This document shows positions 1 to 64,000 of a stretch of 64,000 bases of DNA, piece after piece. A model generated the notes under the pieces. The model worked only from the letters and a program-made list of their open reading frames with translations. It had not been told where the DNA came from and made no database searches. This stretch comes from Streptacidiphilus sp. P02-A3a (lineage in GTDB: Bacteria > Actinomycetota > Actinomycetes > Streptomycetales > Streptomycetaceae): the NCBI RefSeq assembly GCF_014084105.1, contig NZ_CP048289.1:1869922-1933921 (forward strand), read 5' to 3'. A program made the position numbers and the translations under genes. Position 1 is the stretch's first letter. Each line of letters opens with the position of its first letter.

Positions 1-2665
1 GGTCGACCTTGCCCTCCTTGGCGAGCTCGGTGAGCACGCCCAGGACCACCGACTGCGCGTCGATGTGGAAGAAGCGACGGGCCGCGCCACGGGTGTCGGC
101 GAAGCCGAAGCCGTCCGCGCCCAGCGACTGCCACTGGCCCGGGACCCAGCGCGAGATCTGGTCCGGCACCGCGCGCATCCAGTCCGACACGGCCACGAAC
201 GGGCCCTGCGCACCGGCCAGCTTGGTGGTGACGTACGGGACCCGCTGCTCCTCGTCCGGGTGCAGCAGGTTGAACTCCTCCACCGCGATGGCGTCGCGGC
301 GCAGCTCGGTCCAGGAGGTCGCGGACCAGACGTCGGCCGCCACGTTCCACTCCTCGGCCAGGATCCGCTGGGCCTCCAGCGCCCACGGCACCGCCACGCC
401 GGAGGCGAGGATCTGCGCCGGGACCTGGCCGCCGGTCGCCGGGGCGTACCGGTGCAGGCCCTTGAGGATCCCGTCGACGTCCACGTCGGCCGGCTCGGCG
501 GGCATCCGCATCGGCTCGTTGTAGACCGTCATGTAGTAGAAGACGTCCTCGCCGTGCGGGTGCTCGACACTGCTGCCGTACATCCGCCGGATGCCGTCCT
601 GCACGATGTGCGCGATCTCGAAGCCGTACGCGGGGTCGTACGCGACGACCGCCGGGTTGGTCGAGGCCAGCAGGTGGCTGTGGCCGTCGGCGTGCTGCAG
701 GCCCTCGCCGGTGAGCGTGGTCCGGCCGGCGGTGGCGCCCAGCACGAAGCCGCGCGACAGCTGGTCGGCCATCTGCCAGAACTGGTCGCCGGTGCGCTGG
801 AACCCGAACATCGAGTAGAAGACGTAGATCGGGATCAGCGGCTCGCCGTGGGTCGCGTAGGACGACCCGGCGGCGATCAGCGAGGCGGTGCAGCCGGCCT
901 CGGAGATGCCGTCGTGCAGCATCTGCCCGGTCGGCGACTCCTTGTAGGCGAGCAGCAGCTCGCGGTCCACCGACTCGTACTGCTGGCCCTGCGGGTTGTA
1001 GATCTTCGCCGAGGGGAACAGCGAGTCCATGCCGAACGTGCGGTACTCGTCGGGGGCGATCGGCACGAAGCGGTTGCCGATCCCCTTGTCCCGCATCAGG
1101 TCCTTGAGCAGCCGGACGAACGCCATGGTGGTGGCGATCTCCTGCTGGCCGGAACCCTTCTTGAGGGTCTTGTAGGCGTCGTCGCCCGGGAGCTCCAGCA
1201 TGCGCGGCCGGACCTTGCGGGTCGGCACGTAACCGCCGAGCTCGCTGCGGCGGTCGTGCATGTACTGGATCTCCTCGGAGTCCCGGCCCGGGTGGTAGTA
1301 GGGCGGGTAGCCGGCGTCCAGCTGCTTGTCGGTGATCGGCAGGTGCAGCCGGTCGCGGAAGCGCTTGAGGTCCTCGGTGGTGAGCTTCTTCATCTGGTGG
1401 GTCGCGTTGCGGCCCTCGAAGTTCGGACCGAGGGTCCAGCCCTTGACGGTCTGGGCCAGGATCACCGTCGGCTGGCCGACGTGCTCGCGGGCCGCCTTGA
1501 AGGCCGCGTAGACCTTGGCGTGGTCGTGGCCGCCGCGACCCAGGTGCTGGATCTGCTGGTCGGTCATGTTCTCGACCATGGCGCGCAACCGTACGTCGCC
1601 GCCGAAGAAGTTCTCCCGGATGTACGCGCCGGACTCGGTGGCGTACGTCTGGAACTGGCCGTCGGGGGTGGTGTTCAGCTTGTTCACCAGCACGCCGTCG
1701 CGGTCCTGCGCCAGCAGCGGGTCCCAGCTGCGGTCCCAGACCAGCTTGATGACGTTCCAGCCGGCGCCCCGGAACTGGGACTCCAGCTCCTGGATGATCT
1801 TGCCGTTGCCGCGCACCGGGCCGTCGAGCCGCTGCAGGTTGCAGTTGACCACGAAGGTCAGGTTGTCCAGGTTCTCGCGCGCGGCGAGGGACAGCTGGCC
1901 CAGCGACTCCGGCTCGTCCATCTCGCCGTCGCCGAGGAAGGCGTAGACGTGCGAGTCGGAGGTGTCCTTGATGCCGCGGTCGGTCAGGTAGCGGTTCATC
2001 CGCGCCTGGTAGATCGCGCCCAGCGGGCCGAGGCCCATGGAGACGGTCGGGAACTCCCAGAAGTCCGGCATCAGCCGGGGGTGCGGGTAGCTCGACAGGC
2101 CGTACGGGGCCTTGGACTTCTCCTGCCGGAAGGCGTCGAGCTGCTGCTCGGTCAGCCGGTCCAGCAGGAAGGCGCGGGCGTAGATGCCGGGGGAGGCGTG
2201 GCCCTGGAAGAAGATCTGGTCGCCCGACTCGCCGTCGGCGTCCTTGCCCCGGAAGAAGTAGTTGAAGCCGACGTCGTACAGCGACGCGGACGAGGCGAAG
2301 GTGGCGATGTGGCCGCCGACGCCGATGCCCGGGCGCTGCGCCCGGGAGACCATCACGGCCGCGTTCCAGCGGGTCGCGTTCAGGACCTTGCGCTCGATCT
2401 CCTCGTTGCCGGGGAAGAACGGCTCGTTCTTGGTCGCGATGGTGTTGATGTAGTCCGTGCTCCGCATCTCGGGCACGGCGACGCGCTTCTCACGGGCGCG
2501 CTCGATCAGCCTCAGCATCAGGTAGCGGGCGCGCTCGCGTCCCCGCTCGTCGATGGCCGCGTCGAGCGATTCCAGCCACTCGCTGGTCTCCTCGGGATCG
2601 AAGTCCGGGACCTGGCTGGGCAGGCCGCCAATGATGATCGGGTTGCGATCGGATCCGGAAGCCAC
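1..2665 (-). CDS. aceE: Pyruvate dehydrogenase E1 component, homodimeric type (3' end cut by window)
   Basis: Thiamine-diphosphate-dependent decarboxylase subunit of the pyruvate dehydrogenase complex, feeding acetyl-CoA to the TCA cycle in the cytoplasm. The window holds 888 codons; the family is about 910-920 residues, so only some 25 C-terminal residues are missing. The ThDP/Mg motif [10 protein letters not shown] begins near residue 245, followed by the downstream NCN. The protein starts [16 protein letters not shown], as in Streptomyces AceE. I chose the GTG at 2665 because a GAAGGA Shine-Dalgarno lies just upstream and conserved sequence starts there. It is divergent from the DUF3052 gene across a 590-bp control region. 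Identity is secure from continuous family-like sequence along the whole frame. Confidence 0.97.
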
Positions 2666-2793
2666 GCTGTTCCTTCACTAGTCGGTCGTCACTAAGAGGT
2701 GGTGTCGCGCCGCCTCCATCGTGGACCGCAGGTCGAGATACGTCATCTCTACCCATCGGTAACCGGTTCGTATCCGGTGGCCTTTCGGACATC

Positions 2794-2855
2794 GGACTCC
2801 CTTTCGGGTGAAACCGGTCCCGCCCTGCAGTGAAGACCCGCTGATGAGGGAGTCC
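2794..2855. promoter_or_regulatory. Inverted repeat in the aceE leader or promoter
   Basis: GGACTCCCT at 2794-2802 is matched by AGGGAGTCC at 2847-2855, with an AAACCGGT element between them. The repeat sits 130-190 bp upstream of the aceE start. It could be a bipartite operator or an RNA stem in the aceE leader; nothing distinguishes these by eye. Confidence 0.35.
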
Positions 2856-3212
2856 CCGCTACGACGAGGTGGCCCGACCGTCGCCACAACGCTGTGGTGA
2901 GTGGGCTGGGGAGGGCCAAGCAGGAACTCTACGCCCGCCGGAGGGGTGCTCCGGATGCTGGTCCGGCATGTGGTCGCCGAGGGGGGTTGGCCGCCTGCGG
3001 GGAGTGATGACGGCCATCGACGGGTATCCACGGGGAGAAGTCGAGTCGACAATCCGCTGCGCGATTCCACTGCTTAGGTTGATACTGGGGCAAACAGGCG
3101 TGATGTATGTCACCCCCAGCGGCGTGTCGCGTTGTGGGACATCATCGAACGGGCGGGATCGGTCATCGGGTACTTGCGCTGAGCGTCCCGCCCGTGTGGA
3201 CTACCGCCACAG

Positions 3213-3233
3213 CCCTGCCTTCAGGAGGCAGGG
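3213..3233 (+). promoter_or_regulatory. Perfect hairpin directly upstream of the DUF3052 ribosome-binding site
   Basis: CCCTGCCT (3213-3220) and AGGCAGGG (3226-3233) form a perfect 8-bp stem with a 5-nt loop. It ends 8 nt before the AGGAGG ribosome site at 3242-3247. It lies in the expected 5' untranslated region, so it may stabilise the message or tune initiation. It has no U-tract, so termination is less likely. Confidence 0.45.
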
Positions 3234-3255
3234 TCGGATATAGGAGGCAATTCCC

Positions 3256-3696
3256 GTGAGCGCGACCGCGGACCCCGCGGAGGACAGGTCCAACCCGGCC
3301 AACCGGTTGGGATTCCAGCCCGGACAGGTGGTCCAGGAGCTCGGCTACGACGACGACGTCGACATGGACCTGCGTGAGGCCGTGGAGGACCTCACCGGCA
3401 CAGAGCTCGTCGACGAGGACTATGACGACGTCGCGGACGCCGTGCTGATGTGGTTCCGCGACGATGACGGCGATCTCACCGACGCCCTCGTCGACGCCCT
3501 GACGTACCTGGAGGAGGGGGGCCTGGTCTGGCTGCTCAGCCCCAAGACCGGGCGTACCGGGCACGTCGAGGCCAGCGACATCGCCGAGGCGGCGCAGACC
3601 GCCGGCCTCTCCCAGACCAGCACCATCAACATCAGCAAGGACTGGCAGGCCGTGCGCCTGGCCACCCCCAAGGCCGCCAAGGCAGGCCAGCGCTGA
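3256..3696 (+). CDS. DUF3052 domain-containing protein
   Basis: Small acidic cytoplasmic protein of 146 residues, matching the actinobacterial DUF3052 family by its sequence pattern (GFQPGQVVQELGYDDDVD near residues 20-37 and WLLSPKTGRTGHVE near 95-108). Its biochemical role is not known to me. The start is GTG at 3256, preceded by AGGAGG at 3242-3247. It is divergent from aceE, as I recall for Streptomyces genomes generally. A strong hairpin follows the stop, so it is probably transcribed alone. Confidence 0.9.
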   Translation: MSATADPAEDRSNPANRLGFQPGQVVQELGYDDDVDMDLREAVEDLTGTELVDEDYDDVADAVLMWFRDDDGDLTDALVDALTYLEEGGLVWLLSPKTGRTGHVEASDIAEAAQTAGLSQTSTINISKDWQAVRLATPKAAKAGQR

Positions 3697-3731
3697 CCGG
3701 CTGACTGAGCAGTACCCCAGGTGACGGAACC

Positions 3732-3768
3732 GGCCCTCCGCGCGTGCCCGAAGCGCGCGCGGGGGGCC
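3732..3768 (+). terminator. Terminator hairpin after the DUF3052 gene
   Basis: Left arm 3732-3744 (GGCCCTCCGCGCG) pairs with 3756-3768 through 13 positions, with one U-G wobble and an 11-nt loop. It begins 35 nt after the stop codon and has no U-run, as is usual for actinobacterial terminators. Confidence 0.6.
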
Positions 3769-3844
3769 GCGCTGTGCCCGGCCGCGCCCGGCCGGGGTCC
3801 GGGCTGGTGCTGCCGAGCGCGGTCGGCATGGGCAGAATGCCCGT

Positions 3845-4717
3845 ATGGACGATCAGGGCAGCCCTTCTCATCCGGCTCATCCGGGCGGCCCGCGCGGGGT
3901 GGCCACCGGTCCGGCGGGGGAGCTGCGCGAGCGGGTGCTCGGCTCCTGGGACGCGCTGCTCGTCCTGGCGGCCGACCGCGAGGACGTCGGCCCGCTGGCC
4001 GAGCTCGGCTCTTGGCCCGAGCGCCCGGTGCTGGCCCGGCTGCTCGCCCAGGCCCGGGGTGAGCACCTGGACGCGGCGCCGCCGCGGACCGACCACAGCG
4101 GCGCCGGACGGGAGCCGATCCTGGCGGCGCTGGCCGAGGCCCGGCACCGGGTCGCCGACGCGCTGGAGCTGGCCGCGGCGCGGCCCGCGCTGGCCCTGGC
4201 CGAGCTGGACTCCACGCTCGGCCCGCTGCCGCTGCTGACCCAGGTCCACGCCATGGGCCACGAGCTGGCCCTGGCCGCGCTGCGGCTGCCCGACGGCGCC
4301 GAGCCCGCGCTGCCCGCTCCGCTGGCCGAGGCCGGGGTGGCCGCGCTGGTGGACGTCGTCGGCGCGCTCGCGCACCGGCAGGGCCTGCGGACCCGGGCCG
4401 CGGTCTGGGGCCGGGGCACCGGCGGCTGGCAGTTCCGGGCCGACCCGACCGGCTGGACCACCACCCCCTGCCGGCAGACCCCGCCGCCGGGCGTGCCCGG
4501 GATCGAGGGCCCGGCCGCGACCGTCCTCGGGGTCCCCTCCGGGCGGGCGGCGCTGCCCGCCCTGCTCGCCCGGGGCGACCTGCGGCTGCACCGGATCGGC
4601 GGGCTGATGGCGCTGGCACCGCTGGTGGAGCAGGTGCCGGGACTGCCCGGCGGGGCGCTGCTGCGGCGGGCGGTCGGGGTGGTCGGCCTGCTCGGCCGGC
4701 TGCCCGGGGTCCGTTGA
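3845..4717 (+). CDS. Actinobacterial protein of unknown function, alanine/leucine rich
   Basis: A 290-residue protein I do not recognise with confidence. It is rich in Ala, Leu, Pro and Gly and has no signal peptide or clear membrane span. A segment near residues 130-150 (LTQVHAMGHELALAAL) faintly resembles helical-bundle DinB or mycothiol-dependent maleylpyruvate isomerase-like proteins; this is only a suggestion. The ATG at 3845 has no Shine-Dalgarno. A CAGAAT -10-like box lies 6 nt before it, so the transcript may be leaderless. A small GGGCA-GAA-TGCCC hairpin overlaps that box. Its codon pattern fits a real gene, and it sits between two conserved genes on the same strand. Confidence 0.7.
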   Translation: MDDQGSPSHPAHPGGPRGVATGPAGELRERVLGSWDALLVLAADREDVGPLAELGSWPERPVLARLLAQARGEHLDAAPPRTDHSGAGREPILAALAEARHRVADALELAAARPALALAELDSTLGPLPLLTQVHAMGHELALAALRLPDGAEPALPAPLAEAGVAALVDVVGALAHRQGLRTRAAVWGRGTGGWQFRADPTGWTTTPCRQTPPPGVPGIEGPAATVLGVPSGRAALPALLARGDLRLHRIGGLMALAPLVEQVPGLPGGALLRRAVGVVGLLGRLPGVR

Positions 4718-4742
4718 CCGGGGTCCGCTGACCGCGCGGCGC

Positions 4743-4780
4743 TCCGGTGCTGGTCCGGCGCCGGTCCGGTGCTGGTCCGG
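4743..4780. repeat. 16-bp direct repeat between genes
   Basis: TCCGGTGCTGGTCCGG occurs at 4743-4758 and again at 4765-4780 (22-bp period), within a run of related GGTCCGG elements between 4720 and 4785. It lies upstream of the peroxiredoxin gene. It may be simple slippage-prone GC sequence or a binding-site array. Confidence 0.6.
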
Positions 4781-4888
4781 TCGGGGAGGTGTCGGTGCGG
4801 GATGGCAGGATGTTCCCGGGCACGACGACCGGTAGGGCCGCACCGCGGGGACACGCGGGCGGCCCGCACTCTTGAGGGGTTACCCACC

Positions 4889-5347
4889 ATGGCAATCGAG
4901 ATCGGTACCGAAGCTCCCGACTTCGCGCTCAAGAACCAGCACGGCGAGACCGTTCGGCTCTCGGACTTCCGGGGCGAGAAGAACGTCGTCCTGGTGTTCT
5001 ACCCGTTCGCCTTCACCCCCACCTGCACCGGCGAGCTGTGCAGCCTGGAGAAGGAGCTGCCGCAGTTCCAGAACGACGACGTGCAGATCATCGCGATCTC
5101 CAACGACTCGCCGTTCACGCTCCGGATCTTCGCCGAGAAGGAGGGGCTGGAGTACCCGCTGCTGTCCGACTTCTGGCCGCACGGCGCGGCCTCCCGCGGC
5201 TACGGCGTGTTCGACGAGGAGAAGGGCTGCGCCGTCCGCGGCACCTTCGTGATCGACAAGGCCGGTACCGTCCGCTGGACCGTCGTCAACGGCCTGCCGG
5301 ACGCCCGTGACCAGCAGCAGTACCTGGCGGCGCTCGCGGCGCTCTGA
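4889..5347 (+). CDS. AhpE-type one-Cys peroxiredoxin
   Basis: Thiol peroxidase of 152 residues that reduces hydroperoxides in the cytoplasm. The thioredoxin-fold motif YPFAFTPTCTGELC contains the peroxidatic Cys46 in the PxxxTxxC pattern. Cys51 and a later Cys also occur, but there is no typical C-terminal resolving Cys, which fits the AhpE/one-Cys class. I chose ATG 4889 because GAGGGG (4874-4879) precedes it and the family N-terminus (MAIEIGTEAPDF) begins there; the frame is open further upstream. It lies next to terD genes, consistent with an oxidative-stress setting. A 13-bp stem-loop follows. Confidence 0.94.
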   Translation: MAIEIGTEAPDFALKNQHGETVRLSDFRGEKNVVLVFYPFAFTPTCTGELCSLEKELPQFQNDDVQIIAISNDSPFTLRIFAEKEGLEYPLLSDFWPHGAASRGYGVFDEEKGCAVRGTFVIDKAGTVRWTVVNGLPDARDQQQYLAALAAL

Positions 5348-5375
5348 CGCCGTCGGCGGCGGGCCCCGGCGGGCC

Positions 5376-5412
5376 CGCGTCACCGCCCGGCCGCGTCCGG
5401 GGCGGTGACGCG
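5376..5412 (+). terminator. Terminator hairpin after the peroxiredoxin gene
   Basis: CGCGTCACCGCCC (5376-5388) and its exact complement GGGCGGTGACGCG (5400-5412) form a 13-bp perfect stem with an 11-nt loop, 28 nt after the stop codon. Confidence 0.7.
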
Positions 5413-5543
5413 CCGTACCGCTGTCGGTGCGTGCGGCTGCGGACCAGGGGAACCCGACACTACGATCGGTCCGTTGGCTTGACAGCAACCGAACCGCACC
5501 GACGGGGGCACGCCGCAGTGCTCCCCCAGCAACTGGAGGACTC

Positions 5544-6119
5544 GTGGGTGTCAGCCTCAGCAAGGGTGGCAATGTCTCGCTCACCAAGGAGGCGCCGGGC
5601 CTGACGGCGGTACTCGTGGGCCTGGGCTGGGAAGCCCGGACCACCACCGGCGCCGACTTCGACCTGGACGCCAGCGCGATCCTCACCGCCGAGACCGGCA
5701 AGGTCGCCTCGGACAAGGACTTCGTCTTCTACAACAACCTCAAGTCCGTCGACGGCTCGGTCGAGCACACCGGCGACAACCTCACCGGTGAGGGCGAGGG
5801 CGACGACGAGGTCATCAAGGTCAACCTGGCCGCCGTGCCGACCGCCGTCGCCAAGATCGTCTTCCCGGTCTCGATCTACGAGGCGGAGTCCCGGCTGCAG
5901 AGTTTCGGCCAGGTCCGCAACGCCTACATCCGGGTCGTCAACCAGGCCACCGGCCAGGAGATCGCCCGCTACGACCTGTCCGAGGACGCCTCGACCGAGA
6001 CCGCCATGGTCTTCGGCGAGCTCTACCGCAACGGCACCGAGTGGAAGTTCCGCGCGATCGGCCAGGGCTACGCCTCCGGCCTGCGCGGCATCGCCCAGGA
6101 CTTCGGCGTCAACGTCTGA
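5544..6119 (+). CDS. terD: TerD family tellurium-resistance/calcium-stress protein (copy 1)
   Basis: TerD-domain protein of 191 residues. The family binds calcium and acts in stress, tellurite and phage-related responses; its exact job in Streptomyces is unsettled. Family motifs are present: [10 protein letters not shown] at residues 37-46 and [10 protein letters not shown] near 56-65, both rich in Ca-binding acids, plus the C-terminal [15 protein letters not shown]. The GTG at 5544 is preceded by TGGAGGA (5534-5540), although the frame is open further upstream. It is a close paralogue of the gene at 6842, with an inserted toxin-antitoxin pair between them. Confidence 0.95.
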
Positions 6120-6216
6120 CCGGAGCTGCCGGACCGCACACGTGAGGTCGGGCCCGCCAGCGCGTCTGGACGGCCCGGCTTCGGCGCTGCGCTCCGACGG
6201 TTTGCCACCAGGGCGA

Positions 6217-6222
6217 TAGCAT
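6217..6222 (+). promoter_or_regulatory. -10 box of a probably leaderless antitoxin transcript
   Basis: TAGCAT fits TANNNT and lies exactly 6 nt before the antitoxin ATG at 6229, where no Shine-Dalgarno is visible. This is the arrangement expected when transcription begins at the start codon. Confidence 0.45.
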
Positions 6223-6228
6223 GCCTGC

Positions 6229-6423
6229 ATGGCTGTGACGCTGCGGCTCCCCGAGACCGATGACCAGCTTCTGACCGAGCGCGCCAAGGCGGAAGGCCGC
6301 AGCAAGCAGGAGCTGGCCACCGAGGCCATCCATGTCTTCCTGACACGCCGGACCGAGCTGTTCGCGGACGTCCTCGACCAGGTCATGACCGAGGACGCGG
6401 AGTTGCTGGAACGCCTTGCGTGA
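6229..6423 (+). CDS. Antitoxin of a Doc-type toxin-antitoxin pair (ribbon-helix-helix-like)
   Basis: A 64-residue protein beginning MAVTLRLPETDDQLL, with a short beta strand then two helices, as in CopG/RHH-type DNA-binding antitoxins. Its acidic C-terminus (near residues 45-64) would wrap the toxin. Its stop overlaps the toxin start by 4 nt (GTGA), so the two are translationally coupled and stoichiometry is controlled. It should neutralise the Doc partner and repress the shared promoter. No Shine-Dalgarno is seen and a TAGCAT box suggests a leaderless message. Function is inferred mainly from the partner. Confidence 0.85.
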   Translation: MAVTLRLPETDDQLLTERAKAEGRSKQELATEAIHVFLTRRTELFADVLDQVMTEDAELLERLA

Positions 6424-6770
6424 TCTACCTCGATCTGCTCGAACTCCTGATGAGCGTCGAGCGGATCACCGGTTCGCGGCACTGTGTGCGTGATTTCGGT
6501 CTTCCGCACTCCTCGGTCGAGCGGCCCAGGACCCATGTGGTCGGCGTCGAGGTCTATCCCGCGCTGCTGCATTCCCTGGCGCGCAACCACGCTCTGGTGG
6601 ACGGCAACAAGCGCACCGCGTGGATCGCCATGCGGATGATGCTTCGGCTCAACGGGGTCCGGTTGAACGCGCCGGTCGACGACGCGGAGGTGTTCGTGAA
6701 CGCGGTCGCCACGGGCGAGCTGGAGGTCCCGGAGATCGCCAGGCAGCTCCGGGCATGGGCGGTCGGCTGA
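6420..6770 (+). CDS. Doc-like Fic-family toxin
   Basis: A 116-residue Fic/Doc toxin with the signature HALVDGNKRTA: His57 through Arg65, matching HxFx(D/E)GNKR with Leu in place of Phe. The GNKR form is the Doc type; phage P1 Doc phosphorylates EF-Tu and halts translation, so the same reaction is likely here. The GTG at 6420 overlaps the antitoxin stop. The pair sits precisely between two paralogous terD genes on the same strand, so it either inserted there or was recruited to the stress locus. Length is normal and no damage is seen. Confidence 0.92.
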   Translation: MIYLDLLELLMSVERITGSRHCVRDFGLPHSSVERPRTHVVGVEVYPALLHSLARNHALVDGNKRTAWIAMRMMLRLNGVRLNAPVDDAEVFVNAVATGELEVPEIARQLRAWAVG

Positions 6771-6841
6771 CGGCCGTCCTAGACTTCGGCGCAGAGCCCG
6801 GGCCAGCTCGGTGCCCGGGCTGTTCGGAAGGGGAGATACGG

Positions 6842-7420
6842 ATGGGTGTCACTCTCGCCAAGGGCGGCAACGTCTCACTGTCCAAGGCCGCACCCAATCT
6901 GACGGCCGTGCAGATCGGCCTCGGCTGGCAGGCCCGGTCCACCACCGGCGCCGACTTCGACCTGGACGCCAGCGCGCTGCTGTGCTCCAACGGCCGGGTG
7001 CTCCGGGACGAGTACTTCGTCTTCTACAACAACCTCACCAGCCCCGAGGGCTCGGTCCAGCACATGGGCGACGACCTGGTCGGCGGTACCGGCGCGGACG
7101 ACGACGAGGTGGTCAAGGTCGACCTGGCCACGGTCCCGGCGGAGGTCGACAAGATCGTCTTCCCGGTGTCGATCTACGACGCCGAGGCGCGGCTGCAGAG
7201 CTTCGGGCAGGTCCGCAGCGCCTACATCCGGGTGGTCAACCAGGCGGACGGCAGCGAACTCGCCCGCTACGACCTGTCCGAGGACGCCTCCAACGAGACC
7301 GCGATGATCTTCGGGGAGCTGTACCGCTACAACGGCGAGTGGAAGTTCCGGGCGGTCGGGCAGGGTTATGCGTCTGGGCTTCGGGGAATCGCCCTAGACT
7401 TCGGGGTTAACGTTCAGTAA
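6842..7420 (+). CDS. terD: TerD family tellurium-resistance/calcium-stress protein (copy 2)
   Basis: A 192-residue TerD paralogue of the gene at 5544, sharing nearly all motifs: [10 protein letters not shown] near residues 37-46, RDEYFVFYNN near 57-66, and [15 protein letters not shown] at the end. Acidic Ca-ligand positions are kept. ATG 6842 follows a GGGGAGA ribosome site. A DUF475/TerC-like gene follows about 100 bp later, the usual Ter context of soluble TerD proteins with an integral membrane partner. It is probably involved in membrane-linked metal or oxidative stress sensing; this is family knowledge, not visible in the sequence. Confidence 0.95.
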   Translation: MGVTLAKGGNVSLSKAAPNLTAVQIGLGWQARSTTGADFDLDASALLCSNGRVLRDEYFVFYNNLTSPEGSVQHMGDDLVGGTGADDDEVVKVDLATVPAEVDKIVFPVSIYDAEARLQSFGQVRSAYIRVVNQADGSELARYDLSEDASNETAMIFGELYRYNGEWKFRAVGQGYASGLRGIALDFGVNVQ

Positions 7421-7438
7421 GAAAAGATGCGTGCAGGG

Positions 7439-7490
7439 CGGGGAGTGCGACCGCAGGGCCATGGGCCGCCGCTCCCCGCGCTTCCGGCCG
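7439..7490 (+). terminator. Possible stem-loop between terD and the DUF475 gene
   Basis: GCGGGGAG (7439-7446) is complementary to CTCCCCGC (7483-7490) across a 36-nt loop. It may be a weak terminator or attenuator separating the two genes. The long loop makes this uncertain. Confidence 0.3.
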
Positions 7491-7519
7491 CCGTTCGCTA
7501 CCGAAAAGGATTGACCCCC

Positions 7520-8638
7520 ATGCTCCTACGTACCTTCGGGTGGTCCATGGGGATCACCGTCGTCGGCCTGGCGGCGGCGGCGTACTTCTGGGGGGCGGAC
7601 GGCTTCGGCGTCGTCCTGATCCTCTCGGTGCTGGAGATCTCGCTCTCCTTCGACAACGCGGTCATCAACGCCACCATCCTGAAACGGATGACGCCGTTCT
7701 GGCAGCGGATCTTCCTCACCGTCGGCGTGCTCATCGCGGTCTTCGGGATGCGCCTGGTCTTCCCGCTGCTGGTGGTCGCGCTCACCGCGCACATCGGCCC
7801 GCAGACCGTGATCTCGCTCGCGCTGGACTCCAGCAAGACCTCGGGCGGCCTGACCTACGCCCAGCACCTGAACGCCGCGCACCCGGCGATCGCCGCGTTC
7901 GGCGGGATGTTCCTGCTGATGATCTTCCTGGACTTCATCCTCGGTGAGAAGGAGGTCCGCTGGCTCGGCTGGATCGAGGGCCCGCTGGAGCGGATCGGCA
8001 AGCTGAACCAGCTGTCGGTGGTGGTCTCGATGATCGTGCTGATGCTCTCGGCGCGGTTCTTCGCCGAGACCCGGGCGGAGACGGTCCTGCTGGCCGGGGT
8101 CGCCGGACTCACCTCGTACCTGGCCGTCAGCGGGCTGTCCGAGCTGTTCGAGAGCGCGGGCGAGGAGGAGGACGCGGACGCCTCGGACACCTCGGACGAG
8201 GGCGCGGTCGTCGCGGCGTCGGGCTCCGGCTCCGGCTCCGGCTCGGGGAAGTCGGCGCTGCTGGTGGCCGGGAAGGCCGCCTTCTTCCTGTTCCTCTACC
8301 TGGAGGTGCTGGACGCCTCGTTCTCCTTCGACGGCGTCGTCGGGGCGTTCGCCATCAGCCAGGACATCTTCCAGATCACCCTCGGCCTGGGCATCGGCGC
8401 GCTGTACATCCGCTCGCTGACGGTCTACCTGGTCCGCCAGGGCACCCTGGACGACTACGTCTACCTGGAGCACGGGGCGCACTACGCGATCGGCGCGCTG
8501 GCGATCATCCTGATGGTCTCCATCAGGTACAGCATCCCGGAGGTCGTCACCGGCCTGATCGGGGTCGCCTTCATCGGCCTGGCGCTGCTCTCCTCCATGG
8601 CCAGGAACCGCCGACTGGCGGCCGAGGGCACCGGCTGA
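7520..8638 (+). CDS. DUF475/TerC-like integral membrane protein
   Basis: A 372-residue polytopic membrane protein with about eight or nine hydrophobic spans. The TerC/LysE-superfamily signature LEISLSFDNAV lies at residues 38-48 and a second matching element, LDASFSFDGVVGAF, in the second half, giving an internally duplicated layout. Between the halves (near residues 215-245) is an acidic then Ser/Gly-repeat linker (GSGSGSGSG), probably cytoplasmic and flexible. The family is linked to metal export or to anchoring Ter proteins. ATG 7520 is preceded by AAAGGA (7505-7510). It converges on the ROK gene. Confidence 0.92.
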   Translation: MLLRTFGWSMGITVVGLAAAAYFWGADGFGVVLILSVLEISLSFDNAVINATILKRMTPFWQRIFLTVGVLIAVFGMRLVFPLLVVALTAHIGPQTVISLALDSSKTSGGLTYAQHLNAAHPAIAAFGGMFLLMIFLDFILGEKEVRWLGWIEGPLERIGKLNQLSVVVSMIVLMLSARFFAETRAETVLLAGVAGLTSYLAVSGLSELFESAGEEEDADASDTSDEGAVVAASGSGSGSGSGKSALLVAGKAAFFLFLYLEVLDASFSFDGVVGAFAISQDIFQITLGLGIGALYIRSLTVYLVRQGTLDDYVYLEHGAHYAIGALAIILMVSIRYSIPEVVTGLIGVAFIGLALLSSMARNRRLAAEGTG

Positions 8639-8654
8639 CCCGGCGCCGCACCGC

Positions 8655-8680
8655 CCGCCGCGCCGGTTCAGGCGCGGCGG
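8655..8680. terminator. Bidirectional terminator between DUF475 and ROK genes
   Basis: CCGCCGCGCC (8655-8664) and its perfect complement GGCGCGGCGG (8671-8680) make a 10-bp stem with a 6-nt loop. The ROK stop codon (8668-8670) lies inside the loop. The position between convergent genes supports termination in both directions. Confidence 0.65.
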
Positions 8681-9858
8681 CGGCCCGGGAGGCCGAAGCG
8701 GAGGCTGAGGATCTGCTCCAGCGCCGCCCGGGTGGCCACCGCGACCGCGCCGGTCAGCACCGCCGCGTCGCCCAGCGCCGAGACCTCGACCCGCGGCGGG
8801 TAGGGCACCCGCACCGCCAGCCGCTCGCTGACCCGGGACAGCAGCAGGTCCCCGTTCAGGCCGATGCCGCCGCCGAGGACGACCAGTTCCACGTCGACCA
8901 CGGCGGCCAGCGTCGAGAGGTAGCCGACGATGCGCCGGACCTCCTCGTCCACCACCGCGCAGGCGTCCGGGTCACCCGTCCGGGCCAGCGCGAAGACCTG
9001 CTCCGTGCTCAGCTCCCCGGTCAGCTCAGGGTGCCCGCTCAGCCGCGACGCGGCGTACTGGAGCAGCGCCGCCGCGCAGGGGTCGTTGTCGTCGAAGGTG
9101 TCCGGGTCCAGCGCGCAGTCCAGCTCACCGGCCGCGCCCGCGAAGCCCCGGTGCAGCTCGCCGTGCAGGATCAGGCCCGCGCCGACGCCGGTGCCCACCG
9201 AGAGGAAGGCGAAGCTCTCGGCGTCGGTGCCGGTGCCGCTCTTGGTGCCGTGCCGCTGCTCGCCGAGCGCGGCCAGGTGGATGTCGTTCTCCACGGTGAC
9301 CGGCAGTCCGAGCGCCGCGCCGAAGGCGTCCCTGGCCTGGAAGCCGTCCAGCGCGGGCACGTTGGTGGCCTGCCAGATCCGGCCGTCGCGGCGGTCCACC
9401 ACGCCCGGCACGCCGACCGCGACGTGGTGCAGTCCGTCGCGGGGGATCCCCGCCTCCGCGCACAGCTCCTCGGCCAGCGCGGTCGCCGCGGCCACCACCT
9501 GACCGGCCTCCATGCCCTCGACGTCGACGTCGCGGCGGACGTGGACGGCGCCCTCCAGGTCGGCGATGGCCCCGCGCAGCCGGCGCGCGCCGACGTCCAG
9601 GCCCAGCACGTGCGCGGCCTCCGGGCGCGGGGCGAAGAACAGCGCGCCGTAGGTGGGGCCCAGTTCCTCGCGCACCGTCTCGGAGACCAGGCCCATCTCC
9701 AGCAGGTCCTGGAGCAGCGCGGAGACGGTGGGCTTGGAGATGCCGGTGCGCCGCGCGATCTCCGCACGGGAGACCGGCGGCGCGGTCCGGATCACGTCGA
9801 GGACGGTACGGAGGTTGATCTCCTTCAACGTGGAGGAGGTCGCTGGCCTGGCAATCAT
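8668..9858 (-). CDS. ROK family transcriptional regulator
   Basis: Sugar-responsive repressor of about 396 residues: an N-terminal winged helix-turn-helix (SRAEIARRTGISKPTVSALLQDL near residues 30-52) followed by a ROK sugar-kinase-like domain (VLGLDVGARRLRGAI, ENDIHLAALGE, GTGVGAGLILHGELHRGFAGAAGEL). The typical CxCGxxGCxE zinc cluster is absent, which fits an XylR/NagC-type regulator rather than a kinase. I chose ATG 9858 over upstream codons; TACAGT at 9865-9870 lies 6 nt before it and there is no ribosome site, so the message may be leaderless. The DUF2637 gene upstream ends 33 nt away. Confidence 0.92.
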   Translation of the reverse strand: MIARPATSSTLKEINLRTVLDVIRTAPPVSRAEIARRTGISKPTVSALLQDLLEMGLVSETVREELGPTYGALFFAPRPEAAHVLGLDVGARRLRGAIADLEGAVHVRRDVDVEGMEAGQVVAAATALAEELCAEAGIPRDGLHHVAVGVPGVVDRRDGRIWQATNVPALDGFQARDAFGAALGLPVTVENDIHLAALGEQRHGTKSGTGTDAESFAFLSVGTGVGAGLILHGELHRGFAGAAGELDCALDPDTFDDNDPCAAALLQYAASRLSGHPELTGELSTEQVFALARTGDPDACAVVDEEVRRIVGYLSTLAAVVDVELVVLGGGIGLNGDLLLSRVSERLAVRVPYPPRVEVSALGDAAVLTGAVAVATRAALEQILSLRFGLPGRRRA

Positions 9859-9864
9859 GAGGAC

Positions 9865-9870
9865 ACTGTA
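9865..9870 (-). promoter_or_regulatory. -10 box for a leaderless ROK transcript
   Basis: Read on the minus strand this is TACAGT, matching TANNNT, followed by 6 nt and the ATG at 9858. No Shine-Dalgarno is present. Confidence 0.45.
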
Positions 9871-9891
9871 CGTGGCTGGACTGTGCGCCAC

Positions 9892-10890
9892 TCAGCCGAA
9901 CTGCTGTTCCAGGTCCTTCAGCTTCTGCTCCAGCGAGTCCAGCCGGGGGTTCGCGTTGACGTCCTCCTCGGGCTTGGCCTCGGCGGTGACCGAGGAGACC
10001 TCCCGGCGGCGACGGTGCGGGAGCACCCCGCGCGGCGAGGCGGGCTCCAGCGAGGCCGCGCTCTCGGCGCCGCCCGAGGCCTCCAGCGTGGTCAGCTCGC
10101 GCAGCGGGGCGGAGCGCGACAGCGCCTTCAACTCGGCGCGCTCGCGCCGGTTCTCGGTGCGCTGGCGCTGGGCCGCGGCCTCCCGGTCGCGCTTGTCCTC
10201 GCGGACCTCCTCGACCGCCTCGTCCAGCGAGCGGACGTTCTCCAGCAGCATCAACGACCAGGCGCGGTACGTCTCGACGGGCGCGCGCAGCCAGCGGACC
10301 ATGCGGATCTGCGGCAGCGGGCGGGGCACCAGGCCCTGCTCGCGCAGCGCGGCCCGACGGGTCTGCTTCAGCGCCCGGTCGAACAGCACCGCGGCCGACA
10401 GCGACATCCCGGCGAAGAACTGCGGCGCGCCGTTGTGGTCGCCGCCGCGCGGCGCGTGCACCCAGTTGAACCAGGCGGAGGCCGCGGCGAACAGCCAGAC
10501 CAGCAGGCGGGAGCCGAAGGCGGCGTCGCCGTGGCTGGCCTCGCGGACGGCCAGCACCGAGCAGAACATGGCCGCGCCGTCCAGGCCGAACGGCACCAGG
10601 TACTGCCAGCCGCCGGTCAGGTTGAGGTTCTCCTCGCCGAAGCCGACCAGGCCGTGGAAGGACAACGCGGCGGCGACGGACGCACAGGCGAACAGCAGGA
10701 CGTAGGACGCGCTGCCGTACAGCGCCTCCTTGCGGCGGCGGCGCTGCTCACTGCGCTCCCAGGAGTCATCCTTGGGGTCGGCCGCGTGCTTGGGCTTCTT
10801 GGAACGCAGCAGGCCCATGATCACCGCGATGGCAAGCGCGGTGGCACAGGCGATGACCAGCCACACCAGCTGTATGGACGAGAGGTTCAT
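9892..10890 (-). CDS. DUF2637 domain-containing membrane protein
   Basis: A 332-residue protein with an N-terminal membrane anchor (MNLSSIQLVWLVIACATALAIAVI), a basic stretch, then about three further spans between residues 55 and 160, and a long charged C-terminal half with predicted helix or coiled coil (arginine/glutamate-rich near 210-245 and at the end). The pattern fits DUF2637, found in actinobacterial plasmid-transfer Spd-like proteins and chromosomal membrane proteins. Start ATG 10890 is chosen because the frame upstream is low-complexity. The ROK gene follows 33 nt after the stop; co-transcription is possible although ROK has its own -10. Confidence 0.8.
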   Translation of the reverse strand: MNLSSIQLVWLVIACATALAIAVIMGLLRSKKPKHAADPKDDSWERSEQRRRRKEALYGSASYVLLFACASVAAALSFHGLVGFGEENLNLTGGWQYLVPFGLDGAAMFCSVLAVREASHGDAAFGSRLLVWLFAAASAWFNWVHAPRGGDHNGAPQFFAGMSLSAAVLFDRALKQTRRAALREQGLVPRPLPQIRMVRWLRAPVETYRAWSLMLLENVRSLDEAVEEVREDKRDREAAAQRQRTENRRERAELKALSRSAPLRELTTLEASGGAESAASLEPASPRGVLPHRRRREVSSVTAEAKPEEDVNANPRLDSLEQKLKDLEQQFG

Positions 10891-11291
10891 GCGGTAGGGC
10901 CTCGGCTTCGGGGGGTCGGCGGCAGGGGGACGGAGTGACCGGTCCGGCGCCGTACGGCACCGGTTGGCGCCAGTTGGCGCCGGTTTGCGACTGCGGTCCC
11001 CCAGAGGCGGCGGAGTTGACGCCGCGACACGCGTGCGTGCAGACGATATCGCGTCGCGGGGTTGCACATCGTACGGCTGGGGCAGTTGGGGTGGCGAAGG
11101 GGGGTGCGGGTGGACGTGGCCGGAGCGCGCGGGGTATGCGGACGCCCCGGGTACGGTGACTGTCGTACCGGTACGGAAGAGTGGTGAGTGCGGGCCTCCG
11201 GATGGGTAGCCCGGAGGTATTGACTGACGGTCAGGCTCCGGCGGGCTGCGGCGGTCGGGCCGGAGCCGAAGCGGTGCGGACAGGGGGAGTG
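10891..11291. promoter_or_regulatory. Divergent control region upstream of the DUF2637 and TerA-like genes
   Basis: No gene is seen in these 400 bp. Two direct copies of GTTGGCGCC sit at 10963-10971 and 10973-10981 (10-bp period, same helix face), followed by a degenerate GTTTGCG. A perfect 12-bp palindrome CGTACCGGTACG lies at 11164-11175. These are candidate operator sites for the divergent genes. Confidence 0.45.
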
Positions 11292-12020
11292 ATGGCGGGG
11301 CTGATGGATTTCCTGCGCAGGGCCGAGTCCGGCTTCGACGCGGGCATGGACCGGGTGACCCTGACCAAGGGCTCGCCCGAGGTGGCGATCACCGAACAGG
11401 GCCTGGTGGCCGGGACGATGCAGGTCAACCTGCACTGGACGACGCGCGAGCCGGAGCGCGCGCGGCGCGCGCCCGGGGCGTTCTGGCGCGGGCTGCTGCA
11501 CCCGAACCTGTTCAAACCGATGCCGCTGCCGGTGGCCGGTGGGCAGCCGCTGGCGGTGGACCTCGACCTCGGCTGCATGTACGAACTCACGGACGGCAGC
11601 AAGGGCGTGGTGCAGCCGCTGGGCGAGCTCTACGGGGACCTCCAGCACTCGCCGTACATCCGGCTCAGCCGGGACGACCGCTCCGGCGGGGCCTCCGGCG
11701 AGACGATGTACATCGACCTGTCCAAGAAGGACTCCTTCCGGCGGCTGCTGGTGTTCGTCTACATCTACGACGAGACCCCGGCCTTCGACCGCACGCACGC
11801 ACTGGTGACCCTGTTCCCGCCGGGGGGCCGACCGATCGAGGTCAAGCTCGACCAGCACACCGCGCAGGCGCGGTCCTGCGCGGTGGCGCTGATCGAGAAC
11901 CACGACGGCGTGCTGAAGGTGCGGCGCGAGGCCCGCTACGTGTACGGCTTCCAGGCGGAGCTGGACCGGCTGTACGGGTGGGGTCTGCAGTGGCAGCGGG
12001 GCTACAAGCCGGTGAGCTGA
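11292..12020 (+). CDS. TerA-like tellurium-resistance protein
   Basis: A 242-residue member of the TerD/TerA superfamily. It begins with a short helix, then a beta-rich domain: VTLTKGSPEVAI near residues 18-29, and the TerA-type core VDLDLGCMYELTDGSKGVVQPL near 88-109, PYIRLSRDDRSG, and a C-terminal YGWGLQWQRGYKP. Resemblance is closest to the C-terminal half of TerA. It is presumably cytoplasmic and part of the Ter stress complex. ATG 11292 has AGGGGGAG closely upstream; ATG 11304 is an alternative. It converges on the tailed TerD gene at 12045. Confidence 0.86.
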   Translation: MAGLMDFLRRAESGFDAGMDRVTLTKGSPEVAITEQGLVAGTMQVNLHWTTREPERARRAPGAFWRGLLHPNLFKPMPLPVAGGQPLAVDLDLGCMYELTDGSKGVVQPLGELYGDLQHSPYIRLSRDDRSGGASGETMYIDLSKKDSFRRLLVFVYIYDETPAFDRTHALVTLFPPGGRPIEVKLDQHTAQARSCAVALIENHDGVLKVRREARYVYGFQAELDRLYGWGLQWQRGYKPVS

Positions 12021-12047
12021 GCCCCGGGGGCCCGTTGGGCGGGCTCA
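12018..12047. terminator. Bidirectional terminator between convergent Ter genes
   Basis: TGAGCCC (12018-12024) pairs with GGGCTCA (12041-12047) around a GC-rich loop. The arms include the stop codons of both convergent genes. Confidence 0.5.
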
Positions 12048-12851
12048 GTCGACGGGCAGGAACTGCGGCCCCTGGGGCGGCAGGGCGAAGTCCGGCGGCT
12101 CCGGCAGCAGCGGCTCGTACGCGGGCGGCCGGGGGTACTCGGCGGCCTGGCCGGGCAGGCTCACCGGCGTCCCGGCCGTCGTCCCGGCCGCGTGCTGCGG
12201 CTGGGGCTGCGGTTCCGCCTGCGACTGCGGCGACGGTGACGGCAGCGACGGCGCTTGCTTCGACGGCGGCTGCTGCGGGTCGGCCGGTGGCGGCTCGGTC
12301 GGGTCGTCGTCGTCCACGGTGACGCCGAAGTCCTTGGCCAGCCCGCCCAGGCCGGAGGAGTACCCCTGCCCGATCGCGCGGAACTTCCAGCCGCCGGACC
12401 GGCGGTAGATCTCCCCGCACAGCAGCGCGCCGACCGGCGTGGCGTCGGTGATGTCGAAGCGGGCCAGCGGCTCGGCGTCCGGGCCCCGGGCGATGTCGTA
12501 CAGCAGCACGCACAGGTCGCTGAGCTGGCCGAAGTGCCCGCCCTCGGCGGCGCCGCCGACGACCACGCGCTCGATCTCCGGCGGCAGCTGGGTCAGGTCG
12601 ATGTCCAGGGTGTCGCTGAGGTCCTCGCCGCGCCGGGTCTTGGACCGGTGCCGGACCCGTCCGGTGGGGTGCCGGGGCTGGTTGTAGAAGACGAAGTCCT
12701 CGTCGCCGCGCACCTGGCCGTTCGCGCCGAGCAGCAGCGCGACGACGTCCACGTCCGGCCCGCCGGGGGCGACGCGCCAGCGCAGTACCGCGCGCACCGC
12801 GTCGACGGCGGCGAGCGGGATGTTCGAGCCTTTGGGCATCACCCGGGTCAT
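12045..12851 (-). CDS. TerD family protein with proline-rich C-terminal tail
   Basis: A 268-residue protein with an N-terminal TerD domain (MPKGSNIPLAAVDAVRAVLRW, then DEDFVFYNQP near residues 50-60, and IGQGYSSGLGGLAKDFGV near 160-178). The first acidic motif is altered to DVDVVALLL, so calcium binding may be weaker. A Pro/Gln/Ser-rich disordered tail follows (residues about 180-268), absent from classic TerD and suited to binding partners. It starts at ATG 12851; a second ATG lies at 12839. It is divergent from the CitE-like operon, sharing a 244-bp control region. Confidence 0.9.
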   Translation of the reverse strand: MTRVMPKGSNIPLAAVDAVRAVLRWRVAPGGPDVDVVALLLGANGQVRGDEDFVFYNQPRHPTGRVRHRSKTRRGEDLSDTLDIDLTQLPPEIERVVVGGAAEGGHFGQLSDLCVLLYDIARGPDAEPLARFDITDATPVGALLCGEIYRRSGGWKFRAIGQGYSSGLGGLAKDFGVTVDDDDPTEPPPADPQQPPSKQAPSLPSPSPQSQAEPQPQPQHAAGTTAGTPVSLPGQAAEYPRPPAYEPLLPEPPDFALPPQGPQFLPVD

Positions 12852-12966
12852 GGATTCATCCTGCCGTCACGGGGTGCCGCGCGACAACGCGGGGCGCGGC
12901 ACGGAGGGGGTGAACGAGCCGATCGGCGGCCGTGCGGATGCGCGGATGTTAACCGGTGGGCATGAT

Positions 12967-12989
12967 TCCGAAAACGTCAGGTTTCCGGA
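12967..12989. promoter_or_regulatory. Imperfect palindrome upstream of the Ter biosynthetic operon
   Basis: TCCGAAAAC (12967-12975) and GTTTCCGGA (12981-12989) form an imperfect inverted repeat in an AT-richer patch, about 110 bp before the CitE-like start. GGATTAT just downstream could be a -10 region. This is the likely promoter/operator zone. Confidence 0.4.
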
Positions 12990-13095
12990 CTGGATTATGG
13001 CAAATTCTTACGTACGATGATCAGCCAACGGCCCCGGTGGATCCCGGACGTTCCACATCCCTTGCCTCGACGGCACAGCAGACCCAGGGGGGCCA

Positions 13096-14292
13096 GTGCG
13101 TCATTTCAGCCAACTCGACGCCGAGACCCGGCAACGGCTCTTTCTCCACGAACCGGGGCATTTCGACCGGGACAGCCCCCCCGACGTGCTCTCCGCCGCC
13201 CTCGGCGCGACCCTGTACTCCCCGGGGACCCGGCCGCACCTGCTCCAGGACGTCCGCAAGCAGGCCGCGCGGGGGGTGACCTCGATGGTGCTCTGCCTGG
13301 AGGACGCCATAGACGACCGGGAGGTACCGGCCGCCGAGGCCAACGTCGTCAGCCAGCTGACCGGCCTCGCCGAGCAGGCGACCGGCGCCCGGCCGGGCCC
13401 GGCCTCCGGGGACTGGCCGCTGCTGTTCCTGCGGGTGCGCCACCCCGCGCAGATCACCGACCTCGCCGACCGGCTCGGCCCGGCGCTGCGGGTGCTCTCC
13501 GGCTTCGTGCTGCCGAAGTTCACCGAGGAGACCGGACTGCCCTACCTGGAGGCGCTGGCCGAGGTCCGGGCCCGGAGCGGGCTGCGGCTGTTCGCGATGC
13601 CGGTGCTGGAGTCCCCGGAGCTCGCCCACCTGGAGCGCCGGGCCGAGACCCTGTCCGGGGTCGCCCGGGTGCTGGAGAAGTTCCGCGAGCAGATCCTCGC
13701 GGTACGGCTCGGCGTCACCGACCTCTCCTCGGCGTACGGCCTGCGCCGCCCGCCCGAGCTCACCGCGTACGACGTGCAGCTGGTCGCCTCGGTGATCGGC
13801 GACGTGGTCAACGTCCTCGGCCGCTCCGACGGCAGCGGTTTCACCATCACCGGCCCGGTCTGGGAGTACTTCCCGGTCCAGGAGCGGAAGTTCAAGCCGC
13901 AGCTGCGCAGCTCCCCGTTCGCCGACACCGAGCCGCCGACCGAGGAGGTCCGGCGGCGGCTGATAGCGCACGACCTCGACGGCCTGATCCGCGAGATCGA
14001 GCTGGACCGGGCCAACGGACTGCTCGGCAAGACCTGCATCCACCCCAGCCATGTCCCGGCCGTGCACGCCCTCGCCGTGGCCACCCACGAGGAGTGGTCC
14101 GACGCGGTGGACATCCTGCACCAGGACCGGGGCGGCGGCGGGGTACTCCGTTCGGCCTACACCAACAAGATGAACGAGGTGAAGCCGCACCGCGCCTGGG
14201 CGCGGCGGGTGATGCTGCGGGCCTCGGTCTTCGGCGTCGCGCGTGAGGACGTCACCTTCGCGGAGCTCCTGGCCGCCTGCCTGTGCCCCTGA
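13096..14292 (+). CDS. HpcH/HpaI aldolase - citrate lyase (CitE-like) family enzyme of the Ter operon
   Basis: A 398-residue TIM-barrel lyase-type enzyme. Landmarks include LYSPGTRP near residue 40, SMVLCLEDAIDD near 62-73 with the CitE-type ED pair, FVLPKF near 138 and a C-terminal GKTCIHPSHV. The longer length and C-terminal extension distinguish it from ordinary CitE and match the version co-occurring with Ter PRTase/HAD genes, where a role in making a nucleoside-like metabolite has been predicted. GTG 13096 follows an AGGGGGG ribosome site. The PRTase fusion gene begins about 65 nt after its stop, with the same orientation. Confidence 0.88.
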   Translation: MRHFSQLDAETRQRLFLHEPGHFDRDSPPDVLSAALGATLYSPGTRPHLLQDVRKQAARGVTSMVLCLEDAIDDREVPAAEANVVSQLTGLAEQATGARPGPASGDWPLLFLRVRHPAQITDLADRLGPALRVLSGFVLPKFTEETGLPYLEALAEVRARSGLRLFAMPVLESPELAHLERRAETLSGVARVLEKFREQILAVRLGVTDLSSAYGLRRPPELTAYDVQLVASVIGDVVNVLGRSDGSGFTITGPVWEYFPVQERKFKPQLRSSPFADTEPPTEEVRRRLIAHDLDGLIREIELDRANGLLGKTCIHPSHVPAVHALAVATHEEWSDAVDILHQDRGGGGVLRSAYTNKMNEVKPHRAWARRVMLRASVFGVAREDVTFAELLAACLCP

Positions 14293-14357
14293 GGACATCG
14301 CGCCGTCATCTGCGGCTGGTGGACTGTTCCTGTTCGAGAGAGAACGAAGGCTGCAAC

Positions 14358-16979
14358 ATGACCGCTGAGTCCACGGTTGAGCCCACGGCTGAGTCCATGG
14401 CATCCCTTTCCGCTTCCCGCGTTTCCCCCGTTTTCCCCGCTTCCCCTGCTTCCCGTGCTTCCCTCGCCGAAGCGCCGGGCGGCGACCGGGTGTGGCCGGG
14501 GGAGTGGGTCGAACAGCGGCTCGGCCTGCGGCTGCCCGGCGGCGACGCGCGGGAGCTGCTGGGACTGGCGCTGCGGCTGCGCAACCCGCAACGCGCGCAG
14601 CTGCTGGTCTCCCGGGTACTCGGCAAGCACATCCCGCAGCGGCCGGCCACGGTCTACCGGGCGGGCCACGACCTCGGCCGCGCGGTCCGCGACCTGCTCG
14701 GGGCGGCGGCCCCCGCCGCCGTCGTCCTCGGCTACGCGGAGACCGCGACCGGCCTCGGCCACTGCGTCGCGGACGGCCTCGGCGACGCCCCGGCCGACTA
14801 CCTGCACTCGACCCGGCGCCAGGTCGCCGGAGCCGCCCCGGTCGGCGGCTTCGAGGAGACCCACTCGCACGCCACCTCGCACCTGCTGCTGCCGGAGGAC
14901 CCGGCCCTGCTGGCGGGCGGCGGACCGCTGGTGCTGGTGGACGACGAGCTGTCGACCGGCAACACGATCATCAACACCATCTCCGCCCTGCACCAGCGGT
15001 TCCCGCGCTCCTGGTACGTGGTCGCCACCCTGGCGGACGTCCGCGACGACGAGTCCCGGTTGCTGCTCGACAAGGCGGCGGCGGACCTGGGCGTCCGGCT
15101 CGACGTGGTCGCCGCCGTCACCGCCGCCGTCCAGCTCCCGCCGGACGCGGCGGCACGCGGCGCCGCGCTGGCGGCGGCCGAGGAGGCGCGGCAGCCCTGC
15201 GGCTCGCCGAGCGGCCCCGCGCGGGCCGCGCTGCGCCGGGTGGACCTCGGCTGGCCGACCGGCCTGCGCGACGGCGCCCGCCACGGCTACACCCCCGCCG
15301 ACCGGGCCCGCCTGGACGCCGCGCTGCCCGCCATGGCCGCCCGCGTCGCGGCGGCGCTGGACCCGGGCGGCGCGGGCGGCGCGGGTGGCGCGGCGGACGC
15401 GGGGGAGCAGGCCGGACCGCGCCGGGTGCTGGTCCTCGGTACCGAGGAGCTGATGTACACCCCGCTCCGGCTCGCCGCCGCCCTCCAGGACGCACTCGAC
15501 CACGGCGCGTCCCGGCCCGGCGGTCCCGGCTCCGCCGAGGTGCGGTTCTCGACCACCACCCGCTCGCCCGCGCTCGCCGTGGACGACCCCGGTTACGCCA
15601 TCCGGACGCGGCTCACCTTCCCCGCGCACGACGCCGGGGCGGAGGGCACCCGCTACGCCTACAACGTCGCGCCCGGCCGTGACCTCGCACGGCGGTTCGA
15701 CGCCGTGGTGCTGGTGCTGGACTCCGACGCCGACACCGCCGCCCTGCACGCCCCCGGGCGGGGCCTGCTCGACCGGCTGCGCGGCGTCACCGACCTGGTG
15801 CTGCTGGCCACCGTCCCCGCGCACCGCCCGAGGAGCGGCGCCACGACCGGTCCCGAGGCCGCCCCCGCCCGGCCGCTGCACGGACCGGCGTTCTCCTCCT
15901 ACCGTGCGGACGAGGTGTCCTGGCTGCTCAAGGACCTCTCCGAGGTGGTCCTGGAGGCGCCGGTGGAGGAGCGGGAAGAGGCGGTCCAGCAGGGCGGCGC
16001 CCACTACGCCGAGTCGCTGCCGATCGAGTACCAGCCCACCGCCGAGTACCAGGAGCTGTTCCACACCGCGCTGCGCGACTCCGCCAGGCGCATCGCCGAG
16101 GCCGTCGCCACCGTCACCGACACCGTCCTGGCCGAGCGCGACCGGGGCCGGGGCGTGGTGCTCGCGTCGCTCGCCCGCGCCGGGACGCCCGTCGGGATCC
16201 TGATGCGCCGCTGGGCGCGGCACGCGCACGGCGTGGAACTGCCGCACTACGCGGTCTCCATCGTCCGGGGGCGCGGCATCGACACCGTCGCGCTGCGCTA
16301 CCTGGCGGAGCAGCACGACCCCGCCGACGTCGTCTTCGTCGACGGCTGGACCGGCAAGGGCGCGATCACCCGGGAGCTGGAGGCGGCGCTCGCCGGGACC
16401 GGCTTCGACCCGGCCATGGCCGTCCTCGCCGACCCCGCCCACTGCGTGCGCACCTTCGGTACCCGCGAGGACTTCCTGATCCCCTCGGCCTGCCTCAACT
16501 CGACCGTGTCCGGGCTGGTCTCGCGCACCGTGCTGCGTCCCGGGCTGATCGGCCCGGACGACTTCCACGGTGCCAAGTTCTACCGCGACCTCGCCGGGGC
16601 CGACGTCTCGGCGCGCTTCCTGGACGCGGTCACGGACTGCTTCCCCGACGTCCGGGCCCAGCCGCAGGACCGGGCGGACCGCGAGCCCGACTGGTCCGGC
16701 TGGGCGGCCGTCGAGCGGATCAGCGAGGAGTACGGCATCGGCAGCGTCAACCTGGTCAAGCCCGGCGTCGGCGAGACCACCCGGGTACTGCTGCGGCGGG
16801 TCCCCTGGCGGGTGCTGGTCCGCCGGGGAGCGGACGCCGAGCTCGGGCACGTCCGGCTGCTCGCCGAGCAGCGGGGCGTGCCGGTCGAGGCAGTGGACGA
16901 CCTGCCGTACAGCTGCGTCGGCCTGATCCACCCCCAGTACACGCGCGGAGCGACCGGAGACGAGGGAACGGCCGTATGA
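14358..16979 (+). CDS. Ter-operon phosphoribosyltransferase-TRSP-StiP-PELOTA fusion protein
   Basis: A large cytoplasmic protein of 873 residues. The N-terminal half is a PRTase with PRPP-loop motif VLVDDELSTGNT at residues 192-203, followed by a TRSP-like segment (HGPAFSSYRADEV near 510-525). The second half resembles the StiP family and carries another PRPP-loop-like motif VFVDGWTGKGAIT near 659-671. The last roughly 80 residues look like a PELOTA-type RNA-binding domain. Such modules occur in Ter biosynthetic operons; here they form one chain. I chose ATG 14358 (GAAGG upstream) over an earlier GTG-type frame extension. The stop overlaps the HAD start by 4 nt, so coupling is strong. Confidence 0.85.
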   Translation: MTAESTVEPTAESMASLSASRVSPVFPASPASRASLAEAPGGDRVWPGEWVEQRLGLRLPGGDARELLGLALRLRNPQRAQLLVSRVLGKHIPQRPATVYRAGHDLGRAVRDLLGAAAPAAVVLGYAETATGLGHCVADGLGDAPADYLHSTRRQVAGAAPVGGFEETHSHATSHLLLPEDPALLAGGGPLVLVDDELSTGNTIINTISALHQRFPRSWYVVATLADVRDDESRLLLDKAAADLGVRLDVVAAVTAAVQLPPDAAARGAALAAAEEARQPCGSPSGPARAALRRVDLGWPTGLRDGARHGYTPADRARLDAALPAMAARVAAALDPGGAGGAGGAADAGEQAGPRRVLVLGTEELMYTPLRLAAALQDALDHGASRPGGPGSAEVRFSTTTRSPALAVDDPGYAIRTRLTFPAHDAGAEGTRYAYNVAPGRDLARRFDAVVLVLDSDADTAALHAPGRGLLDRLRGVTDLVLLATVPAHRPRSGATTGPEAAPARPLHGPAFSSYRADEVSWLLKDLSEVVLEAPVEEREEAVQQGGAHYAESLPIEYQPTAEYQELFHTALRDSARRIAEAVATVTDTVLAERDRGRGVVLASLARAGTPVGILMRRWARHAHGVELPHYAVSIVRGRGIDTVALRYLAEQHDPADVVFVDGWTGKGAITRELEAALAGTGFDPAMAVLADPAHCVRTFGTREDFLIPSACLNSTVSGLVSRTVLRPGLIGPDDFHGAKFYRDLAGADVSARFLDAVTDCFPDVRAQPQDRADREPDWSGWAAVERISEEYGIGSVNLVKPGVGETTRVLLRRVPWRVLVRRGADAELGHVRLLAEQRGVPVEAVDDLPYSCVGLIHPQYTRGATGDEGTAV

Positions 16980-17854
16980 GTGAACACCGTGAACCGACTG
17001 ACCACCCTGAACCCACCGACCACCGCATTCTGGTCGGCAGCGATCTGGACCGGACGCTGATCTACTCGCCGCGCGCGCTCGCGCTCGGCATGGCCGACGA
17101 GCTGGCACCCCGGCTGCTGACGGTCGAGGTGCACCACGGCAAGCCGCTGTCGTTCATGACCGAGCGCTGCGCCGAACTGCTGGTCCAGCTGATCGGGGCG
17201 GCCGAGTTCGTCCCGGTGACCACCCGGACCCGGAGCCAGTACCTGCGGGTCCACCTGCCCGGACCGGTCCCCGGCTGGGCCCCGCGCTACGCGGTCTGCG
17301 CCAACGGCGGCCACCTGCTGGTCGACGGCGTCACCGACGAGGACTGGCACGCCCGGGTCCAGGCGGTGCTCGCCGACACCTGCGCGCCGCTGGACGAGGT
17401 GGTGCACCACCTGGCGCTCGCGGCCGACCCGGAGTGGACGCTCAAGCGGCGCGTCGCCGAGGACCTGTTCGCCTACCTGGTGGTCGAGCGGGAGCTGCTG
17501 CCGCAGGGCTGGATCGAGGAACTGGCGGCCTGGGCGGAGGAACGCGGCTACGGCGTGTCGTTGCAGGGACGGAAGGTCTACCTGGTGCCGCGACCGCTGA
17601 CGAAGTCGGCGGCGCTGGCCGAGGTCGAGCGCCGCGTCGGCGCCTCGACGGTGCTCACCGCCGGGGACTCGCTGCTCGACGCGGAGCTGCTGCTGGCGGC
17701 GGACCAGGGCTTCCGCCCCGGGCACGGCGAACTCGCCGACAGCGGCTGGACCGCTCCCGGCGTCACCGTCCTGCGCGAGACCGGCGTCGCGGCGGGCGAG
17801 GAGATCGTCCGCCGCCTGCTGGCCAGGGCCCTGGTACCGGCCCCGGTCGGCTGA
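16976..17854 (+). CDS. HAD superfamily phosphatase of the Ter operon
   Basis: A 292-residue HAD hydrolase. Motif I is GSDLDRTLIY with catalytic Asp23 and Asp25; motif IV is AGDSLLDAELL near residues 225-235; a cap domain lies between, as in sucrose-phosphatase or Cof-like members. It should dephosphorylate the product of the upstream PRTase. ATG 16976 overlaps the preceding stop (ATGA), so it is the last gene of a three-gene operon CitE-like, PRTase fusion, HAD. The first 16 residues are a His/Pro/Glu-rich extension of no evident function. Confidence 0.9.
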   Translation: MSEHREPTDHPEPTDHRILVGSDLDRTLIYSPRALALGMADELAPRLLTVEVHHGKPLSFMTERCAELLVQLIGAAEFVPVTTRTRSQYLRVHLPGPVPGWAPRYAVCANGGHLLVDGVTDEDWHARVQAVLADTCAPLDEVVHHLALAADPEWTLKRRVAEDLFAYLVVERELLPQGWIEELAAWAEERGYGVSLQGRKVYLVPRPLTKSAALAEVERRVGASTVLTAGDSLLDAELLLAADQGFRPGHGELADSGWTAPGVTVLRETGVAAGEEIVRRLLARALVPAPVG

Positions 17855-17874
17855 CCGCGCCGACTCGTTCCGGC

Positions 17875-18025
17875 GCGGGCCCTCCCGGGGCGGGCCGCCC
17901 AGCGGTGCGCTGTCCGGCGGCGGGCCGTCCCCGGGGTGGGCTGTGCGGCGGCGGCCTGTCCCTGGGGTGGGCCGTCCGGCGGTGCGCTGTCCGGCGGTGG
18001 GCTGTCCGGCAGGTGGGCTTTCCTG
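17875..18025. repeat. Imperfect GC-rich tandem repeats
   Basis: Variants of a unit containing GGGCCGTCC or GGGCTGTCCGGCGG with GGGGTGGGC linkers recur at least five times between the HAD stop and the FmdB-like stop. No coding sense is apparent. It may act as a transcription barrier or simply be slippage-expanded sequence. Confidence 0.55.
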
Positions 18026-18032
18026 GGGTGGC

Positions 18033-18251
18033 TCAGCCGCAGCAGCCGCCCCCGCAGCAGCCACCGCCGCCGCCCTGGCTGGGCGCGGCGGCGCCGACGG
18101 CCGCCGTGCCGGTCACGGCGACCATGGACATCAGCTTCACCGCGTCCTCGTGCCCGGCCGGGCACATCGCCGGGGCGTTGGCCTGGGACATCGGACGACG
18201 GAGTTCGAACGTGGCTCCGCAGGAACGGCAGCGGTAGTCATAACGAGGCAT
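18033..18251 (-). CDS. FmdB family zinc-ribbon protein
   Basis: A 72-residue protein starting MPRYDYRCRSCGATFELRR, the FmdB/CxxC regulatory zinc-ribbon pattern. Cys8, Cys11 and a second CPAGH element (Cys30, His34) are likely zinc ligands. The last dozen residues are a Gly/Cys-rich run (GGGGGCCGGGCCG), common in Streptomyces members and possibly a metal-binding or unstructured tail. FmdB was first described as a putative regulator of formamidase; its function here is unknown. Confidence 0.9.
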   Translation of the reverse strand: MPRYDYRCRSCGATFELRRPMSQANAPAMCPAGHEDAVKLMSMVAVTGTAAVGAAAPSQGGGGGCCGGGCCG

Positions 18252-18296
18252 GCCCGAAGCTTACGACCCCACCACCCCCACGTCTCCACCTGCCGC

Positions 18297-19547
18297 TCAG
18301 CGGCTTCCGCCGCCCCCGCCCCGCTCCTCGCGGATCGCTTGGACCACCTGGGCCGAGGCCTCCCGGACCGCCGCCATCTCGGTCAGGAACTGCCAGTAGT
18401 CCGGGTGCCGCCCGGTCAGCCCCTCGGCGGCCCGCTCAAGACGGTCCAGCGCGGCGTCCAGCGCCGCCGCGTGGCGCGGGTCGGGCGCGCTGCGCCCGGC
18501 CATCGCGAACCGCTGGGCGTCGCGCAGCGCGAAGCGGGTGCGCTCGATCTCGGCCTGCGGCGCGCGCTGGGCCTCGTTGAGCGAGTGCAGCCGGTCGTTG
18601 ACGGTGTTCAACGCCTCGTCGGCGGTGTTCAGCAGCGTCCGGACAGTCGCCAGCGTGCTCACCGCGTCCTGCCAGCGCTGCTCGTCCCGGGCCCGCTCCG
18701 CCTCGGCGAGCCTCGCCCCGGCGTTCCGCACCGCCTCCAGCGTCTGCTGCGGAACCTGCTGGAGGTCCTGCCAGCAGGCGGCGCTGAAGCGGCGGCGCAA
18801 CTCGCTCAGCGTCGGCTCGACGCCGCCCGACTTGGTCTGCACGCCCTGCGCGCGGGTCCGCAGCGAGGCCAGCCGCTGGTCGATCTCCCGGGCCTGCTCC
18901 GGCAGCCGCGCCGCCTCGGCCCGCACCGCCTCGGCGGTCCGCTGCACCTCCGCCGAGGTCTGCAGCAGCTTCTGCACGCCGTGCCGCCCGGCCCCCTCGC
19001 CGAGCAGCGCCAGCTGCGGCGACAGCGAGGCGAGCCGGCGGCCCAGGTCGTCGGCGGTCAGCCGGGCGGCCCGGACCGCGTCCAGCGCGTTGCTCGCGTC
19101 CAGCCAGGACTGCTTCGCCCGGGCCACCGCCGGGGCGACCTGCGCCAGCTGCGTCTCGGCGGCGGCGACCAGCGGCTCCAGGTACCCGGCGAACCGCTCC
19201 AGATCCGCCTTCGCGGCCTGGAGTTGCTGCCGCGCGTGGTCCAACCGCTGCCGCGCCTGCGCCGCCGCGCCCGCGTCGATCTCCTCCGCGTCCAGGTCGA
19301 CGGCGTCCAGAGCGCCGATGTAGGCGGTGCTGATCTCGTCGATCCGCGCACCCAGCGCGGCGAAGTCCGCGATCGCCCGCTGCGCGCCGGGCGAACTGTC
19401 AGCGGCGGCGACCGCCTCCACCGAGATCTTCACGTCCCGCTGGACCATGTCCAGCTCGTAGAACGCCTGAGCGGCGGCGTCCTTGGCAGCCTGCGCGTCC
19501 GCACGCATCATCTCGCTGCGCCGCCACCGCGCCGATCCGCCCGCCAC
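18297..19547 (-). CDS. Long helical coiled-coil protein of unknown function
   Basis: A protein of about 416 residues that is almost entirely helical: alanine, glutamine, arginine and glutamate heptads run from residue 30 to 390, with no signal peptide or membrane span. Conserved-looking pieces include AFYELDMVQRDVKISVEAV near the start and HPDYWQFLTEMAAVREASAQVVQAIREER at the end. I do not know a function; structural or scaffold roles, perhaps with the Ter complex, are possible. GTG 19547 was chosen because GGGAG lies 5 nt upstream; ATG 19511 is the alternative. The longer frame to 19691 runs into tRNA sequence and is rejected. Confidence 0.75.
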   Translation of the reverse strand: MAGGSARWRRSEMMRADAQAAKDAAAQAFYELDMVQRDVKISVEAVAAADSSPGAQRAIADFAALGARIDEISTAYIGALDAVDLDAEEIDAGAAAQARQRLDHARQQLQAAKADLERFAGYLEPLVAAAETQLAQVAPAVARAKQSWLDASNALDAVRAARLTADDLGRRLASLSPQLALLGEGAGRHGVQKLLQTSAEVQRTAEAVRAEAARLPEQAREIDQRLASLRTRAQGVQTKSGGVEPTLSELRRRFSAACWQDLQQVPQQTLEAVRNAGARLAEAERARDEQRWQDAVSTLATVRTLLNTADEALNTVNDRLHSLNEAQRAPQAEIERTRFALRDAQRFAMAGRSAPDPRHAAALDAALDRLERAAEGLTGRHPDYWQFLTEMAAVREASAQVVQAIREERGGGGGSR

Positions 19548-19683
19548 GTCGACTCCCGCTCCACAACCCGCACCACCGGGCCGCCACGGCCCCCGTCCCC
19601 TCATCCTCGCACCAGCCCCACCCCCACCGCACCCAGCACGACACGGATCACTTCCCGGACCAGGTAGTCTTAGCTCTCGCCCA

Positions 19684-19758
19684 GGGCGCATAGCTCAGTG
19701 GTAGAGCGCTGCTCTTACAAAGCAGATGTCGGCGGTTCGAAACCGTCTGTGCCCACCA
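19684..19758 (+). tRNA. tRNA-Val (anticodon UAC)
   Basis: A complete cloverleaf: acceptor GGGCGCA pairs with TGTGCCC (one G-U), D arm with TAGCTCAGTGGTAGAG, anticodon stem CTGCT/AGCAG around loop CTTACAA giving TAC, and a T arm with GGTTCGAAACC. Discriminator A and an encoded CCA (19756-19758) follow. A truncated tyrosine integrase begins 13 bp downstream with its 3' end toward the tRNA, so this gene is a likely attachment site for an integrative element. Confidence 0.97.
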
Positions 19759-19770
19759 TGAACGTGCAGG

Positions 19771-19971
19771 TCAGAGTGCGTGGCTACAGTGGGTAGCCAG
19801 GTTGCTGGCGGCAGCAGCACGGAATACCAACGTATGACGTCGCTGCGCCGCCCTCTTTGCGGCCTTCTCGGCCTTCTTCGCCTTGCTAAGGATCCTGGCT
19901 CGCTGGGCATCCAACCGGTCGGACACCTCATCGAGCCGGTCGGGCCACAGATGGCCGTAGGTGTCCAAGGT
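19771..19971 (-). pseudogene. C-terminal remnant of a tyrosine site-specific integrase
   Basis: About 65 residues are readable: LDTYGHLWPDRLDEVSDRLD and a basic helical tail. TYGHLWPDRLDEV is the hallmark end of Streptomyces phage/ICE integrases, containing the catalytic Tyr. The homology begins abruptly near 19971, with an in-frame stop just upstream; the rest of the enzyme is gone. Its position beside tRNA-Val is where an element's int gene normally ends, so this is the scar of an element that entered at the tRNA and lost its recombinase. Confidence 0.85.
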
Positions 19972-19977
19972 TCACAG

Positions 19978-20322
19978 CGGCGGCTCCAAGCCCGGAGTCC
20001 GCTGCACGTCGTGCTCGGTGACCTGATCGAGGTTCAGGACCTCGCGTTCCGGCTGCTGGAGAGCGGGATCGGCGGGATCCTGACGTGCAAGGGCCTGGGC
20101 ACCGAGACGCTGCGCCTCGGCCTGGCCCTGGCGTTCGAGGACCTGGAGCTGCACCGCGTGTGGGCGGCGCGGGCGCCGCTCAACACGGCGTCGGACAAGA
20201 CGCTCCTGGCGGCGGGGTTCCAGCGTGAGGGCGTCATACGCGAGCACGTCCACATCAGGGGTGCGTGGCGGGACTCCCCGGTCTACGGGATTCTCGAGTC
20301 GGAGCGGATCGCCGACCGGTAG
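19978..20322 (+). pseudogene. C-terminal remnant of a GNAT N-acetyltransferase
   Basis: The frame ends with RimJ-like GNAT sequence: GLGTETLRLGLALAFEDLELHRVWAARAPLN then AAGFQREGVIREHVHIRGAWRDSPVYGILESE. This covers the acetyl-CoA loop and the last strands only; the N-terminal half is absent and the frame upstream is antisense to the integrase scrap. The breakpoint near 19970 is shared with that scrap, pointing to a deletion that fused two genes. Confidence 0.75.
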
Positions 20323-20430
20323 CCGTTCGTCCATCGTCCTCTCCACCGGTTTGGGTGCGTGGATCGCCGGGGCGCCCGGCCCCCGCGGTTGGTGCGCGAG
20401 GGCCAAGCGGTGGGCGTGCGGGCAGCAGCT

Positions 20431-20453
20431 CCCTGCGGAGGAAGCGGGCAGGG
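20431..20453 (-). terminator. Possible terminator after the graspetide operon
   Basis: CCCTGC (20431-20436) and GCAGGG (20448-20453) form a short stem 26-48 nt beyond the methyltransferase stop. The stem is only 6 bp, so the call is weak. Confidence 0.3.
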
Positions 20454-20478
20454 TCGGGCCGGTTCGGGTGCTGGTGTA

Positions 20479-21669
20479 TCAGACCCGGTGGGTCCAGGCC
20501 GGGCCGTTGGGCCCGTCGGGCTTCTCGTTGCCGATCCAGTAGGTATGGCCCCGTTCGTCGACCGCGAGCCGAACGTGTTCGACGCCGGGTTGGCCGTTGG
20601 CCTGCCAGAGGGTCAAGGTCTCCTCGATCCGGTCCCACAGCGCCAGCGGGCCGCCCTGCCGGACGTTCCACTCTCCCTCAGCACTGGCCTCGGTCAGCTC
20701 GGCGAAGGACTCGCGGTCGACGTCGAACAGGTACGTACGGGACGAGCCGTTGTCGTCCAGCGAGCGAATCAGCTGGACGCCCGGGGCGGCAAGCTGGGCG
20801 AAGAACGCGGGCGTCCAGTCATGGAGGAGCTGCGGGGGCGTACGGGTGGTGCGCTCGCTGGTGGCGTAGGCGGCTCTGGCCGCCAGGTCGCCGGTGGGGT
20901 ACTGGTCGACCTGGGAGCGGGCGGCCATGAACGAGGACCGGGCGACGATGCGTCCGTGCGCGGTGCCGTCTTCGCGGACGGTGAGCTTGGCCAGGCCCGT
21001 GCCGTAGGTCCAGGTGCCGACGGTGGCCAGGATGGTGCCGCCGGGCCGGGTCTGGCGGACCCAGCCGTAGGGGATGCGGCGGACCGCCATGGTGGCGATC
21101 ACGCGATCGTAGGGAGCGAGGCGGGGGTAGCCGGTGAGGCCGTCGCCGTGGACGGTCCACGCGGAGTAGCCGCACGCTTCGAGGGCGGCGTCCGCACGGC
21201 GGGCGACATCGAGATCGACCTCGACGGTGGCCACGTTGTCGGCCCCCAGACGGTGGCACATCAGCGCGGACGAGTAGCCGGTGCCGGTGCCGAGCTCCAG
21301 CACGGTGTTGCCGTCGTCGAGGTCCAGGTGCTGGATCATGCCCAGGACAGTCTCGGGAAGCGTCGAGGACGACGTGGGGAACCCCGTCACGGGCTCGGAG
21401 GTCTGATCGGCGGTCAGATGCCCGTCCAGCTGGGTGACCAGCGACTGGTCGCTGTAGGCAATGGCCAGCCACTCCTGGGGATCCGTGCCGACCGCGGTCT
21501 TCGGGATCCACTGGTTGTCGTCGCCCGGGAGGAAGACGCCGGGGTGCAGGAACGCCTCACGCGGTACTTCCTCCACGGCCCGGCGCAAGGCGGGGTCGTT
21601 CAGCACGCCGGCCGCGGCGAGCCGGTCGGCGAGGTCTCGACGGGCTCCGGCGCTGTCGGCCAGGTTCAT
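20479..21669 (-). CDS. Graspetide-cluster PCMT-like O-methyltransferase
   Basis: A 396-residue SAM-dependent methyltransferase. Its first 230 residues resemble protein-L-isoaspartate O-methyltransferase: ALRRAVEEVPREAFLHPG near residues 28-45, YSDQSLVTQLDG near 72-83 and the SAM loop VLELGTGTGYSSA near 121-133. The extended C-terminus is typical of the methyltransferases that accompany ATP-grasp RiPP maturases. In fuscimiditide-type pathways such enzymes methylate Asp to drive aspartimide formation in the crosslinked peptide; the same is inferred here. ATG 21669 overlaps the ATP-grasp stop (ATGA), making it the third gene of the operon. Confidence 0.92.
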   Translation of the reverse strand: MNLADSAGARRDLADRLAAAGVLNDPALRRAVEEVPREAFLHPGVFLPGDDNQWIPKTAVGTDPQEWLAIAYSDQSLVTQLDGHLTADQTSEPVTGFPTSSSTLPETVLGMIQHLDLDDGNTVLELGTGTGYSSALMCHRLGADNVATVEVDLDVARRADAALEACGYSAWTVHGDGLTGYPRLAPYDRVIATMAVRRIPYGWVRQTRPGGTILATVGTWTYGTGLAKLTVREDGTAHGRIVARSSFMAARSQVDQYPTGDLAARAAYATSERTTRTPPQLLHDWTPAFFAQLAAPGVQLIRSLDDNGSSRTYLFDVDRESFAELTEASAEGEWNVRQGGPLALWDRIEETLTLWQANGQPGVEHVRLAVDERGHTYWIGNEKPDGPNGPAWTHRV

Positions 21670-22631
21670 GATTGCTCTCCTCGTTCGAGCAGGTCGGCGA
21701 AGGCCGTGGCCACCGGCAGACCGGTCTCGGCTTCCAGCCAGCCCCACTGGCCGTTGCTGTTCAACTCCAGCCAGTGCAGGTTCTGCTGGCGGTCCAGGCA
21801 CAGGTCGAAGCTCCCGCTGCACAGCCCGAAGTGGGCCAGGAACTCGATCAGAGCCCGTTGCATCCGGTTGGGCAGGTCGACGACCTTGTACGACAGCGCG
21901 TTGTAGTCCCGGCGCCAGTCCAGCAGGTCGGAGTCGATCCGGACGGTGAACACGCGCTGCCCGACCACGACGACCCGAAGATCGGCGGTCTTGTCGACGC
22001 GAGCCTGGAAGAGGTGCGGAGCGACGCGGACCGAGTCGTCGATCTCCTCGGCGGTCACCGGCTCGGTCCAGACGGACATCCCCACCTCGCCCTGCCGGTA
22101 AGGGGTCCAGCACAGCACCTTGTACACCGCCTCGCCCTGTTCGGTGAGGAAGGCCCGGACAGCGTCGGGGTCGTTCGACACCAGCGTCGGGGGCACCGTG
22201 AAGCCCATGCGCTGGGCCACCGCGAGCTGGGTGGGCTTGTGTTCGGCGGCGTGGTTGCGCAGCGGGTGGTTGACGAACAGGCACCCCGGAAGGCTGTAGA
22301 GGATGCCGCCCAGTCCGTGCCGGACCTGGCTCGAAGTGAATCGGGCGTCAGCCGTGGTCAGCTGGTCGAAGGTCGGCCAGCGTGGGCGGCGCCAGTACAG
22401 CGACCGGGCCTCGCCGATGTCCGCGGTCCGCGACGGGGTACGGATCTGTCCCGCCGGACAGCCCGGCGAGGACCCGAACCGTGCAGAGACCGTCAGGTCC
22501 TCGCCGATGTCCGCCGGATCGAAGCGGACGACGGGCACACCGCGGGTGTTGAGTTCGGCTATCACTGCGTCTGCGGTCGTGTCGTCCGCCTCGGTGGCCA
22601 CGAGCACCGGCCTCTGCACGGTCACGGCCAT
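21666..22631 (-). CDS. ATP-grasp ribosomal peptide maturase (graspetide ligase)
   Basis: A 321-residue ATP-grasp ligase of the family that forms omega-ester or omega-amide crosslinks between Thr/Ser/Lys and Asp/Glu side chains of a precursor. Visible landmarks are the N-terminal pre-ATP-grasp domain (VLVATEADDTTADAVIAELNTRGV), VYKVLCW near residue 170, DLRVVVVGQRVFTVRI near 218-233 and the metal-binding end CLDRQQNLHWLELNSNGQWGW near 279-299 with the ELNSN signature. The start ATG 22631 overlaps the precursor stop and its own stop overlaps the methyltransferase start, so all three genes are translationally coupled. Confidence 0.95.
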   Translation of the reverse strand: MAVTVQRPVLVATEADDTTADAVIAELNTRGVPVVRFDPADIGEDLTVSARFGSSPGCPAGQIRTPSRTADIGEARSLYWRRPRWPTFDQLTTADARFTSSQVRHGLGGILYSLPGCLFVNHPLRNHAAEHKPTQLAVAQRMGFTVPPTLVSNDPDAVRAFLTEQGEAVYKVLCWTPYRQGEVGMSVWTEPVTAEEIDDSVRVAPHLFQARVDKTADLRVVVVGQRVFTVRIDSDLLDWRRDYNALSYKVVDLPNRMQRALIEFLAHFGLCSGSFDLCLDRQQNLHWLELNSNGQWGWLEAETGLPVATAFADLLERGEQS

Positions 22632-22882
22632 CAGTCCTGGTCACTGTCCTGCTGGTAGTCCGGGTCGCTGCGGCTGTCCTGGTTGGTGCTGCCCGGCGTC
22701 TGCTTGTTGGTGCCCTTCAGCGTGCCGTGCTTCCCCATCTCAACGACCGTGCCCTCAGCGTCGCGGAAGACGCCGAGCTGATCGACCGTGTTCACCTCGA
22801 CCGTGGTGAACGGCACCTCGTGGAGCACGGCGTACGAGCGCATTCGACGGAGCCCCCACGGGCGGACGAGCGTGTTCTGCAT
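22631..22882 (-). CDS. ATP-grasp-modified RiPP (graspetide) precursor peptide
   Basis: An 83-residue precursor. The leader (residues 1 to about 50) begins MQNTLVRPWGLRRM, typical of actinobacterial ATP-grasp target peptides, and carries hydrophobic beta-like stretches for recognition. The C-terminal 30 residues are polar: Thr-rich (GTLKGTNKQTPGST) then Asp-rich (QDSRSDPDYQQDSDQD), giving hydroxyl donors followed by acidic acceptors, as expected for ester crosslinks. AGGAGA lies well placed before ATG 22882. It is first in the operon. Ring topology cannot be read from sequence. Confidence 0.9.
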   Translation of the reverse strand: MQNTLVRPWGLRRMRSYAVLHEVPFTTVEVNTVDQLGVFRDAEGTVVEMGKHGTLKGTNKQTPGSTNQDSRSDPDYQQDSDQD

Positions 22883-23136
22883 CTCACGTCTCCTCTGGGT
22901 TGGTGGTGCAGACGTTCAGCGACCGGATGTCCGGCGGACAAGGCCAGCCTGTCACCAGAGGAGGCGACGGTCCGGCCGTGCTGGACTCTCACGATCCCGC
23001 CACAGCCGGCCGCCTGGACGCTGGAGGACTGGTGCACGGTCGGCGTGAATCCTGATCGGCAGGGCTCAGCTGGCCCGGTACTCCTCATGCGGGGTCGCCC
23101 GCGCCCAGGCCGTGTCGAAGGCGTTCGAGCAAAGCT
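22883..23136. promoter_or_regulatory. Promoter region of the graspetide operon
   Basis: These 254 bp contain no credible gene. A perfect inverted repeat TGTCC-GGC-GGACA lies at 22928-22940, about 46 bp before the precursor start, where a regulator could block or help RNA polymerase. The divergent helix-turn-helix gene at 23505 is the obvious candidate regulator. Confidence 0.5.
22928..22940. promoter_or_regulatory. Inverted-repeat operator candidate of the graspetide operon
   Basis: TGTCC and GGACA arms flank GGC, perfectly symmetrical. A similar TGTCC-4-GGACA element occurs near 22449 inside the ATP-grasp gene, which lowers specificity. Confidence 0.4.
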
Positions 23137-23322
23137 TCACCACGGTAGGCGCAGCACGGTCTCGTGCGGCGGTACCGGCCCGGTGCTCTGGACGTCGGCC
23201 ATAGCCTCGCCGCCCAGCCGCCAGCCCTGAATCACGATGGTCTTGGACTCCTCGTCCACCCAGACCGTGGGCGACCGCCCGCCGGGCGACTGCTCGTCCT
23301 TACCGATGAACCGTAGTCCCAC
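23137..23322 (-). CDS. Small conserved Streptomyces protein of unknown function
   Basis: A 61-residue protein (MGLRFIGKDEQSPGGRSPTVWVDEE...) of a family I recall beside helix-turn-helix regulators in Streptomyces, usually paired with a DUF6879-type gene; no such partner is present here. It looks like a compact beta-rich fold with the SPTVWVDEE core. GTG 23322 is chosen because GGGAGG lies 5 nt upstream. It lies upstream of the graspetide operon on the same strand and is divergent from the regulator, so it could be co-regulated. Confidence 0.7.
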   Translation of the reverse strand: MGLRFIGKDEQSPGGRSPTVWVDEESKTIVIQGWRLGGEAMADVQSTGPVPPHETVLRLPW

Positions 23323-23504
23323 AACTACCTCCCGAGTCAAAGCCCTTGCTCGACCTTGCACGTCCTGGGCTTGCATCCAGTACAGGTGAGGCGAGGGTCT
23401 ACGGCCAGGTCCTGGGTGTCGTCCCGCTGTCGTCCCGGTCTCCGACGGGGGCACTGACCGCAGGTCGTCCGCGGGCGTACGATCGGCCCCGGAGGGTGCG
23501 GCAG

Positions 23505-24815
23505 GTGGAGCTGACCACACATCCACTGGCGTATGCACGATCGCTGTACGGCTGGTCCCAGGAAGACCTCGCCCGCCTGATCCGCCAGGCCGCCGCTGCG
23601 CGGGGGCTGCGCTCGGGCACCGATCGGCGCCGGGTGTGGAAGTGGGAGCACAAAGTCGCCGTGCCGGGGACGGATTCACAGATTCTGATCGCAGATGCCC
23701 TCGGGATACCGGAGAGTCGGATACGCGAGGTGGAGTGGCCGTACTGGCTACCCGCCTACGAGGAACCACTGCCGTTCGAGTCCCGCTACACCCTGCAAGC
23801 ACTGCGCGAGTCCCACGGAGCCACGATGGACCGACGATCGTTCACCCTGTTCACCGGACTCGCCCTGGTCGGCCTGGCCAACCAGTGGGCGGCGTTGGAA
23901 CCCGGGCGCCTGTCCGGGGTACTGGACGGGAAATGGGTGGATGTCGAGCTGGTCAGCTGGCTGGAAGGCACAGCGGCGCACCTGATCAGCCTGCCGACCG
24001 AGCAGCGCCAGCACACCGCCGGTCTGCTGGACGCCCACCTGGACACTGTCACCAACCTGATCGAACACGGCCGCTACAACCAGACCGTCGGCATGCGCCT
24101 GCACCACCTAGCCGCCAGCGTGGCCGTTGCCTACGGCTGGTACGCCTTCGACCAGGAGCAGCACGCGGTAGCCGGTCGCCGGTGGGACGCGGCGCTGCGC
24201 AGCGCACACGCCGCCCGCGATCGGGACCTCGGTGCCGGCATCGTGGCGGACTTCGCCTACCAAGCACTGTGGCAGGACAACCCCCGCATCGCCGTAACAC
24301 TCCTGGACAGCGCTCTCTCCGCGCCGCTCCATCCGGTCGCCCGATCACTGCTTCACCTGCGCAAGGCCCGTGCCCACGCTGCCCTCGGGGAGTCCAGGGC
24401 GACACACCGAGCCCTGGACGCCTCCGGCCGGGCATTGGCCGCTTCCGCCGCCGACCCAGCTCCGGAGTGGTGCGCCTGGATGTCTGCGGCCGACCTAGCG
24501 GTTGACGAGGGGGGCTGCCTCCTCGCACTGGGCCGCCCGCACGACGCCTACGACCGCATCACCGAGGGCATCAACCTGCTGCCGGTAGCCCGGGACAAGA
24601 CGCGCGCTGTCTTCCTCACGTACCAGGCCAGGGGCCTGCTCGCCCAGCGTGATCCCGAAGCTGCGGTGGTGCTGCTCACCGAGTCGCACCAGATCGCCAG
24701 CCGCATTGGCGCGAGCCGCTGCCTGGAGCAGGTGCGCCAGGTCAGCGGGCAGTTGGACGCCTACCTCACTGCGCCGGGTGTCGCAGAGTTCCGCGAGCTC
24801 ATCCGCGCTGCCTGA
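23505..24815 (+). CDS. XRE-type helix-turn-helix regulator with TPR-like domain
   Basis: A regulator of about 436 residues. Residues 1-75 hold a Cro/CI-type helix-turn-helix (ARSLYGWSQEDLARLIRQAA, then a GTDRRRVWKWEHKVAVPG turn). The remainder is helical repeats resembling TPRs (WDAALRSAHAARDRDLGAGIVADFAYQAL, LLHLRKARAHAALGE, FLTYQARGLLAQRDPEAAVVLL), a layout used by peptide-responsive regulators. GTG 23505 fits the start of the HTH, with GGAGGG upstream; the frame is open earlier but without family sequence. It is divergent from the graspetide genes and probably controls them. Confidence 0.88.
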   Translation: MELTTHPLAYARSLYGWSQEDLARLIRQAAAARGLRSGTDRRRVWKWEHKVAVPGTDSQILIADALGIPESRIREVEWPYWLPAYEEPLPFESRYTLQALRESHGATMDRRSFTLFTGLALVGLANQWAALEPGRLSGVLDGKWVDVELVSWLEGTAAHLISLPTEQRQHTAGLLDAHLDTVTNLIEHGRYNQTVGMRLHHLAASVAVAYGWYAFDQEQHAVAGRRWDAALRSAHAARDRDLGAGIVADFAYQALWQDNPRIAVTLLDSALSAPLHPVARSLLHLRKARAHAALGESRATHRALDASGRALAASAADPAPEWCAWMSAADLAVDEGGCLLALGRPHDAYDRITEGINLLPVARDKTRAVFLTYQARGLLAQRDPEAAVVLLTESHQIASRIGASRCLEQVRQVSGQLDAYLTAPGVAEFRELIRAA

Positions 24816-25133
24816 CGGAGGCGGAAGGAGTGCTTGGCCGGTGGTCACGTCCAGCTCACCGGGCTGTCCGCCAGCTACCAGCGGCCAGACGCTCACGCAC
24901 GCGGCCGTCCAGCGGTCGAAGTCCAGCGTCCTAGGCGATTCTCCTGCCGGCGTCCCCGACCCCTGTCGCTGGATCGTACGGCGACGGCTTCGGGCTTCCA
25001 CGGGGCCGCCAACCCTATGCCTGACCAGCAAAGACGTAGCCCTCAAGCCCGGAAGGACAACAGCTTCTCAGCCTCAGCGGCTCGGTGGACGAGCTATTGC
25101 TCAATAAAGCGCCAAGGACTGTTCCGTAACCAC
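24816..25133. other. 318-bp gap without recognisable features
   Basis: Between the HTH regulator and the methyltransferase remnant I see no convincing gene, hairpin or repeat. Short frames here lack family-like sequence. It may be decayed accessory DNA. Confidence 0.6.
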
Positions 25134-25647
25134 TCAGGCGGACACCTCGGCTGAGACGAACAGGAAGTTCGGCAGGCAGACGTAACTGTCAATCGCCGGA
25201 GTAGCAGACCGGGCCGCTGCTGCTACGGCAGGGTCGAGCCCTGGCTCTGCGACCTCACGCAGGCGGCAGCCGAGGGAGGCGAGTTCGTTGAGGTATGCCG
25301 AGAGGGGGCGGTGGAAGTCAGATGCGATGGCTCCGACGATCTCGTACTCCTCCAGGTACCGCTGTACGCGGTATGCGCTGTGCTTCTGCCAGGTACTCAG
25401 CAGTTGCTCGAAGGCAGGGTGAACCAGAGCGAAGACGAACAGGCCGCCCGGGCGTACCGCATCCACGCAGGCTCGCATCGCGGGCTTCCAGTCGGGGATC
25501 GCCATCAGGACCATGCTGCCGCAGCAGGGTGGGATTGACCAGGTGCCGTTTGGCGAAGTCCCCGTCCTCCGCCGTCGTTTCCATCGCTTCGCGCGTGGTC
25601 GAGGTGTTCCACTGCTTGATGGCGGTCTCGTTCGCCCTGGAGGTCAT
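25134..25647 (-). pseudogene. Class I SAM-dependent methyltransferase with internal deletion
   Basis: The N-terminus reads well from ATG 25647 for about 42 residues (NETAIKQWNTSTTREAMETT, AKRHLVNPTLL). Sequence then switches frame near 25515 to a methyltransferase C-terminal half (MAIPDWKPAMRACVDAVRPGGLFVFALVHPAFEQLL and onward to the stop at 25134). The Rossmann part with the SAM-binding GxGxG loop, roughly 60-80 residues, is missing. The enzyme is certainly dead, created by an out-of-frame internal deletion. Confidence 0.85.
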
Positions 25648-25860
25648 TCGCGGGAGCGTAAGGTGTCGGGAGGCAACGTGCGACCGAAAATGAGCAAGGT
25701 GAGCGTCGCCTCCGAGCGTGGTCTCGATCCACTTGGCGAACCAGCAGCTCAGGACGAGACCCGGCAGAATGACTCCGATGCGAGCACATGCCTCGTGGGC
25801 GAGCAGTTCCCTAGGGGCCGCCGTTCCTCGTGGCCCGCGCCGCCGCTGTTCGGTTGTCGG

Positions 25861-28800
25861 TCATCGATTCTCCTCCGCCGGGTCCGCCATGGTGCTGCCA
25901 GGCTTCGCGCTGCCGGTCTCGGGGGTGCCGTGGTCGGTGCCGCTGCCTGGCGCGCCGCTGCCCCGGGGCGCGCCGCCGGTGAGCGCGTCCCGCAGGCTGG
26001 GCCGGGGGCGGCCCGGGGGCTCGGGCCGCTGCTCCCGGATCCGGTCCTCGAAGCCCCGCAGCGCCCGGAGCGCGGCAAGCGGGAGCTCCCGGTCGAAGGC
26101 CGCCAGCGTGGGCAGGCCGTCCTGGATCCGATTCTCGCCGCGCTTGCGGCGCAGGATCTGCCCGGCCAGCTCGCCGAGGCCGTCCTCGGCGTCGCGGCGG
26201 TCCGGGTCGTCCTCGGCCCAGGGTTCCAGCACGCTCACCCAGCCCGGGTTGAGCTCGTCGAACCGCTTCACCAGTGCCCGTCGCTCCGGGTCGAGCAGCG
26301 CCCAGCGGTCCAGCAGCAGCACCCCGGGCGCGCTGGGCCCCGGGCCCGCCCCACCGGGGCCGGAACCCGAGGGGGCGAGCAGCAACTCGGCCTCGTCCTC
26401 GAAGAGATGGACACTGGTGTGGAAGTTCAGCTTCCGCAGAACGCTCTGCGCGTGCTGCGCCAGCGACAGGTCGCTCTCGCGCCAGTACGGCTGCCAGTCC
26501 AAGGCGTTCGAGCCGTAGCTCAGGTCCGCCCGCCCCGGCGGCAACCGCCGGGTATCGCAGGCCAGCACGGATATCCGCATCTGCCGGGACGGCGGCGGCG
26601 CGGCGAAGGCGCTGACGCGGGAGAGGAGGTTCTCGGTGGTGCCGGTCTCGATCTCCACCGACTCGGCCACGTCCACGATGCGCTGCGCCAGCCGGTGCAC
26701 CACGAGTTCGTAGGACTCCCGGAAGTAGCCGAGTTTACTGAGCGCGAGCGTTCCCTCGTTGCGGTAGTCCGTGCCGAGGCTGGGGTGGAGGAACTGGATG
26801 CGGGCGGCGACCTCGGGCAGGTTCTCTCGGGGAACCCGCACCCACAACACCGGGACGATTCCCGACGGGTCGTTGTCGGCCCCGCTACGCACCACCGGGC
26901 GGCTGGCGAAGCACGACCACTCCTGCCCGCAGGTTTCGCTTCGGAAGTAACGCGGCGAGTAGAGCGGCACGAACACCCGGCAGTTGGCCAGCGCCTCGGA
27001 GACCCGCTCGGCCCAGCCCTCGCCCAGGTGCATGCCCCGGTCCATGAAACCCACCGGGACGCCCTCGGTATGGGGCGCGATCTCCGTGATCGCCTCACAG
27101 AGGTCGTCGTAGAGCCGGTACACCCAGAGGTTCGGATCGTGTCCCGACGATCCCGTCCCGGGAGTGTGCGCATAGCTCAGGAAGAAGTACGGCCGCGCGG
27201 CCTCCCGCTCCTCGACGGTGGTTCCGGCCCGGTGGCGGTCCCGGTCCTCCCGCAGGGCGGCCAGGCTGCGGCCGTACGCGGCCGAGGCGTCGGCGGCGTT
27301 CACCGCGTCGGCGGCGTCGCGCAGCGCGGTGAGCAGGGCGGCGGTGCTGTCCCCCGTCCGGGACAGGGCCTCCCTGATCCGGGTGAGCTGGTACCGGGCG
27401 TCCGCGCGCGGGGCGGGCGGGCAGAGAGCGTCGATCAGCCAGTCGAGCGGGTAGAGGCCCGGGATCTGGTTCAGCTCGGCAGCGAGGCTGATCGCCTCGG
27501 CGAACCTGCCCGGAGCCGCCTGCGGCTCGCGGCCGGTGAGCCGTTCCACCAGCTCCTGGAGCAGCCGCTGCTCCTGCGAGGTCGGCCGCGCGCCGGAACC
27601 CGGGTTCAGCCGCTGGCCCGCGAGCACCTGCTTGACCAGGGACGCGGTCTCGGTCAGCGCTCCGGTGTCGACCAGCAGGGCGGCGAGGCGCAGCTCCAGG
27701 GCCGCGACGTCCGGGTGCCGCGCACCCGACCCGGCCCGTTCCACCGCCAGCCGCTCCGTCAACCGGTCGAGCTGTGACCGGGTGCGGTCGGTCTCTGGCC
27801 GAGCGGATTCGAGCGCGGCCGGTTCCGCCGGGGGCCGGGTCGAGGCCGGGTTCGGGGTCGGGGCCGACGCCGGGGTCGGCGGCAGGATGCCGAGGTAGCG
27901 CAGGAACGGGCCGCCGACCTCGGCCAAGGTGTTTCCGACGTCGGGTATCCGGCCACTGCCGTGCGGGTCGGCGAGGATCGCGCTCAGCGACGCGGTCCGG
28001 GCTGTGGGCCGCTCCAGGTAGGCGGACACGACGCGGACCGTGTTCAGCGCGTCGCCGGTGTCGACCGCCGACATCAGCAGATCGGCGACGCCCGGGTGCA
28101 GCGCGTAGACGGCGTCGGCCGGGGCGGCGCGCGGGGAGGTCGCCCGGAGCAGGCCGCCGAGGAAGACCTCGGCCAGGTAGCCGGGGTGGCTCCCGGGCAG
28201 TACCGCCTCCTGCACCACCCGCATCACCGGCAGGGTGAGCGGTCGCACGGTGGAGAGGTGCGCGGCGAGCCGGAAGGCCTGCGGGGAGGCGGCGGTTCGG
28301 AAGGCCGCGAGTCGCTCCGGCGCGGACGGCGGTCCGGTGGCGCCCCCGGTGGCGGCGGCCCCGTGGGCGGCCTCGACGGCCGGGACCGGGACAGGCGGTC
28401 GGGCGTCGATGACCGGCAGGGTGACCGTGCCGCCGGTGGCGGCCAGCACCGCCCAGTCCCGCAGCTGACCGGGGGACAGCTCGATCAGCGGCACCGGCAG
28501 TCCGGGGAGCATCGCGACCACGTCCGGCAGCAGCGGATCGCTGCTGCCCAGAAGCCGGTTGGCGGCTCCGCCCAGCGGCGCGGTGAGAGCCAGCCGGGTC
28601 GGCTGGAGCGCGGTGCCGGACCACAGCGTCGGCGGCAGTGGCTGGAGGACCGCCACCGTGCTGTGGGCGCACTGCTGCTCCAGGAACGCCCGCATCACCC
28701 CCGACCGCCAGCCCGCGCCGACCCCGTCCGAGAACATCAGCACGGTGGAGGAGTGCCGGGGACCGCCGCGGCGCGGCAGCGCCCCCCGCCGCGTCCCGAA

Positions 28801-29445
28801 CGGCCGGGTGTGCACCACCGCCCGCTCGGCCCGGTCGCTGTCCAGGCCGATGGCGATCACCCGGCGGAACGCCCCCAGGTTCCGCAGCAGCCGTTGCAAC
28901 TCGGCGGCCATGTCCTGCCACAGCCGCATCGAGGTGCCGTCGTCGACGACCAGCAGCAGGTCCCTGGACCGCAGCGCCTCGGACCGGTGGACCAGCTGGA
29001 GCAGCGAGGTCTCGGCGATCAGGTTGGCGGTGGCGGTCTCGTCCAGGTGCGGGGTCCAGCTCGGGCGGCGGTAGCGGCGCAGCGGTCGCAGCGCCCGCCG
29101 GAGCTGGAGCGGGTCGCTGATCGGCAGCCGCCCGGGAACCCGGACCGGACGCCCGGGACTGGACGTGCCGGGGAGCCGCGCCGGAGCGTGCAGCCGCTCG
29201 CGCGGGTTCGCCGCCGGTTTCGCCGGATCCTGGAGCTGGCTGCCGGGCTCGGCCGCCGCCGGTCCCTCGGCCGGGACGAGCGGGTCGGCGGCCGGGTCCG
29301 CGCCGTTGGCCCAACGCCGGACCGTGCCGCCGTCGTCCCTGGCCATGGCCCGGGCCAGCCAGAGGATGTCCAGCAATTCCTCGTGCGAGGGGTCGACGTC
29401 CTGTCGGCGCAGCGCCGCGCGCACCCGGTCGATGCCGGACGTCAC
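25861..29445 (-). CDS. SAV_2336/vWA-like and TIR-like (FxsC) multidomain protein of a MoxR-protease conflict system
   Basis: A 1194-residue cytoplasmic protein. Residues 1-35 match the SAV_2336 N-terminal helical domain (IDRVRAALRRQDVDPSHEELLDILWLA). Residues about 160-330 form a vWA-like domain with a MIDAS-like DDGTS in DLLLVVDDGTSM (162-173). A helical middle follows, then from about 752 to 940 a TIR-like FxsC domain (PYFFLSYAH, VPVGFMDRGM, VFVPLYSPRYF, ETCGQEW). A second alpha/beta region, about 980-1110, ends in a disordered tail. TIR domains often cleave NAD+ or signal in immunity, so this is the likely effector. GTG 29445 overlaps the MoxR stop (GTGA). Confidence 0.88.
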   Translation of the reverse strand: MTSGIDRVRAALRRQDVDPSHEELLDILWLARAMARDDGGTVRRWANGADPAADPLVPAEGPAAAEPGSQLQDPAKPAANPRERLHAPARLPGTSSPGRPVRVPGRLPISDPLQLRRALRPLRRYRRPSWTPHLDETATANLIAETSLLQLVHRSEALRSRDLLLVVDDGTSMRLWQDMAAELQRLLRNLGAFRRVIAIGLDSDRAERAVVHTRPFGTRRGALPRRGGPRHSSTVLMFSDGVGAGWRSGVMRAFLEQQCAHSTVAVLQPLPPTLWSGTALQPTRLALTAPLGGAANRLLGSSDPLLPDVVAMLPGLPVPLIELSPGQLRDWAVLAATGGTVTLPVIDARPPVPVPAVEAAHGAAATGGATGPPSAPERLAAFRTAASPQAFRLAAHLSTVRPLTLPVMRVVQEAVLPGSHPGYLAEVFLGGLLRATSPRAAPADAVYALHPGVADLLMSAVDTGDALNTVRVVSAYLERPTARTASLSAILADPHGSGRIPDVGNTLAEVGGPFLRYLGILPPTPASAPTPNPASTRPPAEPAALESARPETDRTRSQLDRLTERLAVERAGSGARHPDVAALELRLAALLVDTGALTETASLVKQVLAGQRLNPGSGARPTSQEQRLLQELVERLTGREPQAAPGRFAEAISLAAELNQIPGLYPLDWLIDALCPPAPRADARYQLTRIREALSRTGDSTAALLTALRDAADAVNAADASAAYGRSLAALREDRDRHRAGTTVEEREAARPYFFLSYAHTPGTGSSGHDPNLWVYRLYDDLCEAITEIAPHTEGVPVGFMDRGMHLGEGWAERVSEALANCRVFVPLYSPRYFRSETCGQEWSCFASRPVVRSGADNDPSGIVPVLWVRVPRENLPEVAARIQFLHPSLGTDYRNEGTLALSKLGYFRESYELVVHRLAQRIVDVAESVEIETGTTENLLSRVSAFAAPPPSRQMRISVLACDTRRLPPGRADLSYGSNALDWQPYWRESDLSLAQHAQSVLRKLNFHTSVHLFEDEAELLLAPSGSGPGGAGPGPSAPGVLLLDRWALLDPERRALVKRFDELNPGWVSVLEPWAEDDPDRRDAEDGLGELAGQILRRKRGENRIQDGLPTLAAFDRELPLAALRALRGFEDRIREQRPEPPGRPRPSLRDALTGGAPRGSGAPGSGTDHGTPETGSAKPGSTMADPAEENR

Positions 29446-30494
29446 GGCCGGGCCGGGTCGTCCAGCGGTCGCAGGACCGCCTCCCGCAGCACCTCGGGCT
29501 CCAAACCGACCTGGTTCAGCCGCAGATGGACCGCGCTGAGCAGCTGGTCGGTGGCGAGCTCCTGCTGCTCCTGGTCGCGCAGCCGCAGGAACTGGTCGAG
29601 CAGTTCGCGGGTGTCCGGGTCCTCGGCGGCCTCCGGGCCGAGGTGGGCCTCGATGATCCGCAGCAGCCGGGTGTCGTCCGGCGGGTTCAGTTCCAGCCGC
29701 ACGCAGCGGCGCAGGAAGGCCGGGGGGAAGTCGGTCTCGCCGTTGCTGGTGATCACCACGACCGGGAACTGCGAGCAGCGGACCTGCCCCTCGCGTACCG
29801 GGACGGTGGCCCTGGTCCCGGACAGGTGGACGTCCACCGGGGTCTCCTGGTCCCGCAGCCGGGCCAGCTCCGGAATCTCGAAGCCGCCCTCCTCGAACAC
29901 CACCAGGAGGTCGTTGGCGAGGTCCGGGTCACTCTTGTCCATCTCGTCGATCAGCAGCAGCCGGGGATGCCCCGGGCTGCTGTCCGCCAGCGCCGTGCCC
30001 AGCGGGCCGAGCTTGATGTACTCGCCGATGTCCGGCGGGGTGCTGCGGTACTGGCTGTCCCGCAACCGGGCGATGGCGTCGTACCGGTACAGCCCGTCGA
30101 CGTGGGTGGTGCGGCTGTTCACCGGCCAGCGGAGTACCGTGCCGAGGCCCAGCTCCTGGGCGATGGCGCTGGCCAGGGTGGACTTGCCGGTGCCGGGACG
30201 GCCGGTGACCAGGAGCGGCCGGTGCAGGTGCAGCGCCGCGTTGACCACGTCGGCCTCGCGCTCCTCGACGTAGTAGTCGGCCACCCGCACCGCGCCCGCC
30301 GCGCCCGCGACGGTCGTCTCCGGGCCGCCGTCCGGGCCGCCGAACCGCCGCCAGGGCGGGGCGGGCGGCCAGGCCACCGGCTCGGTCCGGACGCTGCCGT
30401 CGCCGTGGAAGATCCGCCACGTGGCCCCGCCGGTCCGCGGGGCAGGGGTCGGCGGGTTAGTCGGCGGGTTACTGGCCGGGGATCCGCTGGTCAC
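29442..30494 (-). CDS. MoxR-type AAA+ ATPase of the conflict system
   Basis: A 350-residue AAA+ ATPase. Walker A is GRPGTGKST at residues 98-106, Walker B LLLIDEMDK at 179-187, sensor 1 ITSNGE near 249-253 and an arginine-finger candidate RRC near 262-264. The Pro-rich first 70 residues are probably disordered. MoxR ATPases act as chaperone-like switches on vWA partners; here the vWA/TIR protein is encoded immediately downstream with a 4-nt overlap. GTG 30494 has AGGAGG 8 nt upstream and lies 3 nt after the protease stop. Confidence 0.93.
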   Translation of the reverse strand: MTSGSPASNPPTNPPTPAPRTGGATWRIFHGDGSVRTEPVAWPPAPPWRRFGGPDGGPETTVAGAAGAVRVADYYVEEREADVVNAALHLHRPLLVTGRPGTGKSTLASAIAQELGLGTVLRWPVNSRTTHVDGLYRYDAIARLRDSQYRSTPPDIGEYIKLGPLGTALADSSPGHPRLLLIDEMDKSDPDLANDLLVVFEEGGFEIPELARLRDQETPVDVHLSGTRATVPVREGQVRCSQFPVVVITSNGETDFPPAFLRRCVRLELNPPDDTRLLRIIEAHLGPEAAEDPDTRELLDQFLRLRDQEQQELATDQLLSAVHLRLNQVGLEPEVLREAVLRPLDDPARP

Positions 30495-30497
30495 GGG

Positions 30498-32600
30498 TCA
30501 GTCCTCCTGGGTCGGGTACAGGGTCGGGTACAGGGGCGGGGTCAGGTCGGGGTCGGGGAAGGTCCAGTCGGGGTCCTCCCAGATCAGGGCCAGGTGATGA
30601 CCCACGAGTTCGGCGCCGCCGGTCCGGGGCGACGCCTCGATCCGCCGCCGTCGGACCCGCTGCGGCAGCTCCCTGACACCACCGCCGGAGACCAGGCCCC
30701 GCAGCGATCCGTCGGCGTCGGCGCAGTCCGGTCGGCGGAGCCAGAGCACCGCCGGAATGCCCTCGCAGGCCGCCAAGGAGGCCAGATTCAGCGCCGTCTT
30801 CCGGTCCGCCCGGATCGCCACGCAACCGACGTCCTCGGCCAGCATCAGCTGCTTGTACAGCGCGCGGCCATCGACCGGCCCGTCCTGGACGTCGACCACC
30901 ACCGGCTCGGTCCGGCCGAGCTGCCGCCAGCGCCGGGTCACCGCATGCCTGCGCCATTGCCGGGGCCTCCGCAGCAGCACCTGGTACTTCGTGCCCAGCT
31001 CGCGGGCGACACCGTGGTAGGAGGCGAGCTCCCACCACTCCAGCTCAAGGTCCAACTGCGTCGGCTCGACCAGGAACTCCACCACCAGGCCGTGGTCATG
31101 GAGCGCCGACTCGGCCTCGATGATCCGGGACAGCGACCGGGCGATCTCGTCCAGGCCGCGCGGGGTGTGCTCGCGCAGGGCGACCCGGGTCACCCCGTCG
31201 CCGTCGCGGACCGCGATCGCGCAGCGGTAGCCCTCGTTCGCCCGCAGCAGCTCGACCTGTACCCGGACCAGCCGCACGGCCGCACTGGCCGCCGCGTCCC
31301 AGGCCTGCTGTGCGTCCGTGCGCAGCGCCTCCACCTGCGATTCCACCGCCAGCCTGGTGGCCACTCTGGCCGACCACATCCACAGCAGCGTGCGCAGCCG
31401 CGGGTCGGAGGTCCGCGCCGCGGCGTGCTCGGCCAGCCCGATCACCGCCGGGAGCTGGTGCGGGCCGCGTGAGTACGGCTCGACGTAGCCCACCGCGTCC
31501 GCCGGGCCGGTGAGCGTGAAGTCGGGCTCCGGGCCGTAGGGGAGGGCCAACCGGACCAGCTCCAGCGGCGTGGGCAGCCGCGGCCCGGCGGAGTCGAGCC
31601 GGGACAGCAGCTCGTGGTACTCGCTCACGGTCAGCACCAGCCGGGGGTGGAGCCGTCGGGTCTCGGCCCGCACCAGCTGCCGCTGTTCCGGCGAACCCGC
31701 GTAGCGGTCGGCGGCGGCCAGCAGGGTGACCGCCCCGCGCTCGTCCCACTGAGCGGCGGCGGCGAACAGCGCCTCCGGCGCCACCGGGGTCGGGATCGGC
31801 TGCCGCAGGGTCAGCTCCTTGCTCAACCAGGCCGCGCATTGCCCGAGTCCGCTCAGGTCGTCCAAACTCCGTAACACCAGTTCGCGTAGCTCGGGCTCGA
31901 TCGGCAGGTCCTCGGGCAGGACGGGCAGCAGGTGCCCGAGGTGCCGCCAGACCTGCCGGGTCGGGATGGCGAAGCCGTCGCCGCCCTGCGCCCCGACGAG
32001 CAGCCCGAGGACCTGCTGCCGCTGCGGGTGCCAGAGCGGGGAACCACTGATGCCGGGGACGAAGCCGATCGTGGAACCGGCGCTGGACATGGAGATCCAG
32101 GTCGGTGCCACGGCCCGGACCCGGGCCTCGACCGGACGGATGTGGTCCCGTCCGTACCAGGCGAGCACGGCGTCCCCGCGCCGGGCATGCCCCCAGGCAG
32201 CCGGGGTCGGCGGCGGGTTGCCCGGCAGCGGGTCGGCGGGTTCCAGGCGCAGCAGGGCGAGGTCCCCCTCCCACTCGCCGCGCGGGTCGGCCGACATCGG
32301 CCCGCCGTCCGGGCGTTCGGCCGGTACCCACTCCAGCAGCCGGGCGCCGCAGCCGCGCCGCGCGCCGCCCGCCGTGGCCGGGAGCAGCAACAGGTCCGGC
32401 AGCACCGCGCCGGGCGGCACCGGCGGCGGGATGCTGAACCTGGGCAGGCCGAGGGCCTGGTTGACCACATGGGCGCAGGTGACGACGAGGCCCCCGGGCA
32501 GGGCCAGGCCGCCGCCGATCGCGTCTGTCACCCCGGCCCGGTAGACCGCTATCCGGGAGTCGCGTACCGGGGCGTCCGTCTCGGAGTCGTCCGTCAGCAT
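30498..32600 (-). CDS. Trypsin-like serine protease with VMAP-type C-terminal domain
   Basis: A 700-residue protein. The N-terminal 215 residues are a trypsin-like protease with an apparently intact triad: His44 (VVTCAHVVN), Asp113 (EGDLALLRL) and Ser187 (GISGSPLW). No signal peptide is present, so it acts in the cytoplasm. A short helical effector-associated-like domain follows near 245-330, then a VMAP-type C-terminal region (LALPYGPEPDF near 365; the conserved WELASYHGVARELGTKYQVLLRRP near 510-535). Such vWA-MoxR-associated proteins are described in predicted ternary conflict systems. It is the second gene, 13 nt after the Trypco1 stop. Confidence 0.9.
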   Translation of the reverse strand: MLTDDSETDAPVRDSRIAVYRAGVTDAIGGGLALPGGLVVTCAHVVNQALGLPRFSIPPPVPPGAVLPDLLLLPATAGGARRGCGARLLEWVPAERPDGGPMSADPRGEWEGDLALLRLEPADPLPGNPPPTPAAWGHARRGDAVLAWYGRDHIRPVEARVRAVAPTWISMSSAGSTIGFVPGISGSPLWHPQRQQVLGLLVGAQGGDGFAIPTRQVWRHLGHLLPVLPEDLPIEPELRELVLRSLDDLSGLGQCAAWLSKELTLRQPIPTPVAPEALFAAAAQWDERGAVTLLAAADRYAGSPEQRQLVRAETRRLHPRLVLTVSEYHELLSRLDSAGPRLPTPLELVRLALPYGPEPDFTLTGPADAVGYVEPYSRGPHQLPAVIGLAEHAAARTSDPRLRTLLWMWSARVATRLAVESQVEALRTDAQQAWDAAASAAVRLVRVQVELLRANEGYRCAIAVRDGDGVTRVALREHTPRGLDEIARSLSRIIEAESALHDHGLVVEFLVEPTQLDLELEWWELASYHGVARELGTKYQVLLRRPRQWRRHAVTRRWRQLGRTEPVVVDVQDGPVDGRALYKQLMLAEDVGCVAIRADRKTALNLASLAACEGIPAVLWLRRPDCADADGSLRGLVSGGGVRELPQRVRRRRIEASPRTGGAELVGHHLALIWEDPDWTFPDPDLTPPLYPTLYPTQED

Positions 32601-32613
32601 GGCCGGTGGTCCG

Positions 32614-33150
32614 TCAGTCCCCGGCGGCGGGATGTTCGGTCGGCCGGGGTGCGGCCGTGCCGGGCGCGGCGGCCGGGACGGCGACTTCCGCTGATGCCGG
32701 GGCCGGGGACGGGGCCGGGGGCCGGGTGGGGGCCGAGGCCGGGGTCGGGGCCGAGGCCGGGGTCGCCTCGGGGGGTCGGCTGATCCGCCAGGTGGCGGCG
32801 ATGGTCAGGCTGGCCTCCCCCTGGCCTCCGACGATGCCCAGTTGGAGGTTGTTGGCCAGCTTCACGCCGAGGGTGACGGTCACCTCGTCCGGAGCGTGCG
32901 GGATGTGCAGGACGGTGCGGTGGACCGCTTCCAGCGTGGGGACGAGCGGTCGCAGCACGTCCTCCAGGGAGCGTCCGGCCCGGGTGATCACCTCGGAGGT
33001 GCGCCCGACCGGGGTCAGCGGGGCCACCGCTGCCGGGAACGACTCCTCGGGGGAGCCGCTGCCGGTGTCATCCAGTCCGCTGGGCGCGGCGAAGACCTCC
33101 ATCAGCACGCTGGTCCGGTCGTCGAAGCTGAACTCAACGAATTCCCCCAT
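32614..33150 (-). CDS. Trypsin-co-occurring domain 1 (CU044_2847 family) protein
   Basis: A 178-residue protein. Residues 1-130 match the short family that co-occurs with trypsin-VMAP genes: MGEFVEFSFDD at the start, a helix near 55-75 and EVTVTLGVKLANNLQ near 98-112, ending in a beta strand (SLTIAATWRIS). The rest is Pro/Ala-rich and unstructured. It may be the sensor or protease substrate of the system. ATG 33150 begins the family core; no clear ribosome site is visible, and GTG 33159 is an alternative. It is first gene of the four-gene operon. Confidence 0.85.
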   Translation of the reverse strand: MGEFVEFSFDDRTSVLMEVFAAPSGLDDTGSGSPEESFPAAVAPLTPVGRTSEVITRAGRSLEDVLRPLVPTLEAVHRTVLHIPHAPDEVTVTLGVKLANNLQLGIVGGQGEASLTIAATWRISRPPEATPASAPTPASAPTRPPAPSPAPASAEVAVPAAAPGTAAPRPTEHPAAGD

Positions 33151-33763
33151 GGTCTGCACTATGCCAGCAAACCCCGGTGCGGCGAAGGGCCGTTGGCAAT
33201 GTCGGTGCCGGGTGGGCGGAGGCCAAGAGCGATCATGACCGCCCGCCCACCGCCACCAGCCCACCACTGCCGCCCGCTACGCCGCACTCCTGGGCCTGAG
33301 CACCACCGCCGTCACCCCCGAAACCGCGCTGACCAAGCCGCTCGGGCTGCGCACGGTCGCCGCCTCGGTCACCACGCCCCGCCGGGCACCCCTACTGTCT
33401 CCGCCGGCGACTTGGAGACGTACGCCGCTGCCGCCGCCGAGCGCACCGGCGACCCCGCGACCGGTGCGAGCGACACCGAACGCGAACTCCTGCGCCTTTT
33501 GGGCAGCGGCTTGACCGATGAGACTGCAGCCCAGTGTCTGGGTACCTCCAGTCGAACCGCCGCCGGTAGATGGCCGCCATCATGGAGCGCCTGACCGCGG
33601 GGAGCCGCTTCGAGGCCGGTATCAAGGCCGCCCAGCGCAGCTGGCTCCGACGGCCGGCTGTTGTGGACATAGCCGACGCGCATTGCGGTCGGCGGCGACC
33701 CCCTGGACGTGCTGCGGGGCTGGCTCGTATTGCGTCAGCCCCGCAGGCGTGATGCGTTGGATC
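33151..33763. other. Degraded spacer between the conflict operon and the secreted-protein gene
   Basis: Apart from the LuxR-type remnant listed separately, the stretch has no intact gene. It should also contain the promoter of the conflict operon near 33150-33260, but I could not assign boxes with confidence. Confidence 0.5.
33400..33665 (+). pseudogene. Remnant of a LuxR/NarL-type regulator C-terminus
   Basis: The frame reads TERELLRLLGSGLTDETAAQCLGTSSRT, the first helices of a LuxR-type helix-turn-helix. It then shifts by one base near 33560 and resumes as MAAIMERLTAGSRFEAGIKAAQRSWL, the usual C-terminal end of such regulators. The N-terminal sensor domain is missing. It is frameshifted and truncated, another scar in the accessory region. 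Confidence 0.7.
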
Positions 33764-36700
33764 TCAGTCGAAGTAGCCGCTGCAGTCGAGGACGAAGTCC
33801 ACGGTGCCGCTGCTGTGGTTGTAGATGCTGATCTTGCCGTTGGCGTCGGTGGGGGTGAGGGTGAGGTTCGCCCGAGTGGAACCGGGGGCCCAGTTGACGT
33901 TGGCTGTGACGGGCAAGCCCGCTGCGGTCGGATACACGGTGCTGTTGCCGCTGTCACCGGAGGCGTCGGTGACGGTGAGGGTTGCGGCGAGGGTTGGGAC
34001 GGTGGCTGTGGTGATGAGTTGGGTGTCGGCTGCGGTCAGGGTGTAGGTGCCGAAGGCGGCCACGCTGCCTTGTGTGCCGCCGATGCCGCTGCGTGTGTCG
34101 ACCAGGCGCGTGGGGTTGACAGTGTGGTACTTCTGGCTGCTTGTTCCGGTGGTGAAGTAGCCGGCGATGTCGGCGATGACGGCGGCGGCACCGTGGACGC
34201 TGATGGTTATGCTGCCGTTTGCGCCGATCGGAACATCGGCTGCCATGGAGGTGGATGCACTGCTGGTGTCGAAGCTCAGGCTGGTGTACCCGGTGGTCGG
34301 TGTCGCACCGGTGGCGTAGGCCTCAAGGAAGCCGGTGCCGGATTGGTTGACGGCGGTGAGGTCGACGGCCACGGCAGAAGCGTTGGCTGGGATGCCGTCG
34401 TTGCCGCCAACAGCCAGCGTGAAGCTGGTTCCGTCGGCCACGACGCCGCTGGTGCTGTTGTACTGACTGCTGGTCAGGTTGGTGTAGTTGGTGCTTGTCC
34501 TGGTGTCCAGGAGCCGGGTCGCGCTGGGCAGGGGACTGTAGGTCTGGTCGCCGATCAGGGTGCTGTCGCTGGTGTAGTAGCCGGTGACGTCTACGATCAG
34601 GGCAGTGGTGAATCCGCTGCTGCCCAGGGTCAGGTCGATCCGGCCGTCACTGCCGACGGGGACGATTTGGTAGCTGGTGACGGTGTCATTTGCGGAGAAG
34701 TCGGTGGACGACGTCTGGGGCTGCTCTGTTCCGTCGGCATAAGCGGAGAGGTAGGCGGCTCCGGTCTCACCGGTGGCGGTGAGATCGACGGCCACTGCGG
34801 TGATGCTGGAGGGGATAGCGTCGGGGGCGCCGCTGGTCGCCGGGGTGACGGGATCGTCGGCGATCTGCAGGATTGTGGTGGTGCCCCCCTGGACGGTGCT
34901 GGCGCCGACCGCGACGGCGGACGACGCGGTGGTACCCGCGTAGGCGATCATGGTGCCGTGGGCGCGAGTGTCGAGGATGCGAGTTGGCGTGACGGCCTGG
35001 TGGTAGCTGGCAAGCCCGGAGACCTGGGTGGGTGGCACCGCTGTTCCAGCCAGTGTCTGGACATCGGCGACGCGGCCCGAGAAGTAGTCCTGGTGCTTGC
35101 CGGCACGGAAGTCGTCACCGATGCGGAAGGGACCGGTGGCCCCGCTGGAGAGCGCGGCGTGCCTGCCGGAGGCGACGAAGACATTGTCGACGTAGAGGTT
35201 CATGACGCCGGAGCCTTGGTTGTACGTAGCGGTCAGGTGAGCCCAGGTGTTGAGCTGTGCGGTGCCGCCGGTGATGGTGTCGAGAGTCCAGGCGGTGCCT
35301 GCGCCGGTGTTGAGGCTGAAGGACCAGGTGCCGTTCTGGACGGCCACACTGAGCCCCGAGTCGGCGTTGCCGTCCTGGGTCAGGACGGCAGCGCTGTAGG
35401 CGGCGGGGTCGACCCAGGCGGAGACGGTGAAGCTATTGGTGAGGTCGACGGCGTTGGCGGTCGTGGACAGGTCGCCGGTGCCACCAGTCGTGGGAGTGAC
35501 GCCGTCGTTGTCGGTGTTGAGGAGGACGTCCGGGCTGAACGTGTCGCCCTTGTTCCAGACAGCGCCGGCGGCCCCAGTGAGCGGCAGCGTGCCGAAGCTG
35601 TCGGCAGTGCTGGTGATCGGAGTGCCGGAGATGTTGGCACCGATGTCCTCGAAGCTCCAAGCGTGGTCTGCGGACGGGGGCTTGCTGCCGCCGGAGGTGG
35701 GCACCGGCATGCTGGCACTCAGGGTGGACGGCATATAGCTGCTGGTGACACCGGACATGGTGTCGGTGGCCCACAGGTCGGGGACACCGGAGCCGGTCAT
35801 GTCCGCTGCCCGCAGCACGATGGGGTCGGCCGCATCCTTGTTCCAGAAGGTGCTGACACCGTCGGTGATGGTGTATTGGCCGGTGGTCGTCAGGGTGGTG
35901 CCGGTGTTGTCGACGGCCAGCCCGGTCCACAGGTCCAGGGCTCCGGTCCCACGGTTCCACAGGTACATGGCCGTCCCGCTGGAGAGTTGCGCCGTCGCCA
36001 GTGTCCAGTTGTTCCAACTGGTTCCGTCGGGGCTGCGCAGACCAGTAAGCACATCACAGGTGCCGACGCAGCTGAACGGATTGCTGTAGCCGTTCGAGGT
36101 GGTGGAGTAGTAGAGGTAGAGGTTCCCGTCCGGGCCGGTGGCGAGGAGGTCTGGCAAGCCCGTGTCCTCGCCGCTGGTGTTCCCTGCGGTGACGACGTCA
36201 GTGACATTGTCATTGTTGTCGTCGATCAGTGCTCCCGGCAGGATGACACTGGGCGCGGTGTCGCTGTTGAGATTGGCTCCGTGCAGCGGGCCGGCGCTGC
36301 CGTCGTTGCAGGCGACATCACCGCCTCCGGCGTTGGCGCCAGTGGGGAAGTACGCGAAGACGTCCTGTGCCCCGTTGCCGCAGAAGTCGCCGGTGATGGC
36401 CTGCGCGCCGTCCCAGTCGGTTGGCTTGCCCTGGTAGTCGGTCCCCAGCCCGGTGACCCCGATATTGACCGGGTGGGTGCTGATGCCGCCGTTGCCGGTA
36501 CCGGCGGCCATCCACAGGCCGTGACCGAACTCGGTACCAGTGCCGCCGGGGACGATCAGGTCGGGCACGCCGTCCAGGTTGAGGTCACCGTCGTTGGCCG
36601 GTGGGTTCAGCCCGGCGCCGTCGAACCACACTGTGGTCGCGGAGCCGATGTTGCCTCCGGCGGACAGTGCGCTGACGGTCAGCGTGTTGACCAGATTGGT

Positions 36701-38875
36701 CAGTGGAACGGTGATACTGGCTGAACCAGTTGCCGGCAATTGGATAGGAGCCGCCTGGTTGGTCTGGTACAGGTAGCCGGAGATCGGGGTGCTGGTTCCA
36801 CCGGTGGTGAGGGGGGAGAGGGTGAAGCCGCAGGTGCTACCTATTGGCTCGATACTGCCGACGGTGCCGTCAAGGGTGAGGCAGCTCTTGGCACCGGGGG
36901 GAGGGGAGGCATTGGTCTTGACGATGGGTGCGCCAGGCCGGGTCGGATCCCACTTGAAGGTGCAGGCAGTTGCGGTCCAGCCGGAGGTCAGAGTGGTGTC
37001 TGTGCTTTCGGCGATGAAGGAGAAACTGGTCGCTACGCCACCGGCCTGCTTCGAGAAGAAGGACTCGGACAGGGTGAGCACGGCCTGCTGTCCCGATGCT
37101 CCGGTCCAAGTGTCTGAGGAGATGCCGTTGGCACTGGTCAGCAGGTTGTTCTTGGCACTGTCGGAGGACTTGTAGAGGTTGAAGGTTGTCGTCAGTGAGC
37201 TCCTGGTGGGAGTGGACTGGGTGGCGTAGAGGGTGACGCTCGTGTCGCCCAAGACGCTGCCGGCGCAGCTGCTGGCAGGTATCGTCTTCAGACCGCTGGG
37301 AGCGTTCGGGTGCTTGTCGAAGGTGATGACGAGTTCTGCGCTGGTGGGGTCGAACTTCTTGAAGGCGTAATTGTCGCTGTGGTCGTCAGCGCGCAGCGCA
37401 AGGGTCTGTGTGTGGGTGCTGTTGGCGATGTCGTTGGTGATGTCAGTGGTCAGGGCGCTGCTGCTGAAGGCGGGAGTGGCTCCGGCCGGGCAACTGGAGT
37501 TGTAGCCCAGGGCGAAGGAGTCGGAGGCGACGGTGCTGCCCAGACTGCCGGACCAGGCGTTCCAGTTGGCGTTGGAGGACGTCAGGACCTGTGCGGGGGC
37601 GTAGAGGTCGACTGCCTGGTCGTGACCGGACGTGGGGCAGGCCCAGGAGTAAGTTTCGGTGATCCCGAACGAGACGCCGTAGATCTTCGCGCCGTGCAGG
37701 GCCGAGTAGGGGACTGAGAAGTCGAACAGGCTCATCGCCTCGTCCTGGACGGAGCTGCTGTTGCCGACCTCGGACAGCAGCGGGGTGTCGACGGAGTCGA
37801 CGGTGCTGTTCCAGTAGTTCTCGGAGGGGACGCCCGAGCCGGGGCTGGACCAGCCGCTGATGCCGTAGGTGGGCGAGTACGTCGGGTCGACGTAAACGGG
37901 GTAGACCGTGCCGGGGGCGTTGAGCAGCGCTGTCGGAGCAGCCAGGTCGATCGCGCCAGTTTCGGCGGAGGTGGCGTGAGTGGTGGCGGCCAGGGTGGCG
38001 ATGTGGGCGCCGTGGGCGGGTGCGTCAGCGCTGGAGTCCGACGGAGCAAGGGCGGCGTTGCGGGTGTGGGTGGTGGCGCCCCCAGGCAACGCCGTAGCCG
38101 TGGAGTCCCAGGCGTGCGGCGCGGGTGCGGTGTAGAGGGGGTGGCCGTGGGCGTCGGCGACAGACAGGTCACCGGTCCGGTCGGTTGCCAGGCGCAGTCC
38201 GCGGGTGGTGGTGACGGTGGCGTCCAGCAGCCCCGGAAGGTGGGGGTTGTGAGCTGCCACGCGGGTGCGGACGGTGAAGACGTCGCTGACGGCGCCGTCG
38301 GCGAGGACAGTTAGGGTCAGGTCCACGCCGGGCAGGACATCGGCGTAGCGGGCGCTGGCGCCTGACAGGGTGGGCCGTGGCAGGGTGACCGGCAGACGAA
38401 GACTGAAACCCTGGCCGCCGGTGTACATCTCGGCGACCGGTCCGCGACCGCCACCGGACAACACGACCGTGTCAGTGGTTGCCACCGGCGATACCGTGCC
38501 GTCGGCGTTCGCTCGCAGGGTCGGATTCAGGTCGTTCCAGGCACCGTGCTGGAAAGCCCTGCTCGGGAGGGCGTTCTGAGTGAGCGTCAGGGTCCCATTG
38601 GCATTGGCGGTGGTCATCTCGGTCGTGGTCGTCAACGACGATGCCACCACCGGCCGGTGGGACGCCCGGGCCTGCGCCATGGCTTGATTCAACGTCAGGA
38701 ATCTGCTGCCGGGGACGTCGCCGCTACCGGTCCCGCTGGTATTGATCGAGTGGTCGGCTGGTGTGGACGCGGCGACTGCTGCCGGTGCGGCGGTCAGAAC
38801 GGTCGCGGTCAGTGCCCCGGCGAGCAGCGCCGCCAGCCTTCCGCTCGACGCGCGTGTGCGTTTTATATTCCTCAT
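33764..38875 (-). CDS. Very large secreted repeat protein (DNRLRE-like, LamG-like and C-terminal wall repeats)
   Basis: A 1703-residue exported protein. It has a Sec signal peptide (basic MRNIKRTRASSGR, hydrophobic core, cleavage near AAVAAS at residue 36). Residues about 300-520 look like a DNRLRE-type beta domain, about 755-1030 VCBS/FG-GAP-like repeats (GDLNLDGVPDLIVPG), and about 1067-1270 a LamG-like domain. Three C-terminal repeats of about 140 residues follow, each opening TR(I/L)(L/V)DTR (near 1293, 1448, 1585) and closing with a VDVTGYYT-like strand. Cysteines are few. It is probably an extracellular adhesin or processing partner for the RHS toxin encoded nearby. Confidence 0.85.
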   Translation of the reverse strand: MRNIKRTRASSGRLAALLAGALTATVLTAAPAAVAASTPADHSINTSGTGSGDVPGSRFLTLNQAMAQARASHRPVVASSLTTTTEMTTANANGTLTLTQNALPSRAFQHGAWNDLNPTLRANADGTVSPVATTDTVVLSGGGRGPVAEMYTGGQGFSLRLPVTLPRPTLSGASARYADVLPGVDLTLTVLADGAVSDVFTVRTRVAAHNPHLPGLLDATVTTTRGLRLATDRTGDLSVADAHGHPLYTAPAPHAWDSTATALPGGATTHTRNAALAPSDSSADAPAHGAHIATLAATTHATSAETGAIDLAAPTALLNAPGTVYPVYVDPTYSPTYGISGWSSPGSGVPSENYWNSTVDSVDTPLLSEVGNSSSVQDEAMSLFDFSVPYSALHGAKIYGVSFGITETYSWACPTSGHDQAVDLYAPAQVLTSSNANWNAWSGSLGSTVASDSFALGYNSSCPAGATPAFSSSALTTDITNDIANSTHTQTLALRADDHSDNYAFKKFDPTSAELVITFDKHPNAPSGLKTIPASSCAGSVLGDTSVTLYATQSTPTRSSLTTTFNLYKSSDSAKNNLLTSANGISSDTWTGASGQQAVLTLSESFFSKQAGGVATSFSFIAESTDTTLTSGWTATACTFKWDPTRPGAPIVKTNASPPPGAKSCLTLDGTVGSIEPIGSTCGFTLSPLTTGGTSTPISGYLYQTNQAAPIQLPATGSASITVPLTNLVNTLTVSALSAGGNIGSATTVWFDGAGLNPPANDGDLNLDGVPDLIVPGGTGTEFGHGLWMAAGTGNGGISTHPVNIGVTGLGTDYQGKPTDWDGAQAITGDFCGNGAQDVFAYFPTGANAGGGDVACNDGSAGPLHGANLNSDTAPSVILPGALIDDNNDNVTDVVTAGNTSGEDTGLPDLLATGPDGNLYLYYSTTSNGYSNPFSCVGTCDVLTGLRSPDGTSWNNWTLATAQLSSGTAMYLWNRGTGALDLWTGLAVDNTGTTLTTTGQYTITDGVSTFWNKDAADPIVLRAADMTGSGVPDLWATDTMSGVTSSYMPSTLSASMPVPTSGGSKPPSADHAWSFEDIGANISGTPITSTADSFGTLPLTGAAGAVWNKGDTFSPDVLLNTDNDGVTPTTGGTGDLSTTANAVDLTNSFTVSAWVDPAAYSAAVLTQDGNADSGLSVAVQNGTWSFSLNTGAGTAWTLDTITGGTAQLNTWAHLTATYNQGSGVMNLYVDNVFVASGRHAALSSGATGPFRIGDDFRAGKHQDYFSGRVADVQTLAGTAVPPTQVSGLASYHQAVTPTRILDTRAHGTMIAYAGTTASSAVAVGASTVQGGTTTILQIADDPVTPATSGAPDAIPSSITAVAVDLTATGETGAAYLSAYADGTEQPQTSSTDFSANDTVTSYQIVPVGSDGRIDLTLGSSGFTTALIVDVTGYYTSDSTLIGDQTYSPLPSATRLLDTRTSTNYTNLTSSQYNSTSGVVADGTSFTLAVGGNDGIPANASAVAVDLTAVNQSGTGFLEAYATGATPTTGYTSLSFDTSSASTSMAADVPIGANGSITISVHGAAAVIADIAGYFTTGTSSQKYHTVNPTRLVDTRSGIGGTQGSVAAFGTYTLTAADTQLITTATVPTLAATLTVTDASGDSGNSTVYPTAAGLPVTANVNWAPGSTRANLTLTPTDANGKISIYNHSSGTVDFVLDCSGYFD

Positions 38876-39211
38876 GGTGCCTTTTGTCTCCGATTTCCTT
38901 CGTTCGGACCGGGGGCAGCCGGTGTCCCGGTGGGAGCACTGCTGAGCATTACGTGCTGTCGGTCGTTTCTGAAGTACGTCGATTCGGAGCGGTCACCTAT
39001 AAGCGCCCTACCTTGAATACATACCCTACTCTTACTATCGATGTCTGTTGCGCGTAGTCGAAGCGGGAGATGTTCCTGATCAGGCCGGGTATGACAGGCT
39101 GGTGGCGAGGCTTGGGATGGTAAAGGTAAGGAGAGGCGCGGGTTCGGTGACTGGATTGGTCGCGCCGCACCATGGGGTTTCGCCGCTCTACTGGGGTGAG
39201 GGCGTTGGCGC
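38876..39211. promoter_or_regulatory. Upstream region of the secreted-protein gene
   Basis: These 336 bp are less GC-rich than neighbours around 39000-39060 and hold no credible gene. They should carry the minus-strand promoter of the 1703-residue protein and the 3' end of the YcxB-like gene's transcript. No operator-like symmetry stands out. Confidence 0.45.
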
Positions 39212-39709
39212 TCACCAGGGGGTGCGGCGGTAGCGGCGCATCGGCCAGGCGCTCAGGAGTTGGTGGACCTGGCCTGTTTCGGCATCGCTGAGCAGGCGTG
39301 TGGGTAGCGGGATGGCGACATTGCCCCTGTTCGCAACGAAGAGCCAGCCGCCCTGGGACTTGGTGGCGTGGGTGACCTCGTCCCAGGACAACTCGCCACT
39401 GGCGGAGGCTCCGCTCGTCGTGATGCCGCTGTCGCTGAGGGAGATGGTGTATGGGCCCGCGAAGTCCTCAGCGGCGGCCGTTGCCCGCCGGGCGGAGCGC
39501 CGCCAGGTCAGGGCCAGGGCGCTGACCGCGAGGAAGGCCGCGATGCCGGTTGCCGCGGGGAGGGGTGGCATGGCCAGCAGGGCGAGCAGGGCCATGGCGC
39601 CGACGATGACCAGAGCGGGAAGGCTTCGCATGCGTTCGAAGCGCTGAAGCGGTCCGGTCAGTGAGCCTATGTCGTCGCTCGTCAAAGTGGTGGTTGCTTG
39701 GATGCGCAT
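39212..39709 (-). CDS. YcxB-like membrane protein
   Basis: A 165-residue protein with two adjacent membrane spans near residues 30-70 (LPALVIVGAMALLALLAMPPLPAATGIAAFLAVSALAL) and a C-terminal soluble domain with the YcxB pattern (TISLSDSGITTSGASASGELSWDEVTHATKSQGGWLFVANRGNVAIPLP, in two halves around residues 88-135). Function of the family is unknown; the domain resembles a small PH-like fold. It lies between the secreted protein and the divergent RHS toxin gene, possibly serving their export or protection. Confidence 0.85.
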   Translation of the reverse strand: MRIQATTTLTSDDIGSLTGPLQRFERMRSLPALVIVGAMALLALLAMPPLPAATGIAAFLAVSALALTWRRSARRATAAAEDFAGPYTISLSDSGITTSGASASGELSWDEVTHATKSQGGWLFVANRGNVAIPLPTRLLSDAETGQVHQLLSAWPMRRYRRTPW

Positions 39710-40099
39710 GGTTCCTCAAGGGCACTGGTCGGGGTGGGGTCGGCTGCGCCCCGCCGCGATTATGGCCCAGGGAGCTTCAGGGTTCCGTTCGTGCCCTGGA
39801 AATCTCCCAGTCGTGCTCCTCGCAGGGGAGTATTGCGCGGTACTCATGGGGGCAAAAAATGCCAGAGTTCCCCTTCGGTTGATTATGCGCATTTGCCGTG
39901 TCAAACAGGGGTGAACGGGACGAATGCGATCCGATATGCGGTGTCGGCCCGATCGTTCTCGGTCATTGCTGGTTGTTATCTTTCTGTTATTGGTGGAAGG
40001 CCTGTGCATTGGCTATGATTTCCATGATCATCGCCATATTCCGGTTGTAAATGCCGGACTGTCGGTCCACGGAGCGGTCCGGAATCCAGGGGGTAGGTC
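39710..40099. promoter_or_regulatory. Divergent control region of YcxB-like and RHS genes
   Basis: These 390 bp are clearly poorer in GC than average and hold no convincing gene. They contain the RHS promoter candidate at 39990-40019 listed separately and several AT-rich patches, fitting horizontally acquired DNA. Confidence 0.55.
39990..40019 (+). promoter_or_regulatory. Candidate promoter of the RHS toxin gene
   Basis: TTGGTG (39990-39995) and TATGAT (40014-40019) are spaced by 18 bp, close to the vegetative consensus, and lie about 80 nt upstream of the GTG start at 40100. Confidence 0.5.
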
Positions 40100-43000
40100 G
40101 TGCGGGCGAGACTGTGGTGGGCCAGGCATGGCTCTGCCTGGGCATGGATGGCACTGGCCACCGTCGGCGCATTGCTGGTGCAGTTGGGCGTCGCCGACGC
40201 GGCGCAAGCCCTGCCGCTGCTCGCCAAGCCGACCATCACGGCGCCCAAGGCCAATCTCGGGACGCCGGTGACGGTGACCCCGGTGCCGGTACGTCACCTC
40301 CCACAGCCGACGCGGACAGCCAACTACCGGGCGACAGCAACACAGTGGCCTGGAGCGTCAACCGCGAGCGTGTCCCTGAGCACGACCACGGCCCGTGCCT
40401 CCACGAGTCCCGCGAAGAGTCCGGTCTGGGGCCAGCGGCTCCCCAATGCCCACGGCGCCTACACCGGACCGGTGTCGCTGGGGGTGAAGGTGCTCACCCG
40501 CAGCGCGGCGACGTCTGTCGGCGTCAGCGGCATCCTGGCGCAAGTGACCCCGATCGGGGGCGGCCGGGGCCCGGTACGTGTCGGCTTCGACTACGCGACG
40601 TTCGCCCAGGCGTACGGTGGCGACTATGCGCAGCGCCTGCGCTTGGTGGAACTGCCCGCGTGCGCGCTGAACTCACCGCAACTGGCCGCATGTCGGACTC
40701 AGTCGCCCCTGGCGAGCAGCAACGACGCGGCGACCCAGTCGGTGTCGGCCGATGTGACCATGGCTGCGTCCACCTCCGCTGCTCGGTCGGACGCCTTGTC
40801 CGGCGGTGCGGTGCCCAAGGAATCCGCTACCAGCTCAGCCTCCGGTAGCGGTGCGATGGTGATCGCGCTGACGTCGTCCGCCTCCCCCGACGGTGGCGGC
40901 GCGGGTGGACAGTACGGGGCGACCTCGCTCAAGCCGTCGGGCAGTTGGAGCTCGGGCGGCTCCTCGGGGTCCTTCGACTACAACTATCCGCTCACGATGC
41001 CGCCCGCGATTTCGTCCATGGTCCCCACAGTGGATCTGTCGTACGACTCGGGCAGCGTGGACGGGCAGACCGCCTCGGCCCAGGCCCAGTCCTCCTGGAT
41101 CGGTGATGGTTGGTCGATGGCCGACTCGTACATCGAGCAGTCCTTCGTCACGTGCGCCGACGAGCCCGAAGGGGTGACTCTGACGAGCTCGGAGCAGACG
41201 GGGGACATGTGTTACGACGGGCCGATCGTGACCATGTCGCTGGGCGGATCCTCGGTCTCGTTGATCCAGGATGCCAAAGGGCACTGGCACACCAACAATG
41301 ACAACGGCGACGTCATCACGCAGGTCGACAACTCGAACAACGGCTCGGGCACGTACAACACCGACTACTGGACGGTAACCGACCGATCGGGGACGGTGTA
41401 CGAGTTCGGACTCAACGAACTGCCCGGTTGGTCCTCGGGCAAGCCCACCACCAACTCCGTCGACTACGAGCCGGTGTACTCCTCGCAGGTCGGTGACCCG
41501 TGCTACAGCTCGGCGGGGTTCACCTCGTCCGAGTGCACCATGGCCTACCGGTGGCACCTTGACTACGTCAAGGACCTCCACGACAACGCCATGGACTACT
41601 ACTACACGCAGAACACCAACTACTACGCCGGTGACGACGGTGCCAAGAACGGCGCGAGCAGCTACGCCTACATCCGCGACAGCGAACTCAGCCACATTGA
41701 CTACGGGTTCACCAACCCCAACGCCTACGGCAACGTCGCCGACAGGATCGCCTTCACCTCCGGCGACCGCTGTGTAGCGACGACCTGCGATCCCCTGAAC
41801 TCCGGAGATGCCGCGAACTGGCCGGATGTCCCGCTCGACCTGGTCTGCGCCAAGGGAGCCACCTGTGGCAACTACGGCCCGGCATTCTTCTCCACGGTGC
41901 GGCTGACGGGCATCGCCACCGAGCAGTGGAACGGATCCAGCTACACCACGGTCGACAACTACGCGCTCACCGAGGGCATCCCGACCACCGGCACGTACAA
42001 CACCTCCACGCTGCAACTGGACACCATCACCCGCACCGGTGAGGACACCGCCGCGGGAGGCACGTCCCCGCCGGCCCAGAGCGAGTCGTTCGGCTACGAG
42101 ATGATGGCGAACCGCGTCAACTACACGGCTGGGGCGGGCAGCGCCCTGGGCCCGTTGAACCGGTACCGACTCACCTCCATCACGACCGAGTCGAACAGCG
42201 TGATCAGCATCGTCTACGAGCTGGTCGACCCCTGTACGGTCACCAGCATCGCCTCGCTGACCCCGTCGTCCAACACCAGCTCCTGCTTCCCGGTGGAATG
42301 GAGCCCGAAGGGCACCCCCTACCTGGACTGGTTCAACAAGTATGTCGTCAAGTCCGTCTCCCAGTCCGACCCCTCCGGGGGATCAGCAGGCCTGTTCACC
42401 CAGTACAAGTACATAGGGCCGGCCGCCTGGCACTACGACGACAATGAGCTCGTCCAGGCCAAGTACCGGACCTACGGCCAGTGGCGCGGATACGGCGACG
42501 TGCAGACCCTGACCGGGCAAGGCACAGACCCGGTCACCGAATCCGAGTCGTGGTTCTACCGGGGCATGGACGGGGACTGGCTCTCCTCCACCCAGAACCG
42601 CTCAGTCACCCTCACGGACTCGCAGGGCGGTACACACACCGACAGTGACCAACTTGCCGGAGACGTCCTGGAGACGGCCGCCTACACCTACAACGGTGGC
42701 CCCGTCGACAGCTCCACCATCAACTCCTACTGGGTCTCACCCGCCACCGCCACCCGGACCCGCTCGGGACTGCCACCTGTGACCGCGAACGCGGTCGGGC
42801 AGGTGGAGACCTGGAGCCGCAAGGCGATCACCGGCAGCTCACCCGGCTGGCGCACCACCGAGACCGACGTCGCCTTCGATACGACCACCACCTCGCCGAC
42901 CTTCGGCCTGGTACTGCTCAGCTACAGCCACGGCGACCTGTCCCTGGCCGGCCCCTCCAGCACACAGGAGACCTGTACCCAGACCAGCTATGCGCCCGCC

Positions 43001-46000
43001 AACGTCAGCCTGAACCTCGTGGACCTGGTCTCGGAGACCGAGACGGACGACAAGCCCTGCGGTGGAACCTCCCCGGCCGGGGCGAGCGCGCCCACCGCCG
43101 CGCAGACCAACGCGCTCACCACGCCGTCGTCGCTGAACAAGTCCACCGACGTCATCTCCGACACGCGGACGTTCTACGACAACCCGACCATGGCCACCAC
43201 CTGGCCGCAGCCCGCCTCGCCCACCTGGCCGCAGGCGACGCCGAGCCTCGGCGACGTCTCTGTGGTCCAGGACGCCAACGGGTACAACGGCTCCGCGTTC
43301 ACCTACCAGACGGCCACCGCCACCACCTACGACAGCTACGGCCGACCGGTTGTCGCCTACGATGCCGACGGCAACAAGACCAGCACCGTCTTCACCGACA
43401 CCGCGTACCTGACCACCACCAAGGTCCAGGCCACCAATGCGCTCGGCCAGATCACCAGCGCCACCCTGGACCCCGAGCGGGACCTGACACTGACCTCGAC
43501 CGACGCCAACGGGGTAGTCAGCACCGTCCACTACGACGGCCTGGGCCGCAGCACCGCGGTTTGGGAGGATTCACGTCCCACCACGTCCCCGGCCAACGAG
43601 CTGTACAGCTACAGCTACCCGGCGGCCGCCACCAACGCCCCAGTGGTGGTGACCACTGAGACCCTGAACGACGAGTCCGGCTACTCGATCTCCACCACCC
43701 TGTACGACGCACTCATGCGGGTTCGGCAGACCCAAGCCGAGGCCGTGTCCACGACTGCGGGCCGAATCATCAGTGACACCTTCTACGACTCCCACGGTTG
43801 GACCTACAAGACCAACAGCGACTACTGGGACACCACCTCCAGTCCCAACGGAACGCTGGTCACCGTTCCGGACAACAAGTCGGCCCAGCAGACGCTGACC
43901 TCCTTCGACGGTCTCGGCAACCCGACCGTGGTCACCTCCCTCGACGACTCAGTCGTCAAGCAGACCGCCTATACCCAGTACCTCGGCAGCAGCACCATCA
44001 CGGTCCCACCCAGCGGCGGCACCGCCAGCGCCACCCAGGTCGACGCGCTGGGCCGCACCACCGAACTCGACCAGTACTCCGTCGCGCCGACCGTCACCAC
44101 CAGCACCACCGGCGGCTTCACCACCGAGGCCATCACCGGCGGCAGCACTCAGGCCACCAAGTACACCTTCAACCCCCAAGGCCGCGCCTGGCAGACAACC
44201 GACGCCAACGGGGACACGTGGACCACGAACTACGACTTCCTGGGTCAGGCGACCACCACCACCGACCCCGACGCCGGTACCAGCGCGGCCCCGACCGAGT
44301 ACGACCCCCAGGGCAACATGCTCCAGGGCACCGACTCCGCTGGGCACACGCTCTCGTACACCTACGACGCGCTCAGTCGGAAGACGGCCGAGTACGACGC
44401 CACCACTGCGAACCAGTCCAGCACCAACGAGGTCGCCTCGTGGGTGTACGACAACAGCAACGGCGTTACCGGTGTGACCGACCCGATCGGGCACGTCACC
44501 ACTGAGTACTCCTACACACCCGCCGGAACCTTCACCACGCAGGAAAAGGGCTTCAACGTCTTCGGTGAGTCCACCGGGGAGACCTACACCGTTCCCGGCA
44601 CCGGTGGCCTGTCCGGAAACTATGCCTACCAGCACACCTACAGCAGCGTCGTGGGTCTGCCCAAGAGCACCTTGGTCCCGGCGGCGGGTGGTATGCCGGC
44701 CGAGGTGCTGACCACCGGCTACTGCGCCTACAGCGGTCTGGACGAGCCCTGCACCCTGGGTGGAACCAACGGCTACACCCAAGGAACGTCCTACTCCGGA
44801 CTGGGACAGGTCGCCCAGGAGATCATCGGATCGGCCACCAACAAGGCCACTGTCTCGGACACCTACGACCCGCACACCGGGGCGCTGACCGACCAGAACG
44901 TCGTCAACACCGCCGTCTCCAGCACGCCGATGGACGACACCGGTTACGGCTACGACCCGTCCGGCAACATCACCTCCGAGACCGACGTCCGCAACGGCTC
45001 CGCCACCGAAACCCAGTGCTACGACTACGACGCCCTGGACCGGCTCACCCAGGCATGGACCACCGCTGCCACCGCCAGCAGCTGCGCGACCCAGCCCACC
45101 GCTACCACCGTCGGTGACGGCATCGCCGGAAGCGCCTACTGGACCAACTGGAGCTTCGACTCCATCGGGCAGCCCAAGACCCAGACCCAGCACTCGCTGA
45201 CCGGTGGCACCGACACCGCCATCAACTACACCTACGGCGGCAGCGACCCCAGCTGCAGCGCCACGAGCAGCGGTGCCCACACCCTGGCCAACGCAGTAAC
45301 CACCGGTGGTAGCAGCTCCACCAGCAGCTACTGCTACAACGGCCTGGGCCAGACCACCACCCGTACCACCCCGAGCGGCACGCAGTCCCTCACCTGGAAC
45401 GACGAGGGTCAGTTGGACACCGCCACCACTGGCACCAGCACCAGTAGTTACTACTACGACGGTGACGGCAATGTCATCGAGCGCACCGACCCCAACATCA
45501 CCACCCTGTTCCTGCCCGACCAGCAGGTCACCTACATCACCAGCACGAACTCCCTCAACAACGTACGCTCCTACGCACTGCCCGGTGGCGGCCAGGCAGT
45601 CCTGACCAACTCGAACTACAGCTTCGTCCTGTCCGACCAGAACAGCACGGCCACCCTCAGCCTGGACAGCACCACCAAGAACCCCTCCTGGCAGCAGTAC
45701 ACCCCCTACGGCGCCCCACGCGGCGCCAGCCCCGGCAGTAGCTGGCTGGACCCCAACGGCTACCTCAACAAACCCCAGGACAACGCCGACCAGCTCACCA
45801 CCATCGGTGCCCGCGAGTACGACACCACCCTTGGCCGCTTCATCAGCCTCGATCCGGTCCTGGGCAGCGACCCCCAGCAGTTCAACGGCTACACCTACGC
45901 GGCCGGCAATCCCACCAGCAGCAGCGACCCCACCGGCCTGCACGTCTACAACCCCGGTCCAGACGGCTGCGACGCTGCCTGCCAAATGGAATGGATCCAG

Positions 46001-47314
46001 AGCGGCCAACAGGCCGTCGTGGAAGTGGCCCAGGTTCACACCAACGCAACACCCCAGCAGCACGAGGCTGAGGTCCTCGCGAATCAGGCAACCGATGCGG
46101 CATACGCCGCAGCCGAGGCCCAGGCCGAAGCGCAGCAACTGGCCGAAGACAAAGCCAGGGCAGCAGCCGAAGCCAAGGCAGCAGCCGAGGCATCCGCAGC
46201 CCACCGCCACTGCTCCTGGTACAACCTCGTCTGCCAGGCGGAAGTCCATTCCGCCCAACTTGAGGAAGAGCTGACGCTTCTCCTGGTCGCTGCGGCTGTC
46301 GTCGCTCTCGTAATCTTCGCCCCCGAGGTCGTCATAGCCGCGGGCATGGCCGCAACTGAGTCCCTTGGGGTTACTGGTTCGGCCATGATGGCCAGTATCG
46401 CCGGCAGCGCAGCAGGGCTCAGCACAGTCGCCGCAGGGGCCGGCCTCACCGGTGTCGCCGCTGGTGCCGGTGTCATCGCCGAGGTCGCCGGAGCAGGCAG
46501 TTTTGAGGCAGGTGGCGGTGATGGGACGACGTGCAGCTTCGCTCCCACCACATTGGTGCTGATGGCGGACGGCACGACCGAGGCCATCAGCCAGCTGAAG
46601 GTGGGCGACAAGGTCGAAGCGGCCGACCCCACTACCGGCAAGGACAAGGGCGGCCGGACCGTCCAGCACATCTGGATCAACCACGACACCGATCTACTCG
46701 ACCTCACCGTCAACAACGGCCATGGCCCCGCCTCGGTCATCCACACCACCGCGAACCACCCCTTCTGGGACGACACCACCCACACCTGGACCCGAGCCGA
46801 CCACCTCAGGCCCCACGACAAACTCGCCAGCACCAGCGGCCAGCACCCCACCGTCGTCACCACCAAGGTCACCCCCGGAGCGGCGAACCGCTGGAACCTG
46901 ACCATCCAGCAACTCCACACGTACTATGTACTCGCTGGTGCGACGCCGATCTTGGTGCATAATTGCAATGGGTTCACCCCGCAAGACCTGCAAGACGTTG
47001 CTAGTCACCTGGACCGAGTTGATGAAAATGGCGAGCGCGTATTCGAGGACTGGGGACCAAATCATGCAATGATTTCCGGGATCAAGGACACCATGGAGAA
47101 TGGCGCCGAGCTTTCGGAGGGGCAGACAAACTTCATGACCCACGAATTGACCGAGAAGGGCCTCATGGATGGAGGGATGGACTCTGAGGCGGCGCATGAA
47201 TTGTCGCTCCAGACTCATCCTCTATTCAAAAACTATACGCCAGAGGTAATTGATCAATTCCCCGAGGAATTCAATAACAACTGGCGTCGAGCCTGGGGAA
47301 TGACGCCAAGGTGA
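40100..47314 (+). CDS. Secreted RHS-repeat polymorphic toxin with Hint domain and variable C-terminal toxin
   Basis: A 2404-residue exported contact-dependent toxin. It has an N-terminal signal or anchor segment (residues 1-36), a beta domain near 280-330, and YD/RHS repeats through about 1100-1900 that form the cocoon. The RHS core ends at YDTTLGRFISLDP...DPTGL (about 1907-1946). After an Ala/Glu-rich helix and a hydrophobic span near 2055-2085 comes a Hint self-cleaving domain from Cys2145 (CSFAPTTLVLMADG) to H2287-N2288-C2289. The last 115 residues are the toxin; it has HELTE in THELTEKGLM but no family I can name. GTG 40100 follows a GGGGGTAGG site. The stop overlaps the next gene by 4 nt. 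Confidence 0.92.
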   Translation: MRARLWWARHGSAWAWMALATVGALLVQLGVADAAQALPLLAKPTITAPKANLGTPVTVTPVPVRHLPQPTRTANYRATATQWPGASTASVSLSTTTARASTSPAKSPVWGQRLPNAHGAYTGPVSLGVKVLTRSAATSVGVSGILAQVTPIGGGRGPVRVGFDYATFAQAYGGDYAQRLRLVELPACALNSPQLAACRTQSPLASSNDAATQSVSADVTMAASTSAARSDALSGGAVPKESATSSASGSGAMVIALTSSASPDGGGAGGQYGATSLKPSGSWSSGGSSGSFDYNYPLTMPPAISSMVPTVDLSYDSGSVDGQTASAQAQSSWIGDGWSMADSYIEQSFVTCADEPEGVTLTSSEQTGDMCYDGPIVTMSLGGSSVSLIQDAKGHWHTNNDNGDVITQVDNSNNGSGTYNTDYWTVTDRSGTVYEFGLNELPGWSSGKPTTNSVDYEPVYSSQVGDPCYSSAGFTSSECTMAYRWHLDYVKDLHDNAMDYYYTQNTNYYAGDDGAKNGASSYAYIRDSELSHIDYGFTNPNAYGNVADRIAFTSGDRCVATTCDPLNSGDAANWPDVPLDLVCAKGATCGNYGPAFFSTVRLTGIATEQWNGSSYTTVDNYALTEGIPTTGTYNTSTLQLDTITRTGEDTAAGGTSPPAQSESFGYEMMANRVNYTAGAGSALGPLNRYRLTSITTESNSVISIVYELVDPCTVTSIASLTPSSNTSSCFPVEWSPKGTPYLDWFNKYVVKSVSQSDPSGGSAGLFTQYKYIGPAAWHYDDNELVQAKYRTYGQWRGYGDVQTLTGQGTDPVTESESWFYRGMDGDWLSSTQNRSVTLTDSQGGTHTDSDQLAGDVLETAAYTYNGGPVDSSTINSYWVSPATATRTRSGLPPVTANAVGQVETWSRKAITGSSPGWRTTETDVAFDTTTTSPTFGLVLLSYSHGDLSLAGPSSTQETCTQTSYAPANVSLNLVDLVSETETDDKPCGGTSPAGASAPTAAQTNALTTPSSLNKSTDVISDTRTFYDNPTMATTWPQPASPTWPQATPSLGDVSVVQDANGYNGSAFTYQTATATTYDSYGRPVVAYDADGNKTSTVFTDTAYLTTTKVQATNALGQITSATLDPERDLTLTSTDANGVVSTVHYDGLGRSTAVWEDSRPTTSPANELYSYSYPAAATNAPVVVTTETLNDESGYSISTTLYDALMRVRQTQAEAVSTTAGRIISDTFYDSHGWTYKTNSDYWDTTSSPNGTLVTVPDNKSAQQTLTSFDGLGNPTVVTSLDDSVVKQTAYTQYLGSSTITVPPSGGTASATQVDALGRTTELDQYSVAPTVTTSTTGGFTTEAITGGSTQATKYTFNPQGRAWQTTDANGDTWTTNYDFLGQATTTTDPDAGTSAAPTEYDPQGNMLQGTDSAGHTLSYTYDALSRKTAEYDATTANQSSTNEVASWVYDNSNGVTGVTDPIGHVTTEYSYTPAGTFTTQEKGFNVFGESTGETYTVPGTGGLSGNYAYQHTYSSVVGLPKSTLVPAAGGMPAEVLTTGYCAYSGLDEPCTLGGTNGYTQGTSYSGLGQVAQEIIGSATNKATVSDTYDPHTGALTDQNVVNTAVSSTPMDDTGYGYDPSGNITSETDVRNGSATETQCYDYDALDRLTQAWTTAATASSCATQPTATTVGDGIAGSAYWTNWSFDSIGQPKTQTQHSLTGGTDTAINYTYGGSDPSCSATSSGAHTLANAVTTGGSSSTSSYCYNGLGQTTTRTTPSGTQSLTWNDEGQLDTATTGTSTSSYYYDGDGNVIERTDPNITTLFLPDQQVTYITSTNSLNNVRSYALPGGGQAVLTNSNYSFVLSDQNSTATLSLDSTTKNPSWQQYTPYGAPRGASPGSSWLDPNGYLNKPQDNADQLTTIGAREYDTTLGRFISLDPVLGSDPQQFNGYTYAAGNPTSSSDPTGLHVYNPGPDGCDAACQMEWIQSGQQAVVEVAQVHTNATPQQHEAEVLANQATDAAYAAAEAQAEAQQLAEDKARAAAEAKAAAEASAAHRHCSWYNLVCQAEVHSAQLEEELTLLLVAAAVVALVIFAPEVVIAAGMAATESLGVTGSAMMASIAGSAAGLSTVAAGAGLTGVAAGAGVIAEVAGAGSFEAGGGDGTTCSFAPTTLVLMADGTTEAISQLKVGDKVEAADPTTGKDKGGRTVQHIWINHDTDLLDLTVNNGHGPASVIHTTANHPFWDDTTHTWTRADHLRPHDKLASTSGQHPTVVTTKVTPGAANRWNLTIQQLHTYYVLAGATPILVHNCNGFTPQDLQDVASHLDRVDENGERVFEDWGPNHAMISGIKDTMENGAELSEGQTNFMTHELTEKGLMDGGMDSEAAHELSLQTHPLFKNYTPEVIDQFPEEFNNNWRRAWGMTPR

Positions 47315-47850
47315 TCATCGAGAAGGCAGCGGTTCGGATTGCTGTCGAACTGGGTAGAGGGGCTGCTGGCAGCAGCGGTTCGCGGCTCCAGATGGAAGAG
47401 TATTCGGCCTCTTTCCACCTGCTGACCAGGCCGGAAGTCTGTGTTTCGATCGAAGTGCTGCGTCGGCTTGGAGGTATGAGGTCGCGTGCTCTTGTCGGGG
47501 GCTGCTTTGAGGCGCGGCAGGCCGGTCCGTCTTCCATGGAAGTCTTCTATGAAGACGCTCATTTGGGCACTGGTCGGGAAGCTGGTGTGCCGAGTGAACT
47601 TGGGCCCCCTTTGGTTACCGGACTGCCCAGTGATTTTCTGGGTGCTGTACTAGGGGGACTCCGTGCCGGCGTGGATCGAGTATCTCTGCCATCTGGGCGG
47701 CTGACCGTAGACCGGGCAGCATATAGTGAGGCCGATTCCAGTTCTCGGGCATTCAGTGGTGCGTCAACCCTGCTGGTAGTGGCCATTGATTCAATGCTGT
47801 CCGGTAAAGATGTGGAAGCTGCAATCGGCGGCGCCATCAGGGATCTCTGA
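47311..47850 (+). CDS. Probable immunity protein for the RHS toxin
   Basis: A 179-residue protein with no recognised family. Its GTG start overlaps the toxin stop (GTGA), the standard position of a cognate immunity gene; strict coupling ensures protection with every toxin made. It has no signal peptide and reads as mixed alpha/beta with an alanine-rich C-terminal helix. Base composition is visibly lower in GC than flanking genes, matching the toxin tip and suggesting that the tip and immunity gene travelled together. A strong terminator follows. Confidence 0.8.
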   Translation: MIIEKAAVRIAVELGRGAAGSSGSRLQMEEYSASFHLLTRPEVCVSIEVLRRLGGMRSRALVGGCFEARQAGPSSMEVFYEDAHLGTGREAGVPSELGPPLVTGLPSDFLGAVLGGLRAGVDRVSLPSGRLTVDRAAYSEADSSSRAFSGASTLLVVAIDSMLSGKDVEAAIGGAIRDL

Positions 47851-47879
47851 CTGAGTTTTTGAGAATCCCAGAGATACGT

Positions 47880-47916
47880 TGAGGCCCCGTCGGAAGATAC
47901 TTCCGGTGGGGCCTCA
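47880..47916. terminator. Strong terminator after the toxin-immunity operon
   Basis: TGAGGCCCC (47880-47888) pairs perfectly with GGGGCCTCA (47908-47916), with an inner CGGAAG/CTTCCG stem (47891-47896 and 47900-47905). It sits between the immunity gene and the convergent integrase remnant and probably serves both. Confidence 0.8.
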
Positions 47917-47931
47917 GTGGTGGTTGACGGC

Positions 47932-47953
47932 AGTAGTTGACGGCAACGTCAGC
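47932..47953. repeat. Short direct repeat at the integrase 3' end
   Basis: GTTGACGGCA occurs twice in close succession near 47932-47953, just outside and overlapping the integrase stop. Direct repeats in this position can be att-site arm or core sequence. I did not find a matching distal copy by eye. Confidence 0.35.
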
Positions 47954-49178
47954 GGACGGGTGCCGCACAAAGCGGTGGTTCGTCGCCGTCGTCGGGCCGA
48001 GTGGCGGGCTGGGCGGGGTTGCGGAGGGCGTTGCTGAGGAGGTCGATGGCGTCGCGTTGGAGGCGGAGGCGGACGTGGGCATACACCGTCGCGGTCACCC
48101 CGATGTGGGCATGGCCCAACAGTTCCTTGATGACGACGAGTTCGACGCCCTGCTCCAGGAGGAGGGTCGCCGCCGAGTGCCGGAGGTCGTGGAAGCGGAT
48201 GCGGCGGAGCGTGGCACGATGGAGCAGGGTGTTGAAGTGTCGGGTGAGGGTGGCTCCCTCGATCGGGGAGCCGTCGGGCCGGGTGAAGACGTAGCCCTCG
48301 CCTTCCAGCCGGTGCCCGCCGCTTCTCGTTCCTGGCGCTGCTGGTCGCGGTGCTGTGCGAGGGAGTGCGGGCACTCGGTGGGCAGGGCGATACGTCGTTC
48401 CGAGCTCTGGGCCTTGGTGGGCAGCGCGGTCAGGCCGCCGCTGTTGGTGCGTTGGAGGGTGCGGCGGATGCTGGCAGTTGCGCCGGCCAGGTCGAGGTCT
48501 TCCCAGCGCAGGCCGAGGAGTTCGCCCTTGCGGAGCCCGGTGCGCAGGGCGAGTTCGAACAGCGCGCTCAGCCGGTGCCCGTCTGTGGCGGCGAGGAACG
48601 CTCGGGCTTCCTCGGCGGTGAGGGGTTCGAAGCGACGGGGGCGGGGTGTGCCTATGCGGACGTTGCGGGCCACGTTGCGCGGGATCTCTACCTCTCGGAC
48701 GGCGTGTTCTAGGGCGGACTTGAGGACGGAGTGGACGTAGGCGAGCGTGAGCGGTGAGAGCCGCTTACGGCAGCAGTTCCCGGCCGTGCAGCACTGGGGC
48801 TGGGCGCGGGCGGTATCGAGGCCGCGTGTGCAGCACTGGCAGGTCGTGCGGAGGTGGTCGGGCCAGGTGCGGACGTCCTTGGCGGTGAGTTTGGCGAGCT
48901 TCTTCTTGCCCAGCCCGCGGAGCAGGTAGAGGCGGACGAGGGCGGTGTAGCGGGTGTGGGTGTTCTCGCGGTGCCGGTGGACGGCGACGGTCTCCAGCCA
49001 GTGGGTGAGGAACGACGCGAGGCTGCCCTGCGCGGATGGAGCGGGGACGCCGCGGTTGCTGGTGGCGGTCTTCTCGGTCAGCTGGGCCGGCGCGTCCTTC
49101 CGCGTGGTGCCGTAGACGCGGATCCGCTTGGGGGTTCTTCGGCTTGGTACGGGCTTGCTGCCGGTCGGTGCCAGTCGG
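47949..49178 (-). pseudogene. Tyrosine recombinase (phage/ICE integrase), N-terminally truncated and frameshifted
   Basis: Reading the minus strand gives a nearly full Streptomyces integrase: RIRVYGTTRKDAPAQLTEK, a SAM-like core-binding domain, the Cys-rich segment TCQCCTRGLDTARA...CCTAGNCC, then the catalytic domain with Arg in TGLRKGELLGLRWEDL, HDLRHSAATLLLEQGVELVVIKELLGHAHIGVTATVYAHV with H-R-H and Tyr. Two faults: a one-base frameshift near 48310 (after QEREAAGTG), and loss of about 40 N-terminal residues with a TAA stop just upstream near 49180. It is thus inactive unless the frameshift is a sequencing error. Confidence 0.88.
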
Positions 49179-49278
49179 ACAAGCGGTTAAACTGAGATAG
49201 CGTCAGTGCCTCGGTCCGACCCTGGGACGCCGCCCGCTGTGGCGGCGGGACGCTCGGATCGATCGTGAATCGGCGGGT

Positions 49279-49845
49279 ATGCGCGAGGCGGGTGGCGGCG
49301 AGGAGCAGTTCTACTGCGGGCTCCCGCTCTCCGCCGTCAAAGAGCGCGTGAGCATGGCTCGGCTGGAGCTCGTCGCGAGCGCGGCCGGCTGCTCGCTGAG
49401 CGACCCGCGGGTCGACTACGACGGCTGGGATGTCACGGTCGTCTCCCACGCGGAGTTCCTGCGGTACTCCGGCCCGCGGTTCGACATCCAGCTCAAGGCG
49501 ACGAGCAGCGAGAGCGTCGCGCGCCCGCTCAAGAACGGCGACTTCTCGTTCACGCTGGACGCGTCCACGTACCGGAAGCTCAGCGATCCGAAGCGGTACG
49601 AACGGGCGCTGCTCGTCGTGCTGATTCTGCCCTCGCGGACCGGCCCGGCCGAGTGGGCCGTTCGGCATGGTCAGGAGCTACGCTCACCGGGGATCATGCT
49701 GTGGGCCGACCCGCGCGACTGGGACGCCGAACTGCCTCCCGGGCGGGAGTCCGTGACCGTGCGGTTGAGCCGGGACGACCACTTCGACCCGGAATTCATT
49801 CGGGCACTCATGAAGGAGATCGGCGACGGAGGAGGTGGGCGATGA
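49279..49845 (+). CDS. DUF4365 nuclease-like protein
   Basis: A 188-residue protein matching DUF4365, a family with a PD-(D/E)xK-like fold. The putative metal site is visible as DYDGWDVTV (Asp51) followed by FDIQLKAT (Gln71 and Lys73), that is D...QxK. Such domains occur in restriction, retron-like and other defence genes, though this group's substrate is not established. ATG 49279 was chosen; an earlier start is blocked by the integrase remnant. The stop overlaps the next gene by 4 nt (ATGA), so the two form a coupled pair. Confidence 0.85.
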   Translation: MREAGGGEEQFYCGLPLSAVKERVSMARLELVASAAGCSLSDPRVDYDGWDVTVVSHAEFLRYSGPRFDIQLKATSSESVARPLKNGDFSFTLDASTYRKLSDPKRYERALLVVLILPSRTGPAEWAVRHGQELRSPGIMLWADPRDWDAELPPGRESVTVRLSRDDHFDPEFIRALMKEIGDGGGGR

Positions 49846-51107
49846 ACGGTGCAGAATTCGACAGCTTCCGGAGGATGGCATCCACTTTCACGCCGACGAC
49901 TGTCACACGATTCCTCGCCGCACAGGGCTGGACAGCAGAGAGCCGCACCAGTGGGGTGAAGGAGATCTGGAGCCGCCGCGCAGCTTCCGGTAGTGCGGAA
50001 CGAGCGCGGGTGATGATTCCCTTTGCGATCGACTACGTGGATTTTGAGCGCCGCTTCAGTGAAGCTCTGATTTCCATCTCCCAAGTCCACGGATATGACG
50101 CCGAGGATCTTTCCCGGCGGATCAGCTCCACCATGACGGATGTCCTCAGCGTCCGCCTTGTCCGGACGCCCGCGGGTGACACGGTGCCACTCGCCGAAGG
50201 CGAGAAGGTGATTCATGAGTTCAACAATCTGCTGAAGAACTTCGCCATCGCGACGGCCACCCACCGTGTTCGCCGCACTGGCGGCCGGATGCCGAGGCAG
50301 GCGGCCGACTTCATGCGGCACCATGCCCGACTCGGACACACCCGGAGCGGAAGCTTCGTCATCACCTTCGCCGCCCTGCTGGACGAGTCGGAGCGGTCGC
50401 CGAGCCCGACGCATCAGGACGTCGATCGTCGCCACGAACGTGATGAGTCGGCTCCCTTTGCCCGCAAGGTGATGGCCGCTCTTGCCCAGGCCATTGAAAC
50501 GGCGGGCGAACTGCGGTCCGGGTCGCCCGAAATCGGATGGGCCAGGACAACGGAAGAGCTCCGCCGCGCGGCACTGGTCGTGGAAATGCTCGACAGGTTC
50601 CGGTCGTTCGACGAACTCGAAGAGATCGACCTCTCCTTTACCTGGGCCTCCGCATTGCCAGAGCCGACGGCCGGGCTGAGCGTGTGCTCCTTCCGTTTCG
50701 ACGACCTACCGGAGATTCCCGCCGAACCTGGGCGGATCCAGGCCGCGGCCGAACGGGCTTTCGACGACGACTACGCATTGCGTCGTGTGGCCGGGGTGTC
50801 GCCTCCCGATGCGCTGGACGTTCGTCGTACTGCCACATCCGAGGAAATCGTCTCCGGGATCGTCCATTCCCTGGAACGGGCCGATGGCGGTGGCACGGTG
50901 ACGATTCGCGTGGACGACGGGCGATCGCCTTTCGACGTGCGTCTCACTCTCCGTGCTGCGGATTACCTGATGGCTGTCCGGGCCCACCTGGCGGACGTGC
51001 CCGTCTCGGCGAGCGGAGAACTGACGAGGATCGGCCCGACTGCCAGGCTGGGCAACGCCGTACTCGACACCGCGAAGATTGAGGCCGCCCTCCGCGCCCT
51101 GCCCTGA
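49842..51107 (+). CDS. Unrecognised partner of the DUF4365 protein
   Basis: A 421-residue protein I cannot assign. Sequence alternates alpha/beta; residues 1-110 (MNGAEFDSFRRMASTFTPTTVTRFLAAQGWTAES, then IDYVDFERRFSEALISISQVHGYD) and a central helical part near 120-230 precede a C-terminal beta-rich domain with VTIRVDDGRSPFDVRLTL near 365-382. No catalytic motif, signal peptide or membrane span is evident. ATG 49842 overlaps the DUF4365 stop, so they should be made in fixed ratio and probably form a complex. It may be a sensor or antitoxin-like partner. Confidence 0.8.
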   Translation: MNGAEFDSFRRMASTFTPTTVTRFLAAQGWTAESRTSGVKEIWSRRAASGSAERARVMIPFAIDYVDFERRFSEALISISQVHGYDAEDLSRRISSTMTDVLSVRLVRTPAGDTVPLAEGEKVIHEFNNLLKNFAIATATHRVRRTGGRMPRQAADFMRHHARLGHTRSGSFVITFAALLDESERSPSPTHQDVDRRHERDESAPFARKVMAALAQAIETAGELRSGSPEIGWARTTEELRRAALVVEMLDRFRSFDELEEIDLSFTWASALPEPTAGLSVCSFRFDDLPEIPAEPGRIQAAAERAFDDDYALRRVAGVSPPDALDVRRTATSEEIVSGIVHSLERADGGGTVTIRVDDGRSPFDVRLTLRAADYLMAVRAHLADVPVSASGELTRIGPTARLGNAVLDTAKIEAALRALP

Positions 51108-51126
51108 GGGCCGCAGGTCACGAAGT

Positions 51127-51155
51127 GTGCTCCCCGCCGACGCGGGGGTGGTCCG
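51127..51155. CRISPR. Single isolated type I-E-like CRISPR repeat
   Basis: A 29-nt stretch fits the actinobacterial type I-E repeat layout GTGCTCCCCGC-NNNN-GCGGGGGTGGTCCG, including both flanks of the hairpin. Neither side has a second copy at repeat-plus-spacer distance, so this is not an array, but a solo repeat or relic. The inner hairpin also lies between convergent genes and could simply be a terminator that resembles a repeat. Confidence 0.5.
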
Positions 51156-51191
51156 TGTGCGGTCGGCGGCGGGTGGGGTTCCCGGGCGCGT

Positions 51192-51800
51192 TCAGCTCCG
51201 ACTTGAGCGACCGGGGGTGGCGGTCGGCTGCGCCTGGGTCGGGCGCAGGCCGTTGACCAGGAGGTCCAGCAGGTGCGCTGCCTGCTCCTCGGTGACCTGC
51301 TCGCGCATCCAGGCGGCGGCGTTCATCAGCGCGTGCACGTCCGCCGCCGTGACGTCGTCGCGGACCGCGCCCGACGCGCGGGCGGCGGTGAGCAGGGTCT
51401 GCGTGATCCCGTCCATCCGTCCGCAGGCTTCGTGCAGCTCCGACGCCTCGTCGTCCAGGCTCTCCATCAGCAGCGTCGCGAGCCCCCGGTATGCCGCCGC
51501 GTGCACGGCCACGGCGCCCATCCAGCCGGCCAGGGCGTCCGCCCCCGAGGCCGGTCCCGCCAGTTCGCTGCCGTGCTCGAAGAGTGCCGCGTGCCGCTCG
51601 CGCAGCAGGGCCGCCGCCAGTGCCCGACGGTTCGGGAAGTGGCCGTACAGGGTGCCGATCGCGACTCCGGCCCGGCGGGCGATCCCCTCCAGTGACGCCC
51701 CGGTGCCCTGCTCCCGGAACGCGGCGTCGGCCGCCGCCAGGAGGTACTCGCGGTTGCGTTGCGCGTCCGCTCGCGGTCGGCGCGTTGGCGTGCTGCCCAT
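51192..51800 (-). CDS. TetR family transcriptional regulator
   Basis: A 202-residue TetR repressor. The N-terminal HTH reads REYLLAAADAAFREQGTGASLEGIARRAGVAIGTLYGHFPNRRALAAALL (in parts, residues 16-65), and the C-terminal part is the usual all-helical ligand domain. ATG 51800 is supported by AGGGGCAGGTGG upstream; the frame extends to 51857 but into the operator. It is divergent from an NAD(P)-binding oxidoreductase gene across a large palindrome (51816-51860), which is the probable operator for both. Confidence 0.93.
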   Translation of the reverse strand: MGSTPTRRPRADAQRNREYLLAAADAAFREQGTGASLEGIARRAGVAIGTLYGHFPNRRALAAALLRERHAALFEHGSELAGPASGADALAGWMGAVAVHAAAYRGLATLLMESLDDEASELHEACGRMDGITQTLLTAARASGAVRDDVTAADVHALMNAAAWMREQVTEEQAAHLLDLLVNGLRPTQAQPTATPGRSSRS

Positions 51801-51815
51801 CCACCTGCCCCTTGT

Positions 51816-51860
51816 AAGTTGAGGAGTCCTCGACTTATTATTTCGAGGACTCCTCAACTT
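51816..51860. promoter_or_regulatory. Large perfect palindrome, TetR operator
   Basis: Arms 51816-51833 (AAGTTGAGGAGTCCTCGA) and 51843-51860 are exact complements across a 9-bp AT-rich spacer. Each arm also contains the smaller palindrome GAGGAGTCCTC/GAGGACTCCTC, so the region offers two symmetric half-operators. It lies between the divergent TetR and oxidoreductase starts and must overlap their promoters. Confidence 0.8.
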
Positions 51861-51877
51861 TAGCCGAAGGCATTCAC

Positions 51878-52744
51878 ATGATCTTGGTTACCGGGGCCAC
51901 CGGATCCATCGGCAGGCATCTGGTCCGCGAACTGCGGGACCTGGGGGCACCGTTCACCGCCCTGGTGCGCGACGCCGACAAGGGCCGGGCGCTCGGCTGC
52001 CGCTACGTCGTCGGGGACTTCGACGACCCCGGCTCGCTCGCCGCCGCGCTCGACGGCGTCGATCACCTGCTGCTCAACAGCGCGGGAGCGGTCCCCACCA
52101 GCGACGGGGCGCCGCAACCCATGATCGCCCAGCAGCGGGCCGCCATCGACGCGGCCGGACGCGCCGGCGTCCGGCGGATCGTCAAGGTCTCGGTCTGGCA
52201 GGCCCGCCGGGGCGGCAGGCTCGCGCAGGGCGCGCACTGGGAGATCGAGCAGTACCTGAAGGCCTCCGGTATCGAGTGGGCCGTGCTCCAGCCCAGTGGC
52301 TTCATGCAGAACTTCGCCACCGGAGCAGGCACCTTCACCGCCGAGGGGAGTCTCATCTCCCCGGCGACCGACTCGCCCGTCTCGTACGTCGACTGCCAGG
52401 ACATCGCCGCCTGCGCGGCGGTCCTGCTGACCCGGCCCCTGGGCGCGGGCGAGACGTTCGTGCTGACCGGACCGGCCGCCCTCACCATGGCGGAGATCGC
52501 CGGGCAGCTCTCCCGCGCCGTCGACCGGCCGGTCGGGGTCGTCGGGCTGGGCGGCGAGGAGATGGCGGCCCGACTCACCGCGCAGGGCCTGCCCGCCCGG
52601 TTCGCCGCCGACGTCGCCGCCCTGTGGACCGAGGTCGGCGACGGCTCGCTGGCGGCGACGACCGACGAGGTCCGCAACCTGACCGGTCGCGATCCGCGCA
52701 GCTTCGCCGACTTCCTGGCCGCCAACCGGGCCGCCTTCGACTGA
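51878..52744 (+). CDS. NmrA-like NAD(P)-binding oxidoreductase (atypical SDR)
   Basis: A 288-residue protein with an N-terminal Rossmann motif MILVTGATGSIGRHL (GxxGxxG at residues 6-12), a later VKVSVWQA strand and the NmrA-type ALQPSGFMQNF-like segment near 140-150 (VLQPSGFMQNF). It lacks the classic YxxxK catalytic pair, typical of atypical SDR/NmrA proteins that reduce quinones or sense redox state. It is under the divergent TetR, so it is probably induced by an electrophile or small molecule. ATG 51878 is the family start. Confidence 0.9.
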   Translation: MILVTGATGSIGRHLVRELRDLGAPFTALVRDADKGRALGCRYVVGDFDDPGSLAAALDGVDHLLLNSAGAVPTSDGAPQPMIAQQRAAIDAAGRAGVRRIVKVSVWQARRGGRLAQGAHWEIEQYLKASGIEWAVLQPSGFMQNFATGAGTFTAEGSLISPATDSPVSYVDCQDIAACAAVLLTRPLGAGETFVLTGPAALTMAEIAGQLSRAVDRPVGVVGLGGEEMAARLTAQGLPARFAADVAALWTEVGDGSLAATTDEVRNLTGRDPRSFADFLAANRAAFD

Positions 52745-52758
52745 ACCGCCACACCCGG

Positions 52759-52810
52759 GCGCGCTCGGCGGCGCGCGCTCGGCGGTGCGCGCTCAGCAGA
52801 GCGAGCTCGG
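52759..52810. repeat. 14-bp tandem repeat at the end of the NB-ARC gene
   Basis: GCGCGCTCGGCGGC-type units start at 52759, 52773, 52787 and 52801 (3.7 copies of exactly 14 bp, with slight divergence). The array spans the stop codon of the NB-ARC frame at 52793, so slippage may have created that protein's end. Confidence 0.7.
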
Positions 52811-54298
52811 GGGACGGCGCTCGGCGAAGACCAGCAGGTGCTGCATCCCCCATTCGGCGGTCTCGATGTCCTGCGCGCGGTCGGCGGACCGGATGATGAT
52901 GCCCCACAGGTGCGCGGCGTCCCGGGCATGGTCGTAGTGGTACTGGAACGAGGCCTGGTACGAGGCGAGTTGAGCGGCCTGCCGGTACATCCCGATCCGG
53001 CAGGCGTGTTCGGTGACGGCCAGCAGGTTGGCGCGCTCGTTCGAGTACCAGACCAGCGGGTCCGCGGTCAGGCGCAGGGCCAGCTCCGGCTCGATCGGCG
53101 AGCGGGCCGCCGCCTGCTGCCGCGGCCGCAGACCGCCGGGCCGGGCCATCTGCTGGTCCGCCAGCCGGGAGAGCTCGATCCAGCCCGCCACGGCTCGCTC
53201 GATGGCTGCCTTCTTCACGTCCTCCGGATCCCGCTGGAGCTGCTCCAGGGCGTAGGAGCGCAACAGGCTGTGCATGTGGAAGCGCAGTTGCAGGCCGCTG
53301 TCCGTGCAGACCGGGGTGAGCAGGCTGGCATCGGTCAGCCTGCCGGTGACCTCGCTCGCCTCGGGTTCGCCGAGCAGCGCGGCGACGGTCCAGTCCGACA
53401 CGTCGTGCTGGCCCAGCAGCGCGAGGAAGCGGAAGGCGCGCTGGTCCAGGGCGCTCAGCTGGGAGTAGCTGAGCCCGACACCGGCGCGCACGGCGAGGTC
53501 GCCGATGGACAGTTCGTCCAGCCGGTGCCGCTCGTCGACCAGCAGCGTGGCCAGGCGCTCCAGCGAGCCGCCGGGGCGGGAGGAGAGTCGCGCCCCGGCG
53601 ATCCGCAGGGCCAGCGGCAGCAGTCCGCACGCCAGGACGATGCGGTCGGCCGCCTCCGGCTCGGCGTCGAAGCGGTCGTCGCCGATGATGCCGCGCAGCA
53701 TCGCCAGGCCCTCGTCGTGGGCCAGGGTGCCGACCGACAGGTGGGTTCCGGTGAGCTCCGCGAGCTGCGGGCCGCCGGTCACGATCACCGCGCAGCCCTC
53801 GCCGCCGGGCAGCAGTGGCCGCAGCTGGGCCGCGTCGGCCGCGTCGTCCGCGACCAGCAGCACCCTGCGGTCGGCCAGCAGCGAGCGGAACAGGACGCTG
53901 CGGGCGTTCGTCGACGGCGGGATCGAGGCCGCCGGTACCCCGACGGACAGCAGGAGTTCACCCAGGGCCTGGCGCGGGTCGAGCGGCTCGGCGGAACTGC
54001 CGCCCAGTTCCACGTACAGCTGCCCGTCCGGGTAGCGGGCCCGGAGCTGGTGGGCCAGGTGAAGGGCCAAGGTGGTCTTTCCCGCGCCGGGGATACCGCT
54101 GAGTACCACGATCGGCATGGCCGACCTGCTGCGTGCGCTCTCGAAGGCCTGCCGCAGCTGCCGGACTTCCTTCTCCCGGCCGATGAAGTCGACGACGGCC
54201 GAGGGCAGTTGGTAGGACGGGAGGAACGAGACGCCGCGGGTCCGGTGCGGGACCGCCGCCGGTCGCGGCTCGACCGGCGGCCGCGGGGCTCGCGCCAC
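52793..54298 (-). CDS. NB-ARC ATPase half of a SARP/AfsR-like regulator
   Basis: A frame of about 501 residues: STAND-type NB-ARC domain with P-loop LSGIPGAGKTTLALHL near residues 65-80, Walker B VLLVADDAADAAQL near 145, an ARC domain (IVLACGLLPLALRIAGARL) and a winged-helix part (LSYSQLSALDQRAFRFLALL, MHSLLRSYA). The TPR region seen in AfsR is mostly missing; the protein ends abruptly (RRPPSSLC) in a 14-bp tandem repeat. The first codon, GTG 54298, has no ribosome site, and the upstream SARP half is in another frame, so this is probably the downstream piece of one broken gene. Confidence 0.75.
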   Translation of the reverse strand: MARAPRPPVEPRPAAVPHRTRGVSFLPSYQLPSAVVDFIGREKEVRQLRQAFESARSRSAMPIVVLSGIPGAGKTTLALHLAHQLRARYPDGQLYVELGGSSAEPLDPRQALGELLLSVGVPAASIPPSTNARSVLFRSLLADRRVLLVADDAADAAQLRPLLPGGEGCAVIVTGGPQLAELTGTHLSVGTLAHDEGLAMLRGIIGDDRFDAEPEAADRIVLACGLLPLALRIAGARLSSRPGGSLERLATLLVDERHRLDELSIGDLAVRAGVGLSYSQLSALDQRAFRFLALLGQHDVSDWTVAALLGEPEASEVTGRLTDASLLTPVCTDSGLQLRFHMHSLLRSYALEQLQRDPEDVKKAAIERAVAGWIELSRLADQQMARPGGLRPRQQAAARSPIEPELALRLTADPLVWYSNERANLLAVTEHACRIGMYRQAAQLASYQASFQYHYDHARDAAHLWGIIIRSADRAQDIETAEWGMQHLLVFAERRPPSSLC

Positions 54299-55083
54299 CG
54301 GGTCGCCGAGGGGTGGTGGGGAACGGCCGGGGTGTCCCAGGTGTCCTGGGCGTTCGCCAGGATCATCCGGTGGACCTGCCGCAGGTCGGGCCCCGGCTCC
54401 ACGCCGAGTTCACTGACGAGGAGTCGGCGCACCGCCGCGTAGACGTCCAGCGCCTCGGCCTGCCGCCCGGCCCGGTGCAGCGAGTTCATCAGCCGCGCCT
54501 GGAGCCGTTCCCGCAGCGGGTGCCGGACGACCAGGGGGCGGAGCTCGTCGATGACCCGTTCGTGCTCGCCGAGCGCGGCGAGCACCTGCAGGTGCTGTTC
54601 GGCGACCGCCAGCCGCCGCTCCTCCAGGTGCGCGACCGCCGACTGCAGCGCCGGGCCGCCGGTCACGTCCTCCAGCGGGTACCCGCGCCAGAGGCCGAGC
54701 GCCAGGGAGAAGTGCCGGGCCGCCGCGGCGACCTCGGAACGCTCCCGGGCCCGGGTGCCCAGGGCCACCTCCTCCTCGAACAGGGTGAGGTCCAACTCGC
54801 ATCTCTCCAGTATGAGTTGGTAGGCGCCGGGATGGGTGACCAGGCGGGGTCGCCGCTCCTCCCCGGGTGGCAGCAGGCGGCGCAGCCCGGCCACGTAGGT
54901 TCTGAGGTTGGAGGCGGGGGACGCCGGTGAGTCGATCCAGACCGAGGCGCTCAAGTGGTCGATGCTGACCACCTCGTTGGCCCGCAGCGCCAGCGCGCTC
55001 AGTACGGCGCGCTGGCGGCGCCCGCCGAGGGCCAGGGCCGACCCCGCGTGCCGCACCTCCACCGGGCCCGTGGCCGCGCCCAC
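54299..55083 (-). pseudogene. SARP (OmpR-type DNA-binding plus BTAD) half of the same regulator, 5'-truncated
   Basis: The frame encodes a winged-helix OmpR-like domain (LALGGRRQRAVLSALALRANEVVSIDHLSASVW) and a bacterial transcriptional activation domain (ERCELDLTLFEEEVALG, SLHRAGRQAEALDVYAAVRRLLVSELGVEPGPDLRQVHRMIL). Near 54310 a one-base shift in a C-rich linker breaks continuity with the NB-ARC half. At the 5' end the usual first six to ten residues (as in LGPLEV) are replaced at about 55070, where sequence changes to an MFS gene on the other strand. Promoter and start are therefore gone. Confidence 0.8.
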
Positions 55084-55372
55084 GATCTACGGCCTGGCCG
55101 GACACCGGGCCCCGCCCGGACGGCACGGAGCGACGGTCGGCCTGGCCGCGACCATCGGCTACGCCGGTCTGGTCCTGGGACCGGCGATCGTGGGCCAGCT
55201 CGCGGCGCTGACCACGCTGCGCACCGCCATCGCCTGCCTGGCGCTGGTGTCCGCCGCGGTCAGCCTCAGCGCGCTGCGGATGCCGTCACCCGACGCCGAC
55301 GCCGACGCCGCCCCGGACGAACCCGGGGACAACCTCGCACCGCAACCCGCCGCCCAGCCCCGAGGACGATGA
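55076..55372 (+). pseudogene. C-terminal remnant of an MFS transporter
   Basis: About 98 residues remain: TIYGLAGHRAPPGRHGATVGLAATIGYAGLVLGPAIVGQLAALTTLRTAIACLALVSAAVSLSAL is the last two or three spans of a drug-type MFS protein (in parts), with a polar tail. The N-terminal ten spans are missing and the frame upstream is antisense to the SARP gene. Its stop overlaps the PIG-L start (ATGA), so it was the upstream gene of that operon. Confidence 0.8.
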
Positions 55373-56277
55373 TGGGCCGTTTCGAGGACAGCCGTTTCGA
55401 GGACAGCCGTTTCGAAGATGGGGGAGCGGCCTCCGTCGTGGTGCTCTCCCCGCACCTGGACGACGCGGTACTCGGTCTGTGGCACGTGCTCGCGGCGGAC
55501 CGGGAGGTCACCGTGGCCACCGTGTTCGCCGGGATACCCGACCCCGGGTTCGTCACCGGACTCGACCGCGACCACGGCGCGGTCGAGTCGGCCGACTGGA
55601 TGCGCCGACGCCGCACCGAGGACCGCGCGGCCCTCGCCCTCGCGGACCTGGAACCCCACCACCTCGACCTGCTGGACATCCAGTACGTCCTGGCCGGAGA
55701 CCCGGAGCAACGCGCCCTGCTCGACCGGGAACCCGGGCGGTTCCTCGCCGTCGTCCGTGAACTGGTCGACCCCGAGGCCCGGGTGGCGGCGGTCGTCGAG
55801 GCGGTCTCCGCGCTCGTCCGCGTCCACCCCCGGCCCTGCCTGGTCTACGCCCCCCTGGGCGTCGGGGGCCATCCGGACCACCTCGCGGTGGCCGGGGCCG
55901 CGCTGCGGCTCGCGGCCTCGGGCCACCGGGTGCGGCTGTGGGCCGACAGCCCCTACTACCTGCGCCACGGACTGCCCGGCCAACTGGGCGGCCCGCCGAA
56001 CCCGGACGCCGACGCGCTGCTCCGCCAGGGCATCCGGGCCCACGCCGGGCACCGGCTGACACCGCACCTGGTGCGCCTGGACGGCGCGGCGGCCGACCGC
56101 AAGGGCGAGGCGATCCGGCGGTACCGCACCGAGTACCCGTCCCTCCAGGACGACTACGGTCCGGTGCCGCTGCCCGACCTGCTCGCGCACGAGGCCTGGT
56201 GGCAGGTCGAGGACACCCCCGCGGGAGCTCACGCGGGAGCTCCGCCGCCCGTTGAGCAGGGACAACAGTCCCTGTGA
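55369..56277 (+). CDS. PIG-L family deacetylase
   Basis: A 302-residue LmbE/PIG-L-like zinc-dependent amidohydrolase, acting on N-acetyl sugars or related metabolites. The metal/catalytic motif is SPHLDDAVLG (residues 27-36; His29, Asp31, Asp32), a variant of AHPDDE with Leu for Pro and Ala for Glu, and GVGGHPDHLAV carries the second His pair. The N-terminus has a tandem FEDSRFEDSRFEDGG repeat, encoded by 15-bp direct repeats. ATG 55369 overlaps the MFS remnant stop; because that gene lost its promoter, expression of this one may be impaired. Confidence 0.88.
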   Translation: MMGRFEDSRFEDSRFEDGGAASVVVLSPHLDDAVLGLWHVLAADREVTVATVFAGIPDPGFVTGLDRDHGAVESADWMRRRRTEDRAALALADLEPHHLDLLDIQYVLAGDPEQRALLDREPGRFLAVVRELVDPEARVAAVVEAVSALVRVHPRPCLVYAPLGVGGHPDHLAVAGAALRLAASGHRVRLWADSPYYLRHGLPGQLGGPPNPDADALLRQGIRAHAGHRLTPHLVRLDGAAADRKGEAIRRYRTEYPSLQDDYGPVPLPDLLAHEAWWQVEDTPAGAHAGAPPPVEQGQQSL

Positions 56278-56354
56278 GCCGTGGCTCCCGGGCTGGTACT
56301 CTCCCCCTCGCTCGTGGGCGTTTCCGACGCTCGCCTTGGTGGAGGGAATTCGTC

Positions 56355-56765
56355 GTGGGGGTTACCGTCAGTTTCGATCTGACGACAGATCAGGTCCAGG
56401 ACGCGCTGCGGTACACGCGCACCGGATTGTTCGCCAACTGGGTCCGGGGGATGGCGGACAAGGGCGTCGCCCTGATCGCGCCGCGGCTCGCCGGGCCCAC
56501 CACGCTGGAGCTGTCGGAGGCGGGCGTGCGGATCAGCACCGGGGCCGGAGTGCAGGAGTTGGGCTGGGCGGACGTGGCCACCGTGAACGAGCGGCAGCAG
56601 GGCTGGGTCATCCAGCAGCGGCCGCGCGGGGTCACGTTCATCCCCGCCTCGGCCGTCGCCGCCGAGGAACGCGCCGCCCTCTCGCAGCAGTTGCGGGCCT
56701 GGGTGGGAGCGAAGTACAAGGTGCGCGAGGGCGGCCTGGCCGCCCCCGTCGGTGTGACGGGCTGA
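56355..56765 (+). CDS. YcxB-like domain protein
   Basis: A 136-residue protein with the YcxB pattern: MGVTVSFDLTTDQVQDALRYTRTG, then TTLELSEAGVRISTGAGVQELGWADVATVNERQQGWVIQQRPRGVTFIPASAV (in parts), the same W-[ED]-V and F-IP-turn seen in the gene at 39212. Unlike that one it has no membrane spans. GTG 56355 has GGAGGG at 56341-56346. It is probably a small PH-like protein of unknown function. Confidence 0.85.
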   Translation: MGVTVSFDLTTDQVQDALRYTRTGLFANWVRGMADKGVALIAPRLAGPTTLELSEAGVRISTGAGVQELGWADVATVNERQQGWVIQQRPRGVTFIPASAVAAEERAALSQQLRAWVGAKYKVREGGLAAPVGVTG

Positions 56766-56807
56766 CGGCGACCGACCGGGCTGTCCCCGGCCCGCCGACG
56801 GGTCCTC

Positions 56808-56888
56808 ATGTACTGCGGCTGGGCGTTCATGACCTGCGGCCTGCTCCTGCTGCTGGTCGGCGTCGCGGTGGCCGTCGGGGGGTCCTGA
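56808..56888 (+). CDS. Possible 26-residue membrane peptide
   Basis: ATG 56808 opens a 26-codon frame, MYCGWAFMTCGLLLLLVGV and so on, that is one hydrophobic helix ending in GGS. It lies 43 nt after the YcxB-like stop on the same strand. No ribosome site is obvious, so it may be chance, though the composition is strikingly membrane-like. Confidence 0.35.
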   Translation: MYCGWAFMTCGLLLLLVGVAVAVGGS

Positions 56889-56895
56889 CCCGGCC

Positions 56896-58089
56896 TCAGC
56901 GCCGGGTGAGCCGGGCGACGGCGGCCACCGCGCGGTCGAGTTCGGCCTCGGTGTTGTAGTAGTGGGGGGAGAGCCGGACCATCGGCCCGAGCGCGCCCGG
57001 CTCCGCGTCGAAGTCCGGCTCCGCGTCGAAGTCCGGGTTCGCCGGGGTGGTGACCCGGACGTTGATGCCCTGGCCGGTCAGCGCGTCGGCGACCGCCGCG
57101 GCGGACAGACCGGCGACGGTGGCGGTCACGATGGCGCACTGGACCCGGCCCCGGTCGTGCGTGGTCACCCCGGGCAGCGCGGCCAGCCGGTCGCGCAGGT
57201 ACCGGCCGAGGTGGGTGGCGCGGGCGCCGATCCGGTCCAGGCCGAGGTCGAGCGCCTGGGAGACGGCGGCGTGCAGGCCCAGGACGTTGCCGCAGCTCCG
57301 CTCCCAGCTCTCGAAGCGGCGGGCGCCGGGCTGCCAGGTGAAGCCTCGGGCGCCGTCGCGGGTGGCGGCGTGCAGGTCGACGACGGCCGGGTCGAGGTAC
57401 GCCAGGGCGGCGTCGCGGACCCAGAGGAACCCGGTGCCGCGCGGGCCGCGCAGGAACTTGCGGCCGGTACCGGTGAGCAGGTCGCAGCCGATCCCGGCCA
57501 CGTCCACCGGGAACTGCCCCACCGACTGGGTGGCGTCCAGCAGGAACGGCACGCCCGCGGCCCGGGTGATCCGGCCGATCTCGGCGGCCGGGTTGACCAG
57601 GCCGCCGCTGGTGGGCACGTGGCTGACGCCGACCAGCCGGGTGCGCTCGTCGATCAGCGCGGCCAGGGCGGCGGTGTCGAGCCGGCCGCTGGGGTCGTCG
57701 GGCACGACGACCACCTCGACCCCGAAGCGCTGGGCGGCCTGGAGGTAGCTGAGCAGGTTGCTGGCGTACTCGGAGCGGCCGGTCAGGATCCGGTCGCCGG
57801 GCCGGAAGCGGAGCGCGTGGAAGGCGGCGTTCCAGGCGTGGGTGCCGTTGTCGAACAGCGCCACCTCCTCGGCCCGGCCGCCCAGTAGCGCGGCCAGCCG
57901 GACGTAGGTCTCGGCCAGCCGCTCGGCGGCCCGGTCGGCGGCCTGGTAGCCGCCGATGGCCGCCTCCAGCGCCAGGTGGTCGGTCATCGCCGCCAGCGTC
58001 CGGCGCGAGAGCAGTCCGGCACCCGCGTTGTCGAGGTGGACGCGGTTCGCGCAGCCGGGGGTCTCCCGGCGCAGCGAGTCGAGGTCCAT
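56896..58089 (-). CDS. Class V (NifS-like) PLP-dependent aminotransferase
   Basis: A 397-residue fold-type I PLP enzyme. The PLP Lys is Lys211 in GTGRKFLRGPRGTGFL, and Asp185 in FLLDATQSVGQ binds the pyridine nitrogen; DNAGAGLLS near residues 20-28 and the C-terminal VRLSPHYYNTEAELDR fit the cysteine desulfurase/isopenicillin-epimerase-like class V group. Substrate is unknown. A PDFDAE duplication near 345-358 arises from an 18-bp tandem repeat. ATG 58089 has GGAGG immediately upstream. It is divergent from the ArsR-type regulator, with a repeat-rich operator between. Confidence 0.9.
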   Translation of the reverse strand: MDLDSLRRETPGCANRVHLDNAGAGLLSRRTLAAMTDHLALEAAIGGYQAADRAAERLAETYVRLAALLGGRAEEVALFDNGTHAWNAAFHALRFRPGDRILTGRSEYASNLLSYLQAAQRFGVEVVVVPDDPSGRLDTAALAALIDERTRLVGVSHVPTSGGLVNPAAEIGRITRAAGVPFLLDATQSVGQFPVDVAGIGCDLLTGTGRKFLRGPRGTGFLWVRDAALAYLDPAVVDLHAATRDGARGFTWQPGARRFESWERSCGNVLGLHAAVSQALDLGLDRIGARATHLGRYLRDRLAALPGVTTHDRGRVQCAIVTATVAGLSAAAVADALTGQGINVRVTTPANPDFDAEPDFDAEPGALGPMVRLSPHYYNTEAELDRAVAAVARLTRR

Positions 58090-58146
58090 GGCCTCCACTG
58101 TGCGGGTCGCCGCGGAAGGGGGCGAGGGGAACGAGGCGAACCCGTG

Positions 58147-58198
58147 AACCGCAAAGAAGTCTTTGCGAAAACCTCTTTGCGAAGAAACCTTTGCGGTT
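58147..58198. promoter_or_regulatory. Operator array with CTTTGCG repeats
   Basis: CTTTGCG starts at 58161, 58175 and 58189, an exact 14-bp period, and an inverted CGCAAAG lies at 58150-58156. The outer arms AACCGCAAAG (58147-58156) and CTTTGCGGTT (58189-58198) are a perfect 10-bp inverted repeat. It sits in the 120-bp divergent promoter and is the obvious target of the adjacent ArsR-type protein. Confidence 0.75.
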
Positions 58199-58211
58199 TA
58201 GTCTGTGGCCC

Positions 58212-58892
58212 ATGGCAGCGGAACGCATGACGGACGAAGACGGCGAAGAACGCGCGGCGGCGCCGCGCCCGAGCGGGCGGGTCGAGCCGGTGCTGGCCCT
58301 GGACGCCAGCGGCCTGCGGGTGCTGGCCCACCCGGTGCGGTCCCGACTGGTGGGCCTGCTGCGCAGGCACGGCCCGGCGACGGCGACCCAGCTTGCCGAG
58401 CGGCTGGGGCTCAACTCCGGAGCGACCAGCTACCACCTGCGGCAGCTGGCCTCGGCCGGGCTGATCGAGGACGACCCGACCCGGGGCAACGCGCGGGAGC
58501 GCTGGTGGCGTTCGGTGTACCGGGCGCAGTCCCTCAACGACCGGGAGCTGATTGGCAGCGAGCCGGAGGCCACCGCGCGGTACCTGCAGACCATCGCCAC
58601 CGGGTACGCCTCGCTGACCCAGCAGGCACTGAACGAGTTCGAGACGATGCCGACGCCCTGGCGGGAGGTCCTCGACCTGAGTGACTGTCCGCTGCTGCTG
58701 ACCCCGGCGGAGGCCGGTGACCTGCGGCGGGAGCTGACCGCCCTGCTGCGCCGGTACCGGCAGGACACCCCGGAGGGGGTCGCGGCGGCCCCGGCCGGGG
58801 CCGAGCGGGTGGCGCTGCTCACCCAGCTGCTGCCCCAGCCGGGGGAGTTGGCGGCCACCGAGCCGGTGGCGGCGGAGGCGGGGCAGCCGTGA
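58212..58892 (+). CDS. ArsR/HTH_20-type transcriptional regulator
   Basis: A 226-residue winged-helix regulator: LRVLAHPVRSRLVGLLRRHGPATATQLAERLGLNSGATSYHLRQLASAGLIEDD (in parts, residues 28-82) is the helix-turn-helix, followed by a helical domain with NARERWWRSV and FETMPTPWREVLDL. Such proteins usually repress an adjacent exporter. ATG 58212 was chosen; ATG 58227 is possible. It overlaps the MFS gene by 4 nt (GTGA) and is divergent from the aminotransferase. Confidence 0.9.
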   Translation: MAAERMTDEDGEERAAAPRPSGRVEPVLALDASGLRVLAHPVRSRLVGLLRRHGPATATQLAERLGLNSGATSYHLRQLASAGLIEDDPTRGNARERWWRSVYRAQSLNDRELIGSEPEATARYLQTIATGYASLTQQALNEFETMPTPWREVLDLSDCPLLLTPAEAGDLRRELTALLRRYRQDTPEGVAAAPAGAERVALLTQLLPQPGELAATEPVAAEAGQP

Positions 58893-60187
58893 CGGCGGCG
58901 GGGGGCATGACCGCGACGCCGGTCGAGCAGCGGCCGGTACGGGGCCGGTGGGGCCTGTGGGTGGAGAGGGACTTCCGACGGCTGTGGATCGGCGAGACCG
59001 CCAGCGGCCTGGGTACCGCGGTCGGCGAGGTCTCGCTGGTCCTGGTGGCGGTGGGGGTGCTCCGGGCCGGCTCGTTCATGGTGGGGGTGCTCACCGCCTC
59101 GGCCTGGCTGCCCTGGCTGTTCCTCGGCCTCTCGGCCGGTGCCTGGGTGGACCGGTGGTCCCGCCGGACCGTGATGCTGGTCGGTGACCTGCTGCTGCTG
59201 GCGCTGTTCGCGAGCGTGCCGGTGGCCGAGTGGACCGGCGTGCTCACCGTCTGGCAGCTGGTGGCGGTGGCCTTCCTGGCCGGTGCGGTGAAGGTGTTCT
59301 TCACCACCGCCTACCGGACGCTGCTGCCCGCACTGGTCGCCGAACCCGACGTGCTGGAGGCCAACGTCAAGCTGCAGAGCAGCGCGGCGGCCATGGACGT
59401 GGCCGGTCCCGGGGTCGCCGGGGTCGTCGCCGAGGCCTTCGGGGCCGTCACCGGACTGCTCATCGACGCCTGCTCCTACCTGCTCTCCGCCCTCTGTCTC
59501 AGCGCCATCGACGCGCGGGAGGAGCGCCCGGCGCGCGCTGAGCGGCGCGGGATCCGACAGGAGGTGGCCGAGGGCGTCCGCTTCGTCGTCCACGATCCGT
59601 ACCTGCGCACCGTCTCCTACTTCGCCGGGCTGGGAAACCTGGGGCTGAGCGGCTTGCAGGCGGTGCAGACGGTGCTGCTGGTCCGCAGCGTCGGGCTCCG
59701 GCCCGGCGGGGTCGGCGCGGTGTTCGCGGTGGTGAGCGTGGGCGGACTGGTGGGCGCCGCGATCGCCGGGCGGATCGCGGCCCGCTTCGGGACCGCGCGC
59801 GGGCTGCTGCTCTGCGAGCTGATCGGGGCGCCGTTCCTGCTGCTGCTGCCGTTCGCCGGACGCTGGCTGCCGCTGCCGGTGTGCGTGGCCGCCTGGGCGG
59901 TCGCCGTCGGCGGGGTGGTCGCGGGCAATGTGATCACCGGCAGCTTCTTCCAGAGCTACTGCCCGCCGGAGCTGCTCGGCCGCATCAACTCCTGTTCGTC
60001 GAGCATCGGTTACGGCGCGATGCCGGTGGGGGCGCTGCTGGGCGGCTTCCTGGGCGGGGAGTTCGGCAGCAGGGCGGCGGCCTGGGTCATGGCGTCCGTG
60101 GTGGTGTCCGCCGGGTGGGTGATCCTGGCGAGCCCGATCCGAGGCCGACGCGATCTGCCACGGCGTACCGACGGCGTGATTGTCTGA
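58889..60187 (+). CDS. MFS transporter (DHA3/enterobactin-exporter-like)
   Basis: A 432-residue inner-membrane permease with about 12 hydrophobic spans. The loop signature GAWVDRWSRRTVMLVGD (near residues 83-99) and the later GRIAARFGTARGLLLCE are the paired MFS motif A copies. The N-terminus WVERDFRRLWIGETASGLGTAVGEV is typical of the MFS_3/DHA3 group that exports macrolides or siderophores. It is co-translated with the ArsR-type regulator, so it is probably derepressed by the compound it exports. GTG 58889 is the coupled start. Confidence 0.93.
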   Translation: MTAAGGMTATPVEQRPVRGRWGLWVERDFRRLWIGETASGLGTAVGEVSLVLVAVGVLRAGSFMVGVLTASAWLPWLFLGLSAGAWVDRWSRRTVMLVGDLLLLALFASVPVAEWTGVLTVWQLVAVAFLAGAVKVFFTTAYRTLLPALVAEPDVLEANVKLQSSAAAMDVAGPGVAGVVAEAFGAVTGLLIDACSYLLSALCLSAIDAREERPARAERRGIRQEVAEGVRFVVHDPYLRTVSYFAGLGNLGLSGLQAVQTVLLVRSVGLRPGGVGAVFAVVSVGGLVGAAIAGRIAARFGTARGLLLCELIGAPFLLLLPFAGRWLPLPVCVAAWAVAVGGVVAGNVITGSFFQSYCPPELLGRINSCSSSIGYGAMPVGALLGGFLGGEFGSRAAAWVMASVVVSAGWVILASPIRGRRDLPRRTDGVIV

Positions 60188-60199
60188 CGTGATGTCAGA
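60183..60199. terminator. Small hairpin between the MFS and GH25 genes
   Basis: TCTGAC (60183-60188) and GTCAGA (60194-60199) form a 6-bp stem with loop GTGAT at the convergent gene ends. A weak bidirectional terminator is plausible. Confidence 0.4.
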
Positions 60200-60238
60200 T
60201 CTGCTCGTTGCCGTCGGTTGCGTCGGTTGCCGGTGGCG

Positions 60239-61192
60239 TCAGTTGTCGGCCGGGGCCGCCGGGGCGGGGACGGTGGCGGCCGCGGGGGAGTGGCCCGCGG
60301 CGGTGAGCGCGGAGGTAACCGCGGCGTGGACCTGGTCCGGTGTCGTGCCACCTGCCTTCGACAGCGCGGACACCGCCGCCGAGAGCGCGGTGACCTGCGC
60401 GGACAGGGCGGAGATCTGGCTCAGCAGGGTGCGGTTGTGCACGTCCAGGTACTCGAAGAAGTCCGCGATGGTGCGGGTCGCCTGGGTGCCGTCCGGGTTC
60501 TTGATGCCGGCGTCGGGCACCACGTGGTCCATCAGGGTCTGCACGAAGAGTTCTGCGTCTGCGGGTGTCACGGGATCCTCCGAGGAAGGCGGCGCGGTGG
60601 TGCGCGCGGTGGTCTTGGCGAGCGCCCACTGCTTGAGCGCCTGGGCGTCCGCCATCGAGCAGAAGTCCTTGTCCACCGGGCTCGCGCTGAACTGGTGGAA
60701 CAGCCAGGGGTGTTGGATGCCCGGCTGACCGGCGGGCAGTCCGGCGGTGGCGATCCACAGGAAGTCACCGCAGTCGGACGTGGTGTCCACGTTCAGCCAG
60801 TAGTCCTTGTCGCAGTACAGACCGACCTGGTTCTGCGGCAACTTGCTCTGGACATGGGCGATCCAGGCGTCCTTGTAGGAGGCCTGCTGCGCCTTCGGGA
60901 CGTTCAGGTTGGCGGCGTCGTAACCCTCCCAGTCGAGTGCCACCAGCGCGCCGGGGGCGGGCTGCGCCACGGAGAGGAAGTGATCCGCCTCGGTCTGGGG
61001 GGAGTTGGCCATGTCGGGATAGTGGTAGACGCCGGCCACCAGTCCGGCCGAGACCGCGTGCTGGTACTGCGCCTGCCAGTTGGGGTTGGTGTAGCCAAGG
61101 CCCTGGGTGACCTTGACGAACGCGAAGGACAGGCCGGCGCTGTCCGGGGCTGTCGACTGGTACGAGGACCAGTCCTGACCGTAGCTGCCCAT
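60239..61192 (-). CDS. GH25-type lysozyme without signal peptide
   Basis: A 317-residue muramidase-like protein. The N-terminal 200 residues are a GH25 barrel: catalytic-site Asp7 (SYGQDWSSYQ) and the pair Asp87/Glu89 in ALDWEGYDA, with FAFVKVTQG and AGVYHYPDM between. The C-terminal 110 residues are helical with alanine/serine heptads, a possible coiled coil. No signal peptide is seen at MGSYGQDW, unlike secreted Streptomyces cellosyls, so it resembles a phage endolysin or is released by lysis. Start ATG 61192; no further upstream start adds a signal sequence. Confidence 0.85.
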   Translation of the reverse strand: MGSYGQDWSSYQSTAPDSAGLSFAFVKVTQGLGYTNPNWQAQYQHAVSAGLVAGVYHYPDMANSPQTEADHFLSVAQPAPGALVALDWEGYDAANLNVPKAQQASYKDAWIAHVQSKLPQNQVGLYCDKDYWLNVDTTSDCGDFLWIATAGLPAGQPGIQHPWLFHQFSASPVDKDFCSMADAQALKQWALAKTTARTTAPPSSEDPVTPADAELFVQTLMDHVVPDAGIKNPDGTQATRTIADFFEYLDVHNRTLLSQISALSAQVTALSAAVSALSKAGGTTPDQVHAAVTSALTAAGHSPAAATVPAPAAPADN

Positions 61193-61275
61193 GAGTCACC
61201 GTGCTTCCCGGAGTGCGGGCGCCAGAGTACGAACACTGGAGTACGAGTACCGCAGTGCGGACGCCCTCTGGTGAA

Positions 61276-61287
61276 AACGCTAGCGTT
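61276..61287. promoter_or_regulatory. 12-bp palindrome upstream of the GH25 gene
   Basis: AACGCTAGCGTT is perfectly symmetric and lies about 85 bp upstream of the GH25 start. Direct repeats of GAGTACGA near 61225-61245 and CCAGAG/CTCTGG arms flank the same region. It may be an operator. Confidence 0.4.
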
Positions 61288-61369
61288 CGCACACGGTGGT
61301 TCGGTGGAGGTGGCGTCGTCCAGGTGTTGCGTGCCGGTCGGCGCGCAACAACTCGGGGTTTACCGGGCG

Positions 61370-62020
61370 TCAGGGCTGGTGGGGCCGGTCCTCGCGGCTG
61401 TCCAGCAGGGCCGTGGCCACGGTGCGCAGCGTGTCGCGCAGCCGCTCGCCGCCGCCCTGCTCCAGCAGGTGCAGGATCTGCTCGCTCTGCAGCGCGGCCA
61501 GCAGCAGATGGGCGATCAGGTCGGCGTCCAGGTCCGGGCGCTGCTCGGCTATCAGTCCGGCGAGGTGGCCGTGCCAGAACTGGTAGACCGGGTGTTCGCC
61601 GTGGGCGGGCTTCGGCTCGGCGGGGCCGGTGGCGCTTGGGGTGGGATCGGGGTGGTGGGTGGTGGTGATGGCGTGGCCGAGCGCGGCCAGCAGGCCCTTG
61701 TTGCGGGCGATCACGTCGACCAGGCCGTCGAGGAAGGCCAGCAGCCGCTCGCGCGGCTCGGCGCCCGGGCCGAGCGGCGGCGGACCGTCGGTGGCCGCCT
61801 CGCGCAGCGCCAGCGCGCGCTCCTCCATCAGCGCGCGCATCAGGCCCATCCGGTTGCCGAAGCGGTGGAAGACCGTGCCCTTGCCCACCCCGGCGGCTGC
61901 GGCGACCTGCTCCATGGAGATCTGCTCGGGCCGGAACTGGGTCAGCAACTCCTCGGTGGCCAGCAGGATCGCTCGCCGGTTGCGTGCCGCGTCGGCGCGT
62001 TCGCGGCGCACTTCAGCCAT
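61370..62020 (-). CDS. TetR family transcriptional regulator
   Basis: A 216-residue TetR repressor. The N-terminal HTH is RRAILLATEELLTQFRPEQISMEQVAAAAGVGKGTVFHRFGNRMGLMRALM (in parts, residues 15-65). The ligand domain holds His-rich TTTHHPD and GEHPVYQFWHGHLAGLI. ATG 62020 is chosen over a TTG at 62044 that overlaps the operator. It is divergent from the quinone oxidoreductase with two palindromic sites between, so it probably represses both genes and responds to quinone or electrophile stress. Confidence 0.92.
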   Translation of the reverse strand: MAEVRRERADAARNRRAILLATEELLTQFRPEQISMEQVAAAAGVGKGTVFHRFGNRMGLMRALMEERALALREAATDGPPPLGPGAEPRERLLAFLDGLVDVIARNKGLLAALGHAITTTHHPDPTPSATGPAEPKPAHGEHPVYQFWHGHLAGLIAEQRPDLDADLIAHLLLAALQSEQILHLLEQGGGERLRDTLRTVATALLDSREDRPHQP

Positions 62021-62043
62021 CGGCGTCTCATTCCGCGTGGACA

Positions 62044-62097
62044 ACTGGACCGGGGGTCCAGTACGGTCGGTTGGTAGGACTTGACCGGGAGTCCAGT
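62044..62097. promoter_or_regulatory. Twin TetR operators
   Basis: ACTGGACC-ggg-GGTCCAGT (62044-62062) is a perfect palindrome with a 3-bp centre. A second, imperfect copy ACTTGACC-ggg-AGTCCAGT lies at 62079-62097, 35 bp away. The pair lies between the divergent starts. Confidence 0.75.
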
Positions 62098-62154
62098 TCA
62101 GCCTCCCGGAAGTCGCAGCATATCCGGCGTTCCACCCTGACCAGGGAGTCTCCC

Positions 62155-63132
62155 ATGCGACGCGTTCGCTTCTACGAGTACGGCGGCCCAGAAGTCCTGA
62201 AGCTGGAGGACGTCGAGACTCCCACTCCGGGGCCGGGGCAGGTGCTCGTCCGTACCGAGGGGATCGGGGCCAACTTCGTCGACACCATGATCCGCCGGGG
62301 GCCTTCGAGTCCGGCGATCTTCCACCGCCCGCTGCCCGGGAAGCTCACCGGTGACGTGGTGGGGACCGTCGAGTCGGTCGGGGAGGGGGTCGACGGAGCG
62401 CTGGTGGGGCAGCGGGTGGCCGTTCCGGTGATCGAGGACGCCTTCGCCGACTATGTCCTCGTCGGCCCCGAGTGGCTGGCGGTCGTGCCCGACGGGCTCG
62501 ACCTCGGCGCGGCCAGCACGCTGCCGGTGGCCGCTCCGGTGGCGCTGCGGGTGCTGCGCATCGGGCAGCTGGCGGCGGGCGAGACCGTGCTCGTCCACGC
62601 GGCATCGGGCAACATCGGGCACCTGGTGGTCCAGCTGGCCCGGATCCTCGGCGCGGGCAAGGTGATCGCCACCGTCGGTTCGGCCGCCAAGCTCGACTTC
62701 GCCCGCTCGTGCGGGGCGGACGTCGCGGTCGACTACAGCGCGGAGGACTGGGACGAGCAGGTCCGTGCGGCGGCGCCCGGGGGCGTCGACGTGGTGCTCG
62801 ACTCGGTCGGCGGGGAGGTGCTGCGGCGGAGCATCGCGCTGCTGGCCCCGCACGGGCGGGCGGTGGTGTACGGCGTCGCCGGGGGGCAGCTGCTGGATCT
62901 GCCGATCAGCTCCATCTTCGGGCTGAAGTCCGTGACCGGGTTCGCCCTGATGGCCTGGCGGGCGGCCGACCCGAAGCAGGCCCGCGCGGACGTGGACGAG
63001 GTGGCCGGGTACGCGCTCGACGGTCGGCTGCGGGTCGCCGTGCACGCGCGGCTGCCGCTCGCCGAGGCCGCCGAGGCGCACCGGATCCTGGACAGTCGGG
63101 CCCAGTTGGGCCGGGTCCTGCTGGTGCCCTGA
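62155..63132 (+). CDS. Quinone oxidoreductase (zinc-independent MDR family)
   Basis: A 325-residue NADPH:quinone reductase-like enzyme: an N-terminal GroES-like domain (MRRVRFYEYGGPEVLKLEDVETP), then a Rossmann domain with VLVHAASGNIGHLVVQLARILGAGKVIAT (motif AASGNIG near residues 148-154) and VDVVLDSVGG. Zinc-binding cysteines of alcohol dehydrogenases are absent, as expected. It is cytoplasmic and probably detoxifies quinones or enones. ATG 62155 has AGGGAG upstream. It is controlled by the divergent TetR gene. Confidence 0.93.
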   Translation: MRRVRFYEYGGPEVLKLEDVETPTPGPGQVLVRTEGIGANFVDTMIRRGPSSPAIFHRPLPGKLTGDVVGTVESVGEGVDGALVGQRVAVPVIEDAFADYVLVGPEWLAVVPDGLDLGAASTLPVAAPVALRVLRIGQLAAGETVLVHAASGNIGHLVVQLARILGAGKVIATVGSAAKLDFARSCGADVAVDYSAEDWDEQVRAAAPGGVDVVLDSVGGEVLRRSIALLAPHGRAVVYGVAGGQLLDLPISSIFGLKSVTGFALMAWRAADPKQARADVDEVAGYALDGRLRVAVHARLPLAEAAEAHRILDSRAQLGRVLLVP

Positions 63133-63257
63133 GCGGACCCGCAGGCGGACCCCCGGGCGGGTTCCTGGCCGACACGTGGGGGTGCCGGTTTCGGTGGAAT
63201 CCGTCCGGTCGGGCCGTTCCGCCGGAAGGATGGTGTGATCCAACGACGGAGGATTCC

Positions 63258-63668
63258 ATGAGTGCGCACAACGACGCGGTCATCGCCGAGTTCCGGTCCC
63301 ACGAGGGCACGGTGGGCGGCGGTTTCACCGGCGTTCCGCTGCTGCTGATCACCAGCACCGGCGCCCGGTCGGGCAGGCCGCACACCACGCCGGTGACCTA
63401 CCGGGCCGACGGCGACCGCTGGCTGGTCTTCGCCTCCGCCGCGGGCGCGGCGAACCACCCCGCCTGGTACCACAACCTGGTCGCCCACCCGGAGGCCGTG
63501 ATCGAGGTTGGCACCGAGAGGGTCGAGGTGACGGCGGTCGTCACCGAGGGTGCGGAGCGGGACCGGCTGTTCGCGGACCAGGTCCGGGAGTTCCCCCGCT
63601 TCGCCGAGTACCAGGACAAGACCAGCCGGGTCATCCCGGTGGTGGCGCTGGAGCGCCGCACCGGCTGA
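63258..63668 (+). CDS. Deazaflavin (F420)-dependent nitroreductase family protein (Ddn-like)
   Basis: A 136-residue split-barrel protein of the Ddn family, which uses reduced F420 to reduce nitro compounds or quinones. Family pattern: LLLITSTGARSGRPHTTPVTYRADGDRWLVFASAAGAANHPAWYHNLVAHPEAVIEVG (in parts, residues 28-85), with the characteristic GARSGRxHTTPV and HPAWYHNL. ATG 63258 has GGAGG 6-7 nt upstream. It follows the quinone reductase by 125 nt on the same strand and may share its stress regulon. Confidence 0.93.
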   Translation: MSAHNDAVIAEFRSHEGTVGGGFTGVPLLLITSTGARSGRPHTTPVTYRADGDRWLVFASAAGAANHPAWYHNLVAHPEAVIEVGTERVEVTAVVTEGAERDRLFADQVREFPRFAEYQDKTSRVIPVVALERRTG

Positions 63669-63689
63669 CTCCGACCGGGCCGGTGTGCT

Positions 63690-63735
63690 GCCGCTGTGGG
63701 CCTCGGCCCGTCGGCACGGGCGGGCCCACAGCGGC
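63690..63735. terminator. Strong bidirectional terminator
   Basis: GCCGCTGTGGGCC (63690-63702) and its complement at 63723-63735 form a 13-bp perfect stem, with a nested GCCCGT/ACGGGC stem in the loop. It lies between convergent gene ends. Confidence 0.75.
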
Positions 63736-63789
63736 GGTCTGCTGGGCGCGGCGGCTCGCCGTCGCGCCCGGGGTGGGGTGGGCGCGCGG

Positions 63790-64000
63790 TCAGTCGCCCG
63801 CGCGGACCTGCTGGGCCAGTTGGTCCGCGTCGGCCAGGGCGGTCAGCGCGTTGTCGGCGTCGGTGCGGACAGCGATCGAGGAGCCGCCCGCGGCGTCCCG
63901 GGCGAACCGCTGGACCGCTGCCACGCCTTCGCCGTTGTCGGCCCGCCACGGTATGAGGGCCGGGGGCTGGTCCGAGGCGGTGAACTCGGCGGCGGCCCGG
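63790..64000 (-). CDS. C-terminal part of an unrecognised protein (cut by window end)
   Basis: The last 69-70 residues of a minus-strand gene are visible, ending AVRTDADNALTALADADQLAQQVRAGD before TGA. The segment includes PPALIPWRADNGEGVAAVQRFARDAAGG, mixed alpha/beta, with coding-like composition. No family can be named from this fragment. Confidence 0.6.
   Translation of the reverse strand, partial: RAAAEFTASDQPPALIPWRADNGEGVAAVQRFARDAAGGSSIAVRTDADNALTALADADQLAQQVRAGD

Follow-up and report, generated by a model that had tools for sequence, protein, structure and literature searches.

The closest described relatives of the operon studied here are the VMAP ternary conflict systems of Kaur, Burroughs, Iyer and Aravind (eLife 2020, PMC7159879), an established class with a predicted antiviral function. 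The parts of that paper drawn on here report them from 716 organisms, 694 of them multicellular (their Table 1), and list TIR domains among the tails of the vWA protein, deriving these from versions fused to AP-ATPases. The ternary systems of Thiohalocapsa that are diversified by DGRs (PNAS 2024, PMC10907252, in the portion used here) also combine a MoxR ATPase, a vWA protein with a variable tail and a trypsin-VMAP protein. Two published models of VMAP systems, as far as these texts set them out, place sensor and effector at opposite ends of the system. In the literature searched we found neither an experimental test of any VMAP system nor an activity or phage phenotype for the proteins described below.

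The window, i.e., the whole stretch of 64,000 nucleotides of the Streptacidiphilus sp. P02-A3a genome that was analysed, contains a VMAP ternary conflict system (Table 1). As the earlier note had proposed, it is a compact minus-strand operon of four genes, separated by 13 nt, then 3 nt, then joined by a 4-nt overlap; the coordinates given earlier hold, all four reading frames are open and the GC content per codon position is consistent with true coding. The genes for the VMAP protein, the MoxR ATPase and the vWA protein follow each other in the strict order of the class, and a Trypco1 gene, whose identity the profiles bear out, lies 13 nt upstream of the trypsin-VMAP gene, an association that is frequent but not universal in VMAP systems. 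The protease triad (His44, Asp113 and Ser187) is intact at the positions first read from the sequence and is accompanied by a VMAP-type C-terminus. Both Walker motifs of MoxR are likewise intact (A at 98, B at 179), and its N-terminal motifs WRIFHG (26) and PPWRRF (46) match the WxhapG and PsWRxa patterns of VMAP systems. The gene order, the trypsin domain on VMAP with the adjoining Trypco1, the MoxR motifs and a TIR domain among the vWA tails are all features shared with the systems in the cited parts of PMC7159879. The N-terminal extension motif of the vWA protein, [D/E]xxx[D/E]xxxa, has no strict match: Glu22 and Asp26 are in place, and the aromatic residue (Trp29) comes one position early. 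Searches with PADLOC models gave weak P-loop matches only, the best at 27 bits.

Table 1. Features of the operon and its surroundings, in window coordinates.
Feature	Position	Strand	Evidence
Trypco1 protein, 178 aa, first gene of the operon	32614..33150	-	PF19493 1.7e-17, NF041216 9.1e-12
VMAP protein, 700 aa (trypsin-like protease N-terminal, VMAP-C C-terminal)	30498..32600	-	profile search
Trypsin-like domain, residues 36-200 of VMAP protein	32001..32495	-	Trypsin_2 3.8e-7
VMAP-C domain, residues 457-677 of VMAP protein	30570..31232	-	PF20028 2.9e-29
MoxR AAA+ ATPase, 350 aa	29442..30494	-	AAA_5 2.9e-7
vWA-FxsC protein, 1194 aa (SAV_2336 vWA core, middle region, TIR, FxsC C-terminal domain)	25861..29445	-	
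vWA fold, residues 158-339	28429..28974	-	predicted model; Asp168, Asp240 invariant in 53 aligned sequences
TIR domain (FxsC N-terminal), residues 752-928	26662..27192	-	FxsC_Nterm 1.8e-59, TIR_2 4.5e-9
Candidate catalytic Glu842 codon	26920-26922	-	CxxE motif in TIR domain
FxsC C-terminal domain, residues 956-1152	25990..26580	-	TIGR04276 (FxsC_Cterm) 1.9e-32
tRNA-Val(tac), left edge of variable region	19684..19758	+	tRNA call
Variable region holding the operon	19759..60238	.	conserved flanks at 19,691 and 60,239, 40.5 kb apart
Truncated integrase within variable region	47949-48374		

The last protein of the operon had been read as a series of SAV_2336, vWA-like and TIR-like (FxsC) domains. 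All are present, except that the vWA is not a separate domain: its predicted fold lies inside the SAV_2336 region (SAV_2336_NTERM, 1.6e-99, residues 21-479). The model carries the two conserved aspartates of the metal site, and its best Foldseek match is the NorQD complex (E 4.7e-3). The TIR fold, on whose presence in residues 752-940 the earlier note had staked its reading, is supported by profiles and by the predicted model, and profiles for Trypco1, VMAP-C, SAV_2336 and TIR/FxsC all matched. Unlike the tails in the cited parts of PMC7159879, the tail here is a complete FxsC, i.e., a TIR domain plus the FxsC C-terminal domain.

This architecture is common among relatives. The SAV_2336-FxsC fusion was found in 60 of 68 length-matched hits, and the gene linkage is conserved, with VMAP-C upstream of SAV_2336 at 125 of 131 places (121 genomes). 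Trypco1 was counted for ten FxsC-tailed systems only, leaving out an eleventh FxsC-tailed locus (G050) that falls below the FxsC cut-off. Within the genus the distribution is patchy, with a SAV_2336 match in at least 7 of 14 genomes, a lower bound because at most 12 candidates per genome were scored. The vWA core carries variable tails of effector type, of which FxsC is one; no TIR tail was detected in 101 of 157 related cores, among them a frame-broken protein of G013 (P0070), which the core tree scores as having another tail.

FxsC is usually a stand-alone protein of Fxs peptide (RiPP) loci, which consist of FxsB, FxsC and FxSxx_TPR (NCBIfam TIGR04269, NF040588/TIGR04276 and NF040586). The operon shares the FxsC module with them, but an NCBIfam scan of 14 window proteins turned up neither FxsB nor FxSxx_TPR. 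Cores carrying FxsC tails fall into few clades of the core tree, a quick LG+G4 reconstruction, made after the removal of 21 of 178 core hits, that came with warnings of meeting long branches. In the FxsC tree (81 rows, 36 of 117 being left out for want of a C-terminal domain, for length or for long branches; the 20 stand-alone sequences from other genera were chosen by hand), fused and stand-alone copies are intermixed, with at least 15 changes between the two states. Monophyly of the tails was rejected for both FxsC-tailed core clades submitted to the AU test (p 2.6e-67 and 1.2e-4); the third largest was too thinly represented in the FxsC tree for this test. For these two clades, FxsC tails do not track the ancestry of their cores. 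The trees suggest that the tail has probably been swapped repeatedly with copies from the Fxs peptide loci of related bacteria, the stand-alone FxsC presumably acting as donor and the vWA protein as recipient. The fused copy has the longer branch in all six fused/stand-alone cherries. Such variation resembles module exchange, unlike that described for Thiohalocapsa in the cited portion of PMC10907252, and a Pfam scan of 24 window proteins detected no reverse transcriptase. The window's own tail is sister to the stand-alone FxsC of a congener (G012), with 80% identity over the TIR domain. A search of the window's genome recovered no Fxs locus like that of G012 and no other FxsC match; its sole FxsB above the cut-off lies at 7.02 Mb.

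Judged by its motif, Glu842 corresponds to the catalytic glutamate of SARM1 and AbTir. A glutamate occupies this position in 115 of 117 aligned rows and in 67 of the 68 fused ones (P0023 has lost it); these counts exclude P0066-P0068, of which P0066, the only SAV fusion, retains it. In SARM1 and AbTir a tryptophan stands four residues before the catalytic glutamate. This position is variable in FxsC (Thr838 here; tryptophan in 8 of 68 fused and 4 of 43 stand-alone rows), and an NADase activity cannot be taken for granted. The tail shares with the TIR NADases (SPARTA, AbTir, SARM1) the fold and the glutamate in a CxxE motif, not the tryptophan.

The earlier note also placed the operon in a tRNA-adjacent element. 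The operon does lie within a variable region, which also contains a truncated integrase and has tRNA-Val at its left edge, 6.1 kb past the operon's 3' end; the counterpart of this region in G012 measures 9.1 kb. The left-flank gene is present in five of seven relatives searched, and tRNA-Val adjoins it in all five. However, the last 24 bases of tRNA-Val have no second copy within the window, even with up to 3 mismatches. With the corrections on the vWA fold and on the tRNA-adjacent element, the earlier observation is confirmed; the earlier interpretation is partly supported.

What the operon does can be read in several ways. We give about even chances to an abortive-infection system with a tail of NADase type. 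The MoxR ATPase and the vWA protein would likely hold the TIR tail inactive; the VMAP protein may sense infection and trigger ATP-driven remodelling, after which its trypsin-like domain possibly cuts the vWA protein; once released, the TIR would likely consume NAD+ and stop the spread of the phage. The near-universal glutamate, the intact triad and the MoxR motifs are consistent with this scheme; the variable -4 position, the weak PADLOC matches and the loss of the glutamate in P0023 count against it, and an effector role does not specifically predict repeated replacement of the tail from Fxs-locus lineages. In a second reading, which we consider possible, on balance unlikely, the tail would mimic the FxsC encoded in the cell's own Fxs locus and, as a decoy, register phage attack on FxsC; the signal would pass through MoxR to the trypsin-like domain of the VMAP protein, which would act as executioner. 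The cited portion of PMC10907252 proposes just such roles, with the variable vWA tail as sensor and the VMAP N-terminal domain as effector, and tails scattered among different Fxs-locus lineages within two core lineages are expected if the tail must resemble the resident FxsC. The longer branches of the fused copies and the intact triad also favour a decoy. Yet a non-enzymatic bait has no need of the retained glutamate, the FxsC C-terminal domain is missing from 17 of 68 fused rows, no further FxsC match remains to be guarded in the window's genome, and gene conversion between similar sequences could yield the same trees without selection.

A role outside defence seems improbable to us: MoxR and the vWA protein would act as a housekeeping or developmental chaperone that assembles or activates an enzyme of FxsC type, which would serve NAD-linked signalling as the mycelium grows. 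Characterised MoxR-vWA pairs do serve to assemble other enzymes (PMC7159879, in the parts cited), and the NorQD match points the same way, but the patchy distribution, the exchange of tails and the operon's place in a variable region that also holds a truncated integrase argue against it. That integrase and the missing Fxs locus would also suit an inactive remnant carried in the region, which the four open frames and the intact state of the catalytic motifs looked for make very improbable.

TIR tails in VMAP systems were already known from the cited parts of PMC7159879; what this analysis adds is the probable history of exchange of the tail, which the effector and decoy readings explain differently. 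The tail offers a good handle on the question, with a candidate catalytic glutamate and a closely similar stand-alone sister. In a fuller form of the decoy reading, which we hold to be somewhat less probable still than the decoy as such, VMAP systems would re-copy their own cell's FxsC into the vWA protein. Phage proteins directed against the Fxs pathway, whether it serves defence or peptide production, would then hit this bait and set off the VMAP protease; the operon in the window would then be a bait left behind after the guarded Fxs locus was lost. If true, this would be a bacterial counterpart of the integrated decoys of plant NLRs.

The minus-strand operon lies where the earlier note placed it: four ORFs without internal stops and with high third-position GC, spaced by 13 nt and 3 nt and then overlapping by 4 nt. 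Profile searches agree with the domains claimed for it, i.e., Trypco1, a protease with VMAP, MoxR, and SAV_2336 with a TIR-like FxsC part, and the protease residues His44/Asp113/Ser187 and both MoxR Walker motifs are preserved, as had been read. PADLOC returned P-loop matches alone for these proteins, all weak.

Features of the operon and its neighbourhood (window coordinates)
Feature	Coordinates	Strand	Evidence or remark
ATP-grasp RiPP pair, between tRNA-Val and operon	21666-22882	-	Putative ATP-grasp-modified precursor TIGR04186 1.2e-19; maturase TIGR04187 7.6e-116
NsdA-family TPR-like regulator, close to operon 3' end	23346-24815	+	NF053720 2.9e-86
vWA-FxsC	25861-29445	-	SAV_2336_NTERM 1.6e-99; FxsC_Nterm 1.8e-59; FxsC_Cterm 1.9e-32
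MoxR ATPase	29442-30494	-	AAA_5 2.9e-7
Trypsin-VMAP	30498-32600	-	Trypsin_2 3.8e-7; VMAP-C 2.9e-29
Trypco1	32614-33150	-	Trypco1 profile 1.7e-17
Laminin_G protein, divergent from RHS/YD-repeat gene	33764-38875	-	1703 aa
RHS/YD-repeat protein	40100-47314	+	2404 aa; pretoxin HINT domain
Truncated phage-integrase family protein	47949-48374	-	Profile positions 91-169 of 172 only, 2.4e-16

By the definition of Kaur et al. 2020 (PMC7159879; an eLife follow-up from 2021 is PMC8195603), VMAP ternary systems have the gene order VMAP-MoxR-vWA with VMAP-C, the MoxR motifs WxhapG and PsWRxa, and a vWA protein, mostly with two aspartates, that carries a variable tail; trypsin-VMAPs are often adjoined by Trypco1/2, and TIR is already listed among the tails. 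The operon shares the gene order, VMAP-C, the MoxR motifs and the adjoining Trypco1, and every feature tested was found save the strict N-terminal vWA motif, which is one residue out of register. The same authors suggest that effectors are freed by proteolysis, whereas a PNAS 2024 study (PMC10907252) proposes the opposite, with the tail as sensor and the VMAP N-terminal domain as actor. The literature on FxsC, SAV_2336, FxSxx, Trypco1, VMAP and cyclophane loci, covered mostly at title and abstract level, yielded no recognisable experimental test of a VMAP system.

Of the linkage described in the earlier note, that of SAV_2336 to VMAP-C is kept across the family: among 121 genomes, 125 of the 131 SAV_2336 places found above cut-off, spread over 85 genomes, follow a VMAP-C match that lies on the same strand no more than 4 kb upstream. 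FxsC_Nterm has 97 places above cut-off, ten of them directly downstream of SAV_2336; all ten are VMAP-linked and nine have Trypco1 upstream. The SAV core is present in 60 of 68 length-matched proteins retrieved with the FxsC part (query counted). Within the genus, FxsC occurs in 14/14 genomes and a SAV_2336 match in at least seven.

The claim of an element next to a tRNA stands in part: the operon is inside a 40.5 kb variable region that adjoins tRNA-Val and holds a truncated integrase, but no second copy of the tRNA end was found within the window. The left-flank gene is present in five of seven relatives searched, with tRNA-Val adjoining in all five; a right-flank gene lies within the 40 kb examined in two of these five (9.1 kb off in G012, ~12 kb in G013). 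GC over 33-51 kb is 61-69%, against 70.7% for the window.

In relatives, stand-alone FxsC shares a locus (the Fxs locus) with FxsB (TIGR04269) and FxSxx_TPR (NF040586), in several cases close to an alpha/beta hydrolase and a SLATT protein; some of these loci (L022, L030, L157) have FxsC/TIR copies in tandem, often much diverged. Each of the 13 other genomes in the genus has an FxsC_Nterm match outside a SAV_2336 gene (in G013, two pieces, both below cut-off), and the single match in the window's genome is the fused copy. From pdxH to the next shared gene there are 11.7 kb in G012 and ~0.26 kb at the syntenic site of the window's genome (L139, G000:C1:838000-857900), where FxsB and FxSxx_TPR of G012 as queries found no match; the Fxs locus is therefore cleanly missing there. 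The FxsB of this genome (412 bits) maps to 7.02 Mb, where 2.3 kb separate it from another SAV_2336 gene. This locus (L125, G000:C1:7014000-7033900) is a second SAV_2336-MoxR system; it adjoins FxsB as well as an FxSxx_TPR-like gene and has Trypco1 close by, but no VMAP-C above cut-off was found upstream; a further VMAP-MoxR-SAV_2336 system lies at G000:C1:7948000-7967900 (L126).

With the stand-alone FxsC from genome G012, where profile searches gave no SAV_2336 or VMAP-C match, the window's TIR shares 80% identity; with the fused copies in that comparison it shares 58% at most. Its identity to the TIR of the Streptacidiphilus sp. 4-A2 four-gene system is 55% (other parts, 67-79%), and to that of P0069, the protein with the nearest core (79%) and no matching FxsC C-terminal domain, 61%. 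An 81-row FxsC tree places the window's tail and the G012 protein as sisters (support 100/100), but a TIR-only test did not reject a grouping of the window's tail with those of locus L032 and P0069 (p-AU 0.086), which counts against this sisterhood.

Fused and stand-alone FxsC are interleaved in the 81-row tree, with 18 label changes, at least 15 of them forced by well-supported branches. In a 157-row core tree, a quick build that carries long-branch warnings, FxsC-tailed cores require only six changes, four of them forced. We put two core clades to the AU test, of 28 and 9 tips (27 and 8 of them in the FxsC tree). Monophyly of the tails was rejected in both (p 2.6e-67 and 1.2e-4, respectively), with eight and five changes to stand-alone FxsC, and thus the tail seems to have been replaced while the core persisted in these lineages. 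The fused branch is the longer one in 6/6 fused/stand-alone cherries (five SAV fusions, one other fusion), which suggests the Fxs locus as donor of the tails. No account of FxsC exchange was found in literature on FxsC, SAV_2336, FxSxx and VMAP, mostly at title and abstract level.

Such replacement by FxsC lineages of Fxs loci favours a tail that is a decoy copy of the resident FxsC, with the protease as executor, but the putative guarded locus is absent from the window's genome; we rate this reading, the main rival, as less probable than not. That the tail is an NADase-type abortive-infection effector has, in our estimate, an even chance. SARM1 and AbTir both have a tryptophan at position -4 from the glutamate; unlike them, FxsC rows do not conserve it, which counts against an enzymatic tail. 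The CxxE glutamate itself (Glu842) is present in 67/68 fused rows, 6/6 other fusions and 42/43 stand-alone rows, the exception being the frame-broken copy of G013. Because it is kept, including in all 17 fused rows without a detectable FxsC C-terminal domain, we favour the tail as a candidate enzyme.
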